Shown here one piece after another: positions 1 to 64,000 of a DNA stretch of 64,000 nucleotides. How positions within the stretch are numbered: the stretch's first letter is position 1; each line of letters opens with the position of its first letter. This stretch comes from Hymenobacter sp. BT559 (lineage in GTDB: Bacteria > Bacteroidota > Bacteroidia > Cytophagales > Hymenobacteraceae), in NCBI RefSeq assembly GCF_016427535.1, contig NZ_JAELXV010000001.1:1-64000 (forward strand). The letters run 5' to 3'. The notes under the pieces were generated by a model. The model worked only from the letters and a program-made list of their open reading frames with translations. It had not been told where the DNA came from and searched no databases. Both the position numbers and the translations under genes were made by a program.

Positions 1-62
1 CGGTGCGCCTATGGTACTGCCTTCACCGGTGGGAGAGTCGGTCGCCGCCAACTTTACAACGA

Positions 63-111
63 GAGAGCCCCCTGCCCCTGCGCTTTGACCAGCGCCCGGC
101 AGGGGGCTCTC
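63..111. terminator. Strong hairpin, probable terminator
   Basis: A GC-rich inverted repeat: GAGAGCCCCCTGCC-type left arm (about 63-76) and its complement (98-111) around a loop of about 20 nt, followed by a short T-containing stretch. It most likely ends transcription of a gene left of the window. From 112 to 319 the DNA is AT-rich and I see no gene. Confidence 0.6.
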
Positions 112-319
112 CGCGTTTTAGCCCGTCCCGCCTTCAATCTCTTGATGAGGTGCTTTTAGAAGGATGAGTGAAAAACTCGAGTAGGAGATTTACTGTTATA
201 TTCTACCATGGAAACGCTATAAGCTAAAATGATTCTGTTTAGTGTGGGAAGAATAAACAGCTTACTTTTAGTGTTAAGCTACTAATATTCGCCAGGTAGC
301 GAAGCAGGCTTGATAGCAT

Positions 320-2386
320 ATGCAGGTTTTATATCCAGGTTTTTTATGGGGATTACTAGCGATTTGTATTCCAGTAATCATCCACTTGTTGCAGCTACGG
401 CGACCGCAACGTGTTGTATTTACGAACACTAGCTTTATCAAAGCTGTAGAGCTAACTACAATGCGTCGTCGGCGCTTGCAGGAGTTAGTAGTATTGCTCA
501 CTAGAGTACTAGCAGTAATATTCCTAGTGCTGATTTTCTGTCAGCCTTTTATTCCTGCTGCTGAGCAAGACAAGCGGATTGCGGGGCAGGCTATTTCAGT
601 CATAGTGGACAATTCGCTAAGCATGCAAGTACCTTCCATGCAGAGGCGTGCCCTATTGCAGGAAGCTGTTGCAGGAGCTCAACTGCTCGGTCGAGGAGCG
701 GGAAGCGCTAACCGGTTTCTATTGCCCAGGCAGGCAAAAGGTCAACTGAGCTACGCAGTGTATAACGCGAAGCTAGAAGCTATTCAGGCTGAACTAGGCA
801 AAACGTCTTGGGACGATGGTATCGCTTACCAACCCAATGCAGGTGAAGGGCAACAGCCTCTATATATTTTCTCGGACTTTCAGAGAAGCGCGGCGGGTCG
901 GGCCGCTTTAGAAAGGCTACCTGCAGATGCTAATATGGTGCTAGTCCCTCAGCAGGGGCGTAGCGTCGGCAATATTTATGTTGATAGTACTTGGCTAGAT
1001 GATGCGTTTGTACGCACACGAGTTAATATAGGCTTACACATCCGCTTGCGGAATGGAGGTACTGAACGGATTGAAGATTGCCCAGTGAAAGTATTGATTG
1101 GGCAGCAGCAAGTGGCTGCTTTTCGCGTAAGTGTAGCAGCAGGACAAACTACCACGACTGTAGTACAGGTACAGTTATCCGAGACTAAACTGGCTTTGGG
1201 GCGCATCGTTACAGAGGACACGCCGGTTACTTTCGACAACACGTATTATTTCACCCTGCAGCCAGCTACTACGATTCGGGTGTTGGAGATAGGCCCAGTG
1301 GCTTTAACTCAGCAAGCGTATGCCAATGAATCGTTATTTGCATATACCTTTACCAAGCCACAGCAAATAAATTATGCTAAGCTGCAACAAGCAAACTTAG
1401 TGTTATTAAGTGAGTTGGCACAGGTGGATGCAGGACTGCGCCAAGCACTGGTGCAGGTAGTGAAACGTGGCGGCAGTGTGGTGGTGGTACCTGCGGGCGA
1501 CGTGTTAAACCGTGCATCGTACCACCAGCTCTTTCAAGGTCTAGGTATCGGTAGTGAGCAGTGGAACAGCACTGGCACGAGCACTCCAGAACGCCAGGAA
1601 ATAGCCCTTCCAAATAAGAATACTCCCTTTTTCAAAGACGTTTTTGGTGCGCAGCCCCAGCGGGTGGCAATGCCCCAATCTGCACCTGTGCTGAGCTGGG
1701 GGCGCAATGGTACGGACATTTTGAGGCTACGGGCTGGCGATAGCTATCTGACGGAGTTTGAGAGCGGCAGTGGAAAGGTATTTGTGTTTGCGGCGCCGTT
1801 TGACCGGGCTTATTCGGATGTTATGGCACATGCACTGTTTGTGCCAGTACTATACCGCTTGGCGATGCTGAGCTACGAGGGTAATCAGCAGCCAGCCTAC
1901 CGGCTTACGGCAGCATCTGTGGCATTAGCAATACCTAGAGAGGAGCGCAGCAAATTAGAAACCGGAGCGGAGGCTACTATCCGATTAGTTCGGGATAGCG
2001 CGGTGTTTTTGCCAGCGCAGCGAATTCAGGGGGCAACAGTGCAGCTTAGCATTCCGGCGGAGATGACTACACCTGGCTTCTATGAGGTGCAGCGCCAAGG
2101 AAAGCGCCTGACGACTCTCGCTTTTAATGCAGATAAGCACGAATCAGAACTAGCAGCCTACTCGGCGGCTGAGCTACGCGAATTGATAGGACCAAACCAT
2201 CCGAATGTACGCGTACTAGATAATGGTCAACCGGAGGCAGTGGCCCGCTACCAGGCCGAGCAAACTGGGCAGCCACTATGGCGCTACTGCTTACTGCTCG
2301 TGCTGGCATGCCTGCTTATCGAGGTATTGGTGCTGCGCTTTGGTCGGCCTAGGGTGGCAGCGGCATCGCCTGCAGTAGCAGCTTAG
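320..2386 (+). CDS. BatA/vWA-type membrane protein
   Basis: A 688-aa membrane protein. The N-terminus (MQVLYPGFLWGLLAI, then LLQLRRPQ) is the double-membrane-segment BatA domain seen in Bacteroidota aerotolerance-type operons, with hydrophobic stretches at about residues 7-24 and 58-78. A von Willebrand A-like region follows; VDNSLSM fits the metal-binding DxSxS motif. A C-terminal membrane segment lies at about 657-677. The middle is therefore expected outside the cytoplasm. The two following genes point the same way and may be co-transcribed. The exact function of this family is not known; some members sit near MoxR ATPases, which are absent here. Confidence 0.8.
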   Translation: MQVLYPGFLWGLLAICIPVIIHLLQLRRPQRVVFTNTSFIKAVELTTMRRRRLQELVVLLTRVLAVIFLVLIFCQPFIPAAEQDKRIAGQAISVIVDNSLSMQVPSMQRRALLQEAVAGAQLLGRGAGSANRFLLPRQAKGQLSYAVYNAKLEAIQAELGKTSWDDGIAYQPNAGEGQQPLYIFSDFQRSAAGRAALERLPADANMVLVPQQGRSVGNIYVDSTWLDDAFVRTRVNIGLHIRLRNGGTERIEDCPVKVLIGQQQVAAFRVSVAAGQTTTTVVQVQLSETKLALGRIVTEDTPVTFDNTYYFTLQPATTIRVLEIGPVALTQQAYANESLFAYTFTKPQQINYAKLQQANLVLLSELAQVDAGLRQALVQVVKRGGSVVVVPAGDVLNRASYHQLFQGLGIGSEQWNSTGTSTPERQEIALPNKNTPFFKDVFGAQPQRVAMPQSAPVLSWGRNGTDILRLRAGDSYLTEFESGSGKVFVFAAPFDRAYSDVMAHALFVPVLYRLAMLSYEGNQQPAYRLTAASVALAIPREERSKLETGAEATIRLVRDSAVFLPAQRIQGATVQLSIPAEMTTPGFYEVQRQGKRLTTLAFNADKHESELAAYSAAELRELIGPNHPNVRVLDNGQPEAVARYQAEQTGQPLWRYCLLLVLACLLIEVLVLRFGRPRVAAASPAVAA

Positions 2387-2438
2387 GTATGGCGGCGGAG
2401 CGGCGGTTGTATCTTGCCGGCTCGATAGTATCTACTTT

Positions 2439-2999
2439 ATGTTGCCTTCAAATGAACCAGTCCGTAGCTCATCAGGTACGGCTGTACGGTCAGGAGCCGT
2501 AGGCCGCCTAGGTTTGCGCTTTGGCCTCGCAGCGGGCCTAGTATGTGGGGCATGGCTGTTATTTCTATATTTTACTGGTAATGAGCCGTTTAGTCCTAAG
2601 CAGATAATGGGGCTATTGGTTGTGCCGTTTGCGGCCGCGGCCAGCCAATGGCTACTGCGCCGCGAGGCCGCGCCCGGCCGGCCAGGGGTGGGGCGGGCCT
2701 TAGCCGTTGGTGGCTTAACGGTGCTGCTGGCGGCGGTGCTGGCAGCTGTTAGTACCTGGGGGCTGGCTACTGCATTGGGTGATAAAGCCTTAGCTTACAG
2801 CCGGGCCGAGCTAATTGAGATAACTCGGGTACAGCAACGCATACGGCCGAAAGAAAAGCGTAATGCGCAATTTGAAAAAAAGGAGCTTGAGCAGGCGGCC
2901 GCGCTCTCAAAAGCAGACTTGGCGCGGGGCACTTTCACTTGGACGCTGCTCCTAGGTATGATGGGAGCAATACCGGCTGGTATATTTCTGCGCAAATAA
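2439..2999 (+). CDS. DUF4199-like integral membrane protein
   Basis: 186 aa with four predicted membrane helices, at about residues 25-47, 55-70, 88-110 and 166-184, and a charged segment at about 120-160 before the last helix. This layout is that of the Bacteroidota DUF4199 family. It starts 52 nt after the BatA-type gene and is followed 42 nt later by a second protein of the same architecture. The first 22 residues are Ser/Thr-rich and non-hydrophobic. Role unknown. The assignment rests on topology and context. Confidence 0.65.
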   Translation: MLPSNEPVRSSSGTAVRSGAVGRLGLRFGLAAGLVCGAWLLFLYFTGNEPFSPKQIMGLLVVPFAAAASQWLLRREAAPGRPGVGRALAVGGLTVLLAAVLAAVSTWGLATALGDKALAYSRAELIEITRVQQRIRPKEKRNAQFEKKELEQAAALSKADLARGTFTWTLLLGMMGAIPAGIFLRK

Positions 3000-3041
3000 T
3001 TCTGAAATAGTACACTTTACCTCACCTTCAAGCCCTGTTCT

Positions 3042-3572
3042 ATGGAAACCTCTACTGCCTCTACTCCGGTTACACCTACCAGCGTAGGTATGCGCTACGG
3101 CCTGATAATAGGGCTTGTGAGCATTATCGTCTCTTTTCTACTAAACGTGACGCACTTGGAGCAATCGCCAGCCAAGTGGCTATCGATGGTAGTCTTAATC
3201 GGTGGTATTATTCTGGCACAAAAAGCTTTTCGGCACGCTAACGGAGAGTTTATGAGTTATGGGCAGGGGCTAGGCGTTGGTATGGTGCTTACGGCCGTTT
3301 CGTCGGTGCTGGGCGCTATTTTTTCGTATTTCTACGTCGCATTTATCGACCCCGAAATGCCGGCGCGCATTCTGGAGAAAGGTCGGGCAGACCTGGAAGC
3401 TCGGGGAAATATGAGCGATGCCCAAATTGACCAAGCTATGCACTGGACAGCTATGTTTGTGCAAGGCCCTGCTTTAGTGGCCATCGCGTTGGTAGGAGGG
3501 CTGATTATGGGCTTGATAGTGTCGCTGATAACGGCGGCCATTCTTAAAAATCCGAAACCTGAATTTGAATAA
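3042..3572 (+). CDS. DUF4199 family membrane protein
   Basis: 176 aa. A short Thr-rich N-terminus precedes four hydrophobic helices: about 20-37, 48-60, 75-100 and 143-168. The segment between helices 3 and 4 is polar and carries the DPEMPARILEKGRADLE stretch, which resembles the conserved loop of DUF4199 proteins. It lies next to a glycosyltransferase gene whose TTG start overlaps its end by 8 nt, so the two are probably translationally coupled. Function unknown. Confidence 0.75.
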   Translation: METSTASTPVTPTSVGMRYGLIIGLVSIIVSFLLNVTHLEQSPAKWLSMVVLIGGIILAQKAFRHANGEFMSYGQGLGVGMVLTAVSSVLGAIFSYFYVAFIDPEMPARILEKGRADLEARGNMSDAQIDQAMHWTAMFVQGPALVAIALVGGLIMGLIVSLITAAILKNPKPEFE

Positions 3573-4539
3573 GCCGGCTGCTTTTCCGGTGGAGATTTCC
3601 ATCGTAATTCCCTTACTAAACGAAGCTGAGTCGTTGCCCGAGCTTACGCGTTGGATAGCGCGGGTGCTCACGGCGCGCGGGCTATCGTATGAAGTTATCT
3701 TAATCGACGACGGCTCGACTGACGATTCGTGGGCGGTGGTTGAGGCCCTAGCTGGCCAGGATATGGCCCTGCGGGGCATCCGCTTCAACCGCAACTATGG
3801 CAAGTCGGCGGCGCTGAATGTAGGCTTTGCGGCAGCCCTAGGGCGGGTAGTGTGCACCATGGATGCCGACTTGCAGGACTCACCTGAGGAACTGCCCGAG
3901 CTCTACCGCATGATAACCGAAGACCACTACGACTTGGTGAGCGGCTGGAAGCAGAAGCGCTACGACCCATTGTCGAAGACTATCCCGACTAAGCTATTTA
4001 ACGCCGCTACGCGGGCCATTTCGGGCATTCAGCTGCACGATTTTAACTGCGGCCTTAAAGCCTACGACCAGCGTGTAGTAAAGGCGATTGAGGTGTATGG
4101 TGAAATGCACCGCTACATCCCTGTTATTGCGAAGTGGAACGGCTTCAAGAAGATAGGTGAGAAGGTGGTGCAGCACCAGGAGCGCAAGTATGGCGTAACC
4201 AAGTTTGGGCTGGAGCGCTTCATCTTTGGCTTTCTGGATTTGGCCAGTATCACCTTCGTGGGAAAGTTTCGGCGGCGGCCGATGCACTTTTTTGGTACGC
4301 TGGGTACATTATCATTCCTAATCGGTACGATACTGACGCTGTGGCTGGTGGGCGAGAAGTGGTGGCTAGCTATTCATAACCTCAAGGCGCGAAACGTGAC
4401 CGACCAGCCTCTGTTTTTTCTGGCGCTAGTGGCTGTGATAATCGGGATGCAGCTCTTCTTAGCAGGCTTCCTAGGTGAGCTGGTGCAGCTAAACGGGCCC
4501 AAGCGCAACGATTACTTAGTGCGAGAAACCCTGCGATGA
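3565..4539 (+). CDS. Glycosyltransferase family 2, DPM1/GtrB-like
   Basis: 324 aa. The GT-A fold begins at once (SIVIPLLNEAESLPEL). VILIDDGSTDDS (about 45-56) and the DADLQD metal and nucleotide-sugar motif (100-105) are intact. Two C-terminal membrane helices (about 243-262 and 284-305) match enzymes that transfer sugar from a nucleotide donor to a polyprenyl phosphate at the inner membrane. The start is TTG, overlapping the stop of the upstream gene by 8 nt; no in-frame ATG lies before the catalytic domain. The downstream glycosyltransferase overlaps by 4 nt (ATGA), so this is an operon. Confidence 0.9.
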   Translation: MNKPAAFPVEISIVIPLLNEAESLPELTRWIARVLTARGLSYEVILIDDGSTDDSWAVVEALAGQDMALRGIRFNRNYGKSAALNVGFAAALGRVVCTMDADLQDSPEELPELYRMITEDHYDLVSGWKQKRYDPLSKTIPTKLFNAATRAISGIQLHDFNCGLKAYDQRVVKAIEVYGEMHRYIPVIAKWNGFKKIGEKVVQHQERKYGVTKFGLERFIFGFLDLASITFVGKFRRRPMHFFGTLGTLSFLIGTILTLWLVGEKWWLAIHNLKARNVTDQPLFFLALVAVIIGMQLFLAGFLGELVQLNGPKRNDYLVRETLR

Positions 4540-5666
4540 ACGTCGTAATTATCGGGCCGGCCTACCCCTTGCGGGGAGGATTAGCAACGTACAACGAGCG
4601 GCTGGCGCGGGCTTTTCAAGCGGCTGGCGACCGGGTGCGCATCGTTACGTTTTCGTTGCAGTATCCTGATTTTTTGTTTCCAGGGCAAACGCAGTTTAGC
4701 ACTGAGCCGGGGCCTACTGCTATTGATATTGAGGTAAGTATTAACTCAGTAAACCCTTTGACCTGGTGGCAGGTAGGCCGCAAGCTGCGGCGTGAGCGGC
4801 CCGACTTAGTCATCTTTCGGTTCTGGCTGCCCTTTATGGGGCCGGCCCTAGGTACGATAGCGCGGCTCGTGCGCGGCAATGGCCACACCCGCGTAGTGGC
4901 AATTACCGACAACGTAATTCCGCACGAAAAGCGGCCGGGTGACGGGCCGCTGACGCGCTATTTTCTGAGTGCCTGCGATGGGTTTGTGACCATGAGCCGA
5001 AGCGTACTCACCGATTTGCAGGCCCTAGGGTACGCAAAGAAGCCGGCGCTGTACCGGCCCCACCCATTGTACGACAATTTTGGGCCGGCCAAGCCCAAAG
5101 CTGAAGCGCTGGCCGCGCTGGGGCTGGCGGCTCAGTTCAAGTACGTGCTTTTTTTTGGGTTTATTCGGGCCTATAAAGGCTTAGATATTTTGCTGGAAGC
5201 GATGGCTGACCCGAGGGTGGCCGCACTGCCGGTGAAGCTGCTCATTGCGGGTGAGTTTTACGAGGACGCCGCGCCTTATGAGGCGCTCATTCAGAAGCAC
5301 CACCTAGAAAGCCGCCTAGTACGGGCTACCGATTTTATTCCTAATGAGCAAGTAGTAAACTACTTCGGGGCGGCTGATATCGTTATTCAGCCCTACAAGC
5401 ACGCCACGCAAAGCGGCGTGTCGCAGGTGGCCTACCACTTCGGCCGGCCCATGCTGGTGACCGACGTGGGGGGGCTAGCCGAGCTTATTCCCGACGGGGT
5501 GGTCGGCTACGTGGTGCCGCCCACGGCCACGGCCATCGCCGACGCGCTGGTTGATTTCTACACCCATGACCGGGAAGAAACCTTTGCGGCGGGTGTGCGA
5601 CAAGAAGCCCGCAAGTTTTCGTGGGAGGTAATGGTGGCCGCCCTCAAAGAAGTGGCTGCTACGTAG
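4536..5666 (+). CDS. Glycosyltransferase family 4 (GT-B)
   Basis: 376 aa. The N-terminal Rossmann half starts with VVIIGPAYPLRGGLATYNERL, the glycine-rich acceptor-site signature of GT4 enzymes. The C-terminal half has YVLFFGFIRAYKGLDILLEA and a late QSGVSQVAYHFGRPMLVTD segment, which fits the donor-sugar site. No membrane segment or signal peptide. It is coupled to the GT2 gene through ATGA and likely acts in assembly of a surface glycan or glycolipid. It ends 2 nt from the end of the oppositely oriented GT9 gene, so the two converge with almost no spacer. Confidence 0.9.
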   Translation: MNVVIIGPAYPLRGGLATYNERLARAFQAAGDRVRIVTFSLQYPDFLFPGQTQFSTEPGPTAIDIEVSINSVNPLTWWQVGRKLRRERPDLVIFRFWLPFMGPALGTIARLVRGNGHTRVVAITDNVIPHEKRPGDGPLTRYFLSACDGFVTMSRSVLTDLQALGYAKKPALYRPHPLYDNFGPAKPKAEALAALGLAAQFKYVLFFGFIRAYKGLDILLEAMADPRVAALPVKLLIAGEFYEDAAPYEALIQKHHLESRLVRATDFIPNEQVVNYFGAADIVIQPYKHATQSGVSQVAYHFGRPMLVTDVGGLAELIPDGVVGYVVPPTATAIADALVDFYTHDREETFAAGVRQEARKFSWEVMVAALKEVAAT

Positions 5667-5668
5667 CC

Positions 5669-6886
5669 CTAGGCTTGCATAGGCACTTCAGATGGCGCTA
5701 CGGGCACACTCTCTAGCACAGCCCGGAATACCTTATCAGCCGGCAACTCTTCCATGCAGCTGGTGCCCAGGCGGCAGGTACCCCGATAAAAGCACACACA
5801 CTGGCGATTGGGCTGCACAATTTGGCCGCGGCCGTAGAGGTCAAACTCGTGCGGGTTGAAGATGTTGTTCATCAAGATGGTAGGCTTGCCGAGGGCGATG
5901 CTGATGTGCATACCCATCGTAACCTGCGTCACAATACCGGCCATCTGGTGCATGAGGTTGATGAACTGCGGCAGCGGAAAGGTACCTAGGTAGGCCGCGC
6001 CGGTGGCGGCGTGTAGCTCTAGGTTGCGGGGGTGCTCGGCCTCGCCGCCCAGCAGCACGGGCGCGTAGCCAGCGGCTTGCAGCTCGGTAATGAGCGCAAT
6101 CCACTTCTCGGTGCTCCAGAGGCGGGTGGTCCAGCGATCGCCGCAGCCCGTGTTGAGGCCGATGCGCGGGCCCGCCGCGGCGGGCGGCAGGGCGTGCCAG
6201 TCGTAGCCCTTGTCCTCGTGCGTATCAAAGACGTACTCCTCACCCCGAAAATCGAAGCCGCACAGTTCGAATATTTCCTGCACGTAGGGCTTGGTATTGC
6301 CCAAGCTCAGCTGGTCGAACACACCCGTGAGGTACTTGTGGTCGGCTAGGTTATTGATGGGCCAGGGCACACCATCGTAGGGGCGCAGGGTGTAGCCAAA
6401 CTTAGCCTCGGCCTGCACATTGAGCAGCAAGGCGCAGGCTTCTTTTTCCTTATCGAGGTTGATGGCGATGTCGAACTGCCGGGCTTGCAACTGCAAAACG
6501 CTAGCGTAGTCAAGCTTCAAGATTTCCTCTACTTCGCGCTGGGGCAAGATGGCCGGCGTGAGCGTGAGCCAGGTAATGTAGCAGCCTGGGTATTCTTGCC
6601 GTAGGCGCCGCAGCAGCGGCGTGGTGCGAATAACATCGCCAATAGCCCCGAGCTTGATGAGCAGGATGCGCTTAGTAACTGGGTCATACACTGGGCAGTC
6701 GCCACACATATACCCATGCTCCTTGTTGGGACGGCAAGGTAGGTCGCCGCGGTAAAAGCGGCAGTCGGGGCGAACGGGGATGTCGTGAAGAAACTCAGGC
6801 ACGCGGCAGGAATGAAGTTGCAAGCCCCAAAAATAAGAGCCCCCGGCCATCGCCCTCGCCAAGACGTGGGAAATAGCCGGGAGCAA
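5669..6886 (-). CDS. Glycosyltransferase family 9, heptosyltransferase-like
   Basis: 405 aa. The core starts at RILLIKLGAIGDVIRTTPLL (about residue 73), the hallmark of ADP-heptose:LPS heptosyltransferases, and continues with GLNTGCGDRWTTRLW and a late GTFPLPQFINLMHQ segment typical of the donor half. Unusual are Cys clusters at both ends: before the core (CRFYRGDLPC, then CGDC) and near the C-terminus (CVCFYRGTCRLGTSC), which could bind metal. The start is uncertain: ATG at 6886 is the longest choice, while a GTG near 6802 or the ATG at 6847 would remove a poorly conserved-looking leader. It likely adds a sugar to a surface glycolipid together with the facing GT2/GT4 pair. Confidence 0.85.
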   Translation of the reverse strand: MLPAISHVLARAMAGGSYFWGLQLHSCRVPEFLHDIPVRPDCRFYRGDLPCRPNKEHGYMCGDCPVYDPVTKRILLIKLGAIGDVIRTTPLLRRLRQEYPGCYITWLTLTPAILPQREVEEILKLDYASVLQLQARQFDIAINLDKEKEACALLLNVQAEAKFGYTLRPYDGVPWPINNLADHKYLTGVFDQLSLGNTKPYVQEIFELCGFDFRGEEYVFDTHEDKGYDWHALPPAAAGPRIGLNTGCGDRWTTRLWSTEKWIALITELQAAGYAPVLLGGEAEHPRNLELHAATGAAYLGTFPLPQFINLMHQMAGIVTQVTMGMHISIALGKPTILMNNIFNPHEFDLYGRGQIVQPNRQCVCFYRGTCRLGTSCMEELPADKVFRAVLESVPVAPSEVPMQA

Positions 6887-6931
6887 CGACAGTATCAGCG
6901 GTTGCGAAAAGTGCCAGGCAGTAAGCAGGAC

Positions 6932-8578
6932 CTAGGGCGTAGTAGGCGCAGGTGCTGGAACAGCAGCGGGCTCGGTAAGAGGTGGGGCAGGAGCCGATGG
7001 CTCGGCAAGAGCTGGTGGCGCGGGCGGCAGGGCCGGGGCAGGTATGGGGCAGCCCTTAGAGGCCCACGTGCCTTTTTCGCGGGGGCACTTGTCGTATTTG
7101 TTGCTCACCAGGTCGCCGTCGCGGTCTTTGCGGTGGGGGCGGTGCAGCGCTAGCCCCACGCCAAAGTACACGTCGGCGCCAGTGGTACTAGTGAGGCCAA
7201 CCAAGCCGCCTAGGTTGTCAGAACCCACGATAACGGGACCTAGGCGCAGCATGGCGCCCACTTGCAGCTTGCGGTAGTTGTTGGCTAGGATGACCGGCAC
7301 GGCTACCTCAAGGTGGCTGAACTCGACCCGGGGCGTGAGGGCCAGCGAACTGACACTGCGGCTACCGACAGTGCGCGTGGGCAGCAGGTTCTGTGTCCAG
7401 AGCAAGCCCGCGTACAAGTGGTTGAGCAAGCGGTAGTCGGCCGTGAGGCGCAGGGTAGCGGGGAGGTAGCTCGTAAACTGGCTGCTTTGCTCGCGCAGCC
7501 CCACCAGGCGCTCGATGCTAGGCGTGAGGGTGTTGAGGTTGGTAAAGGAAATAGTATCAAGCTGCCCAAGCTGCACGACACGGTCGTTGGCCAGGGTGGC
7601 TTGGCGCACGTGCCGCTCGCTTTGGTAGCGCACGGCCCCTAGGTCGGTGAGGGCTAGGCCCAGGCGCAGGCGGTATTTATTGCGCGAGTCATCGAGCAGC
7701 GTGGTGCCATCCATCTGGTAGTGGTAGCGTTCGTAATAAGGCCGCCACTCGTAGGTGACGCCGATGTCGGCACCATAGCCGCGGCCCAGGCGCTGGCCGC
7801 CATAGAGCGTGCCCAGCCCAAAGCCACTTTGCTGGTAGTAGTCGTTGGCACCGGCGTAGGCGTAGCTCACGTTGGGGTTGCGGAGCTGAATGCTGTCGCT
7901 CCCGTACACCTGGTAGCCAGTGCCTGCGTTGTGCAGGTAGGCCCCGCCCAGCCCCACGAGGTACTTTACGGTGAGCCCGCCCTTGAAGAAGTGCGTGGTA
8001 TTGGGCGTGAACGTGCGGGCGTAGGTGAAGGCAAACTCGTGGAAGCTATTGGCATCGATATTAAAGCCGTTGTCGGTGAGCACGCGGTCAGCTAAACCTA
8101 AATCCTCGGCATCACCAAGGCCTTGGTACGCCAGTCGGGCCAAGTTTTCACTCACGTTGCTGAACTGCACAAAGGCTCGCACCCGGTTGGTAAGTGCAAT
8201 GGCCGAGCGCGGCCCCAGCGTCAGCATGAGGGAAGGCAGGCGCGCTTCTATGCTGGCGCTACCAAACTTGGCATCGCCCGTAAGCTGCTCACTTAAGTAC
8301 TCGCGCTGAAATTGAAAGCCCTGCGCCCACGGCCGCTGTGGCAAGTCGAGCTGCACATACGTGTTGTAGAAATTGGCACCGCCCCCTCCTAGGTTGAGAT
8401 ACGCGCGGTGGCGGGCATCGGCAATAGTGCTCGGGTTGAGGTAGACATTGTTAGTGCCTCCGTAGTTGCTTTGGGCTAAGCCCAGCCAGCCTTGGGCCGC
8501 CGCTGGCTGGGCGGCAAGTAGCCCCACGAGCAATATCCCAGCGCGGACGCCGGGTAATAGGGTAAAGTAGCTAGTCAT
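6932..8578 (-). CDS. DUF5723-like outer-membrane beta-barrel protein
   Basis: 548 aa with a signal peptide (cleavage near AQPAAAQ). Many short aromatic-ended strands suggest a beta-barrel. Near the C-terminus DRDGDLVSNKYDKCP resembles a thrombospondin type 3 calcium-binding repeat, the usual link to an OmpA domain in this family. Here the protein stops after a 40-residue Pro/Ala tail and no OmpA domain follows, so it is short for that architecture. It lies 45 nt upstream of the GT9 gene on the same strand. Likely located in the outer membrane; substrate unknown. Confidence 0.75.
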   Translation of the reverse strand: MTSYFTLLPGVRAGILLVGLLAAQPAAAQGWLGLAQSNYGGTNNVYLNPSTIADARHRAYLNLGGGGANFYNTYVQLDLPQRPWAQGFQFQREYLSEQLTGDAKFGSASIEARLPSLMLTLGPRSAIALTNRVRAFVQFSNVSENLARLAYQGLGDAEDLGLADRVLTDNGFNIDANSFHEFAFTYARTFTPNTTHFFKGGLTVKYLVGLGGAYLHNAGTGYQVYGSDSIQLRNPNVSYAYAGANDYYQQSGFGLGTLYGGQRLGRGYGADIGVTYEWRPYYERYHYQMDGTTLLDDSRNKYRLRLGLALTDLGAVRYQSERHVRQATLANDRVVQLGQLDTISFTNLNTLTPSIERLVGLREQSSQFTSYLPATLRLTADYRLLNHLYAGLLWTQNLLPTRTVGSRSVSSLALTPRVEFSHLEVAVPVILANNYRKLQVGAMLRLGPVIVGSDNLGGLVGLTSTTGADVYFGVGLALHRPHRKDRDGDLVSNKYDKCPREKGTWASKGCPIPAPALPPAPPALAEPSAPAPPLTEPAAVPAPAPTTP

Positions 8579-8608
8579 CAGTAGGAAGTAAAAAAGGCGG
8601 GGCGATGC

Positions 8609-8785
8609 CTACTGAGCGAGTAGAATATGCGAGGCCAGGTGGGCGCTAGGTGAGCGCAGACCAAGCTTCCCGGTTAGGTTTAGCACCTGTGCATAGGCAA
8701 GGGCCAATGGCACGAGGTTAGTGACCCTGGCTGCCATCCAGCAGCCAAGAGGGTAGGGAGCACATGCAGTAGTAGAATTGCTCAT
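8609..8785 (-). CDS. Possible 58-aa small protein
   Basis: An ATG-to-TAG frame of 58 codons starting at 8785 and ending 30 nt before the DUF5723 gene start, so the two could share a message. The product has one moderately hydrophobic stretch (VTNLVPLALAYAQVLNL). Codons are GC-rich in the third position, as in neighbouring genes. No family is recognised. It could be chance. Confidence 0.3.
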   Translation of the reverse strand: MSNSTTACAPYPLGCWMAARVTNLVPLALAYAQVLNLTGKLGLRSPSAHLASHILLAQ

Positions 8786-8845
8786 AAGTAAGCGGAAAAA
8801 GAGGGTGAATAGAAACCTAAAAATCCTCGCTTACTTTATAAATAA

Positions 8846-8930
8846 AAATACCTAAATTTGGGTATTTCTAAGTTTGATAAGTGCCTACGTGCTAGCGCCG
8901 TTGCATGGGCAATACCCTTAGTTGGGTATT
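8846..8930. promoter_or_regulatory. Two related palindromes upstream of the LuxR-type gene
   Basis: Two inverted repeats with the same half-site. The first has arms AAATACC (8846-8852) and GGTATTT (8861-8867). The second has arms AATACCC (8911-8917) and GGGTATT (8924-8930), followed by a T-run. They lie in the divergent intergenic region between a leftward pair of genes and the rightward LuxR-type gene. They may be a paired operator; the second could also act as a weak terminator. No further gene is seen in 8786-9076. Confidence 0.45.
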
Positions 8931-9076
8931 TTTTGGCACCGCTGCGGAGGCTGCTCTCAAAGCAAGCCTCCGCAGCAATACATGCGTGCATCGGTGCGCT
9001 AGCTATACGTTAGCTTTTTTCCTTCTCAACCGACCCTAGGGGCTCGAATGTCCTTAGTTAGCAACACGCGCCCACT

Positions 9077-9814
9077 ATGATGGCTACCGCTACCCCCGAT
9101 GCCCCACTCATTTCTATGGCGCCCGGCCAGCACGTGCTGGCCACGGCTGCGCAGCAGCAACTCATTGCGCAGGCGGTAGTCGAAATAGCGGCCACGGCTG
9201 ACTTGCACCCTAGTGTCACCATTGTGCACAACATACTTACCGAAGGCGTTGAGTATATGTCGCAACGGGGCCTAAGACTGCTGCAAATCTCCTTGCCCGC
9301 ATTGCGGGCGCTCGGAGCTGAGTACTACCGGCGCTTTTTCAACCCAGTTGATGCCCAAGACTATGTGCCACGGATATATGAGATGCTGCAATCGGCTGAC
9401 CCCACCCAGGTAGTCAGTTTCTTTCAGCAAGTGCGCACCACCGAAAACCCCGAGTACACCTGGTATTTCTCGACCACGCGGGTACTGCTGCGCGATGCAG
9501 AGTCTATACCCCTGCTGCTGATAACGACCGCTAGCCCCGTTGACCCCCTGCACCACGTGACGCATAAGGTGCGCCGGGTGCTCGAAGAAAATACGTTTTT
9601 GCGGCAGCACGCCCCACGCTTTGCCTCCCTCACGCGCCGCGAGCGCGAGGTACTGCGCCTGTTGGCACTGGGCCACACAGCTCCTCAAATCGGCGCCGAG
9701 CTCTTCTTGGCCACCCAAACCGTCGAAACCCACCGCCGCAACCTGCGCCACAAACTGCAAGCCGAATCGCAGTTTGAACTAGGCCAATATGCGCGCGCCT
9801 TCGACCTGATTTAG
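9077..9814 (+). CDS. LuxR-family transcriptional regulator
   Basis: 245 aa. The C-terminal 60 residues are a LuxR helix-turn-helix: LTRREREVLRLLALGHTA, then IGAELFLATQTVETHRRNL. The first 150 residues look like a PAS-type sensing domain (YYRRFFNPVDAQDYVPRI and the WYFSTTRVLL beta region). There is no phosphoacceptor receiver domain, so it is not a response regulator. A second ATG lies one codon downstream (MMAT). The paired palindromes upstream (8846-8930) are plausible targets, perhaps for autoregulation. Target genes unknown. Confidence 0.85.
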   Translation: MMATATPDAPLISMAPGQHVLATAAQQQLIAQAVVEIAATADLHPSVTIVHNILTEGVEYMSQRGLRLLQISLPALRALGAEYYRRFFNPVDAQDYVPRIYEMLQSADPTQVVSFFQQVRTTENPEYTWYFSTTRVLLRDAESIPLLLITTASPVDPLHHVTHKVRRVLEENTFLRQHAPRFASLTRREREVLRLLALGHTAPQIGAELFLATQTVETHRRNLRHKLQAESQFELGQYARAFDLI

Positions 9815-9850
9815 GCCGAAGGCGCGCTGAGTGTTGTCGCTAAGCGGCTG

Positions 9851-11182
9851 CTAGCGCCCTACATAATTGGCCGGGGTGAGGTGGCGTAGCTCGGCTTTCA
9901 CACTTTCGGGTACGTCCAGGCCCTCTACAAACTCGGCTATGGTGGCTGCCGAAATGGCCTCACCCGTGCGCGTGAGCTGCTTGAGGGCGTTGTAGGGGTC
10001 GGGATAGTTTTCGCGTCGCAAAATTGTCTGAATCGCCTCGGCTAGCACAGCCCAGTTGGCATCAAGGTCACGCTGCAGGGCACTTTCGTCGAGTGCTAGT
10101 TTGCCCAGGCCCCGCCCAATGGCGTTGAGGGCGATGAGAATGTGACCTAGGGGCACGCCTAGGTTGCGTAGCACCGTCGAGTCGGTAAGGTCGCGCTGCA
10201 GGCGCGAGATGGGCAGCTTGGCCGCAAAGTGCTCTAGCAGGGCGTTAGCCACGCCTAGGTTGCCTTCCGCGTTCTCAAAGTCGATGGGGTTGACCTTGTG
10301 GGGCATGGCCGACGAACCTACTTCCCCGGCCTTCAGCGTTTGCTTAAAGTACCCCATCGAAATGTACTGCCACACGTCGCGGCACAGGTCAATGAGAATG
10401 GTATTCAGGCGCTTCCAGCCGTCGCAGAAAGCTGCCAGGTTGTCATAGGGTTCGATTTGGGTGGTGGGGAAGGTGCGCGTCAGCCCTAAGGTATCTTGCA
10501 CGAACTGCTCGGCAAATGCGTGCCAGTCGGTGCTAGGGTAAGCGGCGAAGTGCGCGTTGAAGCCGCCCGTAGCGCCCCCAAACTTAGCCGCGTAGGGCAC
10601 TTGGTGCAGCAGCGCCAGTTGCCCGGCTAGCCGGGCTTCAAACACCTGCAGCTCCTTACCCAGCCGCGTGGGCGAGGCCGGCTGCCCGTGGGTGCGTGCC
10701 AGCATGGGCACGCCTACCCAGCCAGCCGCTAGCCCAGCTAGCTGCGCCTGCAATTGCGCGAAGCGGGGCAGCAAGGAATCGTTCATTGCCTCCTTGAGGC
10801 TGAGCGGGATAGCGGTATTGTTGACATCCTGCGACGTAAGGCCGAAGTGAATGAACTCTAGATAGTTGCCTAGGTCTAGCTTCGTAAACTCATCGCGCAG
10901 GTAGTACTCCACAGCCTTCACGTCGTGGTTAGTTACGGCTTCGTGCGCTTTGATAGCCTGGGCCTCGGCTTCGCCAAACTGCTCGTAGAGGCCGCGCAGG
11001 GCCGGGAACACAGTAGCGGGTACGGCTGCCAACTGGGGCAGCGTCACTTCGCAGAGCGCAATGAAGTATTCTACCTCCACCCGCACCCGGTAGCGCATCA
11101 GGGCCAGCTCCGAAAAATAGGGGCTGAGCGGGGCGGTTTGGCGCTGGTAGCGGCCATCGAGGGGCGAAAGAGCAGTAAGCAT
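9851..11182 (-). CDS. purB: Adenylosuccinate lyase
   Basis: 443 aa from the chosen ATG at 11182 (MLTALSPLDGRYQ, the usual N-terminus). An upstream in-frame ATG at 11254 would add 24 non-conserved residues. The fumarase/aspartase-superfamily signature SSAMPHKVNPIDFENAEG is intact, as is the MLARTHGQPASPTRLGKE region with its catalytic His. The enzyme splits adenylosuccinate to AMP and fumarate and also acts on SAICAR in purine synthesis. It stands alone between oppositely oriented genes. Confidence 0.95.
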   Translation of the reverse strand: MLTALSPLDGRYQRQTAPLSPYFSELALMRYRVRVEVEYFIALCEVTLPQLAAVPATVFPALRGLYEQFGEAEAQAIKAHEAVTNHDVKAVEYYLRDEFTKLDLGNYLEFIHFGLTSQDVNNTAIPLSLKEAMNDSLLPRFAQLQAQLAGLAAGWVGVPMLARTHGQPASPTRLGKELQVFEARLAGQLALLHQVPYAAKFGGATGGFNAHFAAYPSTDWHAFAEQFVQDTLGLTRTFPTTQIEPYDNLAAFCDGWKRLNTILIDLCRDVWQYISMGYFKQTLKAGEVGSSAMPHKVNPIDFENAEGNLGVANALLEHFAAKLPISRLQRDLTDSTVLRNLGVPLGHILIALNAIGRGLGKLALDESALQRDLDANWAVLAEAIQTILRRENYPDPYNALKQLTRTGEAISAATIAEFVEGLDVPESVKAELRHLTPANYVGR

Positions 11183-11322
11183 GGGGCGTAGATGCGGACT
11201 AGTGGAAGCCTGGTAACATAGGCGCTGCAAAGCTAGGGACGGCTTGCCGACCACCTAGGAGCCTCAAGGCAAGACCTGCCTTAAATACGTATGCCTGCAT
11301 CAAGCGCAACTAAACCCTATCT

Positions 11323-11330
11323 TACCTTTG
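11323..11330 (+). promoter_or_regulatory. Bacteroidota -7 box TACCTTTG
   Basis: An exact TAnnTTTG match ending 5 nt before the ATG at 11336. Transcription would begin about at that ATG, so it supports 11336 rather than the upstream ATG (11291) as start of the transglycosylase gene. A clear -33 TTG at the usual distance is not seen. Confidence 0.5.
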
Positions 11331-11335
11331 TGACA

Positions 11336-13501
11336 ATGCGTTTATCCGTTGTTGCCAAAAAACGAATTCTTTACACAGTGGCTGGCCTCGTGGCTGTGCT
11401 GCTGCTGGCCGTATTGTTGTTCTTGTGGAAGCGCCAGCAATTGCTGACTTATGCGCTGAGCGAGGTCAAAACTCGCGTCGAGCGTAAGTATCCCGCCAAG
11501 CTCACCCTAGGGCCGGCCCGCTTCACAGGGTTCAGCACCGTCGAAATCAGTGGTATGAGCCTAGTGCCCACCGCGGCGGCTGGCCCCGGTGCGGCCGGCG
11601 ATACGCTGCTCACCGCCCAGCGCCTGCAAGCGGGCCTGAGCGTGCGCTCGCTCTTTGCGGGGCGGCCGGTGTTCAGCGAGTTGCAAATAGACCGGGCCCA
11701 CCTCACGGCGCGCAAAGACGCCAATGGGGCCAACAATTTCTCTTTCTTGCTGCGCAAAAGCAAGAAGCCGGTAGTGCGCCGCGATACGGCCTTAGGTCGT
11801 AATTATGGCCTGCTGCTCAACCAAGTGGTCGACGCTGGCTTTGGCAGCGTGCCGGGCCAGGCCAATTTCCGGCAGTCGGTAGTAACCTATAGCAGCCCGC
11901 GTCACCAAGTGCAGCTTACCATGCCGCGGCTAAGCTTCGAGGATGGCCAAGTACGCGGCCAACTCACGGCGGTGGTCGACTCGGTAGTAAACGAGATAGG
12001 GGTGAGCGGTAACATTGAGCCCGGCGACTACGCTACCGACCTCAAGCTATTTGGAGTCAAGAATTCGGTGCAGGTGCCCTATGTAGCGCGGCGCTTTGGG
12101 GCGCTAGTGTCGTTCGATACCATCCGGGTGCAGCTGGCCGGCAAGGACTTTAAAAGCGACGACCAGACGGGCGGCCAACTGACGGTGCGGGGCTCGGTAG
12201 CTGCCACCAACTTCAGCTTTTTCCACAAGCGCCTGGCCTCCGAAGACATTATTGTGCACTACGGGCAGCTAGAGTTTGTGGCTACCCTAGGGCGCGGCAC
12301 ATTCTCACTCGACCCCGGCACGCGCGCCACGCTCAACCAGATTGTGGTGCACCCCGAAATTGCGGTGCGCCTCAAGCCGCGCCTGGCCGTCAGCCTCAAG
12401 GTAGACTCGGACCCCACGGCTACCACCGCGTTCTTCAACTCGCTGCCCACTGGCATGTTCGACGTAGTAGCGGGCACCCAGGGCACAGGTACGCTCAGCT
12501 ACCACCTGCAAGCCAGCGTGGACATGGCTCAGGTCGATAGCCTCAAGCTCAGCTCGTCGCTGACTCCGAGCAAAGATTTTAGCATCAAGCGCTTTGGTAC
12601 CGAAGACCTCAGCATGCTGGAGCGTGAGTTTCCGTACACGGCTTACAACGACAAAGGCGATTCGCTACGCACCTTCCCGGTGGGGCCAAGCAATCCCGAC
12701 TTCACGCCCTTCGCTAGCGTATCGCCTTTCCTCTGGAAGGCTATTCTCACTTCAGAAGACCCTAGGTTCTTTACCCACCACGGCTTTATGGAGAAGGCGT
12801 TTGTCAACGCCGCTATCGCCGATATTAAAGAGCGGCGCTTTGCCCGCGGCGGTAGTACCCTGAGTATGCAGCTGGTTAAGAACGTGTTTCTGAACCGCCA
12901 GAAGACCATCGGCCGCAAAGCCGAGGAAATGCTGATAGTGTGGCTTATCGAGAACTGGCTGGTCGAGCGCACCAAGACGCTGACCAAGGAGCGCATGTTC
13001 GAGATTTACCTCAACATTGTGGAGTGGGGACCCAGCAAGTACAAGTGGCCCAGCGGCAAGCGCGGCGTGTACGGGGTGAAAGAAGCAGCGCTGTTTTACT
13101 ACGGTAAGCGGCCCAGCGAGCTCAACCTCGACGAGAGCTTGTATCTCATCAGCATCATTCCTAAGCCCAAATACTACCGGCAGTCGTTTGACAGCTACGG
13201 CGGGCTGCGCGGCTCTACACGCTGGTTTTTCCGCCTCATTGGCGACCTGATGGAGCAGAAGGGCTTGATTACGAGCAGCCAGCGCAATAGCATTGGGTAC
13301 TCGGTAAATCTGAACGGCCCGGCCCGCACGTACATCGTGACGGCCCGCGATACCACCCGCAGCGTGCAGCCAGGCGATACGGCCCAGTTTGCCCCCCTCA
13401 ACCTCATCGACCTGCTGAACACGGGCACGCAGCCTGCTCCTGCCGCGGGCGCCACCCCGCCCACTGGCACCGAAGCCCCAGCCCAAAACCCGCGCCCTTA
13501 G
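11336..13501 (+). CDS. Monofunctional peptidoglycan transglycosylase (GT51)
   Basis: 721 aa from the ATG at 11336. An N-terminal membrane anchor (about residues 9-33) is followed by about 430 residues of beta-rich, AsmA-like sequence, then a GT51 domain. The GT51 motifs are clear: SEDPRFFTHHGF with the first catalytic Glu, ARGGSTLSMQLVKN, and MFEIYLNIVEWGP with the second Glu, then GVKEAALFYYGK. There is no penicillin-binding transpeptidase domain; the tail is Pro/Thr-rich. It should polymerise lipid II into glycan strands on the periplasmic face. The long region between anchor and GT51 is unusual compared with MtgA-type enzymes. Confidence 0.85.
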   Translation: MRLSVVAKKRILYTVAGLVAVLLLAVLLFLWKRQQLLTYALSEVKTRVERKYPAKLTLGPARFTGFSTVEISGMSLVPTAAAGPGAAGDTLLTAQRLQAGLSVRSLFAGRPVFSELQIDRAHLTARKDANGANNFSFLLRKSKKPVVRRDTALGRNYGLLLNQVVDAGFGSVPGQANFRQSVVTYSSPRHQVQLTMPRLSFEDGQVRGQLTAVVDSVVNEIGVSGNIEPGDYATDLKLFGVKNSVQVPYVARRFGALVSFDTIRVQLAGKDFKSDDQTGGQLTVRGSVAATNFSFFHKRLASEDIIVHYGQLEFVATLGRGTFSLDPGTRATLNQIVVHPEIAVRLKPRLAVSLKVDSDPTATTAFFNSLPTGMFDVVAGTQGTGTLSYHLQASVDMAQVDSLKLSSSLTPSKDFSIKRFGTEDLSMLEREFPYTAYNDKGDSLRTFPVGPSNPDFTPFASVSPFLWKAILTSEDPRFFTHHGFMEKAFVNAAIADIKERRFARGGSTLSMQLVKNVFLNRQKTIGRKAEEMLIVWLIENWLVERTKTLTKERMFEIYLNIVEWGPSKYKWPSGKRGVYGVKEAALFYYGKRPSELNLDESLYLISIIPKPKYYRQSFDSYGGLRGSTRWFFRLIGDLMEQKGLITSSQRNSIGYSVNLNGPARTYIVTARDTTRSVQPGDTAQFAPLNLIDLLNTGTQPAPAAGATPPTGTEAPAQNPRP

Positions 13502-13568
13502 CCGCCACTGAACTTCCCGGCCCGATTTTGGTTATCAGCAGCTTACCACCTTCAACTCTTAGCACCTC

Positions 13569-14144
13569 ATGAAATTTACTGCGCTTGCCCTGGCTGCCGC
13601 CGCTACGCTCAGCCTGGCTTTCATTAACCCCCAGCCTGCCCCGATGAACCCTACCGCCACCGCCGCCGCTTCTGGCACCGTCTATGACTTCACGGTCAAG
13701 ACCATCGATGGCAAAGACGTGAAATTGAGCAAGTACAAAGGCAAGAAAATTCTTATTGTGAACACCGCTTCGAAGTGCGGCTACACCCCGCAGTATAAGG
13801 AGCTGGAAGAGCTGTCGAAGAAATACGCGGGCAAAGTGACGGTGCTGGGCTTCCCGTCCAATAGCTTCAACCAAGAGCTGGCTTCGAATGAGGAAGTATC
13901 ATCGTTCTGCGAAAAGAACTACGGCGTAACGTTCCCACTGTTTTCTACCGTGTCGGTAAAAGGCGATGATGCTACTCCGCTGTTTAAATTCTTGGCTGAC
14001 AAAGACAAGAACGGTACTGTAAGCGAAGCGCCGAGCTGGAATTTCTGCAAATACCTGGTTAACGAAAAAGGGCAGGTAGTGAAATTCTACCCCTCTAAAG
14101 TGAAACCGCTGAGCGAGGAGCTCGTGGCTGACATCACCAAATAA
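13569..14144 (+). CDS. Glutathione peroxidase family, secreted
   Basis: 191 aa with an N-terminal hydrophobic signal ending near SLAFINPQPA, so probably exported. The thioredoxin-fold core has the peroxidatic Cys in NTASKCGYTPQY, where animal enzymes have Sec, and the conserved Trp-Asn pair in SWNFCKYLV. The usual FPCNQF motif reads FPSNSF, so both the resolving-type Cys and the catalytic Gln are replaced. Activity may therefore differ from standard thioredoxin-dependent peroxidases. It reduces hydroperoxides in known relatives. It starts 67 nt after the transglycosylase gene. Confidence 0.9.
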   Translation: MKFTALALAAAATLSLAFINPQPAPMNPTATAAASGTVYDFTVKTIDGKDVKLSKYKGKKILIVNTASKCGYTPQYKELEELSKKYAGKVTVLGFPSNSFNQELASNEEVSSFCEKNYGVTFPLFSTVSVKGDDATPLFKFLADKDKNGTVSEAPSWNFCKYLVNEKGQVVKFYPSKVKPLSEELVADITK

Positions 14145-14161
14145 GGTTAAGTTATACCTAT

Positions 14162-14271
14162 AAAACTGTCATGCTGAGCTTGACGAAGCATCTTGCGTAG
14201 TGCGCTTACTTCTGAAGAGAAGAGCTGCTGTACCGCACAAGATGCTTCGCCAAGCTCAGCATGACAGTTTT
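14162..14271. repeat. Imperfect inverted repeat of about 36-bp arms
   Basis: Left arm 14162-14196 and right arm 14234-14271 are complementary except for one substitution and a two-base insertion, with a 37-nt centre. The arm contains GTCATGCTGAGCTTG, a form typical of dispersed intergenic repeats in Hymenobacter-type genomes as I know them. It would act as a terminator after the peroxidase gene. The first in-frame ATG of menA (14261) falls inside the right arm. Confidence 0.7.
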
Positions 14272-14290
14272 GTTATCTGCTATTTCTTTA

Positions 14291-15184
14291 ATGTCTCCTT
14301 GGATTTCCGCGTTTCGCCCTCGCACGCTGCCGCTCGCGCTGGCCAGCATTCTCACGGGCGCATTTCTGGCTAAGTCGGCCGGGCAGTTTAACTGGCCGGT
14401 GGTAGCGCTGGCAGCCCTCACTACTATTCTGCTGCAGATACTTAGCAACCTAGCCAACGACTACGGCGATTCGCAGAATGGGGCCGATAGCGTGCACCGC
14501 CAAGGTCCACTGCGTGCTGTGCAGAGCGGCGCCATTACGCCCGCCGAAATGAAGCGCGCGATGTGGGCCTTCGGTTTGGCAGCGCTGGTGAGCGGGGTGG
14601 CCTTGCTGCTCGTGGCCCTGGGCTTTAAGGCTGCGTGGGTGCTGCTGGCCTTTTTTGTGCTTGGGCTCAGCGCCATTTGGGCGGCTGTAAACTACACAGC
14701 AGGCTCGCGGCCCTATGGCTACGCGGGGCTGGGCGATGTGTCAGTTTTCCTCTTCTTTGGGATAGTAGGGGTGTGCGGCACGTATTTTTTGCAAACCCGC
14801 ACCTTACCGCTGGCGGTGCTGCTGCCCGCCGCGGCCCTAGGGTGCTTTGCCACTGCCGTGCTCAATGTCAATAATATCCGGGACATTGTTTCGGATAAGC
14901 TGGCGGGTAAAATAACTGTGCCAGTGCGACTAGGGCCGCAGCACGCCCGCCGCTACCACTGGCTGCTGCTCGTGCTGGGCGTAGGCGCGGCTGTGATATA
15001 TGTGGCCCTCAACTACCATTCGCCCTGGCAGTGGCTGTTTGTGCTTAGCCTACCATTGTTTCTCTTTAATGGCCGGCAGGTGTGGGCGCGCCAAGAGTCG
15101 ATGCATCTCGACCCGCTCCTTAAGCAAATGGCTTTGAGTACGCTGGTGTTTACGCTGCTGTTTGGCCTAGGCCAAGTCATTTAA
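14291..15184 (+). CDS. menA: 1,4-dihydroxy-2-naphthoate polyprenyltransferase
   Basis: 297 aa from ATG 14291 (MSPWISAFRPRTLP). The longer frame from 14261 begins inside the inverted repeat and is unlikely. Eight to nine hydrophobic helices. The first Asp-rich prenyl-diphosphate motif is NDYGDSQNGAD, and the second is NNIRDIVSDKLAGK. This is the UbiA-superfamily enzyme that joins the isoprenoid tail to DHNA at the membrane, next to last in menaquinone synthesis. No other men gene is adjacent. Confidence 0.92.
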   Translation: MSPWISAFRPRTLPLALASILTGAFLAKSAGQFNWPVVALAALTTILLQILSNLANDYGDSQNGADSVHRQGPLRAVQSGAITPAEMKRAMWAFGLAALVSGVALLLVALGFKAAWVLLAFFVLGLSAIWAAVNYTAGSRPYGYAGLGDVSVFLFFGIVGVCGTYFLQTRTLPLAVLLPAAALGCFATAVLNVNNIRDIVSDKLAGKITVPVRLGPQHARRYHWLLLVLGVGAAVIYVALNYHSPWQWLFVLSLPLFLFNGRQVWARQESMHLDPLLKQMALSTLVFTLLFGLGQVI

Positions 15185-15187
15185 TAA

Positions 15188-15264
15188 ACTTCCTACCACA
15201 AGCAGCCGCCCTGCTGACGAACTCAATCGGTTCGTCAGCAGGGCGGCTGCTTGTGGTAGGAAGT
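15188..15264. terminator. Perfect 35-bp hairpin between menA and dnaX
   Basis: Arms 15188-15222 and 15230-15264 are perfectly complementary with a 7-nt loop. It lies between convergent menA and dnaX and can act as terminator for both. The arm is far longer and more perfect than a normal intrinsic terminator and no long T-run follows. Confidence 0.7.
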
Positions 15265-15277
15265 CTAAGTAGAGGGG

Positions 15278-17329
15278 TTAGAAATCGGCATCCAACCCTA
15301 AGCGCTGCTTCATTTCCTGCAGGGCTGGGTACTTCTCGGCCAGGTAAGCAAACTTGTCGTTGGAGGTATAAAGCTTGCGGCCAGTAGGGGCGGCAGCGGC
15401 TACCTCTGTCTGTACAATGAGGCCAGGGTGGCCGGTGCGCCGCCGTAGCTCGGCCATAAACTCAGCCCGGAAGTCATTGAACTGCACCACCTGCACTGGG
15501 TTATCCACGGTAAGGACGATGACGTGGTTAGCGTCGGCTGATACGGGGCGGTTCAGTACCATATAGTCGCTCATCTTATCCTGGGCCCGGCGCTCGTCGG
15601 CAAGCTGCTGCCACACACTGCGCAGTAGCTCGGGGTCGATGGGCGCTAGCGGACCCGTAGTGGCCGGCTCTGGCACCTGGTTTTTGTCCTTGTTGCTTGG
15701 CGCTTGGGGCTGCGCCGCGGCCGTGTTCACGTCGCGCAAGTTGGGCAGGCGGCTACCTAGGCTGGGTAGCTTTGGCAGCGCCGGCATAGATGGCGCGGGT
15801 GGGGGCGCAGCACTGGGCCGCACGTCGGTGGGGCGGTGGTTAGGTTCCAGGCCCTGCATGCTAGGCCGGCCGGTTTCGACGTGCGGTAGTGTGTCGCGCA
15901 CTTGGTGGCGCGGCGTCACAGGCTCCAAGGGAGCTTCCTCGATGCTGGGAGTGGCATGTAATTCAACCACACCATTCTCAACGGGTAGCGGCTCCGGTCC
16001 ATCGGCCGGCGCCGGCGCGTGAACCAAGGGGCGCCCCTGAGTCTCTGAGCTGGGAGCCCGGGGTGGGGTAGGGGCGCTGCTAGCTGTCGGCGCACTGGGG
16101 GCTGGCGTGTAGGCAGCCGGAGCCGTGTGGCTCTGGCTGCTCGCCGCTGGGGCCGCGGCCTCGGTGCTTAGGCTACTAGTTTTTTTTTTAGCCTCACCGC
16201 CAGCGGCGGGTGTGAGGTCGCGCACAAACTGCACCGCCCCATTGAGGTAAGCCAGTTTCATGAGCGTGAGCTCGACGTGCAGGCGCTGGTTTTTAGCTTG
16301 CTTAAAGTCGCGGTCGCACTGGCTTACTAGGTTCAGGGCCGAGAGCAAGAAGGGAAGCGGCGCAGCCTGGGCTTGGCGCACATACTGCTGCCGGATATTA
16401 TCCGACACTTCGAGTAGCTGCACCGTCACGGGGTCTTTGCACACGAGCAGGCCGCGTAGGTGCTCGGCGGTGCCCACCACGAAGTTGTGTAGGTCGAAGC
16501 CCTGCTGCATTACCGAGTCGAGGAGCAATAGCGCAGCCGACAGGTTTTCGCGCAGCAGCGCATCTACCAGCCGAAAGTAGTAGTCGTAGTCCAGCACGTG
16601 GAGGTTCTGCACCACGTCTTTGTACGTCAGATTGTTGCCCGCAAAGGTTACCTGCTGGTCGAACATCGAGAGCGCGTCGCGCAAGCCACCGTCGGCCTTC
16701 TGGGCCAGCAGGTGCAGCGCGTCGTCGTCGGCCGCCACGCCTTCGCTGGTGGCCACGTAGCGCAGGTGCTCGCGAATGTCCTCAACCCGAATGCGATTGA
16801 AGTCAAAAATCTGGCAGCGCGACAAGATGGTGGGGATAATCTTGTGGCGCTCGGTGGTGGCCAGAATAAAGATGGCGTAGCTCGGCGGCTCTTCTAGCGT
16901 CTTCAAAAAGGCGTTGAAGGCCGCGTTGGAGAGCATGTGCACCTCGTCGATGATGTAAATCTTGTAGCGGCCCTGCTGCGGCGCGTAGCGCACCTGCTCT
17001 ACCAGCGAGCGAATATCCTCGACCGAGTTGTTCGACGCGGCATCTAACTCATGCACGTTGAAGGATGCATTCTCCTGAAAAGCTACGCACGAGGTGCACA
17101 CGCCACAGGCTTCAGCCTCGGGTGTGAGGTTGGTGCAGTTGATGGTCTTGGCCAGAATGCGGGCGCAGGTGGTTTTGCCCACGCCCCTAGGTCCGCAAAA
17201 TAGGAACGCCTGCGCTAAGTGCTGGCTCTGAATAGCATTTTGCAGCGTGGTAGTGACGTGCTGCTGCCCCACCACGCTTCTGAACGTGGCCGGGCGATAC
17301 TTGCGGGCCGAAACAACAAAATTTTCCAT
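15278..17329 (-). CDS. dnaX: DNA polymerase III subunit gamma/tau
   Basis: 683 aa from ATG 17329 (MENFVVSARKYRPATF). The clamp-loader ATPase has Walker A GPRGVGKTT, a four-Cys zinc site (C at NCTNL, then ACGVCTSC), Walker B IIDEVHML and an SRC arginine-finger motif. A Pro/Ala/Thr-rich linker (about 395-550) leads to a C-terminal tau-like domain. It loads sliding clamps at the replication fork. The upstream ATG (17380) is rejected because a -7 box TATCTTTG lies between it and 17329. Confidence 0.95.
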   Translation of the reverse strand: MENFVVSARKYRPATFRSVVGQQHVTTTLQNAIQSQHLAQAFLFCGPRGVGKTTCARILAKTINCTNLTPEAEACGVCTSCVAFQENASFNVHELDAASNNSVEDIRSLVEQVRYAPQQGRYKIYIIDEVHMLSNAAFNAFLKTLEEPPSYAIFILATTERHKIIPTILSRCQIFDFNRIRVEDIREHLRYVATSEGVAADDDALHLLAQKADGGLRDALSMFDQQVTFAGNNLTYKDVVQNLHVLDYDYYFRLVDALLRENLSAALLLLDSVMQQGFDLHNFVVGTAEHLRGLLVCKDPVTVQLLEVSDNIRQQYVRQAQAAPLPFLLSALNLVSQCDRDFKQAKNQRLHVELTLMKLAYLNGAVQFVRDLTPAAGGEAKKKTSSLSTEAAAPAASSQSHTAPAAYTPAPSAPTASSAPTPPRAPSSETQGRPLVHAPAPADGPEPLPVENGVVELHATPSIEEAPLEPVTPRHQVRDTLPHVETGRPSMQGLEPNHRPTDVRPSAAPPPAPSMPALPKLPSLGSRLPNLRDVNTAAAQPQAPSNKDKNQVPEPATTGPLAPIDPELLRSVWQQLADERRAQDKMSDYMVLNRPVSADANHVIVLTVDNPVQVVQFNDFRAEFMAELRRRTGHPGLIVQTEVAAAAPTGRKLYTSNDKFAYLAEKYPALQEMKQRLGLDADF

Positions 17330-17343
17330 ACGAGATACTCCTA

Positions 17344-17351
17344 CAAAGATA
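17344..17351 (-). promoter_or_regulatory. -7 box TATCTTTG of dnaX
   Basis: Read on the minus strand, an exact TAnnTTTG ends 14 nt before the dnaX ATG at 17329. A TTG occurs about 15 nt further upstream as a possible -33 element. Confidence 0.6.
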
Positions 17352-17538
17352 CCCTCCCGGTCGGGCCAATGCCAGCCCACTTGCCGCCCAACCGACCTAG
17401 GCGCCTAGCTAAGTAGGCGCTCCTACAACAACTTTGGGCTAGTTAGAATTTCCGGTGAGTGGCCAGCCGCATAGGGCCCAAATAGGTGCTACCTAGGGAA
17501 CAAAAAGCTGTTCCGAAACATTTACTTCATACAGCGCG

Positions 17539-17546
17539 TATCTTTG
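17539..17546 (+). promoter_or_regulatory. -7 box TATCTTTG of ssrA
   Basis: An exact TAnnTTTG 41 nt before the mature tmRNA 5' end. This gives a precursor with a leader of about 35 nt, to be removed by RNase P. Confidence 0.65.
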
Positions 17547-17587
17547 CGCCCCGCTTCTTCGGAGGCGGACCTCGTTCTTTCTAAATT

Positions 17588-17956
17588 GGGGATGACCGGA
17601 ATTGACAGCTTGTGCAAGTCACGGGTAAGCGTGTCGGGAGTTGATGGAAGCTCTCCCGCCAAAAAATCTATCAAAAAACAATCGGCGACTATTCGTACGC
17701 CATGGCTGCCTAGTTTAGAACTACGCACTGCCATCGTGCCGCCCGGGTAAGTTTTTACACCTGGGAGTTCGGCGCGTCGTAAGTAGAAACTAGCCTTCGG
17801 AGAGCTGTGATTCGGAGGCGAAAATCAACTGCAGCTAAGGGAGTTTCAAGGGCCTGATGTGCGCCTGGAACGCTTCGAAAATTCAAGCATAGATACACAC
17901 GTAGAAAGCACGTTGGCTTCCTTGTCTGGACCAGGGTTCGAATCCCTGCATCTCCA
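17588..17956 (+). ncRNA. ssrA: Transfer-messenger RNA
   Basis: 369 nt. The 5' end GGGGATGACCGGAATTGAC and the 3' T-arm CAGGGTTCGAATCCCTG with CATCTCC are the tRNA-like half; GGGGATG pairs with CATCTCC. CCA is not encoded. The tag reading frame resumes at 17684 (GGC) and ends with TAG at 17711-17713, giving GDYSYAMAA, close to the GEESYAMAA type known in related Bacteroidota. It rescues stalled ribosomes together with SmpB. Its 3' end (from 17945) forms part of the attachment site of the element that follows, and insertion restores the gene end. Confidence 0.93.
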
Positions 17957-17971
17957 CTGAAAACCCCGTTT
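17945..17971 (+). other. attL: left 27-bp direct repeat of the element
   Basis: 27 bp identical to 58066-58092. It starts in the 3' side of the tmRNA T-arm and runs through the acceptor end into the terminator stem. The sequences diverge on both sides. Integration into the 3' end of ssrA with the gene kept intact is a well known habit of tyrosine-recombinase elements. Confidence 0.85.
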
Positions 17972-17994
17972 CCGACCCGGAAGCGGGGTTTTTT
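17960..17994 (+). terminator. Terminator after ssrA
   Basis: ACCCCG and CGGGGT arms around a GC-rich centre, followed by TTTTTT. Its first half is within the 27-bp att repeat; the version at 58081-58117 has a different loop but keeps the stem. Confidence 0.8.
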
Positions 17995-18067
17995 CGTTTA
18001 CAGGGGACGTTTTAGGGGACAAAGCCGAAAAATTTGTTAATCAGGCTCGTAATTGCTGCTTTAAATG

Positions 18068-18292
18068 ATGACTGCGATATTCACCTCTATTGGCTGAGAA
18101 AGTATAGAGGAAGGCTACGCTGGCCTCGTGCTAGGCACTCGCTATGAAGGAGCCGAGCAAGACGTGCTTGTGCCCTCGAAGGAGGAAGGCGCCGACCCTG
18201 TGCCCGTGCGGCGCGTGGTTATCCAGCTGGCCAGCGGGCGTACCACGAGCGTGACGCCCGAGCAGTGGGGGAAGTGGTTTAGTAAGGCGTAG
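18068..18292 (+). pseudogene. att-linked 74-codon gene with one nonsense codon
   Basis: Frame from ATG 18068 to TAG 18292 broken only by TGA at codon 10. The related copy at 58176-58398 has CGA there, so one C-to-T change inactivated this one. The product would read MTAIFTSIG, then VLGTRYEGAEQDVLVPSKEE, ending in VTPEQWGKWF. No family recognised. It sits about 100 bp inside the att site in both copies, which suggests it was part of the element's conserved left end. Confidence 0.65.
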
Positions 18293-18357
18293 CGATTGAA
18301 AGCTGCTGCGCCCTCACTAAAAACAAAAAAATAGCTTATAAAACACTTGTCTTAGAT

Positions 18358-19485
18358 ATGGAAAAAATTGACGTTCTATATGATGAGTATAAAGTTAATC
18401 GTATTGTCGGCGCTAGAGACCCTATGGCAAATCTGCTAGAGAAAAGTCAAAAGTTGCCAACTCCTATATTTAAAGGCTTAGTCTTTCATCTTCCCTTTGC
18501 GTTACTAGCACCTACTGGATTTATATTAAATGAGTCTGAGGACATTTTACAGACTCAGATACAGATTATTGGACACCCTAATCATTTATTTAATGTTAGG
18601 GTTGAAGCAGAAGAATATAAAGAAAAGTTATTGGAAGAGGCGGTAATAGTTAGTCTGCTATTCGCTAATGGAAAGCCATATGCCGATAACCCCTTTACGG
18701 TTAATGGGACAGCTATATTCCCAGGTGATAGGCTAGGCAAGCTAACCCATACTATTGTTGCTGCACAAATACCTATTGACAAGGTTCGTGATGATTTCAA
18801 GTGGGATACTGGATTGTTTTGTGATTTAGCTGTTGATGCTGTCAATAGATTTGTTGCGCATTATAAAGTTAAAAGCGGTTGGCCGTCGGACTGGTTAGCA
18901 TTCATTCCTAGCTTGACCTCGCCAATGGTAATGGAGTTTAAAGTGCTTACAACGCTTGTTGATAATAGAACTTTTATCGAAAGGTATCTTGATATGTCTG
19001 GCTTAGTAATGTCTACTATACCAGAAAATATTGCAGTTGATCTAAAAGCAGTGCTTTTAACGAATGAAGAACCAGACCTTATTGCAACTTATTACCTACA
19101 AATAGATAATAGAATCAGTATTAAGGATTGGCGCAGTGTAGCAATTGATTCTGCCGTTCTTTTTGAAAGCTGGTTAACGACAAAGCTTAAATCTATCTAT
19201 AAATCTCAAGGATTAAGTGGCAAACAAATAAAGCTAAAGTTTTCTATAGGCGAAGAGCGCAGACCAATGGCAGCCCTAGACATTGTTACTCTTTTGCTTC
19301 CCGAAATTCTGGGATTTGAATTTAAGGATACGGAGCAGTGTAAAGAACTTTTAAAAAATGTCTTTACACTGCGAAACCATGTTGTGCATGGTCGCCGGTT
19401 TAAAGTAACTAAATTTGAAGCCGAATTAAGTTACTCTACAGTAAAGCAGGCTATAGGATATATTGATTTACACATGAATCGTTAG
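18358..19485 (+). CDS. AT-rich cargo protein with C-terminal HEPN-like motif
   Basis: 375 aa, much more AT-rich than the surrounding genes, so probably acquired from elsewhere. The N-terminal part looks beta-rich; residues about 230-375 look helical. Near the end LRNHVVHGR (R339 to H344) fits the RX4H motif of HEPN domains, which in many toxin and phage-defence proteins forms an RNase site. It has no signal peptide. It starts 66 nt after the att-linked pseudogene and ends at a strong bidirectional hairpin. The equivalent position beside the right repeat holds an unrelated AT-rich gene. A defence or toxin role is inference only. Confidence 0.7.
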   Translation: MEKIDVLYDEYKVNRIVGARDPMANLLEKSQKLPTPIFKGLVFHLPFALLAPTGFILNESEDILQTQIQIIGHPNHLFNVRVEAEEYKEKLLEEAVIVSLLFANGKPYADNPFTVNGTAIFPGDRLGKLTHTIVAAQIPIDKVRDDFKWDTGLFCDLAVDAVNRFVAHYKVKSGWPSDWLAFIPSLTSPMVMEFKVLTTLVDNRTFIERYLDMSGLVMSTIPENIAVDLKAVLLTNEEPDLIATYYLQIDNRISIKDWRSVAIDSAVLFESWLTTKLKSIYKSQGLSGKQIKLKFSIGEERRPMAALDIVTLLLPEILGFEFKDTEQCKELLKNVFTLRNHVVHGRRFKVTKFEAELSYSTVKQAIGYIDLHMNR

Positions 19486-19502
19486 ATAATTATTTTTAAA
19501 AA

Positions 19503-19543
19503 GAAAAGGTCTTGCTCCATATCTATAAGAGCAAGACCTTTTA
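19503..19543. terminator. Bidirectional terminator hairpin
   Basis: AAAGGTCTTGCTC and its complement GAGCAAGACCTTT around a 13-nt loop, with A-run before and T-run after. It serves the cargo gene from the left and the tRNA-like gene from the right. Confidence 0.85.
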
Positions 19544-19548
19544 AAAAA

Positions 19549-19658
19549 GAAAGCCTGGCCGGATTTGAACCGGCGACTTCCATGCCTGGTGTTCTAGTCC
19601 GGGGCTTGCATCGCACACGCCCAATCCGACGTGTTCCCATCTGAACTACGAAGCTTTC
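19549..19658 (-). tRNA. 110-nt tRNA-like RNA, identity not assigned
   Basis: Read on the minus strand, the ends pair as an acceptor stem (GAAAGCT with GGCTTTC), the T-arm is perfect (GCCGG, TTCAAAT, CCGGC), and the D-arm pairs GTTC with GAAC. The middle is abnormal: about 20-30 nt too long, with a GGGC/GCCC hairpin where the anticodon loop should be and a short CCA/TGG hairpin in a long variable region. A TTGGG stretch could hold a UGG anticodon if an insert were removed. CCA is not encoded. A -7 box lies 6 nt before the 5' end and a terminator follows. It could be an interrupted tRNA, a tRNA pseudogene or a tRNA-like regulatory RNA. Confidence 0.55.
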
Positions 19659-19663
19659 TAATA

Positions 19664-19671
19664 CAAACATA
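19664..19671 (-). promoter_or_regulatory. -7 box TATGTTTG of the tRNA-like gene
   Basis: An exact TAnnTTTG on the minus strand ending 5 nt before the 5' end of the tRNA-like RNA, the right distance to start transcription at its first base. A hairpin with a T-run (19676-19705) lies just upstream. Confidence 0.55.
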
Positions 19672-19827
19672 CAAAAGCCCCAGCTCTGGCAGGCTGGGGC
19701 TTTTTCTATAAAACACGAGCTATAAATTACTCAGAATAACGGCGAACCTTCCACACCTCGCCGGGATAGGTAGTGCCAAGTGTGCAAATAGGCTGCACCC
19801 TGGGCTTAGTGCTTCTAGTTTGTTAGC

Positions 19828-20079
19828 TTACTCAGATAACGGCACCCCCTCCGTATAGCCTTCTAATAGCTCGTTGCGCGCAAAGCTGCGCAATACTATA
19901 CCTCGCCCTAAGTCCTCCTTCACGCTGACTTCCACAAGAAACCCGGCCGCTCCGTCTATGACAAGGTACAGCCTTACAAGACCAGGCGTTGCCTCACGTT
20001 GAGTCAGGTAGATACCATGTTTAAGAACCCAGTAGAGCTGAATAAAACTAGGAAGCTGTTGAAATATATTGAGCGACAT
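19828..20079 (-). CDS. Small protein of an 84-aa element family, divergent copy
   Basis: 83 aa starting MSLNIFQQLPSFIQLYWVLKHG. It aligns over its length with the products at 20979-21233 and 25599-25853: a hydrophobic N-terminal helix, a central beta region (AAGFLVEVSVKEDLG), then a VLRSF segment and a tail ending PLSE. The family is not recognised. Just left of it (19778-19806) lies a 29-bp stretch identical to 59297-59325, another mark of the duplicated left-end module. Confidence 0.6.
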   Translation of the reverse strand: MSLNIFQQLPSFIQLYWVLKHGIYLTQREATPGLVRLYLVIDGAAGFLVEVSVKEDLGRGIVLRSFARNELLEGYTEGVPLSE

Positions 20080-20172
20080 ACTTGCAAGCTACTAAACTGC
20101 TCAGCTATTTTAGTAATTGCTTTTCGTTTAGTGTAGCCAATTCCTACCAGCTAACTGGACTAGTCTTAGCAC

Positions 20173-20421
20173 TTGAGAGGCACAAGCTTAGAAGTCTTTA
20201 ACTGTGCGGTGGTAACCAATGTCTATTTATTTTTAGGACCGCAGCCCTATCACGGCTTTCTCTACGGGAAGGTGTACTTGCTACGCTACACCTTTTTGCC
20301 GGAGAATAACATCGCTATTGAATTAGACCATCTGCCTTACTTAGCAGAGGCAGCACGACTATCCAGAACGGAGTTTGAGCAGTGGTTTCTGCCCGTTTTA
20401 GGCAAGAGAGACATGGGGTGA
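20173..20421 (+). CDS. Hypothetical small protein, start uncertain
   Basis: Open frame of 82 codons from a TTG at 20173; no in-frame ATG is available near the start. The second half (YLLRYTFLPENNIAIELDHLPYLAEAARLSRTEFEQWFLPVLGK) looks like a genuine mixed alpha/beta protein. It may be a remnant lacking its original start. No family recognised. Confidence 0.4.
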   Translation: MRGTSLEVFNCAVVTNVYLFLGPQPYHGFLYGKVYLLRYTFLPENNIAIELDHLPYLAEAARLSRTEFEQWFLPVLGKRDMG

Positions 20422-20527
20422 AAGGTGCAAAGAGCACCTGTTGCTTTGAATGACAATCACAATAGCGTTGTGCTTCTCTTTATAGTAGAAAGGCAGTGCG
20501 CTGCTTTTCTAAGTTCACAATCTAAAA

Positions 20528-20897
20528 AGGCCAACTCTGATAGGGCTGGCCTTTTTTGTTGAGCTTATCCTTATACTTGCAATGGCCGTTAGGCCAAAGT
20601 TTGTTTTCATAGCTCAGAAAGACTCATCTGCTTCAGGTGAGTTTTTTTTGCAACTGTAGCCCGTAAAAAAGCCTCATCTGAAACAGACGAGGCTTTCCTA
20701 ACATTTTTTCATACGAAAAAAACCGATTAGGGATTCTTTCAGGTGTAAAGGTGCAAATGATTTAATCAAGAGCAAGCTATTATTTACATACAACAGACCC
20801 AGCCACTTAGGTCGGGGCTTATATTTGGGCTGAAGGTTATTTCACAATTCCTTCACCTTTACAAGCTGAAAGGCCAGCTCTAGTAGGGCTGGCTTTT
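20528..20897. other. Gene-free stretch with four terminator-like hairpins
   Basis: Between 20422 and 20898 I find no convincing gene. There are four GC-rich hairpins with A or T runs: about 20528-20557, 20622-20650, 20669-20696 and 20866-20897. So many stacked terminators suggest this is a junction where several small cassettes were joined. Confidence 0.5.
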
Positions 20898-20898
20898 T

Positions 20899-20982
20899 TC
20901 ATTTAACAATCAACAATAGGCAAGCAGCTCCTACACTAAGCACCCACACCACCAGCCGCAGCCGCTCGGGTAGCCAGCTCAC
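20899..20982 (-). CDS. Conserved 27-aa membrane microprotein, copy A
   Basis: Starts at GTG 20982, overlapping the stop of the 84-aa gene as GTGA. It reads MSWLPERLRLVVWVLSVG and continues as one hydrophobic helix to a Lys end. A near-identical frame with the same GTGA overlap exists at 59324-59413, and two more diverged copies follow the umuC genes. Conservation of the frame in two contexts suggests it is translated. Confidence 0.5.
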   Translation of the reverse strand: MSWLPERLRLVVWVLSVGAACLLLIVK

Positions 20983-21233
20983 TCCGGCAGCCGCACCTCA
21001 TGCGCGTAATCTTCCAGTGGCCTACCACTCACAAAGCTGCGCAGCACTACTGCCTGCTCCCACTGCGCATCCGTGCCTACCTCGACAAAAAAGCCGCGGC
21101 CCTTATCATCACAATGGAAGAGGGTAATCCCACTCTCGCCATTCCAGCGCTGAGCTAGAAAAATGCCGTGCCGAAGCACATGCGCAAGCTGCAACAGGGG
21201 AGAAAACCGTTGAAAGTCGAAGAGAAGCATCAA
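20979..21233 (-). CDS. Small protein of the 84-aa element family
   Basis: 84 aa: hydrophobic start (FQRFSPLLQLAHVLRHGIFLAQRW), a core with DDKGRGFFVEVG and AVVLRSFVSG, and the ending YAHEVRLPE. Copies lie at 19828-20079, 25599-25853 and, truncated, 59410-59619. Its stop overlaps the GTG of a 27-aa membrane microprotein. Function unknown; being near umuDC and repeated within one element suggests an accessory role kept by recombination. Confidence 0.7.
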   Translation of the reverse strand: MMLLFDFQRFSPLLQLAHVLRHGIFLAQRWNGESGITLFHCDDKGRGFFVEVGTDAQWEQAVVLRSFVSGRPLEDYAHEVRLPE

Positions 21234-21344
21234 GTCAAAGTCAGGTACTTAGCAACTGCATTGGGCTACACTATGTTGCCTCGATTGAACTTTCATTACT
21301 AGCAAATGCTTGGCGCTCCTGTATCAAGCAGCAAGTGCAGATAG

Positions 21345-21494
21345 ATGAAGAGAAAAGTTAGGGTTACGCTAACTAAGTTGGCCCCATGGCTAGCGGCTTT
21401 AATGCTAGGCAGTCTACTGATGGGTGTATTATACTGGGCGGATATGGTACCCTCCCTTGAGCCGTTGCCCGAGCATGCTGCCTTGCAGCGGTAG
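21345..21494 (+). CDS. 49-aa single-pass membrane protein
   Basis: ATG at 21345. MKRKVRVTLTKLAPW, a hydrophobic helix (about 14-31), then an acidic/proline tail ending HAALQR. Positive N-terminus suggests N-in topology. It lies divergently between two minus-strand small genes. No family recognised. Confidence 0.45.
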   Translation: MKRKVRVTLTKLAPWLAALMLGSLLMGVLYWADMVPSLEPLPEHAALQR

Positions 21495-21517
21495 GTGGCC
21501 CCGCAGTGCTGGCAATG

Positions 21518-21964
21518 CTATAACATGACCGGCGGAAATGGTCCTGTGCCTACTTCAGGCCACCGATGCAGCCAGACGTAAGCGGCTTCCGCATCATCAA
21601 AGGTTTCAACGAGTGGTTCCGTTATTTTGTCCAGCACTTTGCGCGCGGCATAAAGCGCTTCGCGATTACGGGGCAATACCCAGGCAGCCATAGCCAATCC
21701 CTGCTGAGCTAAGAGCAGAAAGCAATCTTGAGCAATCCAGTTGGTCAACTCCTGCCAGCCATCCTGGTCGAGTAAAGTATCATTGAGCAAGCGCTTGCTG
21801 TGCGTCGCCTGCATGCTGCCTAGGATGAGCTGATAGTTAGCCTGGGTGCGAGCAGGACTATGTGGCCCCCGCCAAGTGGCATAAAGGCAGTCGCAGCCCG
21901 GGTCATGTACGAGGTCAAACTGGGGCGATTCTATGAGGCTAGTCATATCTGGAAGGAGAAACAT
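21518..21964 (-). CDS. STAS-like small protein, Hymenobacter-type
   Basis: 148 aa, about 85% like the product at 59574-60002 by eye. Pattern: a short strand ending CLYATWRG, a long helix (ARTQANYQLILGSMQ), a strand with LLNDTLLDQDGW, a further helix, AAWVLPRN, and the ending TFDDAEAAYVWL. This order resembles the SpoIIAA/STAS-like fold used by many uncharacterised Bacteroidota proteins; the ones at 27496 and 63700 share the outline. Probably cytoplasmic; role unknown. Confidence 0.65.
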   Translation of the reverse strand: MFLLPDMTSLIESPQFDLVHDPGCDCLYATWRGPHSPARTQANYQLILGSMQATHSKRLLNDTLLDQDGWQELTNWIAQDCFLLLAQQGLAMAAWVLPRNREALYAARKVLDKITEPLVETFDDAEAAYVWLHRWPEVGTGPFPPVML

Positions 21965-22118
21965 TGCTGCTTAATTGCGGTGACGTCCTGATTCAAGCGG
22001 CCACCCATCAGCCCTATAAATCAGCAAGTAGAGCGAATATGTACTAGAATATAAAGTATAGTGATTTGTTTATAAAATAGGGGTGAATGATATAATACTT
22101 GCCCTTAGCACGCTACAC

Positions 22119-22154
22119 AAAAAGGCCCCGGCCAACTAAGCCGGGGCCTTTTTG
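22119..22154. terminator. Terminator hairpin
   Basis: AAGGCCCCGGC and GCCGGGGCCTT around a short loop, flanked by A and T runs, so usable in both directions. The 21965-22287 stretch otherwise shows no gene. Confidence 0.75.
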
Positions 22155-22287
22155 ATGGCTTAGCACTACGTTCCTGGGCCAGCTAAAAAACTACGTAGGA
22201 AATTCGCACTAGTAAATACGTAGGTGCCGTAGAGAATTTAAGGTTTTTTACGCAGGTAGTTCCTATTGCTCGGCCGGAACTTTGAGC

Positions 22288-22464
22288 ATGGAAGACGTAC
22301 AAAAGCGACAGAGGGTAGTGCAAGGGGCGTTAGCTATGACCGCCGATACAGCCCTTGCGCCTGATTGCTACGAGCGTCAACTCCTCGAGGAGTACGTAAA
22401 AGGGCTTTTATCTATTGATGAAGTGCTGCTACTATTAGCGCAACAGCAGCCCGCTGAGGAGTAA
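22288..22464 (+). CDS. Small acidic protein, antitoxin VbhA-like outline
   Basis: 58 aa from ATG 22288 (a TTG two codons earlier also fits). The C-terminal half (LLEEYVKGLLSIDEVLLLL) resembles the YVxGxxxxDEL part of VbhA-type Fic antitoxins. The inhibitory SxxxE[GN] motif is not present and there is no Fic toxin nearby, so this is a weak likeness. Confidence 0.5.
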   Translation: MEDVQKRQRVVQGALAMTADTALAPDCYERQLLEEYVKGLLSIDEVLLLLAQQQPAEE

Positions 22465-22524
22465 GGTGCTAAGCCACACCACCAGTCGCAGCCGCTCCGG
22501 TGGCCATTCAGTGCAGAGCTTTAC

Positions 22525-23871
22525 CTAACTAACCGTCAGCAAGTCTTCCAGCCGTGTCGTAGAAGCTCCCGACTGCCACTGCGCCTGTCCCTGCCAGGGA
22601 GCTCGCCCATTAATTAACGTCGTCGGTACCGCACTGCCCAGCCGCACCATGCCGCGGCCAAAGCGCGTATTCAACCTGTCGAGTGTGGCCATGAGCTGCG
22701 GCCGGTCGGCACTCACCTTCGCCGCAACTTCCGCCATCGGCGCGGCGGGCGCAAAGAGTCCTAGCTGCTGACCCGTGGTGGGTGGCTCCAGCCCATCGAG
22801 CACTACGCCTGCCTTATGGTAGGTGCAGCCTGGCTCTAGGATTTTGCTTAGCAGGTGCGCCGCATACTGAGCCAGCACCCGCGTATCCGCCGACGGCCCA
22901 CTAGGTAGCGTCAGCGTGGCCGAGCGCGAGTAGGGTGGGGGCACCTTAGGGTCAAAGCGGTTCTTCTGCACGTACACCGTCAGCACGTAGGCCTGCTCGC
23001 CCTGCGCGCGTAGCTTCTCAGCAGCCCGCGTCAGGAAAGAGGCCACGGCCGCCTGCACATCAGCGTGCGCGGTGAGCGGCCGCCCAAAGGTGCGCGAGCA
23101 GCTGATGCTTTTCCGATTCAGTGTGCCGTCCTCGCTAGGGTGTAGCCCTGAGCACGGGTAGCCTTGCAGTTCGCGCACGAGGCGGGCGCCTACCACGCCG
23201 CCGAGCATCTTGCGGGCCCAGGCTTCACTTACCTTAGCGAGGTCGGCGGCCGAGTCGATGCCGGCCGCCGTGAGCTTCTGTGCATACTGGCGACCAATAC
23301 CCCAAATGTCACTGACGGCTACTTGCCCGAGGGCCCACGTCCGACGCTCGGTCGAGTCAAGGTAGAGCACGCCTCCTAATTCTGTATTCTTTTTAGCTAC
23401 TCGGTTGGCCAGCTTGGCCAGCGTCTTGGTCGGTGCTACCCCCAGGCAGGTCGGGATGCCCGTGCGGACCTTCACGTTGGCGCGGACGGTACGGGCAAAC
23501 TCTTCCAGACCGCCACCTAGGTAAGGCTGCATATACTGGTCGAGCCCGTGCAAATCTAGAAAGGCTTCATCAATAGAGTAGATTTCTACCCCGGGCGTAA
23601 CCTGCCCCAGGTACCACATCACGCGCCTGCTCATGTCGCCGTAGAGCGCGTAGTTGGAAGAAAATACCTGCACTTGGTGCTGGCGCAGTAGGTCTTTGAC
23701 CTGGAAGTAGGGCGCGCCCATCTGCAGGCCCAGGGCCTTTGCCTCGGCTGAGCGTGAGATGATGCAGCCGTCGTTGTTGGAGAGCACCACGACGGGCCGT
23801 CCCTCGAAGCGCGGTTGAAAAACCCGCTCGCAGCTGACGTAGAAATTGTTGCAATCTAGCAGGCCGAACAT
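22525..23871 (-). CDS. umuC: Y-family DNA polymerase V subunit
   Basis: 448 aa, full length. The N-terminus FGLLDCNNFYVSCERVFQP carries the first catalytic Asp; YSIDEAFLDL carries the second acidic pair. Helix-hairpin-helix and little-finger regions follow. It performs translesion synthesis after SOS induction with a processed UmuD partner. The umuD-like gene ends 3 nt upstream, so they form an operon. A second, truncated copy is at 60783-61605. Confidence 0.93.
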   Translation of the reverse strand: MFGLLDCNNFYVSCERVFQPRFEGRPVVVLSNNDGCIISRSAEAKALGLQMGAPYFQVKDLLRQHQVQVFSSNYALYGDMSRRVMWYLGQVTPGVEIYSIDEAFLDLHGLDQYMQPYLGGGLEEFARTVRANVKVRTGIPTCLGVAPTKTLAKLANRVAKKNTELGGVLYLDSTERRTWALGQVAVSDIWGIGRQYAQKLTAAGIDSAADLAKVSEAWARKMLGGVVGARLVRELQGYPCSGLHPSEDGTLNRKSISCSRTFGRPLTAHADVQAAVASFLTRAAEKLRAQGEQAYVLTVYVQKNRFDPKVPPPYSRSATLTLPSGPSADTRVLAQYAAHLLSKILEPGCTYHKAGVVLDGLEPPTTGQQLGLFAPAAPMAEVAAKVSADRPQLMATLDRLNTRFGRGMVRLGSAVPTTLINGRAPWQGQAQWQSGASTTRLEDLLTVS

Positions 23872-23874
23872 AGG

Positions 23875-24342
23875 CTAGTCGCGACTGAGGAGCAAGGCAT
23901 TGAGCTTGCCAGGTATAAGCTCGTGCACCACATGCGTGACCACACCCCAAATGTGAATCTCTTCGCCCGTGCGGATGCGGTAGGGTTCGAAGGCCGGATT
24001 AGCTGGTACCAGCCACCAATCCTCGCCCCGGCGCTCGAGGCGCTTGACGGTGCAGTCTCCCTCGACGACCGCTACCACAATGTGGCCGTGGTCAGCGGGC
24101 AGATGCTTATCGACCGCTAGCAAGTCACCGGGATGAATTTCTGCCCCCGACATGCTCTCCCCCGTTACACGCACTAAATACGTAGCGTCGGGGTGGCGAA
24201 ACAGCAACTGATTGAGGTCGAACAGCGCCTCAATGTGGTCATCAGCCGGCGAGGGGAAGCCAGCGGGCACCAAGCAGGCGAAAACAGGCAGGTAGGCGGG
24301 TAGCACCGCCTCGGGGACGGGTACGAGAACGACGTCGTGCAT
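23875..24342 (-). CDS. umuD: UmuD/LexA-type S24 peptidase
   Basis: 155 aa. Self-cleavage site Ala27-Gly28 in VPAGFPSP, catalytic Ser63 in TGESMSG and Lys100 in CTVKRL, all at expected spacing. No DNA-binding domain, so it is UmuD rather than LexA. RecA-stimulated cleavage would activate the UmuC partner. A palindrome in its promoter region (24379-24393) may be the SOS operator. Confidence 0.92.
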   Translation of the reverse strand: MHDVVLVPVPEAVLPAYLPVFACLVPAGFPSPADDHIEALFDLNQLLFRHPDATYLVRVTGESMSGAEIHPGDLLAVDKHLPADHGHIVVAVVEGDCTVKRLERRGEDWWLVPANPAFEPYRIRTGEEIHIWGVVTHVVHELIPGKLNALLLSRD

Positions 24343-24378
24343 AGGGCGGAGGGAAAGCGGGACTTTAAAGAAACGACT

Positions 24379-24393
24379 ACTAATTACATTAGT
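24379..24393 (-). promoter_or_regulatory. Palindrome upstream of umuDC, possible SOS operator
   Basis: ACTAAT, TAC, ATTAGT: a perfect 6-bp inverted repeat 37 nt before the umuD start in AT-rich DNA. A longer palindrome with the same AT-TAC-AT core occurs at 28545-28563. LexA operators vary among Bacteroidota, so the assignment is inference. The rest of 24394-24631 shows no supported gene. Confidence 0.45.
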
Positions 24394-24631
24394 TTATAAA
24401 TAATAAAAGTTATATACTTTAAAAGCATTGACAGTCAGATAAAAATGTTTTCGTATTGCTGTTATGTTTAGTCAAGATGCTGCTCCGGACATAGGTGAGT
24501 ACATGAGCCGATAGTACTGGGAAGGTTAAAAGCCGCGAGGTTGGAGACGAAAGGATAACCCAGCGGTAACTTGCTACACGGAGCGGCTTCGGATTTTTGT
24601 AGCCCTATCCTTACCCTTTTCCTTTTTCCTT

Positions 24632-25543
24632 GTGAAGCATTTACTTACTCGCATTGGGTCGCTGACCCTACTAGCGGCATTGGCCGTTTCCTGCGCCAAA
24701 AATGAGAGCGTTGCCCCAGCCTCGCCGTCCACGCCGCTCGCCAAGACGAGTACGACCTCGGCCACACTGGCCACCGCCGCGGCTACCCGGGATAACAACC
24801 TCGCCCTAGGGAACCCCAGCGGCGCTGTGGCCAGTACCTCGTACCCGAGCAACTACTTGCTGACCAAGTCCCAGTACACGCTAAGCTACAATCGTGACCA
24901 GGGCAAACCCAACTGGGTGTCGTGGCACTTGAGCAGCGCCTGGCAGGGCAGCACGGCCCGGCAGGATAATTTCTCCCCCGATGCCACCCTTCCATCAGGC
25001 TGGTACCGAGTGACCACCAGCGACTACACGGGTTACGGCTTCGACCGAGGACATAACTGCCCCTCAGCGGACCGCACGGGCTCGGTAGCTGATAACTCCG
25101 CGACCTTTCTAATGACCAACATGATGCCTCAGGCCTCAGTCAATAACCAGCAGACCTGGGCTGGCCTGGAGAACTACTGTCGTACGCTCGTGGCGGCCGG
25201 CAACGAACTCTACATTATCTGTGGGAGCTACGGCAAAGGCGGCACGGGCGTCAACGGGTACGCAACAACGATTGCCGGGGGCAAAGTGACCGTACCGTCT
25301 AACTGCTGGAAAGTCGTGGTCGTGCTGTCTGAAGGGAGCAGTGATGTATCACGTATCACGACCAGCACCCGCGTAATTGCCATCAATACGCCCAACACCA
25401 CTTCCATTGGCACGGCCTGGGGCGCCTATCGCACCAGCGTTGACGCCATTGAAGCCGCCACGGGCTTAGACCTGCTCTCGGCTCTACCACTGAGCATTCA
25501 GAATACGTTGGAAGCGAAGACGGATACGGGAGCAACCAATTAA
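24632..25543 (+). CDS. Secreted DNA/RNA non-specific endonuclease, lipoprotein
   Basis: 303 aa from GTG 24632. Signal peptide with lipobox LAVSC, so Cys21 is probably lipidated. A Ser/Thr/Ala linker (about 25-55) leads to a beta-beta-alpha-metal nuclease. YGFDRGHNCPSADR carries the DRGH motif with catalytic His141, and ASVNNQQTWAGLE has the metal-binding Asn. It should degrade nucleic acids outside the cell, for feeding or against incoming DNA. The signal peptide start MKHLLTR recurs in a fragment at 27276. Confidence 0.92.
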   Translation: MKHLLTRIGSLTLLAALAVSCAKNESVAPASPSTPLAKTSTTSATLATAAATRDNNLALGNPSGAVASTSYPSNYLLTKSQYTLSYNRDQGKPNWVSWHLSSAWQGSTARQDNFSPDATLPSGWYRVTTSDYTGYGFDRGHNCPSADRTGSVADNSATFLMTNMMPQASVNNQQTWAGLENYCRTLVAAGNELYIICGSYGKGGTGVNGYATTIAGGKVTVPSNCWKVVVVLSEGSSDVSRITTSTRVIAINTPNTTSIGTAWGAYRTSVDAIEAATGLDLLSALPLSIQNTLEAKTDTGATN

Positions 25544-25567
25544 ATAGTAGCCTCCTACTTTGGGAAT

Positions 25568-25600
25568 AAAAAAGGCCTCGCTCAGCAGCGGGGCTTTTTT
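25568..25600. terminator. Terminator hairpin
   Basis: AAAAAAGGCCTCGCT and AGCAGCGGGGCTTTTTT form an imperfect stem with runs on both sides, between the convergent nuclease gene and the 84-aa family gene. Confidence 0.7.
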
Positions 25601-25853
25601 AGTATTCCGGTAGCCGTACCCCACACGCATAATCCTCCAGCGGCCCACTGCTGACAAAGCTGCGCAGCACTACGGCCTGTCCTTGGCCATCATCAAGACC
25701 GACCTCGACAAAGAACCCACGACCCTCATCCTCGCAGTGGTAGAGGTTGACGCCGCTCTCCTCATCCCAGCGCTGCGCTAGGTAAGTGCCTTGGTGAATA
25801 ACGTAGAGCAGCTGGACGACAGGTGAAAGGCGACAGAAGGAGTAGAGAGTCAT
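25599..25853 (-). CDS. Small protein of the 84-aa element family
   Basis: 84 aa from ATG 25853 (MTLYSFCRLSPVVQLLYVIHQG). The ATG overlaps the stop of the aspartic protease gene as ATGA, so translation is probably coupled. The core (CEDEGRGFFVEVG, AVVLRSFVSSG) matches the other copies. It lacks the downstream membrane microprotein seen after the 20979 copy. Confidence 0.7.
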   Translation of the reverse strand: MTLYSFCRLSPVVQLLYVIHQGTYLAQRWDEESGVNLYHCEDEGRGFFVEVGLDDGQGQAVVLRSFVSSGPLEDYACGVRLPEY

Positions 25854-26794
25854 CGGGAGGGGCGCCGTGGGGTGAGCCAATAGAACTGCTGTCGGCCATA
25901 GTGGAAACTTATCACCCCGCTCTGACTGCTGTGGGCCAAGAATACATAGCCCAGGATACCTTGATAAGGTAAAGCCAGGCCACTAACGGGGCGGGCAAAC
26001 TTGACCAGCATCACAGGTAATTCACGCCAAGCCGTAGGGGGCAGACGCAACTCGGATAAGATGGCCTGCGGGGCTTGCTGGGCGCCGCTGCCCACTCCGG
26101 CGAAGGGCTGGGTACTGCCGAGCAGGCGCGGGCGCAGCTCCGGCGCGAGCTGTTGGACAAAGGCAGCGTCTAGGCTGTTGGACGTGGCCCCCGTGTCTAA
26201 GAGCAAGCGCACCGGCGTTTTGCCGATATAGCCCTGCGCGAGGGGTTTGCCCTGCAGCAGGGTGAAGTGAAGCGAGTCCGTGCGTGTGAAGGGTAGCCGT
26301 TTGGGCGTCTTGCCCGCGCGCAACGGGTAGCAGCTAACCTGCCGGTGGGCATAGTCAATAACTACTTCGTAATCGCGTAGCAATTCGGTGCCAATAAAGC
26401 CCAGCAGGCGCGGGCCCGCAAAGCGGCGCACCTCCATGAGGGACGTCGCCATCGCCTGCAGGCCCGTGTAGTGAGTGGCGCCGAACTGAAAGCTAGTTAC
26501 GCGGAGTCGTTGCACCTCCAACGTACTACCGGCGCCTAGGCCACTGGCTACCGCCCCCTGCAGCTGGCTGGCAAAGGCTGCCCGCTCGACGACTAAGCCG
26601 TAGTTAGAGCCGGTGTCGAGAATGAAGTCTCCGTGCTGCCCGTTTAGCTCTAGATTGCGCAATACTACTAGCCCACCCATTAGGTCGAAGGGTAGGCTCA
26701 CAAACGCTACGGGATGCGTCACCTGGGCGAGGGCCGAGCTGGCCACTAGCACGAAGGTGGAGAGTACTAGTAGAAAACGAAGGCGCATGCTCAC
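25850..26794 (-). CDS. Secreted retropepsin-like aspartic protease
   Basis: 314 aa with a signal peptide (cleavage near SSALAQ). Two retroviral-type active-site motifs are present: FILDTGSN (Asp60) and RLLLDTGATS (Asp200). Two lobes in one chain make it a self-contained clan AA protease, probably periplasmic or lipid-exposed. A second possible ATG lies two codons in. It forms an operon with the 84-aa gene. Confidence 0.85.
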   Translation of the reverse strand: MSMRLRFLLVLSTFVLVASSALAQVTHPVAFVSLPFDLMGGLVVLRNLELNGQHGDFILDTGSNYGLVVERAAFASQLQGAVASGLGAGSTLEVQRLRVTSFQFGATHYTGLQAMATSLMEVRRFAGPRLLGFIGTELLRDYEVVIDYAHRQVSCYPLRAGKTPKRLPFTRTDSLHFTLLQGKPLAQGYIGKTPVRLLLDTGATSNSLDAAFVQQLAPELRPRLLGSTQPFAGVGSGAQQAPQAILSELRLPPTAWRELPVMLVKFARPVSGLALPYQGILGYVFLAHSSQSGVISFHYGRQQFYWLTPRRPSR

Positions 26795-26875
26795 AAAGAA
26801 AAGCCAGGCCAGCTAGTTGCCTAGCGCGACTTAGTTTATGCCAGCACTACCTGTGGTGGGCGGCTCCACATTGCT

Positions 26876-27175
26876 CTAGTGGCTATTGCCAATCGTAGCC
26901 CCGGTATTTGAAGTGCCGCTACTGCCACTCCCGCCGCCGTTCATGCTGGTACCGGTTTCCGTGGTCGAGTTAGGATTATTGGGACCACTTGCAGGCGTGC
27001 TTGTCGCACCTTCGCCGCCTGCATTAGCTGAGTCGGCCATGCCGCCAGTCTGGCTAGCAGTCGATTCACTGCCTGACGCAGTGCTCGGGCTGTTTTCGCT
27101 ACCGCCGCAGCTGCTAAGTGAGAAGCCGCTCAGCAGAGAAGCCGCTAAGAATAAACGAGAAATGGAAAGCTGCAT
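26876..27175 (-). CDS. Ser/Gly-rich small lipoprotein
   Basis: 99 aa. Signal peptide with lipobox SLSSC, then about 75 residues almost entirely Gly, Ser, Thr, Asn and Ala with no predicted fold. A surface-exposed or periplasmic spacer-type lipoprotein. Function unknown. Confidence 0.65.
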   Translation of the reverse strand: MQLSISRLFLAASLLSGFSLSSCGGSENSPSTASGSESTASQTGGMADSANAGGEGATSTPASGPNNPNSTTETGTSMNGGGSGSSGTSNTGATIGNSH

Positions 27176-27275
27176 AAAAGCAAAAGGTTAAGGAGAAGGT
27201 ACCAGTGTAGCGGACTATACGATAATTAACATTTTTTGCCTGTAAGCTCGAGGCTTTATCGTAACCTTTGCATGT

Positions 27276-27341
27276 ATGAAACACTTGCTTACGCGTAGCT
27301 CCGTTCTATTAAGCTTCCTGCTACTGGCCACAGCCTACTAA
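27276..27341 (+). pseudogene. Signal-peptide fragment of a lost lipoprotein gene
   Basis: MKHLLTRSSVLLSFLLLATAY then TAA. The first seven residues equal those of the nuclease at 24632, and a promoter-like CCTTTG lies just upstream, but no mature protein follows. The stretch up to 27495 holds only stops in all frames. Confidence 0.4.
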
Positions 27342-27495
27342 GACTAACGAAGACTGCTTGACCTATTCCTTCTCAATGAAGCACGGTGCCTAGGGGTCGA
27401 ATAAAGCCCCCTACCTACTGCCAAGCCTACTATCACAAACCCAACACAGAAGTATACTGTTAAAAGCCACCTACCGTCCAGCCTAAGTCCCACCT

Positions 27496-27912
27496 ATGTC
27501 TCTTGCCGGCTTCTCGCCTTACTTTGAAAACGCAGCGGTTCGGCTTTCAGCTCACCCCAATGGCATCGCGTTGTTTCAATACCAACCGGGTAAGCGCAGC
27601 TTCACGGACCTGAAAGAAGTATTCGGGCAGTTAGGTAACCTATTACAGCAGCGGGGCTGGCGCACCATTCTCACTGACCAGCGAGAACTAGCGCCCTTTT
27701 CCGAGGAGTCCGCTTGGATTACAGGATTTTGGACTACCTACTTTGCGCAGCATGGAGGTAGCATAGTGGGCGCTGTAATCGCTTCACCCAACGTTTTTGC
27801 TCGCCTGGCCTCTAGTAGCCTGTGGCACAATAATCGGCAGCTTCCTATCTCTTATACAATTTTTGCAGAGGAGGAGCCAGCTGTATCCTGGTTACTAGCG
27901 CAGGTAGAATAA
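27496..27912 (+). CDS. STAS-like hypothetical protein
   Basis: 138 aa. Order of strands and helices like the SpoIIAA/STAS-type proteins at 21518 and 59574: GIALFQYQPGKRS, a helix, TILTDQRELAPFSEES, a helix, GAVIASPN, and a final EEEPAVSWLL. No signal peptide. It is followed 77 nt later by a CheY-like gene on the same strand. Confidence 0.55.
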   Translation: MSLAGFSPYFENAAVRLSAHPNGIALFQYQPGKRSFTDLKEVFGQLGNLLQQRGWRTILTDQRELAPFSEESAWITGFWTTYFAQHGGSIVGAVIASPNVFARLASSSLWHNNRQLPISYTIFAEEEPAVSWLLAQVE

Positions 27913-27989
27913 GTAGTAAACCTAGAAGCATTACAATTGTGTGCCCGATGTAAAACTAACCTGGTGGCTAGCCCTGCGTACGGTAAGCT

Positions 27990-28409
27990 ATGGCAGACAC
28001 TGACGCTACGATTTTACTGGTTGACGATGACGAGCCGACCCGCCTCACCATGCGACGGTGGCTTACGCAACTAAACGTACAGGTCCACATCCTAGAGGCA
28101 GAGGATGGGGAGCAAGCGCTAGCCTCCGTCAAAGCGCACTGCCAGGCTACCACTCACCCGCGCTCGCTGCTAGTGTTGCTGGACCTCAATATGCCCGTGA
28201 TGGACGGGCTAACTTTTCTAGAGCATAAGGCCCATCTACCTCGTGCGTATCAAGAAGCGATGACGGTAGTTGTGATGTCGTCATCGCCGAGTGAGGCTGA
28301 ACTAGAGAAGGCTCGCTCGCTCGCAACGGAGATAAAGCGGAAGCCACTAGACGTACATCAATTACTTAAGTTGATACGCGATTATTTGCCAGATGCGGCA
28401 GTAGCCTAG
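27990..28409 (+). CDS. CheY-like response regulator receiver
   Basis: 139 aa, single receiver domain. Acidic pair in VDDDEP, phosphoacceptor Asp in LLDLNMPVMDG, Ser at the Thr position in VVMSSS, and Lys in IKRKPL. No output domain, so it must act by binding a partner. No histidine kinase is nearby. The outline resembles Rcp1-type regulators that serve phytochrome-like kinases elsewhere. Confidence 0.88.
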   Translation: MADTDATILLVDDDEPTRLTMRRWLTQLNVQVHILEAEDGEQALASVKAHCQATTHPRSLLVLLDLNMPVMDGLTFLEHKAHLPRAYQEAMTVVVMSSSPSEAELEKARSLATEIKRKPLDVHQLLKLIRDYLPDAAVA

Positions 28410-28441
28410 GCTGACCTGTTTTTTTATAAAAAGCCACCTGC

Positions 28442-28480
28442 GGGCGGCGGGTGTCTAGCACCCGGCCGCCCCTTCTTTTT
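28442..28480 (+). terminator. Terminator after the receiver gene
   Basis: GGGCGGCGGGTG and CACCCGGCCGCCC around a 5-nt loop, followed by CTTCTTTTT. Confidence 0.85.
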
Positions 28481-28544
28481 GCCAGACCTTGCGTAAGCGA
28501 GCAGCGCTCGCGTCAGGATTGGCGACTAGGCAGGCGGTAGGGTC

Positions 28545-28609
28545 AACTTGATTACATCAAGTTCTTGTCAGTAAATCCTGACAATATCAATACCCTTTCG
28601 CTACCTTTG
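28545..28609 (+). promoter_or_regulatory. Two palindromes and a -7 box TACCTTTG
   Basis: A 19-bp palindrome (28545-28563; arms AACTTGAT and ATCAAGTT), a second (28565-28584; arms TTGTCAG and CTGACAA), then TACCTTTG at 28602-28609. The layout is that of a tightly regulated rightward promoter, yet no ATG occurs on the plus strand between it and the terminator at 28848. Confidence 0.5.
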
Positions 28610-28667
28610 CGCGTAAATAAATAAAGAAATAAACAAGGGCCGCACCTCGCGGCACGACCCTTGCAAC

Positions 28668-28805
28668 CTAGTGAACCCAGTGGGCGGCTGCCGTCACAGC
28701 CGTACCGCCCGCCAGAATTGCCCCAATAAGCCAGCGGGCTAGCTTATTAGACATTCGGAGCTTAAGCATAAACTCAAACTCCGACTTCGCGCTGTCCTCT
28801 TTCAT
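28668..28805 (-). CDS. 45-aa single-pass membrane peptide
   Basis: ATG at 28805, TAG at 28668. Charged N-terminal half (MKEDSAKSEFEF, then KLRMSNKLARW) followed by a Gly/Ala-rich membrane helix and the ending AAHWVH. A GC-rich hairpin with a T-rich tail lies right after the stop on this strand. Size and shape recall type I toxins or small phage membrane proteins. No family recognised. Confidence 0.5.
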   Translation of the reverse strand: MKEDSAKSEFEFMLKLRMSNKLARWLIGAILAGGTAVTAAAHWVH

Positions 28806-28847
28806 CTTGATTGGAAGGAAAGGGTTGCTTCAAAACCCCCACTTCTC

Positions 28848-28888
28848 GAAGCCCGACTGTTACCAGCAGTTCGGGCTTCTCTTTTTTT
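28848..28888 (+). terminator. Terminator hairpin
   Basis: GAAGCCCGACTG and CAGTTCGGGCTTC with one bulge, followed by CTTTTTTT. From 28889 to 29199 I see no supported gene; the short open frames there have no coding character. Confidence 0.8.
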
Positions 28889-29199
28889 CAAGAGCTTAGG
28901 GCTGGGGGACAAACCCCAACGCGAGTGCAGCAAAGATAACTAGCCAACAAGGTGGGCAGAGGGCAAATACGTATTTATACGGAATGCCAATTTTGCACAA
29001 TGAGTGTGCACAAATAGGTAAGGACTTGATAATAAGGCATTCATATCCTTTTAAATCTGCGCCCGTTTGATTATCTGGCTTATCTGTCGTATATGTTTGT
29101 TCTGTCCTCACGTTTCATTTTACGGCCGCTGCCTAAGCCACAAAGCCTTGTTAAAGGTCGTGAGTAAGGTAAATTGCTGCCTCACTAAATCCCACTCAA

Positions 29200-29718
29200 A
29201 TGCCAGACTCATCAAGACTCACCGGGGGTTATCGACGCCCAGAAGCTTTGCAGCTCAGTCCAGAGCAGAAGTTTATTGCCTCCCTTAAACGTCTAACCAA
29301 GTCTCAAGAAGGGCTGTCCGCAGCCCAGCAGACGCTCAAGCAAAAGCAGGGGGAAATGAAGAAAAATGACAACCCTCCGGCTGTTATTTCATTCAATACA
29401 GCTTTTGAGGGGCGACAACTTGAAGACGCAACTAAGCAGGCTGAGGAAGAGGTAAAATCTTACGAACAAGATATCGCACTTATAGCTCAAGAGCTAGAGC
29501 AGAACTTATCAAAGGTCGTGCTACAGCGTCTTAATAATTCGCACGGCTACGTAACGGCAAAGGAGGCTGATAATAGCTACTATGCCTTTCTTAAGGTGAA
29601 TGGCAAGCATGTTGTTGTGAGTGCATACAATTTGCAGGCACTAGAGCTAGAGGTGCAGAAGGCTCAGCAGAATGACCAAAATATTATTGGTCGCCGAATG
29701 GGAAATGTGTTTAGCTAA
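29200..29718 (+). CDS. Coiled-coil hypothetical protein
   Basis: 172 aa, hydrophilic. Residues about 20-115 are rich in Lys, Glu, Gln and Leu in coiled-coil spacing; the C-terminal 50 residues (YYAFLKVNGKHVVVSAYNLQALELE) look like a small beta/alpha unit. No signal peptide and no family recognised. A terminator at about 29725-29760 follows. Confidence 0.6.
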   Translation: MPDSSRLTGGYRRPEALQLSPEQKFIASLKRLTKSQEGLSAAQQTLKQKQGEMKKNDNPPAVISFNTAFEGRQLEDATKQAEEEVKSYEQDIALIAQELEQNLSKVVLQRLNNSHGYVTAKEADNSYYAFLKVNGKHVVVSAYNLQALELEVQKAQQNDQNIIGRRMGNVFS

Positions 29719-29724
29719 CCTTAA

Positions 29725-29760
29725 AAGCCCTGCCTCCCACTAGGAGCCGGGGCTTTTTCA
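29725..29760 (+). terminator. Terminator hairpin
   Basis: AAAAGCCCTGCCTC and GAGCCGGGGCTTTTT form an imperfect stem ending in a T-run. Confidence 0.65.
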
Positions 29761-29772
29761 TATCTTGTCTCC

Positions 29773-30099
29773 ATGAAAAAGCCCCTACTAATCACCGGGT
29801 TGCTACTTGTGGCGCTGCTACTGACGAACCCGCACCTAGCAGACCATAAAGAAGCACTGCTTGAAAAGGAGATGCAAGAACTGCCCGCCGCCGGATTAGG
29901 GCTAGATGCTGGCTCTCCACTAGTGGTGGCAAATGTGCGCAGCACCATTGAGCGTAGGGCCGGGCGTAAGGATTACTGGCTATTCTCCTTAACAACTCTC
30001 AACTATAGCGACGCGCTAATTGATAGCGAAGATGGATTGCTCAATAGGACAGTAGGTATCGGTATTCTTGGGCGTGTGTTTCTGTGGAGTAAGATGTAA
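29773..30099 (+). CDS. DUF4359-like small membrane/secreted protein
   Basis: 108 aa. Hydrophobic N-terminal segment (about 4-18) followed by TNPHLADHKEALLEKEM. The second half has RKDYWLFSLTTLN and ends VGIGILGRVFLW, the pattern of DUF4359 proteins as I recall it. Probably anchored by its N-terminus and facing the periplasm. Function unknown. Confidence 0.55.
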   Translation: MKKPLLITGLLLVALLLTNPHLADHKEALLEKEMQELPAAGLGLDAGSPLVVANVRSTIERRAGRKDYWLFSLTTLNYSDALIDSEDGLLNRTVGIGILGRVFLWSKM

Positions 30100-30153
30100 G
30101 ATGAACCCAGAACCTGCCTCCCCGTCAACCAAAACTGGTTAATACAAGCTTTT

Positions 30154-30417
30154 ATGAGAACCTTTCTTAGGATACTATTAATTATCGCATTAATAGGAAA
30201 TTGCGCTTGGTTTCTACATGAGCCAGGTTACGAGCAAGCCATTTCAATCATTAACGCTATTGCCGCATTAATCACACTAGTAGTAGACTCAAATACTAAT
30301 ACGGGTATTCCAAAATATGAGAAGATGTTTACGCAGAACAATAGTAGCAAAGCAACTGGTTACCAAGCGGAAAATATGACTTTCAATCACCATAACGCCA
30401 AGTCACAAGATAGTTAA
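30154..30417 (+). CDS. Small two-helix membrane protein, partner of next gene
   Basis: 87 aa. Two hydrophobic segments (about 4-20 and 30-45), then a polar tail with FTQNNSSKATGYQAENMTF. The following gene, starting 2 nt after this stop, begins with a very similar FTQENSGPGPSYQAESMTF. Sharing this motif between a membrane protein and an adjacent soluble protein suggests they interact or were built by duplication. AT-rich like its partner. Confidence 0.65.
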   Translation: MRTFLRILLIIALIGNCAWFLHEPGYEQAISIINAIAALITLVVDSNTNTGIPKYEKMFTQNNSSKATGYQAENMTFNHHNAKSQDS

Positions 30418-30418
30418 T

Positions 30419-31324
30419 ATGCTCGGCGACAAGGAATTTACCCAAGAGAATAGTGGCCCAGGGCCTAGTTATCAGGCGGAGAGCATGACCTTCGGCTTAT
30501 CCTATGCGGATACGAAGCAAATTGCGCTTGATTTATGGAAAGACAATGCTGTAAAATTATCTCAAGAAGCAGCCCAAACAGCACTAGCTAGAGTTAATGA
30601 ATTTTTAGATTCTTATCTTTTTAAATTAAATGAAATAAATCCAGAATTATTCAATACTTTGAAAGAGCCATCAATTCAAATGGCGCTGTTTAATGCACAA
30701 AGAGATTATGCTAAAGCCAATGACAAGGATTTAGGCAATTTATTAGTTCAGTTGTTAATAGAAAGAGCAAGTAACCAAGAAAGGACACTACTTCAACTTA
30801 CATTGGATGAAAGCTTACTTACTGCTCCAAAGCTCACTCAGAAGCACTTAGATATTTTGACCTTGATTATACTATTAAAGAGGTCGCCATTTGACACAAG
30901 TGAAGAAGGAACCTTAAATACTATTATAAACATAATAGGAACACTATCATCTAGGATATCATCAAATTCACAAGATGTCTGGCATTTAGTTTATTGCAAT
31001 TGCTTAGTGCAGCATGTAGGCATCAATATTGCAATGCCAGAAGGACACGAAGCCATCTCTACCGTTCACAAGTTATGCCCACCTTATTTTACTCCCTTAC
31101 CTAAAGTAGGTAGCGGCGAACTTACCGCAGCAATTAGTGCAAGCAGGGATTTTATTTTGACTAGATGGCCCTCGATGAAATACTTTTTCAATATTTTTTC
31201 TGATTATCGCTTTAATACTCTATATTTAACTAATGTCGGAACAGCATTAGGGGTATCAAATATGAATGCACTCCCTTCTATTTTTGGTAAGCACAAATTT
31301 GATTTGGGTAAATGGATTTATTGA
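30419..31324 (+). CDS. LPO_1073/Vpar_1526-like protein
   Basis: 301 aa, AT-rich against its surroundings. The N-terminus carries the glutamine-tagged motif (SYQAESMTF) followed by GLSYADTKQIALDLWKDNA and a helical region, which matches what I know of the poorly described LPO_1073/Vpar_1526 family. The remainder is mostly helical with no recognised catalytic motif. Such motifs occur in proteins of bacterial conflict systems. With the 87-aa membrane protein directly upstream it forms a compact two-gene cassette. Function inferred only. Confidence 0.6.
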   Translation: MLGDKEFTQENSGPGPSYQAESMTFGLSYADTKQIALDLWKDNAVKLSQEAAQTALARVNEFLDSYLFKLNEINPELFNTLKEPSIQMALFNAQRDYAKANDKDLGNLLVQLLIERASNQERTLLQLTLDESLLTAPKLTQKHLDILTLIILLKRSPFDTSEEGTLNTIINIIGTLSSRISSNSQDVWHLVYCNCLVQHVGINIAMPEGHEAISTVHKLCPPYFTPLPKVGSGELTAAISASRDFILTRWPSMKYFFNIFSDYRFNTLYLTNVGTALGVSNMNALPSIFGKHKFDLGKWIY

Positions 31325-31498
31325 AAAATGACTGAGTGCGGATAATCACCAAAAATTCTACCAGCCCGCTCGCGCCTACCCTAACTAGGCATTTCTCAAA
31401 TCTCACCGGCTGCGCTCCATACATTGTGCAATATGCTTAGAAGGTAGCAACTACCTGCTAATCCCTCCAAAATCCAAACTCCCTGCATACCACTAAAA

Positions 31499-31531
31499 AA
31501 GCCCCCACGGCCATAACCGTAGGGGGTTTTA
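31499..31531. terminator. Terminator hairpin
   Basis: AAAAAAGCCCCCACGG and CCGTAGGGGGTTTT around a short loop, with runs on both sides, between convergent genes. Confidence 0.8.
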
Positions 31532-31533
31532 CT

Positions 31534-31956
31534 TTACGCCACCCGCAATTCCTCCTCCCGGTAGCAGTCCCAGTACCCATCATCAAGCCGATACACTGGC
31601 ACCCGCTGCACTAGGCCCGTAGCCGGGTGCCGCTCCTTGAGGTGCCCGCGCCACACCACGGGGCGGGATTGTTCTTGCGTGATAGGTAAGGCCAGACTAC
31701 CCAGGGCAAAGGTAAAGCCGTCCGAAGCTTGCAGGGCAGGTGCCGTGGGCTCGTCGGCGGGCTTAGTAGCTGGCCCTTCACACGCCTGCTCATGCCAGCC
31801 TAACGGCTCGCCGCAGTGCTGACACACGTCAGGTACTTCATCGGTAAAGCCCAGCGCCGGCTCGGCCGGTAGGTCGGGATACTCTTCTTCGCCTGCGTCC
31901 CAGGCTTGCGTTTGCTCGGCATCGGTGCGCGAGTAGCGGAGTTTATGGGTTGCCAT
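31534..31956 (-). CDS. Hypothetical protein with one zinc-knuckle-like motif
   Basis: 140 aa. CQHCGEPLGWHEQAC near residue 45 could bind one metal through Cys and His. The flanks are acidic; the C-terminal part (VQRVPVYRLDDGYWDCYREEELRVA) looks folded. No family recognised. GC-rich, like the element's replication genes. Confidence 0.55.
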   Translation of the reverse strand: MATHKLRYSRTDAEQTQAWDAGEEEYPDLPAEPALGFTDEVPDVCQHCGEPLGWHEQACEGPATKPADEPTAPALQASDGFTFALGSLALPITQEQSRPVVWRGHLKERHPATGLVQRVPVYRLDDGYWDCYREEELRVA

Positions 31957-32136
31957 ACTACTAAAATAAGTAGTAGGAGTGAGTTGTGACTAAATATGTT
32001 GGGTTGCGAGAGCTATAATGCGCCCTGCTTTTGGGCAAAGTACACTAAAAGTTTAGCTCATAGAAAAGCTCCCGGCCTCAGCTGGTTAGGGGCTTCTACT
32101 TGACCACACTTGGTAAGCATGTGGCACAGGATATAC

Positions 32137-32580
32137 CTATTTATATAAGCTACTGAGTATCATCTGCCGGTTCCTTTTGGGCAATAGGGGCACTAGCTCC
32201 GCCACATAAGCAGGCAATGGGTACCCTGCTTCCAAGGCCGAGAGCGCCTTACGTTCTTGACGGCGGCTATAGCGAGCCTTTCCCATTACGCTGGCTGCCG
32301 CTGCGCTCCCACCGAGCACGACATCAATACCAGACGACCAACCTACTCCGTCGCGAACGACATAGGTAACGCCACTGCTGGCTACCAGCAGCCCGCTGAG
32401 CCCTCCTATAGTACTGTAAAGACGGCCTCGTTTGAACAGCTGATGGACGGCTTGCCGTACGCTATCCGGTAACGAGCTAGTGGTAGCGGCATCGAGAGAA
32501 GCAGATGGGGAGAATGCTTGCGCGGCGGTGCACTCGGCACATGTGAGTACCGTGAGCAAGGGGAAAGCTACGAGTTTCAT
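32137..32580 (-). CDS. Hypothetical secreted or membrane protein
   Basis: 147 aa with a signal-like N-terminus (cleavage near CTAAQA) and two weaker hydrophobic segments (about 57-75 and 83-98). A basic region ARYSRRQERKAL follows. Function unknown. Confidence 0.55.
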   Translation of the reverse strand: MKLVAFPLLTVLTCAECTAAQAFSPSASLDAATTSSLPDSVRQAVHQLFKRGRLYSTIGGLSGLLVASSGVTYVVRDGVGWSSGIDVVLGGSAAAASVMGKARYSRRQERKALSALEAGYPLPAYVAELVPLLPKRNRQMILSSLYK

Positions 32581-32717
32581 GGGACAAGAAAAGGAAGGTG
32601 CGAACTCGGTACCTGCCTATCTATCCAAGCGTTACATGATGGCCAGCAAATAGATTAAGAATTTCGCTATACCGCCAAGCTGTAAAGCTTTTGTTGCATA
32701 ACGACCATTTCATCTCA

Positions 32718-33101
32718 TCACCTCTCAGGCCTAGGGGGCAGACGCCCTTCCATGTAAAAATCCATGTAGGTAAACCGCTGGCCCAACTCGCTATTCCAAA
32801 TGGTAGCCAGCATGCCGCCCCAACTCCGCCAACTGCAGGTCATGAAATGTCCGTCACTCAAAACCGGTACGCCGTTAGGGCTGTACTGGTGCCAGTCCCC
32901 ACCGGCCCACACTTCGTTGTCAACGATAGACTGTCGGATAGCCTCTAGGTGCGCGTGCCATTCTGCAGGATACTGCGCTAAGTAGGCAGACCAGTTTACG
33001 TCAATATTGTCAGTGTCCCCAAAGTCTTCTAAATTGAAGCCCGGTGTATCAGGGGTAATACTATCGTAGCTCTGCCAGGTAACGGTGAGAGAAGGCTTCA
33101 T
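32718..33101 (-). CDS. Hypothetical protein
   Basis: 127 aa from ATG 33101; an upstream ATG at 33146 adds 15 residues that look unrelated. Acidic and Trp-rich (WAGGDWHQYSPNG, CSWRSWGGML). Soluble, no motif recognised. Confidence 0.5.
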   Translation of the reverse strand: MKPSLTVTWQSYDSITPDTPGFNLEDFGDTDNIDVNWSAYLAQYPAEWHAHLEAIRQSIVDNEVWAGGDWHQYSPNGVPVLSDGHFMTCSWRSWGGMLATIWNSELGQRFTYMDFYMEGRLPPRPER

Positions 33102-33159
33102 GCAACTTTGTTCATCAAGGCCATCCAGCAGTAGCAAGGTTTTCACGCTGCCAAGCTAC

Positions 33160-33192
33160 GCCAAAAGGCCCCACCGTTACGGGCGGGGCCTA
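33160..33192 (-). terminator. Terminator hairpin
   Basis: AGGCCCCACCGT and ACGGGCGGGGCCT with a minimal loop, between two minus-strand genes. Confidence 0.6.
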
Positions 33193-33196
33193 GGGC

Positions 33197-33592
33197 TTAA
33201 GCAACTTGTAAAGTCGGCTTTTTGAAGAGTAAAACAAGTGCTAGCATAATCAGTGCTTTCTCGATAAGCACGGGTACTAATTCCTCGGGACGAGTAGCTA
33301 GAAGTTGCATTAACGGATTGGTGAAGATGATGATTGCTGCCACCACATCAAAAAGAAAGCCGGCCAATAATACATACTTAGCCCACTGCTTACCTAGTCT
33401 GATTGCGTAATACAGCAGGCCACGCAGGAGATACACCGTCGTCAGCATGGTAACGGACCCTAGCGTATAAATGCGAGGCGGAGGGTGGGGCAGGTAAGAC
33501 GGTATGAGCAAGGCACCAAATGAAAGCACTAGCGTAGCAAACAGCAGGTTTGAAGCGAGTACGTCGCGTCTACGGTGCGGAGCATTTTCCAT
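33197..33592 (-). CDS. Four-helix membrane protein
   Basis: 131 aa from ATG 33592 (MENAPHRRRDVL). The longer frame from 33733 runs through a hairpin at about 33690-33728 and is unlikely. Four hydrophobic helices at about residues 13-30, 38-60, 70-90 and 103-123. Function unknown. Confidence 0.6.
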   Translation of the reverse strand: MENAPHRRRDVLASNLLFATLVLSFGALLIPSYLPHPPPRIYTLGSVTMLTTVYLLRGLLYYAIRLGKQWAKYVLLAGFLFDVVAAIIIFTNPLMQLLATRPEELVPVLIEKALIMLALVLLFKKPTLQVA

Positions 33593-33748
33593 TAGCACAC
33601 TAGCATGGCGGCAAGTAAGAGTCTTTTCATAGGGCTGCGAAACTATAAACCTTGTTACACAGCGGCTGTGTATAAAATAATGGGACATGAAAAAGCCTAG
33701 CCAGCAGAAGTATTTGCTAGCTAGGCTGATCATCAGAAACTCGGAAAA

Positions 33749-34912
33749 TTATTTTTTAGCAGTCGTACGCTGGTTCCATGTATTGGAAGACCAACGGGCC
33801 TGGCCCCGTTGGTAGATAACTAAGTTACCATCAGGCTGCATCATCATGTAGCTGCCTACCGGATTCCATGTGTTAGTGCTAAAGCGAGATACTGAATTAT
33901 TGTCATACAAGACAAAGTTGCCATCGGCTTGCATTATTGCCTTTCTAATATTTTTGCCCCACGTCCCGGAATTCCAAATACCCCTGTTGCTTCCGTTATA
34001 GATGACTAAATTACCATCGGCTTGTAGTAGTAGCCTATAGCGGCCATTAGAAGAAACTAATGACTCATCGACGTTCAGTAGCTGCCCTTCATACAAACAA
34101 TCCCTGGTACTCGAAAAGGGATAGGTTTGCCCTATAAATGTTTTGTCAGTACTAGATAAAACGGTATTACTAGGAGTGCTAAAGCCATTTGTAGTCAAGC
34201 TTGCCGGAAAAGAATACAGCATAATCGATGCTGGATCGAAACTAGTAAAGTTTGTGGTATTTGAACTAGCCAGGTTTAATACTTGGAGATCTACTTGTTG
34301 GGGAGACCAGCCTTGAGTACGGGCATAAAAATCATATACTACTGGTCTGTTCCATTGAATACCGCCCGTAGGGTTTTGATGTTCGTGCCCAAGACCTACC
34401 GCGTGACCAAATTCGTGTAAGGTCACACGTCTAATTTCCTCGTCTGAGGTAGAAGCATCAAACCACCCAAAGTTCATAGTAGGACTAGCCTGTGCTATTT
34501 GACGGCATCCCTTTCCTACGTATGACCACGAGCCCCCATCATTATTCCATTTGAATGCAATGCGAATGTCGGAGTCCTCCGAGGCAGTAACGTAGCTAAA
34601 ATGTACGTTAGCATGCTGCATCCATTCATTGGCCACCGCCTTCACACGGTTTTGTAGGGTAGGGTCTCCATTCATGAATTTAACCCGAATATTCTCGCTC
34701 GCCATCCAAAAAGTTGATCGCTCCCCAAATGCAGTTGTTCTTTTAGATGAGTCACCTTCTACTTTGGCATAAAGAGCTGTGCATAAGTGTGGATCTGTGT
34801 TATTGCGAACACCCGGTTGAGGAGTATCCGAATCAGCTAGTTCCTTTTTAGAACACGAGGTAAGCGCCAAGCAGCCTGCTGACACAGTAAGGAATAAAAG
34901 TTGTTTCAACAT
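33749..34912 (-). CDS. Astacin-like metalloprotease lipoprotein with B-lectin tail
   Basis: 387 aa from ATG 34912. Signal peptide with lipobox LTSC. The catalytic zinc motif is TLHEFGHAVGLGHEHQNP (HExxHxxGxxHE), the astacin/metzincin form. The C-terminal 115 residues are a bulb-type (mannose-binding) lectin domain with three QxDxNxVxY sites: QADGNLVIY, QADGNFVLY and QPDGNLVIY. A cell-surface protease targeted to glycans. The longer frame from 34987 would hide the lipoprotein signal. About 480 bp upstream carry no gene except the hairpin at 35305. Confidence 0.88.
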   Translation of the reverse strand: MLKQLLFLTVSAGCLALTSCSKKELADSDTPQPGVRNNTDPHLCTALYAKVEGDSSKRTTAFGERSTFWMASENIRVKFMNGDPTLQNRVKAVANEWMQHANVHFSYVTASEDSDIRIAFKWNNDGGSWSYVGKGCRQIAQASPTMNFGWFDASTSDEEIRRVTLHEFGHAVGLGHEHQNPTGGIQWNRPVVYDFYARTQGWSPQQVDLQVLNLASSNTTNFTSFDPASIMLYSFPASLTTNGFSTPSNTVLSSTDKTFIGQTYPFSSTRDCLYEGQLLNVDESLVSSNGRYRLLLQADGNLVIYNGSNRGIWNSGTWGKNIRKAIMQADGNFVLYDNNSVSRFSTNTWNPVGSYMMMQPDGNLVIYQRGQARWSSNTWNQRTTAKK

Positions 34913-35304
34913 GGCTTGAACTAGGTGAGTGTAGCTAATACAGGAGATGAGAAATGAATACTGCCTGAACAGAGAAAGCCTGCGCAAATGACTCTAGATC
35001 TAAGCAGATCCAAAAGGACAAACTGCTTAGTTTTTAGACAGTGTTTTTGATGTATTCGGACTACTCTCTTGATATCACCTTAAGTGCCTGCTTCAAACTT
35101 CATCATATACTCACATTTATAACAAGACAATAGCTATACATAATGCAAATCCAGCAATTTATCAGCTTCCTTTAATTTAAGCATTTTACGACATCGCCCC
35201 GAACTCTCTGGCCCTGCGGCTGGGGGTTCTTTTTCACACCGTCTTCTGCTGGCTAGATATCACGCATTGGAGCGAACGCACTAGCCGTCCGGCTTAGGCA
35301 ATAA

Positions 35305-35330
35305 AAAGCCCTGGCTGGTGGGCCAGGGCT
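35305..35330. terminator. Terminator hairpin in a gene-free stretch
   Basis: AAAAAGCCCTGGC and GCCAGGGCT around TGGTGG. The surrounding 34913-35395 is AT-rich, with no supported gene. Confidence 0.6.
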
Positions 35331-35395
35331 CCTGTTGGTAAAGCGCTGTAATTACAGAGAAAGCTCTTTTAAAATCTGTTAATTATTCGGGTAGA

Positions 35396-35761
35396 TTAGT
35401 AAGCAGCGACCTGTGAAAGCGTCAGGTAATAGATAATAGTATCCCCTGTTGACCGCTCAGGGCGGGCATGATAAGTGCCGCTAAAGCGCACGCGTTTACC
35501 AAGGGGCGTTAGGTCATAGGGGAGAGAGTCACAGAGCAATCCTACATCAACACCACCAATCGTACCGGCTCGGGGGGCAAAGATGGCATAGTTACGGGTG
35601 GCGCGCTCAGCTCCCACGGTGCCGAGCACCCCCGTAACAGACTTGATGGCCGCCCCAGCGTCGGGGCAGTGAGAGACAGGCCCTTTAGGGTCGTCTTGGC
35701 AACGGGCAGCTGTGAGCCCTAGGACGCTGCTAAGTAGGCAGAGGCGTAGGAAGGAATACAT
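35396..35761 (-). CDS. Hypothetical secreted protein
   Basis: 121 aa from ATG 35761 (MYSFLRLCLLSSVLG), giving a clear signal peptide; the longer frame from 35893 does not. Mature part has three Cys and a beta-rich C-terminus (RFSGTYHARPERSTGDTIIYYLTLS). No family recognised. Confidence 0.6.
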   Translation of the reverse strand: MYSFLRLCLLSSVLGLTAARCQDDPKGPVSHCPDAGAAIKSVTGVLGTVGAERATRNYAIFAPRAGTIGGVDVGLLCDSLPYDLTPLGKRVRFSGTYHARPERSTGDTIIYYLTLSQVAAY

Positions 35762-35896
35762 GGCACTTGAGGAGTGAACGTTTGGCGGCATGACCGGTGT
35801 GCCAGGTAAAGGGTTGCATTGGGTGTCGAGCAAAGCACTACTTAGCATCACGTATAAATTCATCAAGCAGGTTGATAGCCGTGAAGCCCACACACA

Positions 35897-35930
35897 AAAG
35901 CCCCGGCTAATATGTCGGGGCTCTTGTGTT
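35897..35930. terminator. Terminator hairpin
   Basis: CAAAAGCCCCGGC and GTCGGGGCTCTTGTG around a short loop, just past the tape measure gene end. Confidence 0.65.
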
Positions 35931-35966
35931 AAAAATTAGGCAATTAGCTGTGTTGGCGAGGCCTAC

Positions 35967-38885
35967 TCAGCGCCTTCCCACCACACGCCCGAGTCGGTCA
36001 GTGTTTAGCGTCAGCACCCCAGCCAGGTTAGGCCCGCTGGCCGTGATTTCGACCTCGTGAGTAAAGACGCTCTGGCCAGTCGGGGTGGCTGCTGCAGGGG
36101 CTAGCGTCGGATTGTAGGGTCGCGTGGAAGAGGCCGCGGACGTATTGAGTCTTCCTCCACTGCTAGCCTGTGTTGAGCTGGTAGGCCGAGAAGAAGAAAC
36201 CGAGGCCGACGCAAACGCGCCGCCAATAGTGAGGGCCGTACCTGCGGCTACCTCCGCCAGGCCCTGGCCAATGTTGCCAATGGCAATGTCTGCCAGACCT
36301 TTCAGAATAACTTGCTTCCCGAACTTCTTGAGGAACTCACCAAACACGCCCAGCAGCCCGTCGACCACGCTTTGCAGCACATCCGCCCCAGTGGCCAGCG
36401 CCGTGCCGATGCTATTGCCAATCGATTCGAGCGCATCAACGGGGAACTGGTTAATCAGCTCCGCCATGTTGGTGTTAAAATCCAGCTGCTGCTGCGTAAT
36501 CTGGTCCTGACCCGCCTGCTGGGCAGCTAAGGCCTTGTCATACTGCTCGCCAATTGTTTCCGCATCAGGGCTGAAGATGCCGTTCAAGTCGGGCTGCAAC
36601 GTCTGGGGCAGTGGCTCGAGCTCCGGTAGTTTTAGTTTAAACTCCGGGATTTGATTCATCTTTTCCGTGCCTTCCAGCACTCGCAGGGCCAGCGTGTCTA
36701 CTTCCTGCGCCAAGCCGCGCAGCTCATTGCGAACGCCCTGCACGGTGCTCCCTAACGGCGAGAAGCCGACTGCCACTAGCGACTTCACCCCCGATTCCAG
36801 AATTTTACTGCGTTCGCCTAGGTAATCATAGTCGGTGCCCAGGGCCCGGCTTAAGTTGTCGTTCAGCTTCAACTCCTCCCGAAGCTTGGCCAGGGCGTCG
36901 CGCATCTTCTGGCCCGCCTCATCTACCCCTTTCACACTCGAAAGGCCGGTAAACTTCTCGCCCAGCTTGTCTACCTCCGTGCTCGATTGCTGCACCACCG
37001 GGGGGATGCCTTTGAGCTGGTCGATGAGTCCGCCCACACCGCGGCGGCTGGCGTAGAGGCTTTCAAGCTTGGCCTGCAAGTCGGTGACTTCTTTGGCCGT
37101 GAGCGAGTAGTACTGGCCGCCCTCATCATCGCCGCTGGCAATGAACTTGACGTGGTTGCCCTGCTCATCCACCTTATTGAGGGCGGCCAGGGTGTTAGCA
37201 ATCTGCCCCTCCAGCTTGCGGTATTCTTCGCGTTGCTTGGTCAGGTCTACCCGGTTGGCCTGGGCCGCAATCTCCTGCTGGCGCTGAATGTAGGCGCGGG
37301 CTTTTTCGGTGTTGATGTCGAGCGCCTTACCGTAGGCGTCGAACTGCGTGACGGTGGTCGGAATCTCCGTCCCGACTTTCTGGATGATGCTGCGTAGCTC
37401 TTCCTGCTCGGCTGCGGTGAGGGTGCTCTTGGCCTTGAGCTCGTCGTAGCGAGCCAGTAGCGGGGTGTAAGTGCTTTGCAGCTGCTTCACCGCCGTTTGT
37501 TGGGCGGTGAAGCGCTGGCTTACTTCCTCTACGCTCTCGCTGGCTTCCGTGGTGTGGGCCACCACGGCGGCCGTAGCGACGCCTAGGGCGGCAAAAGCGG
37601 CTACTACAATGCCCACCGGTCCACTCAGCACGAGGAAGCCAGCTTCGAGCGCCGGCAGGGCCGCGCCTAGGGTGCCCACGGCGACGAGCACCGGGCCAGT
37701 GCCAGCCGCAATGCCAGCCAACGCCACTCCAAATTGCAGTATGGTCGGGTCGGCCTGGGCTAGCTCGCTTGCTAGCTCGGAGCCAGCCTGTGCTAAGTCG
37801 GTGGCGAAGTCGAGCACGCCATTATCGGCAATGGCTTGGCCCAGCCCCTCTACCGAACTTTTGAAGGCCTCGAAAGAGCCCACGAAACCCTGATTGAGAA
37901 TCGCGCCCTGCGAGGCGGCATTGACCTTAGCAATGCTGGCCGCCATCTCATCGAATCCTGCCACCCCATCCTTGGCCAGCAGCAGGGCCGTGCGGATAGA
38001 ATCAGCACCGAAAATCTTGGTACCGAGCGTATTTTTCTGCTGGTCAGATAGGCCCTTGAACGCCTGCTGGAGCTGGCCGGCAATCTCACGCAGCGGGCGC
38101 ATCTTACCCTGCGCGTCAAAGAAGTTGAGCCCAAGCTGCTTGATGGCACCCTCGGCCTCCTTGCTCTGCGGCACGAGGCGCTGCAGAAATGTTTTGAAGC
38201 TGGTGCCCGCATCCGAGCCCGATGAAAAGCCCGACGAGGTGACGCCTAGCGCCGTGTTGAAGTCCTCGAAGTTGACGCCCAACTGCCCGGCCACAGCGCC
38301 CGCCTGACCGAGGGCTTGGCGGTAGTCGTCGATGGCGAACTTACTGGCAATGGTAGTGCCGGTGATGTTGCTTACCAGCCCGGCGGCCTGCTGCGCCGAC
38401 TTGCCAAAGTTGTTCATCACGTCCGTCGTGATGTCGGCCGCCGTGGCGAGCTGGGCGCCGGTGGCCGTGGCCAGGGCGGTGGAGGCGTCGGCCGCGCCGC
38501 CCAGAATCTGAGTAGTACTGAGGCCGTTTTTAGCCAAGCTCTCCAGCGCCTCGGCCGCCTGCACCGAACTGAATTGCAACTTGGGGTCGAGCGCAATGCC
38601 CTGGGCCTTGGCCCGCAGGGATTCCAGCCCGGCACCGGTGGCCTGGGTGGCGGCCTCCACCCGGTTGAAGGCGGCCTGAAAATCGCCCCCCACTTTCAAA
38701 GCCCCCGCGCCGGCCAGTGCCAGCGGGGCGCTCAGGTATTTGGTTAGGCCTTCCCCAACGCTTTTCACCGCTTCGCCAGCCTGCACAAAGCCTTTCAGCT
38801 CCTTGCGAGCTTCAGCCATTGCGGCTTTATAGCCAGAAATTTCGCCGCCTAGAACGACGGAAACAGAGGCAAGAATATCGGTCAT
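35967..38885 (-). CDS. Phage tail tape measure protein
   Basis: 972 aa from ATG 38885 (MTDILASVSVVLGGEISGYKAAMAEARKELKGF). Residues about 60-330 match the TP901-type tape measure core (AFNRVEAATQATG, ALGVTSSGFSSGSDAGTSF). Hydrophobic segments follow at about 390-450, then long coiled coil and a Gly/Ala-rich membrane-like end. It sets tail length in siphophages. Two small chaperone-type genes precede it in the usual order, but no tail tube, baseplate or head genes follow; the next genes are cargo. Confidence 0.88.
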   Translation of the reverse strand: MTDILASVSVVLGGEISGYKAAMAEARKELKGFVQAGEAVKSVGEGLTKYLSAPLALAGAGALKVGGDFQAAFNRVEAATQATGAGLESLRAKAQGIALDPKLQFSSVQAAEALESLAKNGLSTTQILGGAADASTALATATGAQLATAADITTDVMNNFGKSAQQAAGLVSNITGTTIASKFAIDDYRQALGQAGAVAGQLGVNFEDFNTALGVTSSGFSSGSDAGTSFKTFLQRLVPQSKEAEGAIKQLGLNFFDAQGKMRPLREIAGQLQQAFKGLSDQQKNTLGTKIFGADSIRTALLLAKDGVAGFDEMAASIAKVNAASQGAILNQGFVGSFEAFKSSVEGLGQAIADNGVLDFATDLAQAGSELASELAQADPTILQFGVALAGIAAGTGPVLVAVGTLGAALPALEAGFLVLSGPVGIVVAAFAALGVATAAVVAHTTEASESVEEVSQRFTAQQTAVKQLQSTYTPLLARYDELKAKSTLTAAEQEELRSIIQKVGTEIPTTVTQFDAYGKALDINTEKARAYIQRQQEIAAQANRVDLTKQREEYRKLEGQIANTLAALNKVDEQGNHVKFIASGDDEGGQYYSLTAKEVTDLQAKLESLYASRRGVGGLIDQLKGIPPVVQQSSTEVDKLGEKFTGLSSVKGVDEAGQKMRDALAKLREELKLNDNLSRALGTDYDYLGERSKILESGVKSLVAVGFSPLGSTVQGVRNELRGLAQEVDTLALRVLEGTEKMNQIPEFKLKLPELEPLPQTLQPDLNGIFSPDAETIGEQYDKALAAQQAGQDQITQQQLDFNTNMAELINQFPVDALESIGNSIGTALATGADVLQSVVDGLLGVFGEFLKKFGKQVILKGLADIAIGNIGQGLAEVAAGTALTIGGAFASASVSSSRPTSSTQASSGGRLNTSAASSTRPYNPTLAPAAATPTGQSVFTHEVEITASGPNLAGVLTLNTDRLGRVVGRR

Positions 38886-38951
38886 TGCAGAGAAAAGGAT
38901 AAGACAAAGGCCAGGCCTCCAGCACATGCGCGGAGACCTGGCCCGGTAGGT

Positions 38952-39224
38952 TTATAGAATAGAGGCGTCGCGTGCGTCGAGGTCGGCCCAAAGGGCTGCG
39001 ATTTCCTCAGCCGAGCTAGGCCTTGCGCTGGGCTCAAGCACATCACCCAGCAGGGGTAGCAGGGCCTCGGGGGTAACGGCAGGCGTCTTGGGGTCGCGGT
39101 GGATATTGACGAGTAGCGTCACCACCAAGCGTGTGCGGCGCCAGGCCTCGGCTTGTTTGCGGCGGTAACCGCGGCATTTGCAATCAAACTCGGTGAGGGT
39201 TAGATTCCAAAACTTCCACGGCAT
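38952..39224 (-). CDS. Tail assembly chaperone, second frame (GT-like)
   Basis: 90 codons from ATG 39224, but the frame stays open upstream into the end of the preceding gene. Just before the ATG it reads IQEWDEHLAFGLGELAL, in keeping with the protein rather than with noncoding DNA, then MPWKFWNLTLTEFDCKCRGYRRKQ. The W-x-LT-x-EF pattern is typical of tail chaperones between major tail protein and tape measure. It is probably made by a -1 shift from the 39281 gene. Confidence 0.7.
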   Translation of the reverse strand: MPWKFWNLTLTEFDCKCRGYRRKQAEAWRRTRLVVTLLVNIHRDPKTPAVTPEALLPLLGDVLEPSARPSSAEEIAALWADLDARDASIL

Positions 39225-39280
39225 TAGTGCGAGCTCACCTAGGCCGAAGGCGAGGTGCTCATCCCACTCCTGGATGGCGC

Positions 39281-39682
39281 TTACTCGGCGCTCCGGGCTC
39301 TGTTCTTGGCCGCTACTGTCGCCGTCAGCGCAGCCATCAGAGGGTTTGGCGACACGATGGCCTCTGTAATAGCCTCAGCCAGAGCCTGCGCCTCATCTTC
39401 TGGCAACTGCTGAATCAGGTCGCCCGCATCGTCGAGCGAGAAGCCGTTGGGGAATACTTCTTTGGGCACAAACCGGCGCACTGCGCAGGTGATGATGGCA
39501 GTTAGAGCCTCGGCGTAGTTGTCGCTAAGCATGCGGCCGAGCTCGCTCGGGCCGCGGCCGGTGAGCTGCGAGAAGTCGCGCAGCACATTGAGGTTGAAGC
39601 GCAGGGGGTAGGCAACGCCCTGGATGGTAACGGCGGCCTCGCCAGGAGCGAGCGCGTGCGTGGGGGTGGTAGCAACGTCCAT
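39281..39682 (-). CDS. Tail assembly chaperone, first frame (G-like)
   Basis: 133 aa from ATG 39682. VTIQGVAYPLRFNLNVLRDFSQLTGR and the following helices match the general pattern of phage tail assembly chaperones. About the last 26 codons overlap an open -1 frame that runs into the 38952 gene. It would bind the tape measure during tail assembly. Confidence 0.7.
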   Translation of the reverse strand: MDVATTPTHALAPGEAAVTIQGVAYPLRFNLNVLRDFSQLTGRGPSELGRMLSDNYAEALTAIITCAVRRFVPKEVFPNGFSLDDAGDLIQQLPEDEAQALAEAITEAIVSPNPLMAALTATVAAKNRARSAE

Positions 39683-39870
39683 GTTGACAGAAAAGAGGGG
39701 AGAGGTAGGCGACACTTCCGAAAAAGCCTGTCAGCAAGGCCGTCAGGCTTTTCGAAAATGGATGAAACTAGGGTCACTTGCCCAAGTGCCCCAAAGCTCC
39801 GATTGGGGGCTGCCGGCTAGCAAGGTGGCATGGTGCAAACAGGGGGAAGCCAGGGCCTGCACTATATAGC

Positions 39871-40062
39871 TAGACCGAAGCCCTACCTCAAAACTTCATG
39901 CGTGCAAAATGGAGGAAAAGGGGATAGGACAGCCACCGACTGGGCCGCTCAGCAAAAAGCCAAACACTCCCACCCTAGGCTAGAGGGGGTAGGGGGTCAA
40001 AATCCTTCAGGCTATTCGCTTCTAGACCGAAGCCCTCCCCCACAAACACGTGCGTGCAAAAT
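39871..40062. repeat. Repeat units in a 540-bp gene-free stretch
   Basis: Two direct copies of a unit starting TAGACCGAAGCCCT and ending GTGCAAAAT lie at 39871-39910 and 40023-40062. An inverted copy with its G-rich flank is at 40762-40822, after the HNH gene. No gene is seen in 39683-40220. The location next to HNH and tail genes could fit a packaging or recombination region. Confidence 0.6.
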
Positions 40063-40220
40063 TGAACCCCAAAAGTTCTTTCAGGGTAGGGGGGTAGGTC
40101 GACCCCAAAAATGCGTTTTTGAGTATGTAGAGGCGTTTTTTATATAGTTTAAAAATTATATTAGCTCGCGGGTCGAAACGGCAATTAATTCGAAAAACTC
40201 CTGCGGGGCATGCGGGGCGA

Positions 40221-40658
40221 CTACGGCCTAGAGGACGAGGGTACTGGGGATGCTGAACCTCTATCGCTCTTGGGCGGTCTGCCCCTCTTTTTAGGTGGTA
40301 GCACCGCCTGAAAAGGCCCCAGTAAGGGTTGGTAGGTATAGGGGTCCGGTGACGGTTTTAGGGCGGCGCGCTGTGCTTGACGCCGGGCCTGGCGGCGCTG
40401 CCTACCCGGCCGCAGGTTCTCGGGGTGCTCTCGATGCCAACGCTTGATGTCTTCCCGTCGGGTGCGATTGCGCACCTCTTCGCGTTCCCGAATAATCTGG
40501 CCCAGCTCGGGGTCACGGCGGCGAGCGCGACTCTCAGCGGCCCGGCAGTCCTTGCAGGTGCCGCGGTAGGTCTGCTCAGCCTTGCGAAAGGTAAAGCGCG
40601 TCAGCGGCTGCAAAATACCACATCTTTGACATGTTTTTTCGGGGGGCTGAACTATCAT
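40221..40658 (-). CDS. Small zinc-finger protein, HNH-like N-terminus
   Basis: 145 aa from ATG 40658 (MIVQPPEKTC). Two CxxC pairs (CQRCG and CKDC, about 20 residues apart) form a zinc ribbon as in some phage HNH/homing endonucleases, but the catalytic His-Asn residues are not evident. The rest is very Arg-rich and ends with a Pro/Lys/Ser tail (PPKKRGRPPKSDRG) resembling an AT-hook. Probably binds DNA. Confidence 0.6.
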   Translation of the reverse strand: MIVQPPEKTCQRCGILQPLTRFTFRKAEQTYRGTCKDCRAAESRARRRDPELGQIIREREEVRNRTRREDIKRWHREHPENLRPGRQRRQARRQAQRAALKPSPDPYTYQPLLGPFQAVLPPKKRGRPPKSDRGSASPVPSSSRP

Positions 40659-40761
40659 AATGCAAAATAATGAGGTCATAAAATAATTTTAATTGTATGT
40701 ATCACGGTAAAATACAATACATAAAAAAAGAGTCTAATCTGACAGCGTGAAAAATTTACTC

Positions 40762-40822
40762 AGGGCTTCGGTCTAGGAGAGGGGAGGCCCAAGGATTTGC
40801 ACCCCCTACCCCCCCTAGGCCT
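40762..40822 (-). repeat. Inverted copy of the 39.9-40.0 kb repeat
   Basis: On the minus strand it reads GGGGGTAGGGGGT, CAAATCCTT, then TAGACCGAAGCCCT, the same order as 39987-40036 on the plus strand. It covers the end of the HNH gene. So two arms in opposite orientation flank the 40221-40658 gene. Confidence 0.6.
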
Positions 40823-41126
40823 GCTGGCCGCGCTCGGAAGCACTCTTGCTTTGGTGACAGGGCCGGCACAGCGACTGGTGATTGGTCGGCGCCCAGAAGT
40901 CGCCGCCGAGGCGCACCGGCTTGATGTGGTCGGCTACCGTGGCGGCCGTGGCACGCCCTTGGCGCTCGCATTCCTCACAGCAGGGCTTGCGGGCTAACTG
41001 AGCAAGGCGGGCCTTCTGCCATCGAGCCGTGCTATACTCGGGCGAACGGGCGGCGTGCTGTACATATTCTCGTTTCTGAGGCGCTGGCTGCCAGGGCCTT
41101 CTAACTGGTTTCGGTAGACTGGGCAT
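40815..41126 (-). CDS. Phage-type HNH endonuclease
   Basis: 103 aa. Zinc Cys pairs CCEEC and CRPC bracket the HNH core ADHIKPVRLGGD and NHQSLC. The N-terminus is basic. Small HNH proteins of this kind sit next to terminase genes in many phages and take part in packaging, but no terminase is seen here. Confidence 0.85.
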   Translation of the reverse strand: MPSLPKPVRRPWQPAPQKREYVQHAARSPEYSTARWQKARLAQLARKPCCEECERQGRATAATVADHIKPVRLGGDFWAPTNHQSLCRPCHQSKSASERGQQA

Positions 41127-41149
41127 TGAATGATACAGGAAAGTAGTTG

Positions 41150-41692
41150 TCAGTGGGAGAAGGGCACCATAGGGTAGAAAAATGGGTAGGCTGGCTTCCC
41201 AGGCATAAGCCGTAGCGTTAGCCCCTCTGACGGGATAGGCAGTTGCGGTAAGTTGACTCGCTTAATCCTGGCTCGCTTGCCCGGGTACCAGTCGATGACA
41301 TGCGGTGCTGTTGGTCGCAAGTCGAGGTGCCAGTACTGGCTATTGTAGCCCGGCGGGTGCAAGGTGATGGGCTGGCCGCCCCGTAGATTGAGTTCGATAA
41401 TGAGGCGCTTGCCTAGGTAAACTCTACCCGTAGCGTGGACTATTAGCTTTGGTAGCGGGGGCGAGGGCGGAGGGTAGAGGTCGTAGTCGCCGAGGTCAGG
41501 CAACTGAGGCAATACCTCTAGCAGAAAAGCCATCAGGGGCGCGTGGGCTGCTAATCGAGGGGGCACTTGCCGGCCCAACAATAGCTTGTGCAGGCCTTCG
41601 ACCTGAGGCTGTAGCACTTTGAGGCGCCCCAGCAGCTCAGGCAAATAGCCAGGATGGGTGAACGGGCGAAAAAGAGTAGCGCGAGTAGCCAT
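41150..41692 (-). CDS. AbrB-like paralog 1, with long N-terminal extension
   Basis: 180 aa. The C-terminal 100 residues share with the next two genes a unit with GRVYLGKRLIIELNLRGGQ, YWHLDLRPTA, then LRLMPGKPA. The N-terminal 80 residues are an extra helical part (LPELLGRLKVLQPQVEGLH). See the 42143 entry for the likely fold. Confidence 0.6.
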   Translation of the reverse strand: MATRATLFRPFTHPGYLPELLGRLKVLQPQVEGLHKLLLGRQVPPRLAAHAPLMAFLLEVLPQLPDLGDYDLYPPPSPPLPKLIVHATGRVYLGKRLIIELNLRGGQPITLHPPGYNSQYWHLDLRPTAPHVIDWYPGKRARIKRVNLPQLPIPSEGLTLRLMPGKPAYPFFYPMVPFSH

Positions 41693-41705
41693 TGGGCAAA
41701 ACGTA

Positions 41706-42113
41706 TTAGGCGACTGCCTGGCGCGCGTCCTGCGCTACCTGAGTCAAGAATGCTGTGTAAGCGGTGTTGAAGGCGGCTGCGGGTAGCAGTGGATAATAAC
41801 CGGGCCGGGCCGGGTCGCCGGGCAATAGGTATAGTGTAAGCGCTGGCTCGTCGGGGTTGAGCAGGCCAGCCGGCAGTTCGAGGCCGGTCAGGCGGTAGGT
41901 GCGGCCGTTGCTGACACTAATCACTCGCTTGGCTTGGGGCCGTAGGTCGAGGTGCCAGTAGTCGCTGCGCTTAGACGGCGGCACTAGGTCAGCAGGCTGG
42001 CCACTGGACAGGTGCAACTGCGTCACGAGGGCCGCGTGCAGAAACGCGCGCCGCTCATCCGTGACGGTGAGCGTGGGCAAGGGCGGCGGGGGAGTGGACG
42101 GAGGAAGCGTCAT
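41706..42113 (-). CDS. AbrB-like paralog 2
   Basis: 135 aa. Core FLHAALVTQLHLSSGQPADLVPP, YWHLDLRPQAKRVI and LTLYLLPGDPARPGYYPL aligns with the genes on either side. It has a Pro-rich start and a C-terminal helical extension. It lies 13 nt upstream of paralog 1 and 29 nt downstream of paralog 3, so all three form one transcript. Confidence 0.6.
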   Translation of the reverse strand: MTLPPSTPPPPLPTLTVTDERRAFLHAALVTQLHLSSGQPADLVPPSKRSDYWHLDLRPQAKRVISVSNGRTYRLTGLELPAGLLNPDEPALTLYLLPGDPARPGYYPLLPAAAFNTAYTAFLTQVAQDARQAVA

Positions 42114-42142
42114 AGAAACGGGTGCAGAAAAGGAGGATGGGG

Positions 42143-42511
42143 CTAGGCAGCGGTGGGCGCTGGTAGAGGTGTGAGCTGGTATAAGCCAGGGCCGGTCGCC
42201 TCCGTGGGCACCAGCGCCAGGGTGAGCCGGGTACCAGGTGGCACAAGGCCGGCTGGCGGCCGGCTGGTTTCCAGCCGCGGGCAGGTGTTGGCGTGCCAGT
42301 TGATGCGGCGGGCCGCCGTGGGCCGTAGGTCGAGCTGCCAGCTCGTGCCGGCGGCCGTAGGTGGCAGCAGGTCGGCCAGCTGGCCGGCGCGCACACCCAG
42401 CTGGCGTAGCAGGGCCTTGCTGAGGTACACCCGGCCGCCAGCAGTGACCGTCAGGGTAAGCGGCGCGGCCGGGGGCGGCTCATTGTCGGCCAGGATATAG
42501 GCGGGCAGCAA
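42143..42511 (-). CDS. AbrB-like paralog 3
   Basis: 122 aa. LTVTAGGRVYLSKALLRQLG looks like the swapped-hairpin strand and helix of AbrB/SpoVT DNA-binding domains, followed by WQLDLRPTAARRINW and LTLALVPTEATGPGLYQL. Three tandem paralogs suggest gene duplication. They may be small transcription or replication factors; the fold is inference from pattern alone. Confidence 0.6.
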   Translation of the reverse strand: MLPAYILADNEPPPAAPLTLTVTAGGRVYLSKALLRQLGVRAGQLADLLPPTAAGTSWQLDLRPTAARRINWHANTCPRLETSRPPAGLVPPGTRLTLALVPTEATGPGLYQLTPLPAPTAA

Positions 42512-42520
42512 GGCGCAGCG

Positions 42521-42934
42521 CTAGCAGGTAGAAGGCTGTGTGGCGGGCAAAGCCCGACGCCGGCGCCGTTCAGCCTTTGTGACCGCCCGGGCGTGGGCCA
42601 GCAGAGCCAGGATTGCCTGGTAGGCTCGCCGCTCGTGGTAATAAGCAGCGTTCATCCGGCCCTGGGTGGTGAGAGTAAAGCGCACGCCGTTGCGGGCTGT
42701 CGGCTGGGCGTCGCCCAGTACGCGGCAGACAAAGGCGGCTACCCGAGCCGGGAAGAGCCCCGTGTTAGGTTCTTCGCCGTCTTGGTCGATGCGAATGCGC
42801 ACCAGGCGGCCAGCGTCAAGGTCAGCCTGCTTGCGGGTATCACGGCGCTTTTCCAGGGCGAGGCGCTGCTGCTCGGCGCGCTGTTGGTGTTCGGCTTGAT
42901 AGTGGGAGGTCAGGAGGTCTTTTGCAGAAAGCAT
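42521..42934 (-). CDS. Hypothetical replication-region protein, paralog of 46059
   Basis: 137 aa from ATG 42934 (MLSAKDLLTSHYQ). The central part AGRLVRIRIDQDG, LFPARVAAFVCRVLGD, LTTQGRMNAAYYHERRAYQAILAL matches the 46059-46463 product. Basic at both ends. It flanks the primase gene on the left while its paralog flanks it on the right. Function unknown. Confidence 0.6.
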   Translation of the reverse strand: MLSAKDLLTSHYQAEHQQRAEQQRLALEKRRDTRKQADLDAGRLVRIRIDQDGEEPNTGLFPARVAAFVCRVLGDAQPTARNGVRFTLTTQGRMNAAYYHERRAYQAILALLAHARAVTKAERRRRRALPATQPSTC

Positions 42935-42977
42935 GGGGAGTAAACAGATTGATTTTTGGCTATTTGTCTTCCAACCT

Positions 42978-43140
42978 TTGATTGACAGTTGATTGACATA
43001 TTTTAAACACTTTAAACACTTCACCTCCCTACGAGCCCTTATTATTTGACTTTATTACTTTTCTTATATAACGTGTATAAGAAAAGTATAAAAACAGGGA
43101 ATAGGGGCTACAATAGAAATGAAGTGTTTAAAGTGTTTAA
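42978..43140. other. Origin-like cluster of iterons and nested inverted repeats
   Basis: Two 10-bp direct repeats TTGATTGACA (42978-42987, 42989-42998) stand beside a perfect 21-bp inverted repeat (43003-43023 and 43120-43140). Each arm is itself two tandem AGTGTTTAA-type 9-mers. A second inverted repeat (43057-43068 and 43076-43087; ACTTTTCTTATA) lies inside, in AT-rich DNA. It sits directly after the primase-helicase gene, overlapping its stop codon. It is the best candidate for the element's replication origin. Confidence 0.55.
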
Positions 43141-45623
43141 CTGTAGTTCGTAGCTTCATTAGCCACCACTCGAGCAAGCAGAATCCACCGCTGTCCCACA
43201 TTAGCACCAGCAGTTTCCTGTCCCTGCTGAAAGTCGGTGCTAAGCTGCTTGTATTGGTTAAGCCAGCCCCCAAACTTGTGAGGTGTCATCGCTGCCTCCG
43301 TGTAGCCCTCAGCTGCTCGAAACTCACTGATGAGGGTATTGCGGTAGAGCTTCTGCCCGCGGGGTTGGGCATCCATGAAGGCGACGAAGCCGGCCGAGGT
43401 GGCCGCCACTAGCCGCCGCTGCTCCAAGTGTTCTGAGACCGGGGCAGTCAGCCGCCCACCAGTTTCTAGGTATAAGCAGCAAGCGTGCACCATCAGGGCG
43501 TCGAAGCGCGCCCACTCTTGCCCGCCTGCAGGCCAGCCCGAAAAGAAGTTATGGCCGAACTCGTCACGGGGTTGCTTACCAGCGTGGTAGTGAGCGGCCA
43601 CCTCCAACTCGTATTTGCGGCGGTCGTGGCTGCTGTCCTTACCAGTTATCACGCCGTTAGTGGTGATGCCGACCTTAGGGCTTATCTCAAAGTCGTAGCT
43701 CTGCTGGCCGGTGTAAAGGCGTTCGACGGTGAGCGTGTCGGTGGCGAAGTTGAACAGACGGTCAAATGGAACGCGGTGCGTCTCCCAGTCATTGAAGAAA
43801 ATGACACGGGTAGCATCGGTGACCTGCTGAAGAGCTTTCGGATTCTTGGGGTCGTAGCCCTTGCCATCGACCTCCACCACTTTCACCAAATGCCCGAGCG
43901 CCTTAAACAGTAGGCTTTTGCCGGTGCCCCCATTGGCCTGCCCCTCAACTCCTAGCCCTTCATCGAGCAGTACGCCGATGCGCGGGTTACTCGGGTCCTT
44001 AAAGCCGTGCAGGTAGTAGCCTAGAAATAGCAATAATGCCTCCAGTCGCTCGGGCTTCTGACCAGCTAGATTCCAAAGGAAGCGAAAGAACTCGCCTTCT
44101 TCAATCTCTTCTTGGCTCATCGGCGTGAAGTCGCGCGCCCGCAGCTGTTCGGCCCACACCAGGCCCGGCAGCTCGCCGTAGGGCTGGAGCTCGGGCCCAT
44201 CTTTTGTGGCCACTACTACCCCATTGCGGTAGAAGAGGTAGGCCTGCTGAGCTGTGTCGCGCAGGAACTCGCCGCCGAGGGTCGGTAGAAACTCATTGGT
44301 ACCCTCATCAAAGAGCATGCGGTGCTGCATCTGCACTTGCTCTTCCACGCGGTCGCGGTAGGTGCCGTCGAAAGCAAACGGCAATTCTTCTACAAAGCCC
44401 AGCACAAAGTCTTTGAGCTGGGCCCGCGTTACTTCCTGCACCACCTGCTCAACCTGGCGCACCACGCGCACCTTCTGGCCTACCGGCAACTTGCGAAAGC
44501 CATAGCGGGTCAGAAACTGCCGCAGCATATTGACGCGTAGCACCAGTTTCATCGGTGGGTCGCGCTTGCTGGAGCCCGGCACCATCTCCCAAAAGGCCAG
44601 CACTGGCACGGCTTCCTCGGCCTCGGCGGCGGCCGCCCTCACGGCCGCCTCAATGGTGCCCACCGGTAGGCCCTGGCTAGCGGCCAGGGCCGTGGCCACA
44701 GCATCTACGCCCGTGCCGCCGCGGAGCCGCTCGTGCACATGCTGTTGAAGTAGCGGCGGCAGCACAGGCTTCTGCTGGCCATCTTTTAGACCAATGTCGA
44801 TGGTTTTGTGCGCGTGGTCTAAGTCCTCCACTTCGCGGCTGCCGATGGCCGCCCGTAGTGCCTCGCGTGCCTGGGCCTCGGCGAGAAACCCCGCGGCGAT
44901 ATAGCCGCCGCACAGGTAAGCCATTTTGTTGAGCACGGTGCGCTTCTCGCCGTCGGCGGCGCGCAGCACCTTGTCGCAGGCCCGGTCGAGCGCCTGCTGG
45001 CCGTAACCCTCGCCGCGGGCGCTGGGGCGCCACTGGCCGGCGCTCACGGGTGGCATGCTGGCCGCGCGGCCGGGCTCGGGTAGGGTTTCCTCAAAGGTGG
45101 CGGCCTGCTCATTCAGGTAAAGGGCGGGGTCGTAGCTGACGAAGCGCAGCCGGCTCACGTCCTGGCAGGCGCGGTCGACGGCCACACCGTAGGCCTGCTG
45201 GTAGTAGGCGGCCAGGGCTCGGAAGCTGCCCTTATGGTCATCGGCTGGAATCGGCACCACCACGAAGAAGCCCACGCCGCCAGTGCTGGCCGCTACAGCA
45301 TAGGTGTAGCTGTCGGCCTCGATGGCCTGGCGGGCCGCCACCAGGTCCACGTCGGCGTTGGCGTCCTTGTTATCGACATCGAGACATAATAGGCCCGAGT
45401 GCACTAATAGCTGCTCGGCCTTGCGGGTGCTGAACGTACCCGACGTAGTGAAACCCGGGAGCTTGCGCTTGGCGGCCGCGTAGGCGGCCTTGTTGCCACT
45501 GACTGCCCGCGCGGCCTCTACCTCGGCCCGCCAGCGCCCGGCCTTGATGCCGGCCAGCACCTCGGGTAAGTCGAGGGCCTGGCCGGCAGTAGTCGTAGAG
45601 TCAGGATAAAAACTAACTAGCAT
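43137..45623 (-). CDS. Primase-helicase with BT4734-like N-terminus
   Basis: 828 aa. The N-terminal region (AYAAAKRKLPGFTTSGTF, then GLLCLDVDNKD) is the BT4734/VirE-N type, and resembles a primase-polymerase with acidic residues. The C-terminal half is a helicase-like ATPase with GGTGKS Walker A (about residue 570) and VIFFNDWE as acidic motif. It should open and prime the element's origin. ATG overlaps the previous gene by 7 nt, so it is part of the leftward replication operon. Confidence 0.85.
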   Translation of the reverse strand: MLVSFYPDSTTTAGQALDLPEVLAGIKAGRWRAEVEAARAVSGNKAAYAAAKRKLPGFTTSGTFSTRKAEQLLVHSGLLCLDVDNKDANADVDLVAARQAIEADSYTYAVAASTGGVGFFVVVPIPADDHKGSFRALAAYYQQAYGVAVDRACQDVSRLRFVSYDPALYLNEQAATFEETLPEPGRAASMPPVSAGQWRPSARGEGYGQQALDRACDKVLRAADGEKRTVLNKMAYLCGGYIAAGFLAEAQAREALRAAIGSREVEDLDHAHKTIDIGLKDGQQKPVLPPLLQQHVHERLRGGTGVDAVATALAASQGLPVGTIEAAVRAAAAEAEEAVPVLAFWEMVPGSSKRDPPMKLVLRVNMLRQFLTRYGFRKLPVGQKVRVVRQVEQVVQEVTRAQLKDFVLGFVEELPFAFDGTYRDRVEEQVQMQHRMLFDEGTNEFLPTLGGEFLRDTAQQAYLFYRNGVVVATKDGPELQPYGELPGLVWAEQLRARDFTPMSQEEIEEGEFFRFLWNLAGQKPERLEALLLFLGYYLHGFKDPSNPRIGVLLDEGLGVEGQANGGTGKSLLFKALGHLVKVVEVDGKGYDPKNPKALQQVTDATRVIFFNDWETHRVPFDRLFNFATDTLTVERLYTGQQSYDFEISPKVGITTNGVITGKDSSHDRRKYELEVAAHYHAGKQPRDEFGHNFFSGWPAGGQEWARFDALMVHACCLYLETGGRLTAPVSEHLEQRRLVAATSAGFVAFMDAQPRGQKLYRNTLISEFRAAEGYTEAAMTPHKFGGWLNQYKQLSTDFQQGQETAGANVGQRWILLARVVANEATNYS

Positions 45624-46066
45624 GGCGCATCACGCTTGGGGCCAGCCTTCACAGCGCGCTCCCAGTACACGAAGAGGGTCTGAAACTGCGAGCGGTGCCA
45701 GTGCACCACTTCGCCCGCGGCGGGCTCTTGGCCGGTGGGGCGATCGGGGTTGAGGTCGAGGCTTAGTAGGCAGCCGCTGTCATTGAGCGCGTAGCTGTCC
45801 GGAATCAGCTCGTACTTGCTGAGCTTATTGTCCAGAATTAGCCCGCCCACGATGGGTGCCGTTTCTAGTCCGCCCCACAGTCGCACAAACACGCGGGTGC
45901 CGGCCGAAAGGTGTGCCCAGCGCGCGGGCTCTACTAGGTCGCCCTCGTACACGCAAGCAGGTGTGTAAAGCACGATGTCGTTACGGCGGTAGAAGCGGAA
46001 GGCAATCACAGCTGTAGGCGGCAAGTCAGTAAAGCCAGGGCGGTAGGGTAGCGGGTGGCTAAGCAC
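45617..46066 (-). CDS. Hypothetical, S24-like outline
   Basis: 149 aa if started at GTG 46066, which overlaps the upstream stop; an ATG at 46099 would overlap 41 nt. Beta-rich with motifs parallel to the 46489 product (LPYRPGFTDLPP, DLVEPARWAHLSAGTRVFVRLWGG, LSLDLNP, VVHWHRSQF). No catalytic Ser-Lys pair is visible. Part of the replication operon. Confidence 0.5.
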   Translation of the reverse strand: MLSHPLPYRPGFTDLPPTAVIAFRFYRRNDIVLYTPACVYEGDLVEPARWAHLSAGTRVFVRLWGGLETAPIVGGLILDNKLSKYELIPDSYALNDSGCLLSLDLNPDRPTGQEPAAGEVVHWHRSQFQTLFVYWERAVKAGPKRDAPC

Positions 46067-46463
46067 GAGCCACCTCCCTTCCTGCCCGCAGCCGGGCAAT
46101 CTTAGCTGTGTTGCGGGCCAAACGGCGCTGGGTGTGGCGGCGGGCGGCCAGCTGGTGGGAACGCAGGGCCAGCAGCGCGTTTAGCACGGCTTCGATGTTG
46201 TAGTAGTGGGCCTCCGTGTGGCCTTGAGTTGTAAAGGCAACAGCCAATCCGTCGCCGGGCAGCGTGGGCGCACCTAGCAGCTGGCGGGCGTAGACCGCTA
46301 CGCGGGCTGGATAGAGGCAATAGCTTTCGCCGTCGGGACCGGTGTAGTGGATGGCGACCAGGCGGCCGGCCGCCACCTCAGTGGCTTCGTGCAGAATGCG
46401 CTTGGCGCGCAGCACCACGGCCAGTTGCTGGACGGCTAGGGGAGAGGTGAGTAACTGAGTCAT
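46059..46463 (-). CDS. Hypothetical replication-region protein, paralog of 42521
   Basis: 134 aa. VAAGRLVAIHYTGPDGESYCLYPARVAVY and FTTQGHTEAHYYNIEAVLNALLAL match the 42521 product. C-terminal 30 residues are strongly basic (RRHTQRRLARNTAK). It lies in the operon leading to the primase; possibly DNA-binding. Confidence 0.6.
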   Translation of the reverse strand: MTQLLTSPLAVQQLAVVLRAKRILHEATEVAAGRLVAIHYTGPDGESYCLYPARVAVYARQLLGAPTLPGDGLAVAFTTQGHTEAHYYNIEAVLNALLALRSHQLAARRHTQRRLARNTAKIARLRAGREVARA

Positions 46464-46488
46464 AAAAAATGAGTTAAGACAGATGAGA

Positions 46489-46968
46489 TTAGGCAGCTAT
46501 AGGTAGCGAGCCAGGTGCACTTGCGGCAGTGTTATCCAGCGGCCATTTCACGTAGTGCGTGACCTCGTACACGTCCCACACTGCCTTGTCCTCTTCGGCC
46601 CGTAGCGGCCAGACGGTGAGCGTCGGTACTTGGTCGGCGCGCACCAGCAAATGCGTGTCGTGCACGCTGACCAAGCGAGCTATCTGACAGAAGGGTTGGC
46701 CGGTGTCGGGGTGGTGCCCATCGAAGAGGTACACGCGGCCCACCACTAGATTCTTGCGCTCGACTACCGGCGCCACGTTTACTTGGCAGCCTTTAGGAAA
46801 GCGCGGGGCCATACTGTCGTCACACAGTTCGGCGTAATTCCAAATGAGCTTGAGACCGCTGTAGCCCAGGGGCGGGTTATACCAGACTTCGGGCGTGAGC
46901 CAGGGCAGGCCGTCTTCGCGGAGCGAGTCAACACCAGGGCGGAGGGCTGGGGTGTGGGTAAGGCGCAT
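46489..46968 (-). CDS. S24/LexA-like protein without DNA-binding domain
   Basis: 159 aa. CDDSMAPRFPKGCQVNVAPV matches the Ser-containing GDSMxPxxxxGD motif of S24 folds, with VVGRVYLF and a late YEVTHYVKW. The Lys expected in the VKR motif is Arg here (IARLV), so self-cleavage is doubtful. First gene of the leftward replication operon. It may serve as a protein-binding scaffold. Confidence 0.65.
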   Translation of the reverse strand: MRLTHTPALRPGVDSLREDGLPWLTPEVWYNPPLGYSGLKLIWNYAELCDDSMAPRFPKGCQVNVAPVVERKNLVVGRVYLFDGHHPDTGQPFCQIARLVSVHDTHLLVRADQVPTLTVWPLRAEEDKAVWDVYEVTHYVKWPLDNTAASAPGSLPIAA

Positions 46969-47073
46969 AGGAAATTGTGGGAAGTGAAGGGTGAGAAAAG
47001 GGCAAAGCAGTGGCTAAGCTGAGGAAAGCAGCTGTTTTAAAAGCCAGTAAATCAGGGTGTATTTAGGAGGCGA

Positions 47074-47382
47074 TTACCTGCGCAAAGCAGGTTGGCCGAG
47101 CTTGCGCAGGCGGTAGTCGATGCAGGAGGAGCGCAGATAGAAGCATCTTCTACCTTCCTTGCAATAAGTGATGCGGCCGACCTCTTGCTTATTAGGGCCT
47201 GAGGCCCGGTAGTATTTGACTAGCGTCTCGCGGCTTCTAATACCTGCTGCTACTAGAGCCTGTGCTGTAGTCAGCCACTCCGGATTACTAGTCACGTAAG
47301 CTTCAAGCAGTTTTTCCAACCGGTCGATGCGTTGCAGAGCGGCGGCGTGTTCTTCAGGGGCGACGCAGGAGATAGTAGCCAT
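47074..47382 (-). CDS. Small helical protein, possible DNA-binding
   Basis: 102 aa from ATG 47382 (MATISCVAPEEHAAAL). A short coiled coil (LQRIDRLEKLLEAY) is followed by WLTTAQALVAAGIRSRETLVKYYRAS, a helix-turn-helix-like stretch, and a basic end. It starts 16 nt after the excisionase-like gene. Confidence 0.6.
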   Translation of the reverse strand: MATISCVAPEEHAAALQRIDRLEKLLEAYVTSNPEWLTTAQALVAAGIRSRETLVKYYRASGPNKQEVGRITYCKEGRRCFYLRSSCIDYRLRKLGQPALRR

Positions 47383-47398
47383 AAGCAGAGGTGGAATG

Positions 47399-47716
47399 TT
47401 ACCCACTCCTAGCACGAGCAGGCTTCTGGCTGCGTTGCTCACGGCTGCCAGCCGCCAGCACATCAGAGCGCTTGATATAGGTGCGCCCACCAAGCTTTTG
47501 ATAGACTAGCAGCCCACGGCGCTTGTGTTCATGGACCGTAGCTACACATACGTCTAGTAGTTCAGCGGCCTGCTTAATGGTCAGTAGATCATCACTGACT
47601 GGCTGTTGGCTATCTTCTGTCAGCGGCTTAGCGAGACTCATCTCGTGACGGATAAGTGCTCTAAGGTCATCGAGCAACTGTTGGTATTCGACGCCTTGGG
47701 TGATAATGATAGCCAT
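47399..47716 (-). CDS. Excisionase-like helix-turn-helix protein
   Basis: 105 aa. LLTIKQAAELLDVCVATVHEHKRRGLL then GGRTYIKRSDVLAAG is the winged helix-turn-helix used by Bacteroidota excisionases and small regulators. The N-terminal 40 residues form a coiled coil. It could assist the integrase in excision or act as regulator. A truncated relative is at 49718-49873. Confidence 0.8.
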   Translation of the reverse strand: MAIIITQGVEYQQLLDDLRALIRHEMSLAKPLTEDSQQPVSDDLLTIKQAAELLDVCVATVHEHKRRGLLVYQKLGGRTYIKRSDVLAAGSREQRSQKPARARSG

Positions 47717-47786
47717 TGTGAAAGGGCAATAAGAGGGAGTCTTACCTCTGGAGAGATAAGTAAATTATTGATAATAAATGAGTAGG

Positions 47787-48002
47787 CTACCTAAGTGGTA
47801 TTATAGTAGCAAGTGTTTGGGCTGCTTCTAAAGTCCCATTGTCTTGCACTATGCGTAAAGCTTCTCGCACGGAAGCACTGCTAGCTTTGCCACTCTTTAG
47901 TGCTTGACTTACTGCAGATCTGGAAATGCCTAGCTTTGAGGCTATTGCTGCTTGAGAACCAGCAGGCAGCAACTGTTTAATGCTATCTCGTACCGCTGAC
48001 AT
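47787..48002 (-). CDS. Cro-like small repressor
   Basis: 71 aa from ATG 48002 (MSAVRDSIKQLLPAG). Helix-turn-helix: SQAAIASKLGISRSAVSQALKSGK. The longer frame from 48065 runs across the operators and is not needed. Divergent to the CI-like gene across repeated operator half-sites, as in a lysogeny switch. Confidence 0.75.
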   Translation of the reverse strand: MSAVRDSIKQLLPAGSQAAIASKLGISRSAVSQALKSGKASSASVREALRIVQDNGTLEAAQTLATIIPLR

Positions 48003-48007
48003 ATGAT

Positions 48008-48082
48008 GAACTTTACTTACTTTTGCTTTACGAATCAAAGATAAGTAAAGTTCACTGAACAACAAAAATGTTAAGTGAACTT
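48008..48082. promoter_or_regulatory. Overlapping operators of the CI/Cro-like switch
   Basis: Inverted repeat GAACTTTACTTA (48008-48019) with TAAGTAAAGTTC (48042-48053), and a second, sharing the middle half-site, AAGTTCACT (48048-48056) with AGTGAACTT (48074-48082). Thus at least three or four half-sites stand in the divergent promoter region. Confidence 0.7.
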
Positions 48083-48134
48083 TTTGTTGTACTATCTCTT
48101 CAGTTGAAAGGTCACCTCTCAGAAGTTCTTCAAA

Positions 48135-48833
48135 ATGATAGAAACATATTTCCTAGGTGATAAGATAAAGCAGCTCCGGAGAGAGTGGAAGATGACTCAA
48201 AGTCAGCTAGCTGAAGCACTAGGGCTATCTAAATCCGCTGTCTCTCAATTTGAAAGTGGAGTGAACAGACCATCGCTTGATACACTTGATAAATTATCAA
48301 ACTTGTTTCTTCACGATTTCACACAGGACTATCTGCAAGATGAGTCTCTCACAAAGCGACGTAAGCGAAGAGGAAATGGTGGAGTTATAGGTCGATTAGA
48401 CTTCGAGAACCTATATGTAGAGCTGCCATTTTCATCTCGAGACAGCTACCAGGAGTTTATAGAACTCAGACATCGTGAGGAAGAAACCCCTCATGATGTG
48501 GAGTGGGTATGGGTACTTAAGAGGGATGGAGTAGATTATTCGAACGCTTCTGTAATTGAAATTCAAGGCAACAGAATGCTGCCACGCTATCCTGAGCAAT
48601 CTCATTATGTAGTGAGGATTGTAGAAAAAGGAAATTGGCAGTATTCGACTGGCGTTCATCTAATTGTCCTTAAAAACAATATGGTTCTGCTACGGCGAAT
48701 TATCTCTAATGACACGAAGGTGATTCAATTGGTTAGCGATACTAGTGACGAGCGTATCCAGGTAGCATTAGATGACGTTGACTATCTATGGAAGCTAGGC
48801 GAGGCCGTTTATATGCCCGCTGAAGACCAGTAG
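48135..48833 (+). CDS. CI-like XRE repressor with S24-type C-terminus
   Basis: 232 aa. N-terminal HTH: KIKQLRREWKMTQSQLAEALGLSKSAVSQFESG. The C-terminal half resembles an S24 domain (VIEIQGNRMLPRYPEQSHYVV and LLRRII), but the expected Ser (DSM) is Arg in NRM, and Lys (VKR) is Arg in LRR. It should therefore not cleave itself, so induction, if any, needs another route. Divergent to the Cro-like gene. Likely keeps the element silent. Confidence 0.8.
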   Translation: MIETYFLGDKIKQLRREWKMTQSQLAEALGLSKSAVSQFESGVNRPSLDTLDKLSNLFLHDFTQDYLQDESLTKRRKRRGNGGVIGRLDFENLYVELPFSSRDSYQEFIELRHREEETPHDVEWVWVLKRDGVDYSNASVIEIQGNRMLPRYPEQSHYVVRIVEKGNWQYSTGVHLIVLKNNMVLLRRIISNDTKVIQLVSDTSDERIQVALDDVDYLWKLGEAVYMPAEDQ

Positions 48834-48955
48834 AGTATCTGTAGAGTCATATTTTTAGTAAATGCTTAGTTTACCCTCTCTGACACTCCATAACTCGTCA
48901 ATACCACGCCCAGCGTTGAGCTCATCAGCTCCTCTCAGATAAAGCTGCCTAGGTT

Positions 48956-49318
48956 ATGTCTGCCGCCCTCACTCTCGAATTAATCCCTGCGCAAGTGGCC
49001 GCCGTGGCGGGCTACCTGCGGGCTAACCCCGAGGTGGCACAAGGCTATGGCCTAGCACCCGTGGAAACCAATGTGAGTGGCAGCCGAGCAGATACCTGCA
49101 CCTACCACCTAGGCAGCAAGCCTACGACGGGCCGCGGCTATGACGACCGCCTGACCGTGCGCCTGGGGCTTTCCCGCACCACCATTATGCAGGCCCTAGC
49201 GCTCTGGCGCACCTACGGCGGCAAGCGTGGCGGCCTGCGCCACCTGCAAGTGGGCGCCAAATACCTCGTGAGCGAATCAGCCTGCCGTGAGTGGCTGGGT
49301 GATAATCTTGAGCCTTAG
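48956..49318 (+). CDS. YHLGxKPTxGRGYDDR family protein, copy 1
   Basis: 120 aa. N-terminal helix region (LIPAQVAAVAGYLRANPEVAQG) then TYHLGSKPTTGRGYDDRLTVRLGLSRTTI, a helix-turn-helix-like start, and KYLVSESACREWLGD. The last part resembles a wing plus recognition of an excisionase-type fold. Two more copies follow. The family is not one I recognise. Confidence 0.65.
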   Translation: MSAALTLELIPAQVAAVAGYLRANPEVAQGYGLAPVETNVSGSRADTCTYHLGSKPTTGRGYDDRLTVRLGLSRTTIMQALALWRTYGGKRGGLRHLQVGAKYLVSESACREWLGDNLEP

Positions 49319-49329
49319 TAGGGCACTTT

Positions 49330-49698
49330 ATGGATACCACACTAAATCTCACAATCGACACGGGTCAAGTGCTTGCCGTCACGCTTTCGGGCCCTGCTGA
49401 AGCACAAGTGCTAGGTATGATTGCGGCCAAGCGCGGAGCTTTACTAGCTGCCGCAGAAGTAGAGGCGCGCACCTATCACTTAGGCACAAAGCCCACGCCG
49501 GGCCGCGGCTACGATGACCGCCTGACGGTCCGCCTTGGCTGCTCTCGCTCGACGCTGATGGCTGAATTGGAAGTGTGGCGTACCTCGGCCGGCAAGCGCG
49601 GTGGACTACGGTACACCCAGGGCGGCAAGAAATACTGGGTAAGTGAACAGGCCTGCCGTGAGTGGCTGGGCGACAATAAAAAGTGGGACAAAGGTTAG
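49330..49698 (+). CDS. YHLGxKPTxGRGYDDR family protein, copy 2
   Basis: 122 aa, 11 nt after copy 1. TYHLGTKPTPGRGYDDRLTV, then RLGCSRSTLMAELEVWRTSAGKRGG and KYWVSEQACREWLGD. The N-terminal part (LNLTIDTGQVLAVTLSG) matches copy 3 rather than copy 1, so 2 and 3 are closest there, while 1 and 2 share the C-terminus. Confidence 0.65.
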   Translation: MDTTLNLTIDTGQVLAVTLSGPAEAQVLGMIAAKRGALLAAAEVEARTYHLGTKPTPGRGYDDRLTVRLGCSRSTLMAELEVWRTSAGKRGGLRYTQGGKKYWVSEQACREWLGDNKKWDKG

Positions 49699-49717
49699 GC
49701 TCACAGGTGGGTTAGCT

Positions 49718-49873
49718 TCATCGTCTCCGCTGATGCCGCGTACCGACGGCCAAGATGTCGGAGCGCCGCAGATAGGTCCGGCCGCCAATCTTCTGATAGC
49801 CTAATAACCCCCGCCGCTTCCACTCATGAATAGTAGCCACGCACACGTCGAGCAGCGTAGCGGCTTGACGCAT
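49718..49873 (-). pseudogene. Truncated excisionase-like gene
   Basis: 51 codons from an internal ATG: MRQAATLLDVCVATIHEWKR, GYQKIGGRTYLRRSDILAVG. It matches residues 50-98 of the 47399 product and lacks the N-terminal 45 residues; a stop lies just before. It is inserted between copies 2 and 3 of the YHLG family, so duplication of a larger block followed by loss is likely. Confidence 0.7.
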
Positions 49874-49911
49874 GGCTAGCAGCCTTTAAATAGAGCTAAT
49901 CCTGCCCAAGT

Positions 49912-50259
49912 TTGGCGATGGACTCTACGCTTAACTTAACCATCGCCTCCGGGCAAGTGATTGCCGTGACCTTGTCTGGGTATGCAGAAGCCCAAGTACT
50001 GGGCATGATTGCGGCCCAGCAGGAAGCGGCCCGCGCTGCTGCTGCCGAGCATGAGGCGGCGCTGATGCGCACCTACCACCTAGGTGAAAAGCCTACTCCT
50101 GGCCGCGGCTATGATGACCGCCTAAAAATGCGTCTAGGCTGCGGGGCTGATATGGCCCGTGAGCTGGTGGCCAGCGGGCGCATTGCTAGCCAAAACTTAG
50201 GCCATCGCTATTCGGTCTGCGAGCAGGCTGTGCGGGATTTCTATAAGAGGGTGAGGTAG
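49912..50259 (+). CDS. YHLGxKPTxGRGYDDR family protein, copy 3
   Basis: 115 aa from 49912 (the second Met, two codons on, is also possible). TYHLGEKPTPGRGYDDRLKMRLGCGAD, then a different, shorter C-terminus (ELVASGRIASQNLGHRYSVCEQAVRDFYKRV). The N-terminus matches copy 2. The C-terminus could have been exchanged. Confidence 0.6.
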   Translation: MAMDSTLNLTIASGQVIAVTLSGYAEAQVLGMIAAQQEAARAAAAEHEAALMRTYHLGEKPTPGRGYDDRLKMRLGCGADMARELVASGRIASQNLGHRYSVCEQAVRDFYKRVR

Positions 50260-50440
50260 ATTCCTCTACTTGGCCTACTCTGGTGCTGGTTGCTCGAATG
50301 ATTAAGATTCTGTGATAGGGGTGATTAGCTTGGATAAGCGCAACTGCACGAACTGCTCATTCACGGGAAATGTCATTGCCTACGTTAAACTAAGCGCTGT
50401 CTAATCCGACTGCAGGCGCAGCACCGGGCCCGCCTACCTC

Positions 50441-51163
50441 ATGATACCAACCTGGATTTACGAACGCCTCCAGCTATTTGCCGACCCACGCCTGCGCTTT
50501 AACGCCGACTTACACGAGTACCACCTCGACCAGCGCCAACTCACGTCCTGGAGCACTTGGATTAAGCAGTACAAAGAGACCTTCGATGCCCAGGCCCAGG
50601 CGCCCCGCACGGCCGCCAAGCGTGGCCTCACCGTCGAGCAGGTGCTGGCCGAGTGGGAGCGCAGCAACTGGGTAGGTACTAAGACACACGAGTACATCGA
50701 GGCCTACTACCAAGATGTTAATGCCAGCTGTGAGCACGACAAAGAAGTGCTGCTACGCTGCCAGAAGTTTCTGGCCCTGCATCAGGGCCGCCTTCAAGAC
50801 TTTCTGCCGGTAGCCCAGGAGCTACGTGTTTTCCACGAGCCCACTGGCCTCTGCGGCACGCTCGACTTCCTAGGCTGGCACGTCCCCACGCAGCAGCTTT
50901 ACGTGCTCGACTGGAAAACCAATAAGGCTATCAACTCGGACCGCGATACCATCTGGCGCATGATGTGGGGGCCGTTCCAAGACCTGGCCGACCACGAGCA
51001 CAATACCTACTCGCTACAAATTAGCCTCTACCGCGTGCTGCTCGAGGAGGCGGGCCTTCCCACCGGTGGCGGGGCCATCGTGCACCTGCCGCCCGGGCGC
51101 TTACCTGCCCAGATTTATCAAGCCATCGATTACCGTAGCCGGCTGCGGGATGTGATTTTTTAG
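50441..51163 (+). CDS. PD-(D/E)XK nuclease, RecB/Cas4-like fold
   Basis: 240 aa. GTKTHEYIEAYY (motif I-like helix), LCGTLDFLGW with the metal-binding Asp, VLDWKTNK as the D-x-K motif, and YSLQISLYRVLLEE with the QxxxY motif. All key residues are present. Phages use such enzymes in recombination or DNA processing; a defence role is possible too. It follows the YHLG cluster on the same strand. Confidence 0.8.
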   Translation: MIPTWIYERLQLFADPRLRFNADLHEYHLDQRQLTSWSTWIKQYKETFDAQAQAPRTAAKRGLTVEQVLAEWERSNWVGTKTHEYIEAYYQDVNASCEHDKEVLLRCQKFLALHQGRLQDFLPVAQELRVFHEPTGLCGTLDFLGWHVPTQQLYVLDWKTNKAINSDRDTIWRMMWGPFQDLADHEHNTYSLQISLYRVLLEEAGLPTGGGAIVHLPPGRLPAQIYQAIDYRSRLRDVIF

Positions 51164-51186
51164 GAGGTGCACAAACGGATAGGCAC

Positions 51187-51786
51187 TTACCCTACCGCTA
51201 ACTTCGCCACCTTGCGGCGCATCTCTCGCACAAAGCGGTCCCGCTCGCTCGCCGGCAGGTGCTCCCCATCTCCGAGCAACGCATCCGCACGGCTTGGGTG
51301 CGTTAAGGAGAATAGCGCGTCGAGCATGTGCAACCAGGAAACTTCAGGTTGTTCTACATCAGATGCTGGTATTGCTCCCACGGCCCGCGTATTAATACGA
51401 CTGCCATATCGTGTGAAGTTGAGTTGTACCCAGCCATCGTCTCGGTCGGTCAGTATAAGTCCCCATCGGCAGGCCCGATACCAGCTCAGTAATTCAAGGT
51501 AGTCAGCCAGAAATACCCGCTCTGATGGCGTGAAGATGATGAGCTCGTCGGCGAGGTCCTGAGTGAGCACCAACTGCTCTGCAAGTCCGTCGGCCCGTAG
51601 CATCAGCTGCCCGTCCTCGCTCTGCACTACCTGCCAGGTCCAGCTGGGATATAATGGGTCACCGGGCAAATTCCGTGGGCTGAGAACGTGTAGCCAGTGG
51701 CCTGGCTTTAGCTCCGTGCGCCGGTCATGCGCCCAGTTATCCATGAGCAGCAGGGCTGAGTCGAGAGCATCAATAGAGACGTGCAT
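51187..51786 (-). CDS. Hypothetical protein
   Basis: 199 aa from ATG 51786 (MHVSIDALDSALLLMDNW). Mixed alpha/beta, Trp-rich (YPSWTWQVVQ, WYRACRWGLIL), soluble. It converges on the PD-(D/E)XK gene with a 23-nt gap. No family recognised. Confidence 0.55.
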   Translation of the reverse strand: MHVSIDALDSALLLMDNWAHDRRTELKPGHWLHVLSPRNLPGDPLYPSWTWQVVQSEDGQLMLRADGLAEQLVLTQDLADELIIFTPSERVFLADYLELLSWYRACRWGLILTDRDDGWVQLNFTRYGSRINTRAVGAIPASDVEQPEVSWLHMLDALFSLTHPSRADALLGDGEHLPASERDRFVREMRRKVAKLAVG

Positions 51787-51836
51787 AGAGCAAACATAGT
51801 AGCCGGTCATCTCTATGCATGCCGCCCCCGAATCGA

Positions 51837-52166
51837 TTACGGCTTCGGAGCGGACTTACCAAGTATCAGAGTGGATTCGGTCCAGTTGGTGCTACTATTC
51901 ATACCTGGAATAACGGCTTGTATTACATACCCCTGAGTATAGTATTTAGAAAGCGCAGTGTGGTAGCTCGGGGCCGCTTTGACCTCTTTACTCAACTTAA
52001 TTTCGACCTCCTCTGGCTGCTGCTGCCCTCTCGCAATTGAGAAATGAAGACTCCTCGAACTTTCATACACGCGCACTACGACTAAGTCTGGTCCGACCGT
52101 CTGGGCCATCACTGGCTGCGAAGCCAATGCCATCAGGCATGCCCCTAAGAATAAGAGTGTTTTCAT
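51837..52166 (-). CDS. Small secreted protein, paralog of 61937
   Basis: 109 aa. Signal peptide MKTLLFLGACLMALASQPVMAQ, then DLVVVRVYESSRSLHFSIARG. The 61937 product beside the right end has almost the same signal peptide and the same pattern (IVVVKVVESYGLLQVHIARAG). Small beta-rich periplasmic protein of unknown role. This is another gene shared by the element and the region beyond its right end. Confidence 0.65.
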   Translation of the reverse strand: MKTLLFLGACLMALASQPVMAQTVGPDLVVVRVYESSRSLHFSIARGQQQPEEVEIKLSKEVKAAPSYHTALSKYYTQGYVIQAVIPGMNSSTNWTESTLILGKSAPKP

Positions 52167-52241
52167 GGCCGTGAAGATAATCTCGCCCTGCTATGCCATT
52201 CGTATGTGGTTGGATGGCTTTTATTCACAGTGTGATAGAAC

Positions 52242-53123
52242 TCAATAACACCACTTGCAGGGTTCCATTGACTGCTGGGCCGCGCTCTGGCTAATCGGCA
52301 CGATACTAGCCCCACAACGGCTTAGGCCTCGGCAGCCGGACGTCGCGTGGTATTTGACCGTGTTGCCGCTATCGCAATAGTAGACCATTGGGCCCGCGCT
52401 ACGCTTCGTTTTGACGACTACTTTGCGGCTGACTGGCTTCTTAACCGCAACGGTATGCGGCATGGATGTAGCAGTAGAATGGGCCGTCGTGCTAAGCGCC
52501 AATGCTTGTGTAGCCTGATGGGCAGCGGCTTGCACCTGCGCCACGCTGTCGACCTGAGCGCGCACCTGGGCGAGTATGGCCTGGCGGGTGCTGTCAATCA
52601 GCTGCGTGCGCCGTAGGGCCAACCGCTCCAAGCTATCCCGGCGGCTGCGCTCGCGCTCCTGACGCTGGTAGGCTTGCTTGCGTTCCTGCTCGTTGCGCAC
52701 GCGCTGCCGGCGGTTGTCTTCCTGCCGGTAAAAACCCAGCTCCTCCGAATAGGCAGTTATGCTCCAGTTAGGCCGAGCAGCGGTAAGCTGATGAAGGCTG
52801 GCCATAAGCTCGGCCTCTCGCTCCGCACCAAGCACCGGGCTAGTAGGAGTAGCTTGCAGCGCTACATAACAGCTAGTCAATTGTTGCTCAATGGCAATGA
52901 TTTGCGAGCTGCCCTTGCTTGGTAGTTTATCAGCGGGCGTACGCTTTTGGGAAAAGATGTGCCCCTGATAATTAGCCTGTGTTACGAACTCAGTAGGTTT
53001 TTGGGGGTGGGCCTTGAGGGCGCTAACCCCCAGCATAGCCCCGCTAACTAACAAACCGCCGTATTGAGCAGAGGCCGAAAAGGCAGAGGTAAGTAAAAGC
53101 GTAATAAGTATTAAGTGTCTCAT
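52242..53123 (-). CDS. Secreted coiled-coil protein with Cys-rich C-terminal motif
   Basis: 293 aa from ATG 53123 (MRHLILITLLLTSAF), signal peptide cleaved near ASAQ. A long Gln/Arg coiled coil covers about 115-220. The C-terminus has VYYCDSGNTVKYHATSGCRGLSRC then a final CKWCY, a recurring Bacteroidota module with about six Cys and His that looks metal-binding. The adjacent 53152 lipoprotein gene lies just upstream on the same strand. Confidence 0.7.
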   Translation of the reverse strand: MRHLILITLLLTSAFSASAQYGGLLVSGAMLGVSALKAHPQKPTEFVTQANYQGHIFSQKRTPADKLPSKGSSQIIAIEQQLTSCYVALQATPTSPVLGAEREAELMASLHQLTAARPNWSITAYSEELGFYRQEDNRRQRVRNEQERKQAYQRQERERSRRDSLERLALRRTQLIDSTRQAILAQVRAQVDSVAQVQAAAHQATQALALSTTAHSTATSMPHTVAVKKPVSRKVVVKTKRSAGPMVYYCDSGNTVKYHATSGCRGLSRCGASIVPISQSAAQQSMEPCKWCY

Positions 53124-53151
53124 ATAGGATAGGGGGGTGAGTAGGGTTTCG

Positions 53152-53604
53152 TTATTCCACAACTGTAGCTGCTGCTATTCCCAGTGCCACAGTGGCCACG
53201 TAGCTAGGTTCCTCAGTTTTGAGCTTGAAATGCGTCGTTCCCTGCGCCCGAACCAGCTCATAAATTGGATATTCCTTAATGCCTAGCTCGGTCTGCGTTT
53301 TGGAATACCACGTTACTGACAGTACGGGGTCTTTAAAATTGGCCAGTGTAGCGGCGTTGGCAATGTCTCCTTCTAAGACGAGTTGGTTGATGAAGTTGCG
53401 GCGTGAGGTACCTGCCACGCCCAAGTAAGTAGCTGGGTCGCTCTGCTCCTGGGCCAGCAATTCAGCTCGCAGTTCTTCAGCTGTCTTGGGCTGCTCAAGG
53501 GGGGTAGTGTAAGAAGCGTGCGAGCTATAAGCTTCTCCTTGGGAGCAGGATTGTATTAGGCTTAGCACGGCCAAACAACAGGTAAAGAGTAGCGCTTTAG
53601 TCAT
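53152..53604 (-). CDS. Hypothetical lipoprotein
   Basis: 150 aa. Lipobox LIQSC. The mature part has FINQLVLEGDIANAATLANFKD and a beta-rich end. Likely co-transcribed with the following secreted protein gene, whose start is 28 nt after its stop. Function unknown. Confidence 0.65.
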   Translation of the reverse strand: MTKALLFTCCLAVLSLIQSCSQGEAYSSHASYTTPLEQPKTAEELRAELLAQEQSDPATYLGVAGTSRRNFINQLVLEGDIANAATLANFKDPVLSVTWYSKTQTELGIKEYPIYELVRAQGTTHFKLKTEEPSYVATVALGIAAATVVE

Positions 53605-53695
53605 AAGTAGTAAGTAAGGAAGCTGAATATCAGTAAAAAGCGTGCAAAGGCAGAAGCACTATAGCAGCAATAAAACCTTGAAATAAAGCAATAAA

Positions 53696-53727
53696 ATAGC
53701 CCCGTTGGGACAGGGCTATCTTATTTT
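53696..53727. terminator. Terminator hairpin
   Basis: AAATAGCCCCGT and ACAGGGCTATTTT around TGGG. Confidence 0.6.
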
Positions 53728-53815
53728 CAAAGTGTGTAAAATCTACATGGGGCTAGGCATTGTATGGGCCAGATAAAGCTGATATTTAGCTGCATAAGGT
53801 AGTAAGCCCCGTATG

Positions 53816-54114
53816 TTACCCCGTATACGCCCCCTCTGGCGTCGGCCGCACCAGCGCTAGGGCCGTCAACGTGTCGAGCAACGGCCATACGCGTTCGGGC
53901 CGGGTGCGGCGGAAGCGGGCGGCTACCTAGTCTATCGTCATTGGCATAGTCGTCTGCGCCACCACGGCGCGCACGGCTTGCATCTGCTGGGCGAGCTCAA
54001 CGGGCCAGGGCTGCACGATGGTCAGCTCGGGTAAGACTACCTGCTGCTGGCCTCGGGTCTAGTAAGAGGAGCGCAGGTAGCGCACCCTGCCTGCGCCTCG
54101 GCGGCCCCCTGAGT
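53816..54114 (-). pseudogene. C-terminal remnant of a larger DNA-binding enzyme
   Basis: A continuous frame of about 100 codons broken by two TAG codons. It reads RYLRSSY, stop, TRGQQQVVLPELTIVQPWP, then MTID, stop, VAARFRRTRPERVWPLLDTL and ends GAYTG. The last part is a winged helix, such as often ends methyltransferases or helicases in restriction-type systems. It lies head to head with the HNH gene at 54129, which makes it a candidate lost partner. The 5' part is gone. Confidence 0.5.
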
Positions 54115-54128
54115 ATCTTGCCCGCCGT

Positions 54129-55280
54129 ATGCCCCTCGTCCCCACTGGTGAGCAGTTGCTGGCCACCATCCTTAAGCACGATAGCAAAACGACGAGCTAC
54201 AAGTTCGCCCTACTGCGGGCGCTCAACGACGTGGTGCTGGGCCACCCCGACCTAGCGCTTACAGGCGAGCTGCCCGTGGCGGTGCCCCTCACGCGCCTGG
54301 CTGAGTGGTGGCTGGCCTACTATTGGGGCTTTGCTGACCCCGAGCGTCCTATCCTGCAAGGCCGTCCTGCGCGCCGCGGCGAGGCCACCGGCCACGACAT
54401 GGCGTTGCGCCCCGCTCTGGCCCAGCTGCGTGCGGCCTGGCAACCGCTGGTTGTAGGGCCCGGCCGCCCCGGTGATGGCTACTTCCTACTAACGGAGATG
54501 CGCACGGCCCGCCGGCGGGCGCAGTATCCGGCCCAACTGCTGGCCGCCTACGAGCAGGCGCGCAAGGCAGCTGTCACGGCGCTGCTGATGCCCATACAGC
54601 ACGCGGGTACCAAAGAAGCCAGCGTCTTTGCGGCGCCCGTTCGCCTGCGCAACGCTGTAGCCACCCCCTTGCCCGGCACCGACCCGGCCGAGCGGTGCCT
54701 GCTGGTGCCGGCGTACCTGTGGCGGGCCTGCCACCGCCTCTCGCTCTACGTCGAGGCGCTGTGCGTGCACGAATGGAGCCTGTTCACCGAGCAGTTGAGT
54801 GCCGCCCCGCGCGGCGAGGTGTACGCACTGCTCACGGCACGGCCCGACAATCGCCGGCCGCTAACCTGGGAGCGCAACCATATTGACGTGCTGCTGCTGG
54901 AGCAGCACCGCTTCACCTGCCCCTGGACGGGTAAGGTCATCATGCGCCCCGACGAGTACGACCTCGACCACCTACTGCCGCTTAGCTTCTACCCCGTCAA
55001 CGAGCTGTGGAATCTGCTGCCCGTTGACCGCACCTTTAACCAACGCACTAAGCGTGACCGCCTGCCCTCGGCTAAGAGCTTGGCCGCAGCTCGCCCCAGC
55101 CTAGCAGCCAGCTACAGCACCTACGGGCAGTCGGCTGCCTTAGGGCAGGCTCTACAGCAAGATGCTTCGCTGCGCTTCGGCTCGCTGGCCAGCGGCGACT
55201 TCCCAGCGCAGCTGGCGGCGCGCGCCGTAGCCTTCATCGACGACGTAGCCACCGTGCGGCTGGCGGGCCAGCGGTTTTAA
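54129..55280 (+). CDS. HNH endonuclease, restriction or defence type
   Basis: 383 aa. The C-terminal third has FTCPWTGKVI, then DLDHLLPLSFYPVNELWNLLPVDRTFNQRTKRD, an HNH nuclease core with Asp-His and Asn residues in place. The N-terminal 250 residues (YKFALLRALNDVV, RLAEWWLAYYW) resemble those of HNH proteins that stand beside helicase or methylase genes in defence islands. The only neighbour is the decayed frame at 53816. GC-rich. Probably acts on foreign or modified DNA; substrate unknown. Confidence 0.75.
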   Translation: MPLVPTGEQLLATILKHDSKTTSYKFALLRALNDVVLGHPDLALTGELPVAVPLTRLAEWWLAYYWGFADPERPILQGRPARRGEATGHDMALRPALAQLRAAWQPLVVGPGRPGDGYFLLTEMRTARRRAQYPAQLLAAYEQARKAAVTALLMPIQHAGTKEASVFAAPVRLRNAVATPLPGTDPAERCLLVPAYLWRACHRLSLYVEALCVHEWSLFTEQLSAAPRGEVYALLTARPDNRRPLTWERNHIDVLLLEQHRFTCPWTGKVIMRPDEYDLDHLLPLSFYPVNELWNLLPVDRTFNQRTKRDRLPSAKSLAAARPSLAASYSTYGQSAALGQALQQDASLRFGSLASGDFPAQLAARAVAFIDDVATVRLAGQRF

Positions 55281-55300
55281 GTAGTGGTGAGCTGTGAAGC

Positions 55301-55453
55301 TTACTGCTCTTTTTTGCCGCGCCGGTAGCTCAAGTACTGGAGTAGCAGGCCACCCACAGCACAGCTGCTTTTCACAATAGCCGAAGCCTGCTCGATTGTG
55401 AGGGATGCGAGTATGTGGTGGACGTAGCCAGCAAGTAGGAGGGAAACATGCAT
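55301..55453 (-). CDS. 50-aa single-pass membrane protein
   Basis: ATG at 55453. MHVSLLLAGYVHHILASL, then KSSCAVGGLLLQYLSY and a basic tail RRGKKEQ. Two short hydrophobic parts with a positive C-terminus. It converges on the HNH gene. No family recognised. Confidence 0.45.
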   Translation of the reverse strand: MHVSLLLAGYVHHILASLTIEQASAIVKSSCAVGGLLLQYLSYRRGKKEQ

Positions 55454-55513
55454 TGATTACAGCGTTGCCGAATTAATAAGTCGGCTACAACTGTCGCAAA
55501 GGGCATTACTTTT

Positions 55514-55583
55514 TCATGCGGATACAATACCCCGCATAAAGCCCGCACGAAGGCCGCATGAAAAAATTATACCCCGCACGAAA
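55514..55583. repeat. Four short direct repeats of CCGCAYRAA type
   Basis: CCCGCATAAA, CCCGCACGAA, GCCGCATGAA and CCCGCACGAAA follow each other at spacings of about 14-26 bp just left of the 55586 gene end. Could be protein-binding sites. Confidence 0.5.
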
Positions 55584-55585
55584 AG

Positions 55586-56509
55586 CTATTGCTTCGTCAT
55601 CCATATTTTGACCCAGTAGCGCGCCACATTTAAGTAGTCGTGAAAGGCAGTGCTCGCTTTTCCCTCCTTATAATTGGCTGTACGGTCTTTTAACTCCACT
55701 CCAAACTCCTTCTGAAAAATCCGGCTGTATATAGTATCGCTAGTATTCAGCATTAGCCGTTTTTCTGCCAAGGAACGGTAAGCAGCGGGGAAAGCGCTTT
55801 TAGGGGCAGCCGCTTTGCTTCGTAGGTCGCCTAAATGCCAGCGCCCACTATCAGCATCTACCACGCCTAGATGTACAAGTAGATTGCGTAAGTCCGCAGG
55901 GGTAAATGGTGGGATGCAGAGTGTCTCAAGTGTTTGCGGCAATGCGGTAGTAGCGCCTCGTTTTGCCTCTGGTTGTGTGGCCTCACGAGTGAATTGGCCA
56001 GCTAAATCCTCAACAGTAACGGTCGTAGACTTCCCTACAAGTAAACTGGCTTGCGGAACGAGCGTTGTAAAGAGGAAGTGTAGCAGTTCATCAGCCTTAC
56101 GGTTGCTGATTTGGAACAATAACTGATTGCGCTTGGCCTGCGCCCATCTTGTCTCTAAACGCTCTTGGTTCGAGCGTAGTAGGTTTCCTCCTATGTAAGC
56201 ACATAATGCTTCCGTTAGCCGGACAGCCAACCAACTAAAGTAAAAATTTGGGAAATCGGACGATAAGAGTAAAGCAGCAGCAAGACACATCTCGCCCCCG
56301 TCCTTAGTTAGTAAGCACGTTAAATACCGGATTTGAGTAATAGGCTTTAGCCCATCTAGTTTCTTCTCAAATTCTAGAATAACTTCAAATTCGTCCCATT
56401 TCGCTACGTTATCGGGCGTAATCCAAGCGTCTATTTCATCTCGCAAGTTGCCAAATGTCTCTTGTATTGCTAGTGGTAGCGCATCAATTGCAAAATATTG
56501 GTACCTCAC
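55586..56509 (-). CDS. Hypothetical protein next to the integrase
   Basis: 307 aa, mostly helical. The N-terminus has LAIQETFGNLRDEID; a middle part FQISNRKADELLHFLFTTLV; the C-terminus FHDYLNVARYWVKIWM. No catalytic motif seen. Position between short direct repeats and the integrase suggests a role in integration control or a cargo gene. Confidence 0.55.
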   Translation of the reverse strand: MRYQYFAIDALPLAIQETFGNLRDEIDAWITPDNVAKWDEFEVILEFEKKLDGLKPITQIRYLTCLLTKDGGEMCLAAALLLSSDFPNFYFSWLAVRLTEALCAYIGGNLLRSNQERLETRWAQAKRNQLLFQISNRKADELLHFLFTTLVPQASLLVGKSTTVTVEDLAGQFTREATQPEAKRGATTALPQTLETLCIPPFTPADLRNLLVHLGVVDADSGRWHLGDLRSKAAAPKSAFPAAYRSLAEKRLMLNTSDTIYSRIFQKEFGVELKDRTANYKEGKASTAFHDYLNVARYWVKIWMTKQ

Positions 56510-56644
56510 AGATTGGAAGTTATATAAGGTCTAAAGCACCACCCTTTTAAATGGATACCTAGGGGAAAGGTGAGCAGAGGTAACTCACGCTGTGCTATGC
56601 ACCCAGCGAGTCGCAGACTAATATATCAGGCACAACAGAACTTA

Positions 56645-57868
56645 CTACTCCTGTCCCCACGACTGCCGAAACTCACGTTCCACAGTGTCAGAAGTCACGT
56701 TGACATAGCGCTGAAAGGACCTCCAGCCGCGGTGGCCCGTCACCTTCATAATGGTTTCTGGCCGCAGGCCCCGCTCTAGGCTTAGCGTGACGAAGGTGCG
56801 CCGACCCGTGTGGCAACCCAGCCGTTCCCACTTGGCCACGGTAGTGCTCTCGCGCACTCCACCTCGAAAGCGCACTACTTCTACCGGCGCATCGATGCTA
56901 GCCAGCTGGCCGAGCTCCTTTAAATAATCGTTTAGCTTCTGGTTGGTAATAGGTCGTACCTCACCAGCCAGTAGCCGCTCGACTATGACCAGCGCCTCCG
57001 TCCGCAACGGCACGGTCACAATCTCACGCGTTTTCTGCGTTTTCAAGCGTAGCGTTTGGCCACGTAAGTGCTCCGCACGAATGCTTACTAAGTCGGAGAA
57101 GCGCAGGCCCGTGTAGCAGGCTAGCAAGAATAGAGCTCGGGCGTTATCGAGGTAGCTACTGGCTGGTAGCTCTAACTGCTCCAGCGCTGCGACTTCGCCG
57201 GCCGTGAGCGTCATGATATCCGGCTCCTGCCGTTTCCAGCTCAGGCGGTCAAAGCCCGTAGCGTCGGTATAGCCACGGTCCCGGGACCAGCGCAGGAAGC
57301 GCTTCAGGGTCAGGATTTGCTTGGCCACCGTATTGTCAGTGAGCCTGACGGTATGCAGCAGATGGCTCGCATAGCGGTCGCCGAAAGCCAGCGTAATCGT
57401 ATCGAAGTCGACTGCGTATTTATTTGTGCGCTCGTAGTCGCGCAGGTGCCGGGCTACCGTAGCATAAACCTTCGCCGACGCAATTTTAGCTTGCGACCGT
57501 GTCACGGCTATCCACTCATCGAAATAGCCCCAGAAGGTTGGGCCCGGCTGAGCGGCTACTGGGGCTACTACCTGCGCCGGTTCGATTGCCGCCCGTAGCA
57601 CCTCCGTAGTTGGTAATAGGCCCTGCGCCCGATGCTCTCGGTAGCAGGCCAGCAGGCGCTCCTCGGCTAGCTCCAGCGCGTCGTTCAGCTTTCCGTTATC
57701 CGGTAGCCCGCGCACTTGGGCGCGCTGGTCAGCTTTGAGCCACTGCTTGGGAAGAATACTCAAGCCCGTATAAATTTTCGCACGCTTGCCGTCGAAGCTC
57801 AAGAAGGCAAAAATTGGGGTAGTCTTAGTAGCGTTGGGCTCTTTTAGTAGAAAGGAAACAGATGCCAT
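56645..57868 (-). CDS. Tyrosine site-specific integrase
   Basis: 407 aa. N-terminal arm-binding domain (FAFLSFDGKRAKIYTGLSI), SAM-like core-binding domain (about 110-210) and catalytic domain with the first Arg in CYTGLRFSDL, the beta-hairpin Lys in TQKTREIVTVPL, HTGRRTF with His and Arg, and the nucleophile Tyr in GHRGWRSFQRYVNV. All six key residues are seen. It lies 200 bp inside attR and should recombine the ssrA 3' end with the element. Confidence 0.93.
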   Translation of the reverse strand: MASVSFLLKEPNATKTTPIFAFLSFDGKRAKIYTGLSILPKQWLKADQRAQVRGLPDNGKLNDALELAEERLLACYREHRAQGLLPTTEVLRAAIEPAQVVAPVAAQPGPTFWGYFDEWIAVTRSQAKIASAKVYATVARHLRDYERTNKYAVDFDTITLAFGDRYASHLLHTVRLTDNTVAKQILTLKRFLRWSRDRGYTDATGFDRLSWKRQEPDIMTLTAGEVAALEQLELPASSYLDNARALFLLACYTGLRFSDLVSIRAEHLRGQTLRLKTQKTREIVTVPLRTEALVIVERLLAGEVRPITNQKLNDYLKELGQLASIDAPVEVVRFRGGVRESTTVAKWERLGCHTGRRTFVTLSLERGLRPETIMKVTGHRGWRSFQRYVNVTSDTVEREFRQSWGQE

Positions 57869-57910
57869 GTGGGTAGGAGAGGAGGGGCCTACCCAAATCT
57901 ACACGCTGTC

Positions 57911-57938
57911 CCCCGGTCAGGGGACAAGCGGGGGACAA
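57911..57938. promoter_or_regulatory. Candidate integrase arm sites, right end
   Basis: CAGGGGACA and GGGGGACA in direct orientation, between the integrase gene and attR. A similar pair (AGGGGACG and AGGGGACA) is at 18002-18021 next to attL. Confidence 0.45.
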
Positions 57939-58065
57939 AACGCCCGATTGAAACCAATACTAGCTAGACTTATCCCGACAACTGAATTATTAAAAGTAGC
58001 TTTACAGCGTTCTGAGAGGGGTTTTAGTAGTGGAAGGCGTCTAGCTGAATCGGTAGGGTAAAGTT

Positions 58066-58092
58066 CCTGCATCTCCACTGAAAACCCCGTTT
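58066..58092 (+). other. attR: right 27-bp direct repeat
   Basis: Identical to 17945-17971. The upstream flank is not tmRNA, so this is the far copy of the ssrA end made by insertion. A terminator-like hairpin (58081-58117) follows. Confidence 0.85.
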
Positions 58093-58175
58093 ACGGCATG
58101 TAAGCGGGGTTTTTGCGTTTTAAGGGGCAAGACTAAAAAATTTGTTGTTCAGGCTCGTAATTGCTGCCCTAAACG

Positions 58176-58398
58176 ATGGCTGCAATATTCACCTCCATTG
58201 GCCGAGCCTTTGTGAGCAATAGCTATGCTGTCCTCGTGCTAGGCACTCGCTATGAATGGCACCAAGCAAGACGTGCTTGTGCCGTCGAAGGAGAAAGGTG
58301 CTGACCCCGTGTCCGTACTGCGGGTAGTTATCTGCCTTGGCAACGGGCGCACTACCAACGTGACGCCTGAGCAGTGGGGGAAGTGGTTTAGGAAGTAG
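58176..58398 (+). pseudogene. Second att-linked 74-codon gene, frameshifted
   Basis: Starts MAAIFTSIGRAFVSNSYAVL, in step with 18068, but one extra base near 58254 shifts the frame; the rest (DVLVPSKEKGADPV, VTPEQWGKWFRK) continues in the other frame. The two copies are broken in different places, so both decayed independently. Confidence 0.7.
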
Positions 58399-58419
58399 GC
58401 AATTAAACTTTGTAAGGCT

Positions 58420-59241
58420 ATGTCTATACTGATTAATTCTTATGCTGGTACTGGGGTCTTGTTGTATTCAGCAGCTTTATTATCCTTTTCTAAAGATGAG
58501 CAAATTTCTTCTCAAAAAGCATTAGCTGTAGATGGAATACGCTTATCATTTCTAGTACTTGATGAGGCATCACATCGTTTAAATGAATGTTTAACTAAAA
58601 TATCAGATGGGTCGCTTTCCGAAAAGGATGGCATGGCCTATTATGTAAGGATTGACCACATTCTAGGATATGTTTGGACTATAATTGACCATAGCAAAAG
58701 GGTATTAAGATTTATCGAAATTATAGAATTGACTTTTGATGATGAATCAAATAATGGGATTGCCGACACTGTTAATTTACTAACAAAGGCGAGGGATTCT
58801 TTTCAGCATTTAAATGAACGTATACAGCAATATTATACAGATAATCGTGGCTCATTAAATGGTGATTTGTCATGGTATTTTCGTGAGGCTGATAGCAGCG
58901 CAGTAACTTCATGCTATCTCTCATCGTCTGCAGCGCCACGGCCTGCGCAAGAAGTTGATGGTGTACGAATGATTTCAACACAACCCGTTATCATAGAGGC
59001 TAAAGAAGACAGGGAAATAGGAATAAGTGATTTAAGCCTTCATTTCATTAAGAGTGAAAACAGGCAAAAAGGCCCGTTTACTTATAGCGTAGTAAGCATT
59101 GATGAAATAGCCCAATTAATGAATGATATCATTGTTATTTTATTGCGAACATTTAGTAAGTATGTAGAAAGTAGTATAGGGGTTAAAGGGAGGGGCTCTC
59201 TGCCATTTTTGAGTAAGATAGAAATAAATAGAAATGAATAA
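58420..59241 (+). CDS. AT-rich cargo protein, possible HEPN-like helix bundle
   Basis: 273 aa, AT-rich, helical in the first 140 residues. ARDSFQHLNERIQQYY (Arg125 to His130) fits RX4H as in HEPN domains, but with weaker context than in the left cargo gene. C-terminal part has a hydrophobic helix (IAQLMNDIIVILLRTF). It takes the same position behind the att-linked pseudogene as the unrelated 18358 gene. Function unknown. Confidence 0.6.
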   Translation: MSILINSYAGTGVLLYSAALLSFSKDEQISSQKALAVDGIRLSFLVLDEASHRLNECLTKISDGSLSEKDGMAYYVRIDHILGYVWTIIDHSKRVLRFIEIIELTFDDESNNGIADTVNLLTKARDSFQHLNERIQQYYTDNRGSLNGDLSWYFREADSSAVTSCYLSSSAAPRPAQEVDGVRMISTQPVIIEAKEDREIGISDLSLHFIKSENRQKGPFTYSVVSIDEIAQLMNDIIVILLRTFSKYVESSIGVKGRGSLPFLSKIEINRNE

Positions 59242-59256
59242 TTAACAATATAAGAA

Positions 59257-59288
59257 AGCCCCAGCTTTAACCAGCCGGGGCTTTTTGT
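59257..59288. terminator. Terminator hairpin
   Basis: GAAAGCCCCAGCT and AGCCGGGGCTTTTT around a short loop, right after the cargo gene. Confidence 0.75.
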
Positions 59289-59323
59289 TTGTGCTAGGTG
59301 TGCAAATAGGCTGCACCCTGGGC

Positions 59324-59413
59324 TTATTTCCAATTAACAATAAGTAGTAAGCAAGCAACTCCTACACTAAGCACCCACACCATTAGCCGCAGCCGCTCTG
59401 GTGGCCAGCTCAC
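59324..59413 (-). CDS. Conserved 29-aa membrane microprotein, copy C
   Basis: GTG at 59413 overlapping the stop of the 59410 frame as GTGA. MSWPPERLRLMVWVLSVG continues as a membrane helix. Same arrangement as at 20899-20982. Confidence 0.5.
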   Translation of the reverse strand: MSWPPERLRLMVWVLSVGVACLLLIVNWK

Positions 59414-59619
59414 TCCGGCAGCCGCACCTCATGCGCATATTCCTCCAGTAGCCCGCTACTTACAAAGCTGCACAGCACTACCGCCTGCCCCCAGTCCGCA
59501 TCAGTACCCACTTCCACAAAGAAGCCTCTGCCTTTATCGTTGCGATAAAAGAGGTTGATATCACTACGTGGCGCTATAAGGGTACTGGTGGAACAGTCCC
59601 TTTTCTTAGCTTCGGCCAT
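59410..59619 (-). pseudogene. 84-aa family gene lacking its N-terminus
   Basis: From INLFYRNDKGRGFFVEVG to YAHEVRLPE it matches the 20979 product. The first 35 residues are replaced by unrelated codons that overlap the end of the 59574 gene. A deletion corresponding to about 21190-21530 in the left module explains the junction, with loss of the 49-aa gene too. Confidence 0.65.
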
Positions 59620-60002
59620 TGATGTAGCCAGGCGTAAGCGGCTTCTGCATCATCAAAGGTTTCAACGAGTGGTTCCATTATGTTGTCCAGCACCTTGCGC
59701 GCGGCATAGAGTGCTTCTCGATTGCGAGGCAATACCCAGGCAGCCAATGTTAACCCCTGCTCAGCTAGATGTTGAAAGCAATCTTGGGCAATCCAGTTAG
59801 TTAGCTCCTGCCACCCATCTTGGTCTAGCAGGGTATCATTGAGTAACCGCTTGCTATGTGTCGTCTGCATGCTGCGTAGGATTTGCTTGTAGTTGGCTTG
59901 CGTGCGAGCAGGACTATGATGACCCCGCCAAATGGCATAGAGGCAGTCGCAGCCAGGGTCGTGTAAGAGGTCGAATTGGGGCGATTCCAAGAGAGTAGTC
60001 AT
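59574..60002 (-). CDS. STAS-like small protein, paralog of 21518
   Basis: 142 aa: QFDLLHDPGCDCLYAIWRG, LLNDTLLDQDGW, AAWVLPRN and FDDAEAAYAWL align with the 21518 product without gaps. The last residues differ because of the deletion junction. Function unknown. Confidence 0.65.
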   Translation of the reverse strand: MTTLLESPQFDLLHDPGCDCLYAIWRGHHSPARTQANYKQILRSMQTTHSKRLLNDTLLDQDGWQELTNWIAQDCFQHLAEQGLTLAAWVLPRNREALYAARKVLDNIMEPLVETFDDAEAAYAWLHQWPKLRKGTVPPVPL

Positions 60003-60146
60003 AGCTAAGGAGGTGAGGTTGTGAACGGCGCACTAAGTACTTTGCCACAGCTAAGCGTTTAGTGGGTAGTAAAAAATACTAATTAAGTATATATTATATC
60101 AGATGCGTATTGTTCACTATATTTTATGGCGAGCACAGGCTGCACA

Positions 60147-60180
60147 AAAAAGCCCCGGCCAGTCAGGTCGGGGCTTTTGT
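60147..60180. terminator. Terminator hairpin
   Basis: AAAAAGCCCCGGCC and GGTCGGGGCTTTT around a short loop, at the end of the 60186 lipoprotein gene. Confidence 0.75.
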
Positions 60181-60185
60181 TTGTG

Positions 60186-60647
60186 CTATCTAGTATAGGT
60201 TTGGGTAGTAACGTAGTTTGTGGGCTCATAATAGCCATCCCCAATATCAATGTTTTCCCAGTGCCTTACTGTAACCAGTTTCTGAGCGCTGAGCTCGGTT
60301 ACCTGTACTGTTTGCGGTCTGACAAAAGGGGTGGGCCAACTGATAATGGCCGCGAATGCAAGTGTTTGCCCCTGGTAGGTATATTCGCCATCTATAACAT
60401 TAGCGCCCCTATCAGGCTGCGTAACCCGCATGGAAAAGGAGGTTGCGGTGTGAAAGCGTAGCGTCACCTTTTCCGTTATGGGGTAATTAACCGGCGTCTC
60501 GGGAGCCTTGCCTTTCGGGGTAGCCACGGTGATGCTGGACTGGAGCGTCCAGCTATCACCCATTAGGGAGGGCGCAGGTGCAGGAGCATTGTCCGAGCAA
60601 CTAGAGAGGCTAATTAGGGCTAACAGTGTGTAGAGGAGATGTTTCAT
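60186..60647 (-). CDS. Lipocalin-like lipoprotein
   Basis: 153 aa. Lipobox LSSC at about residues 14-17. The mature part (GDSWTLQSSITVATPKG, TLRFHTATSFSMRV, GEYTYQGQTLAF) has the small beta-barrel pattern of lipocalin-like Bacteroidota lipoproteins. Ligand unknown. Confidence 0.65.
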   Translation of the reverse strand: MKHLLYTLLALISLSSCSDNAPAPAPSLMGDSWTLQSSITVATPKGKAPETPVNYPITEKVTLRFHTATSFSMRVTQPDRGANVIDGEYTYQGQTLAFAAIISWPTPFVRPQTVQVTELSAQKLVTVRHWENIDIGDGYYEPTNYVTTQTYTR

Positions 60648-60782
60648 CGCCGCTAAATTACAGCCTGTCAGCAGAAAGAATAGCTAGTAAGCATGCCAGC
60701 ACCAAGCTCACCACCCACACCACCAGCCGCAGCCGCTCGGGTGGCCAGCTCAGTCGGTCGGCCAGCCAGCGCAGGGCACCCT

Positions 60783-61605
60783 TCAGCTAATCGTCAGCAA
60801 ATCCTCCAGCCGTGTCGTAAATGCCCCCGACTGCCACTGCGCCTGGCCCTGCCAGGGCGCCCATCCACTAACCAGCGTCGTCGGTACCGAACTCCCCAAC
60901 TTCACCACGCCACGCCCAAAGCGCGCATTCAACCCATCGAGCGTGGCCATGAGCTGCGGCCGGTCGGCACTTACCTTCGTCGCGGCTTCGGCCACCGGCG
61001 CGGCGGGTGCAAATAATCCCAACTGCTGGCCCGTCGTGAGCGGCTCCAGCTCATCGAGCACCACGCCCGCCTTGTGGTAGGTGCAGCCCGGCTCTAGGAT
61101 TTTGCCCAGCAGGTGAACCGCGTACTGAGCCAGCACGCGCGTATCAGCCGAGGGCCCGCCAGGCAGCGTCAGGGTGACAGGGCGCGAGTAGGGTGGGGGC
61201 ACCTTCGGGTCAAAGCGGTTCTTCTGCACGTACACCGTTAGCACGTAGGCCTGCTCGCCGTGTGCGCGCAGCTTCTCGGCGGCGCGCGTCAGAAAGGAGA
61301 CCACGGCCGCCTGCACATCAGCGTGCCCGGTGAGCGGTTGGCCAAAGGTGAGCGAGCAGCTGATGCTCTGCCGGCTCAAACTGCCGTCCTCACTCGGGTG
61401 CAGGCCCGAACACGGGTAGCCCTGCAATTCGCGTACGAGGCGGGCGCCCACCACGCCACCGAGCATCTTGCGGGCCCAGGCCTCGCTGACCTTGGAGAGG
61501 TCGGCAGCCGAGTCAATGCCAGCCGCCGTAAGCTTCTGTGCGTATTGGCGGCCGATGCCCTACACATCACCGATACCTACTTGGCTCAGGGCCCACGTCC
61601 GGCGC
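60783..61605 (-). pseudogene. umuC: Truncated umuC
   Basis: About 270 C-terminal codons closely matching residues 175-448 of the 22525 product. A TGG-to-TAG change stops the frame at about 61557 (GDV, stop, GIGRQYAQKL), and the first 175 residues including the catalytic Asp are absent; homology ends abruptly near 61605. No umuD follows. Not functional as a polymerase. Confidence 0.85.
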
Positions 61606-61687
61606 TGCGGCCATCGGTGGGCTCTACTATGCGGTAGCCCGCGGTGCGGGCTGGGATTGGGGAATAGTGTCGGGTATATTCGTGGCC

Positions 61688-61864
61688 ATGAAGGTTTTCA
61701 CTATCTGTGCGTGTGTACTAGGCTGTGCCTGCCTGCTAAGCGTTGTAATCGGTGTCGTGGGACTGGCTATCAGCGGCTACGCGGTTTGTTTCATCTTTGG
61801 CCTTGCCGGCCTGCTGGCCGGCGCGCTCGTCGGGCTAGTTCTTGGCATTCCCACTATTAAGTAG
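61688..61864 (+). CDS. Small Gly-rich membrane protein, possibly truncated
   Basis: 58 aa from ATG 61688: two hydrophobic helices (TICACVLGCACLLSVVIG and FGLAGLLAGALVG). The frame is open further upstream (from about 61606, GGLYYAVARGAGWDWG) to the truncated umuC edge, so the gene may have lost its start at this junction. Confidence 0.45.
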   Translation: MKVFTICACVLGCACLLSVVIGVVGLAISGYAVCFIFGLAGLLAGALVGLVLGIPTIK

Positions 61865-61936
61865 AGCCTAGGCTAGGCAGCTTGCAGGTGGGTTGGCATC
61901 GACTCTGGCAGCAGTTTGGAGCATTACTTTGCGACC

Positions 61937-62284
61937 ATGAAAAAACTCTTATTCTTGGGGGCGTGCCTGGTGGCATTGGCTTCGCAGCCAGTAAAGGCAC
62001 AGACGGGTGGGGCAGATATTGTGGTGGTGAAAGTGGTAGAAAGCTATGGGCTACTACAAGTCCATATTGCCCGTGCAGGTAGCAAGCCAGAACTGCGCGA
62101 GTTCGGTTTCAAGCAGCTGAAAGAGAAAGGCGAAACCAACTTCTTTAATGGAAGTGCCGAATACACACGCAGCTTATTAGTAGAGCTAGCCCAGCAAGGG
62201 TACATCCTTACAACTACCTACCCTGGCAGTGGCAATGGTGGTCCTGCTGGACCCACAACCCTTATATTCACAAAGCGACAGTAA
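61937..62284 (+). CDS. Small secreted protein, paralog of 51837
   Basis: 115 aa from ATG 61937. Signal peptide MKKLLFLGACLVALASQPVKAQ, almost equal to that of the 51837 product, followed by VVVKVVESYGLLQVHIARAG. A TACTTTG stretch 6-12 nt before the start gives a short leader. First of the small-gene array. Confidence 0.65.
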   Translation: MKKLLFLGACLVALASQPVKAQTGGADIVVVKVVESYGLLQVHIARAGSKPELREFGFKQLKEKGETNFFNGSAEYTRSLLVELAQQGYILTTTYPGSGNGGPAGPTTLIFTKRQ

Positions 62285-62338
62285 GGAGGGCTGGTTGACA
62301 TCGACTCGGGCGGCGGTGCGCAGCATTAGTTTAGCGGG

Positions 62339-62527
62339 ATGAAAGACCGTAGAAGTGTATGGCTCATAGTAATGCTGCTAGTCGGGTTCCCCGTCGGGGC
62401 CTACGCGCTTGATATAAGCGGGACTATTGGTATTCTCTTCGAGGTTCTTGCAATGGCCTTGCTGCCGGTTTTTGTGCTCATATTGGCTATAGGCCTGATT
62501 TACAAGTTTGTTAAAAAGAAGGGCTAG
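62339..62527 (+). CDS. 62-aa two-helix membrane protein
   Basis: ATG 62339. Helices at about 8-24 and 32-54, basic end FVKKKG. Preceded by TAGTTTAG, a near match to the -7 box, and by a sequence similar to that before the 61937 gene. Role unknown. Confidence 0.5.
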   Translation: MKDRRSVWLIVMLLVGFPVGAYALDISGTIGILFEVLAMALLPVFVLILAIGLIYKFVKKKG

Positions 62528-62563
62528 TGATTCTCGGGAGGCAGTGCACAGCAGTAGCCGATG

Positions 62564-62571
62564 TAATTTTG
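62564..62571 (+). promoter_or_regulatory. -7 box TAATTTTG
   Basis: Exact TAnnTTTG ending 4 nt before the GTG at 62576, so the transcript would be nearly leaderless. Confidence 0.5.
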
Positions 62572-62575
62572 GGCT

Positions 62576-62791
62576 GTGCCCTTGACGCTTCTGCTTTCTG
62601 CATCTAATGCAATCGCCATCCCCTTTTACTGGGCGCTCGCCATCGTAGCAGTAGTGGTAGGCTTTGTGGCGTTCGCCAACTGGCTACTTAAGCGGGTCTT
62701 CTTGGGCAACATGATAAAGCTTCTGTTCTGGTTGATGGTGGCGGGCACTGTTGTTGGCGCTATCGCAATCGGGCTGGATGCGCTGCTGTAG
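62576..62791 (+). CDS. 71-aa two-helix membrane protein
   Basis: GTG 62576, chosen because the -7 box is just upstream. Helices at about 15-35 and 48-68. A leftward frame of about 55 codons overlaps it but has less support. Confidence 0.5.
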   Translation: MPLTLLLSASNAIAIPFYWALAIVAVVVGFVAFANWLLKRVFLGNMIKLLFWLMVAGTVVGAIAIGLDALL

Positions 62792-62855
62792 CTGGTCGAG
62801 GTAGTCGGCTATTTCGCCAGCCGACACAGCGGGGGCATCGTAGGGGCTCATCAGT

Positions 62856-62863
62856 TACTTTTG
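62856..62863 (+). promoter_or_regulatory. -7 box TACTTTTG
   Basis: Exact TAnnTTTG ending 3 nt before the ATG at 62867. It overlaps the TTG at 62861, so ATG 62867 must be the start. Confidence 0.5.
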
Positions 62864-62866
62864 AAG

Positions 62867-63094
62867 ATGCCTTGTGCTCCCCTGCTTTCGCCTATTATCA
62901 ACGGCTCGCTAGTGGGACCGGTACTCGCCGGACTGGCACTGGTGTTGCTGTTTCCCGCCGCGGGGTTGTTGCTGCTACGCGGGGGTATCAGGTTACTGCG
63001 CGACGGGCATAAAGGCACTGGCACCTTAGCGCTCATGATGGGCCTAGGGTTTTTGCTATTCATATGCTGGTTCCTGAAGGAATTTCTGCGCTAG
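62867..63094 (+). CDS. 75-aa two-helix membrane protein
   Basis: ATG 62867 (MPCAPLLSPIING). Helices at about 16-38 and 53-72, with a Arg/Gly/Asp loop. Near-leaderless promoter. Unknown role. Confidence 0.5.
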   Translation: MPCAPLLSPIINGSLVGPVLAGLALVLLFPAAGLLLLRGGIRLLRDGHKGTGTLALMMGLGFLLFICWFLKEFLR

Positions 63095-63203
63095 CATCCT
63101 GGGTGGGGTCCATCGGGGGCCAGTGGCACCGCCAGCAGTGGTGGTAAATGCTCAGCACTTCACCGCAGTTGGTGCACTGGGTGTCTGGGTTGGGGGTAGG
63201 CAT
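63060..63203 (-). CDS. 47-aa zinc-ribbon-like protein
   Basis: ATG 63203. QCTNCGEVLSIYHHCWRCHW holds two CxxC pairs, as in small rubredoxin-like or ribbon proteins. It overlaps the end of the 62867 gene by 35 nt in the opposite direction. Confidence 0.45.
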   Translation of the reverse strand: MPTPNPDTQCTNCGEVLSIYHHCWRCHWPPMDPTQDASAEIPSGTSI

Positions 63204-63212
63204 GGGGTGAAG

Positions 63213-63220
63213 TAATTTTG
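63213..63220 (+). promoter_or_regulatory. -7 box TAATTTTG
   Basis: Exact TAnnTTTG ending 4 nt before ATG 63225. Confidence 0.5.
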
Positions 63221-63224
63221 AGCT

Positions 63225-63440
63225 ATGCTGTTGACCCTCTTGCTAGTAGAGAATCCGCTGTCGTATAAGTATGCGCCTGTCGGGCTGCTCTTGCTCATGC
63301 TGCTATTCCTTTTGCTAGAGGTGTGGGGCATTCAAATACTCTTGCGAGACGAGGACCCTACTCGGGTGAGAGGCATACTACTAATGGTGGCTGGGGTGGT
63401 ACTCCCACAGCTGTTGTATGAGTGGCTGCTCGGTAGTTGA
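63225..63440 (+). CDS. 71-aa two-helix membrane protein
   Basis: ATG 63225. Helices at about 12-35 and 48-68. Last of the array of small membrane genes, each with its own near-leaderless promoter. From 63441 to 63699 there is no supported gene. Confidence 0.5.
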   Translation: MLLTLLLVENPLSYKYAPVGLLLLMLLFLLLEVWGIQILLRDEDPTRVRGILLMVAGVVLPQLLYEWLLGS

Positions 63441-63699
63441 CTTGGGGTGACGGGTGGCACGGGCTATAGCTTCAACTAGGCTAAGGCTTGGCTCAACTCA
63501 CTGCGCATTTAGTGCTATTTCGGCAGTTGAGTGATGTAGAAAATTCATTTCGTGACGCCCACTATGCGTCTTTTCGCTCGGCATTAATAGCAGCAAAGGA
63601 CATTGTGTTAATATAATAATTAGTTGTTTAACTCAGTATATAATATCTTGTGCGCTAATAAGTACGCATCTTTTTATTCTGCCCTTCTATCTACTATTT

Positions 63700-64000
63700 A
63701 TGCAATTGCAACTGCTTAATACCACCTCTTGTCTGGCTATTTACTACGACGCACGTTATAACGGGCTTTACCTAGAATGGAGGGGGAACCTCTTGCTACC
63801 CGCCATGCAGGAGGCCTGTGTTGCGGTGGCACAATGCTATCTCACGCGTCCTTACGCCCGCATTCTGAATAGTAATCTCCAAGTGGCCGCGGTTGGAGAA
63901 CGGGTAGGGACCTGGTTAGAAGAGGAGTTCTTGCCCTACCTAGCACTAGTGGGGGTGGAGCAGGTAGCCTGGGTAAGCGCGCCTTTCTTGGCTGGCCGCC
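63700..64000 (+). CDS. STAS-like protein, cut by window end
   Basis: At least 100 aa, running off the end. LAIYYDARYNGLYLEWRGNL, a helix, RILNSNLQVAAVGERVGTWLEEEFLPYL and VAWVSAP follow the same order as the 21518 and 59574 products, so it is a more distant member of that group. Confidence 0.6.
   Translation, partial: MQLQLLNTTSCLAIYYDARYNGLYLEWRGNLLLPAMQEACVAVAQCYLTRPYARILNSNLQVAAVGERVGTWLEEEFLPYLALVGVEQVAWVSAPFLAGR

What the first reader, a model, noticed from the sequence alone, without database searches (positions are those of the whole stretch)
30154..31324. Two-gene AT-rich cassette sharing an odd N/Q-rich motif
The 87-aa two-helix membrane protein ends with FTQNNSSKATGYQAENMTF and the adjacent 301-aa LPO_1073-like protein begins with FTQENSGPGPSYQAESMTF; the genes are 1 nt apart. 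A common motif on a membrane partner and a soluble partner suggests a sensor-effector pair held together by this motif, possibly an undescribed anti-phage system.
Basis: partly seen in the sequence, partly recalled or inferred. Interest (0 to 1): 0.75.

Follow-up and report, generated by a model that had tools for sequence, protein, structure and literature searches.

The report
Motif-matched membrane protein and partner pair
Two neighbouring genes, often carried by phages and other mobile DNA in very different bacteria, make a tiny membrane protein and a partner protein that share a matching tag of about 20 residues, much as some immune alarm proteins recruit a cell-killing partner; this has not been tested at the bench.

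Summary
An 87-aa two-helix protein and a 301-aa LPO_1073/Vpar_1526 protein (NF045477, E 7.5e-56) lie 1 nt apart and share a 22-residue motif (score 67; 0 of 1000 shuffles; mutual best among 404 other window ORFs). The pair recurs: of 21 distinct LPO_1073 loci, 16 have a small membrane-protein gene with a motif-like tail directly upstream (15 intact, 1 frameshifted), 1 (Treponema) is uncertain, and 4 have neither motif nor partner. Hosts span several phyla. The two motif copies co-vary across the 15 pairs (0 of 20000 permutations), although the signal leans on the best pairs, and identical residues often use different codons. The window copy lies in a 40-kb phage-like element integrated at tmRNA; all five E. 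coli copies opened lie in the P2 gpA-gpQ antiviral hotspot. I read it as a homotypic sensor-effector module resembling bacterial amyloid signalling (BASS) or EAD coupling, but without an NLR. Shown: pairing, motif matching, predicted anatomy, mobile context. Inferred: motif binding, amyloid character, membrane killing, anti-phage role. No experiment on this family turned up in the papers searched.

The parts
30154..30417 (+). Small membrane protein, 87 aa, two hydrophobic helices, then a C-terminal tail predicted disordered
   Evidence: ORF; hydrophobic segments 1-22 and 28-47; AlphaFold2 helices 2-22 and 26-47, mean pLDDT 65.5, tail blocks 42-48; no Pfam or NCBIfam family over cut-off; weak PHROG phrog_27656, E 0.0028, the family that the E. 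coli partner matches at E 1.9e-52
30319..30384 (+). C-terminal copy of the shared motif, residues 56-77 of the small protein
   Evidence: local alignment with LPO residues 4-25, score 67; a motif profile that includes this copy finds it in the whole genome at E 1e-8 and nothing else
30419..31324 (+). LPO_1073/Vpar_1526 family protein, 301 aa, predicted helical and without a membrane-like segment; proposed sensor
   Evidence: NF045477 E 7.5e-56; PHROG phrog_19542 E 3.2e-15; AlphaFold2 mean pLDDT 70.6; hydrophobicity peak 1.09
30428..30493 (+). N-terminal copy of the shared motif, residues 4-25 of the LPO_1073 protein, predicted disordered
   Evidence: residues 1-25 have pLDDT under 50
17945..58066 (.). 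About 40-kb phage-like element integrated at the 3' end of the tmRNA gene; the cassette is cargo inside it
   Evidence: 27-bp exact repeat at 17945 and 58066 within a 344-bp, 80%-identical repeat; tmRNA 17588-17957; integrase and tail tape-measure genes
56645..57868 (-). Tyrosine integrase of the element
   Evidence: PF00589 E 1.8e-12; PHROG integrase E 3e-23
35967..38927 (-). Tail tape-measure protein of the element
   Evidence: PF10145 E 2.7e-45; phrog_1533 E 1.5e-78

Best explanation
A two-gene, mobile-element-borne sensor-effector module. Shown or predicted here: a small protein with one or two membrane helices carries a roughly 22-residue N/Q/G/S-rich motif on a disordered C-terminal tail that the positive-inside rule puts in the cytosol; the next gene makes a helical LPO_1073 protein with the matching motif on a disordered N-terminus; the two copies co-vary. 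Inferred: the LPO_1073 core is held inactive until it meets a phage-related trigger, then oligomerises and gathers its N-terminal motifs, which form a beta-arch (amyloid-type) nucleus. That nucleus recruits and templates the matching tails of the membrane protein, clustering its helices so that they permeabilise or depolarise the inner membrane and stop the infected cell. Prophages would carry it against competing phages. Step confidences: the pair is a functional unit 0.93; motif-motif homotypic coupling 0.75 (lowered from 0.8 on recheck, because Treponema and one Pedobacter copy rest on the eye); conflict or anti-phage role 0.6; small protein is the membrane effector 0.55; amyloid-type rather than ordinary association 0.45.
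For: Pairing: 15 intact and 1 frameshifted partner upstream among 21 distinct loci; 4 loci have neither motif nor partner. Covariation: matched mean score 43.3 against 31.0 mismatched; 0 of 20000 permutations; 0 of 5000 in every leave-one-locus-out run; tails against LPO stretches behind the motif are flat. Cross-detection: a profile of the other small tails ranks the own LPO_1073 first against about 1150 unrelated ORFs in 11 of 15 loci (E under 0.01 in 6), and a profile of the other LPO heads ranks the own small protein first in 10 of 15 (E under 0.01 in 9). Codons: 73 of 112 identical degenerate residues use different codons in 12 pairs. Specificity: searches with partner and motif profiles in 274, 143 and 158 genomes found strong full matches only in LPO_1073 genomes (the profiles contain copies from those genomes). 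Anatomy: 15 of 15 small proteins have one or two hydrophobic segments and K+R not fewer than D+E around the end of the last; low-confidence tails. Cis version: L049/L050 fuse an N-terminal membrane segment to LPO_1073. Context: P2 gpA-gpQ slot in E. coli, with differing neighbouring cargo, and in another P2-like contig; type I and III R-M, Abi_alpha and Abi_C neighbours.
Against: No experiment. No PADLOC model matches convincingly. Taken alone, the two copies of a pair beat shuffles at 1% in 8 of 15 pairs and at 5% in 12; L014, Pedobacter and Marinobacterium do not. Covariation is not significant once the five best pairs are removed (1721 of 20000), and a control of membrane part against LPO head gives a mild signal (143 of 20000). 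Leave-one-out profiles miss the window's own pair in both directions. In Treponema the likeness of LPO_1073 and the downstream membrane protein is by eye only: the best alignment lies elsewhere and 345 to 402 of 1000 shuffles reach it. Three of 15 LPO_1073 proteins have a hydrophobic peak that could be a membrane segment. The RHIM core is met in few copies, and the window's LPO copy has two prolines mid-motif. L049/L050 (725 aa) look unlike mobile defence genes, and Vpar_1526 itself is a line in an outer-membrane proteome table (PMC5491611, passage).
Confidence: 0.4

Rival explanations
1. Static membrane tether. The motif is an ordinary association tag; the small protein only anchors LPO_1073 at the inner membrane, where LPO_1073 itself senses and acts.
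For: A fusion of a membrane segment to LPO_1073 in L049/L050 and a hydrophobic glycine-rich N-terminus in L048 suggest that attachment in cis can replace the partner; the small proteins are only 60-93 aa.
Against: A tether would not need the same motif on both sides, co-varying pair by pair; homotypic matching is typical of templating or polymerising adaptors (established knowledge of RHIM, HET-s and death-fold systems).
Confidence: 0.26
2. Toxin-antitoxin pair: a small hydrophobic toxin neutralised by LPO_1073 through the motif, kept for element stability or as abortive infection.
For: Small gene first, tight coupling or overlap (gaps -56 to +14 nt by longest-ORF starts), scattered distribution (2 of 99, 2 of 395, 2 of 369, 4 of 299 genomes); in Aeromonas (L028) the small gene is frameshifted while the LPO_1073 start is kept.
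Against: From general knowledge, antitoxins do not usually carry a copy of the toxin's own motif, and LPO_1073 (about 280-360 aa) is large for one; a cis fusion exists.
Confidence: 0.17
3. Phage lysis or exclusion gene pair (holin-like protein with a regulator), or superinfection exclusion at the membrane without cell death.
For: One or two short membrane helices; phage loci; a sub-threshold Hol_Tox hit, E 0.76.
Against: In the P2 prophages the lysis genes (holin, lysozyme, Rz-like) stand elsewhere; other loci lie beside integrases or behind R-M genes, some with no phage gene seen.
Confidence: 0.1
4. Chance or low-complexity resemblance, or a recent tandem DNA duplication.
For: The motif is N/Q/G/S-rich (44.5% against 21.4% in the rest of LPO_1073); shuffles are not beaten at 5% in 3 of 15 pairs.
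Against: 0 of 1000 shuffles for the window pair; recurrence across 16 of 21 loci; many differing synonymous codons; composition-shuffled tails give no covariation (z mean 0.46, maximum 2.65 of 50 runs, against 5.1).
Confidence: 0.03

Closest known systems
BASS bacterial amyloid signalling sequences with Bell and NLR proteins (Dyrka 2020, not held; passages of PMC7889193 and PMC12261475, passages and section 13 of PMC8086366, passages and sections 6 and 33 of PMC9815663 seen)
   Same: Effector gene with C-terminal motif beside a receptor gene with the N-terminal copy; adjacent or overlapping genes; motif of 20-40 residues; effector with a hydrophobic membrane helix; some pairs found by local alignment of neighbouring proteins.
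   Different: The receptor here is LPO_1073, with no NLR/NTPase domain found; the partner is one or two membrane helices without a Bell domain that I could detect; hosts include unicellular bacteria and phages such as E. coli P2 prophages; no amyloid data; BASS1-10 profiles could not be run.
Effector-associated domains (EADs; Kaur 2020, PMC7159879, passages and section 30 seen; EAD10 passages in PMC8195603)
   Same: Small non-enzymatic module duplicated on two proteins of adjacent genes, the neighbouring copies closer to each other than to others; proposed homotypic coupling of effector to core.
   Different: EADs are domains tied to NTPase-centred systems; here a short, predicted disordered motif and no NTPase found. 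Best EAD match: EAD10 in one small protein, E 0.021, 15.3 bits against a 24.1 cut-off.
RHIM and fungal PP motif (core G-(I,V)-Q-(I,V)-G, passage in PMC7885112)
   Same: A hydrophobic-Q-hydrophobic/small step in 21 of 30 copies.
   Different: The [IV]Q[IVL]G tetrad is in only 3 of 30 copies; no RHIM family among the Pfam matches of the 13 small proteins scanned.
Antiviral cassettes of P2-like phages (Rousset 2022, PMC9122126, passages; Vassallo 2022, PMC9519451, passages)
   Same: Same slot between gpA and gpQ; some validated systems of P4 and P2 hotspots pair an enzyme with a membrane protein.
   Different: The term LPO is absent from both main texts; supplements were not readable, so the pair may be among the 169 arrangements of Rousset's Table S5B.
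Abi_alpha (PF14337)
   Same: Gene directly upstream of the pair in Hymenobacter CA2-7 (E 1.8e-22); one of 17 LPO_1073 members has a weak hit, E 5.4e-4.
   Different: Profile comparison of LPO_1073 and Abi_alpha is not significant (E 0.069, probability 0.8%).

Membership tests
LPO_1073/Vpar_1526 family (NF045477) | Score over the curated cut-off across the whole model | tested here: met
   189.6 bits, cut-off 45, model 1-257 of 257
BASS amyloid signalling pair | Same short motif at the C-terminus of one protein and the N-terminus of the protein encoded next to it | tested here: met
   window pair score 67, 0 of 1000 shuffles; 15 intact pairs among 21 loci, matched copies co-varying
BASS amyloid signalling pair | Receptor is an NLR (NACHT/NB-ARC with repeats) | tested here: not met
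   No NACHT, NB-ARC or repeat family at E up to 0.1 in any of 17 LPO_1073 members against Pfam-A
BASS amyloid signalling pair | Effector carries a Bell domain | tested here: inconclusive
   Small proteins are one or two hydrophobic segments plus tail and reach no Pfam cut-off; I identified no Bell model in the libraries
BASS amyloid signalling pair | Motif belongs to one of BASS1-10 by profile | not testable with these tools
   Profiles and supplementary sequences not available; primary paper not held
BASS amyloid signalling pair | Motif forms self-templating fibrils | not testable with these tools
   Needs peptides; the motif profile matched one unrelated PDB chain only, E 0.85
RHIM/PP motif | Core G-(I,V)-Q-(I,V)-G | tested here: not met
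   [IV]Q[IVL]G in 3 of 30 copies
EAD10 | Pfam PF19954 over cut-off | tested here: not met
   Best 15.3 bits against 24.1, in 1 of the 13 small proteins scanned
Abi_alpha (PF14337) | Homology of the LPO_1073 core | tested here: inconclusive
   hhalign E 0.069, probability 0.8%; one of 17 members E 5.4e-4
Known anti-phage systems in PADLOC-DB 2.0.0 | Convincing match of either protein | tested here: inconclusive
   Best is PDC-S47, E 9.4e-5, at E up to 0.01 in 5 of 17 LPO_1073 members; of three small proteins scanned the best is E 0.017
Anti-phage defence system | Protection in a phage assay | not testable with these tools
   Only context: P2 hotspot, R-M and Abi neighbours, integrases

The most novel reading that the evidence does not exclude
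A prion-like (amyloid-templating) death switch that does not use an NLR, carried by temperate phages and other mobile elements of ordinary unicellular bacteria including E. coli, with LPO_1073 as a previously unrecognised class of phage sensor and a minimal one- or two-helix membrane killer. Each locus would keep its own matched motif as a private signalling code.
Probability: 0.3. Interest if true: 0.88.

Novelty: new variant of a known kind. Interest (0 to 1): 0.7.

Why it matters
A 2021 review of amyloid signalling (PMC7889193, passages seen) asks as a key question whether bacteria and fungi have signalling amyloids in pathways that do not depend on NLRs, and notes that the searches so far are biased to NLR/executor architectures. 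This family is a concrete, small candidate: two short genes, present in E. coli P2 prophages at a slot known for antiviral cargo, with a built-in specificity test (own against foreign motif). If right, it gives a function to a family known by name only and extends motif-coded immune signalling to unicellular bacteria and their phages. If the motif turns out to be an ordinary binding tag, it is still a new two-part membrane system.

Tried and rejected
Structure searches of the LPO_1073 model gave nothing usable: Foldseek against the PDB and viral libraries had no match at E 0.001 or better. The second look aligned 284 chains, best Z 7.0 over 92 residues (an origin recognition complex chain), with rows for NLRP2, NLRP7 and a plant NLR at Z 4.2 to 4.8; the tool's own note puts such values within what helical proteins give by chance, so I use none of them. 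A relation to Abi_alpha was suspected from one weak hit and similar segment order; profile comparison did not support it. One LPO_1073 member hits a RecD2 helix-hairpin-helix family at E 3.1e-6; not followed. Homology of the motif to solved amyloids: none. EAD10, Hol_Tox and Cap15 membrane helices were considered on sub-threshold hits and not adopted. More pairs were sought with five other members in viral contigs, phages, plasmids and E. coli, adding no new locus.

Counting notes. Repeats of one locus were merged before counting (L001/L027/L044, L007/L022/L035, L008/L031/L043, the E. coli copies and others); L049/L050 count as one. L046, a 58-aa sub-threshold fragment in the Aeromonas genome, perhaps the other end of L028's cut gene, was not counted. 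In L021 the LPO_1073 frame is short (172 aa) though the small gene is intact. Motif presence was judged by profile where it reached (trained on many of the same copies), by the pairwise score for the window and Pantoea, and by eye for the Pedobacter LPO copy and Treponema. L026 and L028 were left out of the covariation test; Pedobacter, Marinomonas and Marinobacterium were left out of the codon count (12 of 15 pairs used); no expectation for random codon choice was computed. The motif profile scores LPO-side copies poorly (Shewanella copy E 0.013, window copy not listed, beside two partial chance-like matches at E 0.017 and 0.032), so speak mainly for small-protein copies. Upstream of L048 lies a masked stretch, so absence of a partner there is less certain. 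Flanks were unequal (about 1.5 kb for L003, L047, L048, L049/L050), neighbours to be scanned were picked by eye, and no background rate of mobile or defence neighbours was measured. Genome tallies include the seed genome and the window's own. Of six E. coli places with the pair, five were opened (H4 was not), plus the remnant H9. Phylum names for named organisms are my own knowledge.

Full report
What is there. The window (by inference a Hymenobacter: the locus of Hymenobacter sp. CA2-7, L027, has the same place and score as the match in G046, which is listed as the same genus) holds two AT-rich genes one base apart: 30154-30417 (87 aa) and 30419-31324 (301 aa). The second is a full-length LPO_1073/Vpar_1526 protein. 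No paper in the library holds the term LPO_1073; one holds Vpar_1526, as an uncharacterised line in a proteome table (passage seen). AlphaFold2 predicts two helices and a low-confidence tail for the small protein and a helical body behind a low-confidence first 25 residues for the LPO_1073 protein. The shared motif lies in those two ends (small 56-77, LPO 4-25).

Is it more than chance. The local score of 67 is not reached in 1000 shuffles of either protein, and each motif is the other's best match among 404 other window ORFs, far ahead of the next. In 12 pairs, 73 of 112 identical, degenerate residues use different codons (6 of 12 in the window pair), so the likeness looks kept at protein level rather than being a fresh DNA repeat.

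Conservation of the pair. I collected LPO_1073 loci from genomes, plasmids, phages and viral contigs and merged duplicates to 21. In Aeromonas the small gene is frameshifted. In Treponema there is no upstream partner; a downstream gene codes for an N/Q-rich N-terminus and a membrane helix, but its likeness to the LPO_1073 motif is by eye and not beyond shuffles. The other four loci (a MAG, a Parcubacteria MAG, L048, L049/L050) have neither motif nor partner; L049/L050 carry a membrane segment in the same chain and L048 a hydrophobic glycine-rich start.

Matching. Taken one by one, the two copies beat shuffles at 1% in 8 of 15 pairs and at 5% in 12; L014, Pedobacter and Marinobacterium fail. 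Taken together, every small tail against every LPO_1073 head, matched pairs average 43.3 and mismatched 31.0; after removing row and column means none of 20000 permutations reaches the observed value (z 5.1). Dropping any one locus keeps 0 of 5000 (z 3.9 to 5.5). Tails against LPO_1073 stretches behind the motif give nothing (9887 and 3435 of 20000), composition-shuffled tails nothing (z mean 0.46, maximum 2.65 in 50 runs); but the membrane part against the head gives a mild signal (143 of 20000), and without the five best pairs the effect is no longer significant (1721 of 20000). The window pair departs from the family consensus in both copies: profiles of other copies miss it in both directions, yet it is the best-matched pair of all. 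That is the pattern expected if the two copies must fit each other. Elsewhere the cross-profiles rank the true partner first in 11 of 15 loci (E under 0.01 in 6) and 10 of 15 (E under 0.01 in 9).

Specificity. A profile of one-helix partners found full-length matches in 2 of 274 genomes of the Shewanella class, both LPO_1073 carriers, and also picked up the N-terminal motif of their LPO_1073 proteins (E 0.001 and 0.0017); four other genomes matched in the helix part only. The 24-residue motif profile found a strong match (E 2.8e-10) in one of 143 such genomes, an LPO_1073 carrier, whose LPO-side copy scored E 0.013, beside two partial matches in other genomes (E 0.017, 0.032); in 158 Bacteroidota it found only the window's small-protein copy. 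The profiles contain copies from these genomes, so the point is the absence of other strong matches, and it holds mainly for small-protein copies.

Rarity. Tallies are 2 of 99 relatives, 2 of 395 Bacteroidota, 2 of 369 of the Shewanella class and 4 of 299 of the Bacillus phylum, each including the seed or own genome, and 7 of 5426 E. coli genomes, six with at least 80% of the pair.

Context. The window pair lies inside a 40-kb element bounded by a 27-bp exact repeat at the tmRNA 3' end, with integrase, tape-measure, primase-like and exonuclease genes. In E. coli all five intact copies opened, and a sixth place where an IS5-like element has left 84 bases, lie between the replication endonuclease and portal genes of P2 prophages, the slot described as an antiviral hotspot (PMC9122126, PMC9519451, passages). 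In one of them (H8) the neighbouring cargo differs, so the pair travels as its own cassette, and the lysis genes stand elsewhere. L014, whose LPO_1073 protein is 25% identical to the E. coli one, sits between GPA and portal genes of another P2-like phage. Other neighbours confirmed by Pfam: portal and integrase (Bacillus), terminase (Pedobacter), integrase (Marinobacterium, G680, the gut phage contig, a fragment in G345), transposase (Micromonospora), serine recombinase (Parcubacteria), type I R-M genes (Treponema), type III R-M genes two bases upstream (L030), Abi_alpha (Hymenobacter CA2-7) and Abi_C (Marinomonas). Counting only the window and loci from searches of genome sets, leaving out viral, phage, plasmid and E. 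coli collections, this is 12 of 17. Neighbours were picked by eye and no background was measured.

How it most likely works. The order (membrane protein with C-terminal motif, then second protein with N-terminal motif, adjacent or overlapping genes) is that of fungal HET-S/NWD2 and bacterial Bell/NLR pairs, where an activated receptor templates an amyloid fold onto a membrane killer (PMC9815663 section 6 seen; PMC7889193 passages). The charge pattern around the end of the last hydrophobic segment puts the motif in the cytosol. Motif regions are rich in N, Q, G and S (44.5% against 21.4%) and poor in proline (0.9% against 3.2%), though the window's LPO_1073 copy has two prolines in the middle. 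One small protein (L021) shows a second, weak motif-like stretch (6.8 bits, possibly chance), where effector-side HET-s has two repeats. Three of 15 LPO_1073 proteins have a hydrophobic peak near residue 150-160, so a purely cytosolic second partner is not certain everywhere. I favour motif templating from LPO_1073 to the membrane protein, ending in membrane damage. The trigger, the amyloid nature and the killing are not shown. A static tether, a toxin-antitoxin pair and a lysis/exclusion function are the main rivals.

Membership. It is an LPO_1073 family member. It meets the architectural half of the BASS definition and fails the NLR half, so I do not file it as BASS; it may work like one. 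RHIM and EAD10 are not met; Abi_alpha and PADLOC candidates are inconclusive. Searches for prior description covered LPO_1073, Vpar_1526, PDC-S47, bacterial amyloid motifs with NLR or anti-phage terms, EAD10 and the P2 hotspot. The primary BASS paper is not held and supplements could not be read, so an unlabelled earlier listing is possible.

Noticed in passing
window 17945-23351 and 58066-61610: Beyond both ends of the tmRNA-integrated element lie homologous stretches (17945-18286 with 58066-58395, 20891-21107 with 59321-59538, 21553-21958 with 59610-60012, 22529-23351 with 60787-61610; 80-85% identical), as if two related elements or a remnant sit in tandem at the tmRNA.
   Followed up: partly
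window 18358-19485 and 58420-59241: Two AT-rich orphan genes (GC 0.37 and 0.36; 375 and 273 aa), each just downstream of an att repeat, with no Pfam match at E 0.001; possible further cargo.
   Followed up: partly
L005 4945-7695 (also L076, L077, L078): In the same E. coli P2 hotspot, three reverse-strand genes (227, 359, 333 aa) without a Pfam match over cut-off stand next to the pair; in L079 other genes take their place. A separate candidate system.
   Followed up: partly
L049 1492-3669, L050 256-2433: 725-aa proteins with an N-terminal membrane segment, a long charged linker and a C-terminal LPO_1073 domain: a cis version without the motif, in the Bacillus-phylum sample.
   Followed up: partly
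L026 5986-7618: Treponema variant inside a type I R-M locus: no upstream partner; the downstream gene starts with an N/Q-rich stretch and then a membrane helix. The likeness to the motif is by eye only.
   Followed up: yes
L053 1495-2202, L054 913-1596: The NKEW-(I/L)-FSG membrane helix of the one-helix partners also starts other proteins in other genomes, without the motif; a reusable membrane segment.
   Followed up: no
L021 1215-1496: The small protein of this gut phage contig holds a second, weak motif-like stretch (6.8 bits), which recalls the paired repeats on the effector side of HET-s.
   Followed up: no
L006 3873-5084: In one E. coli genome an IS5-like element stands where the pair was, leaving 84 bases of it.
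   Followed up: yes
L001/L027, L024, L047: LPO_1073 residues about 149-181: Three LPO_1073 proteins have a hydrophobic 19-residue peak (1.84-2.15) that could be a membrane segment.
   Followed up: partly
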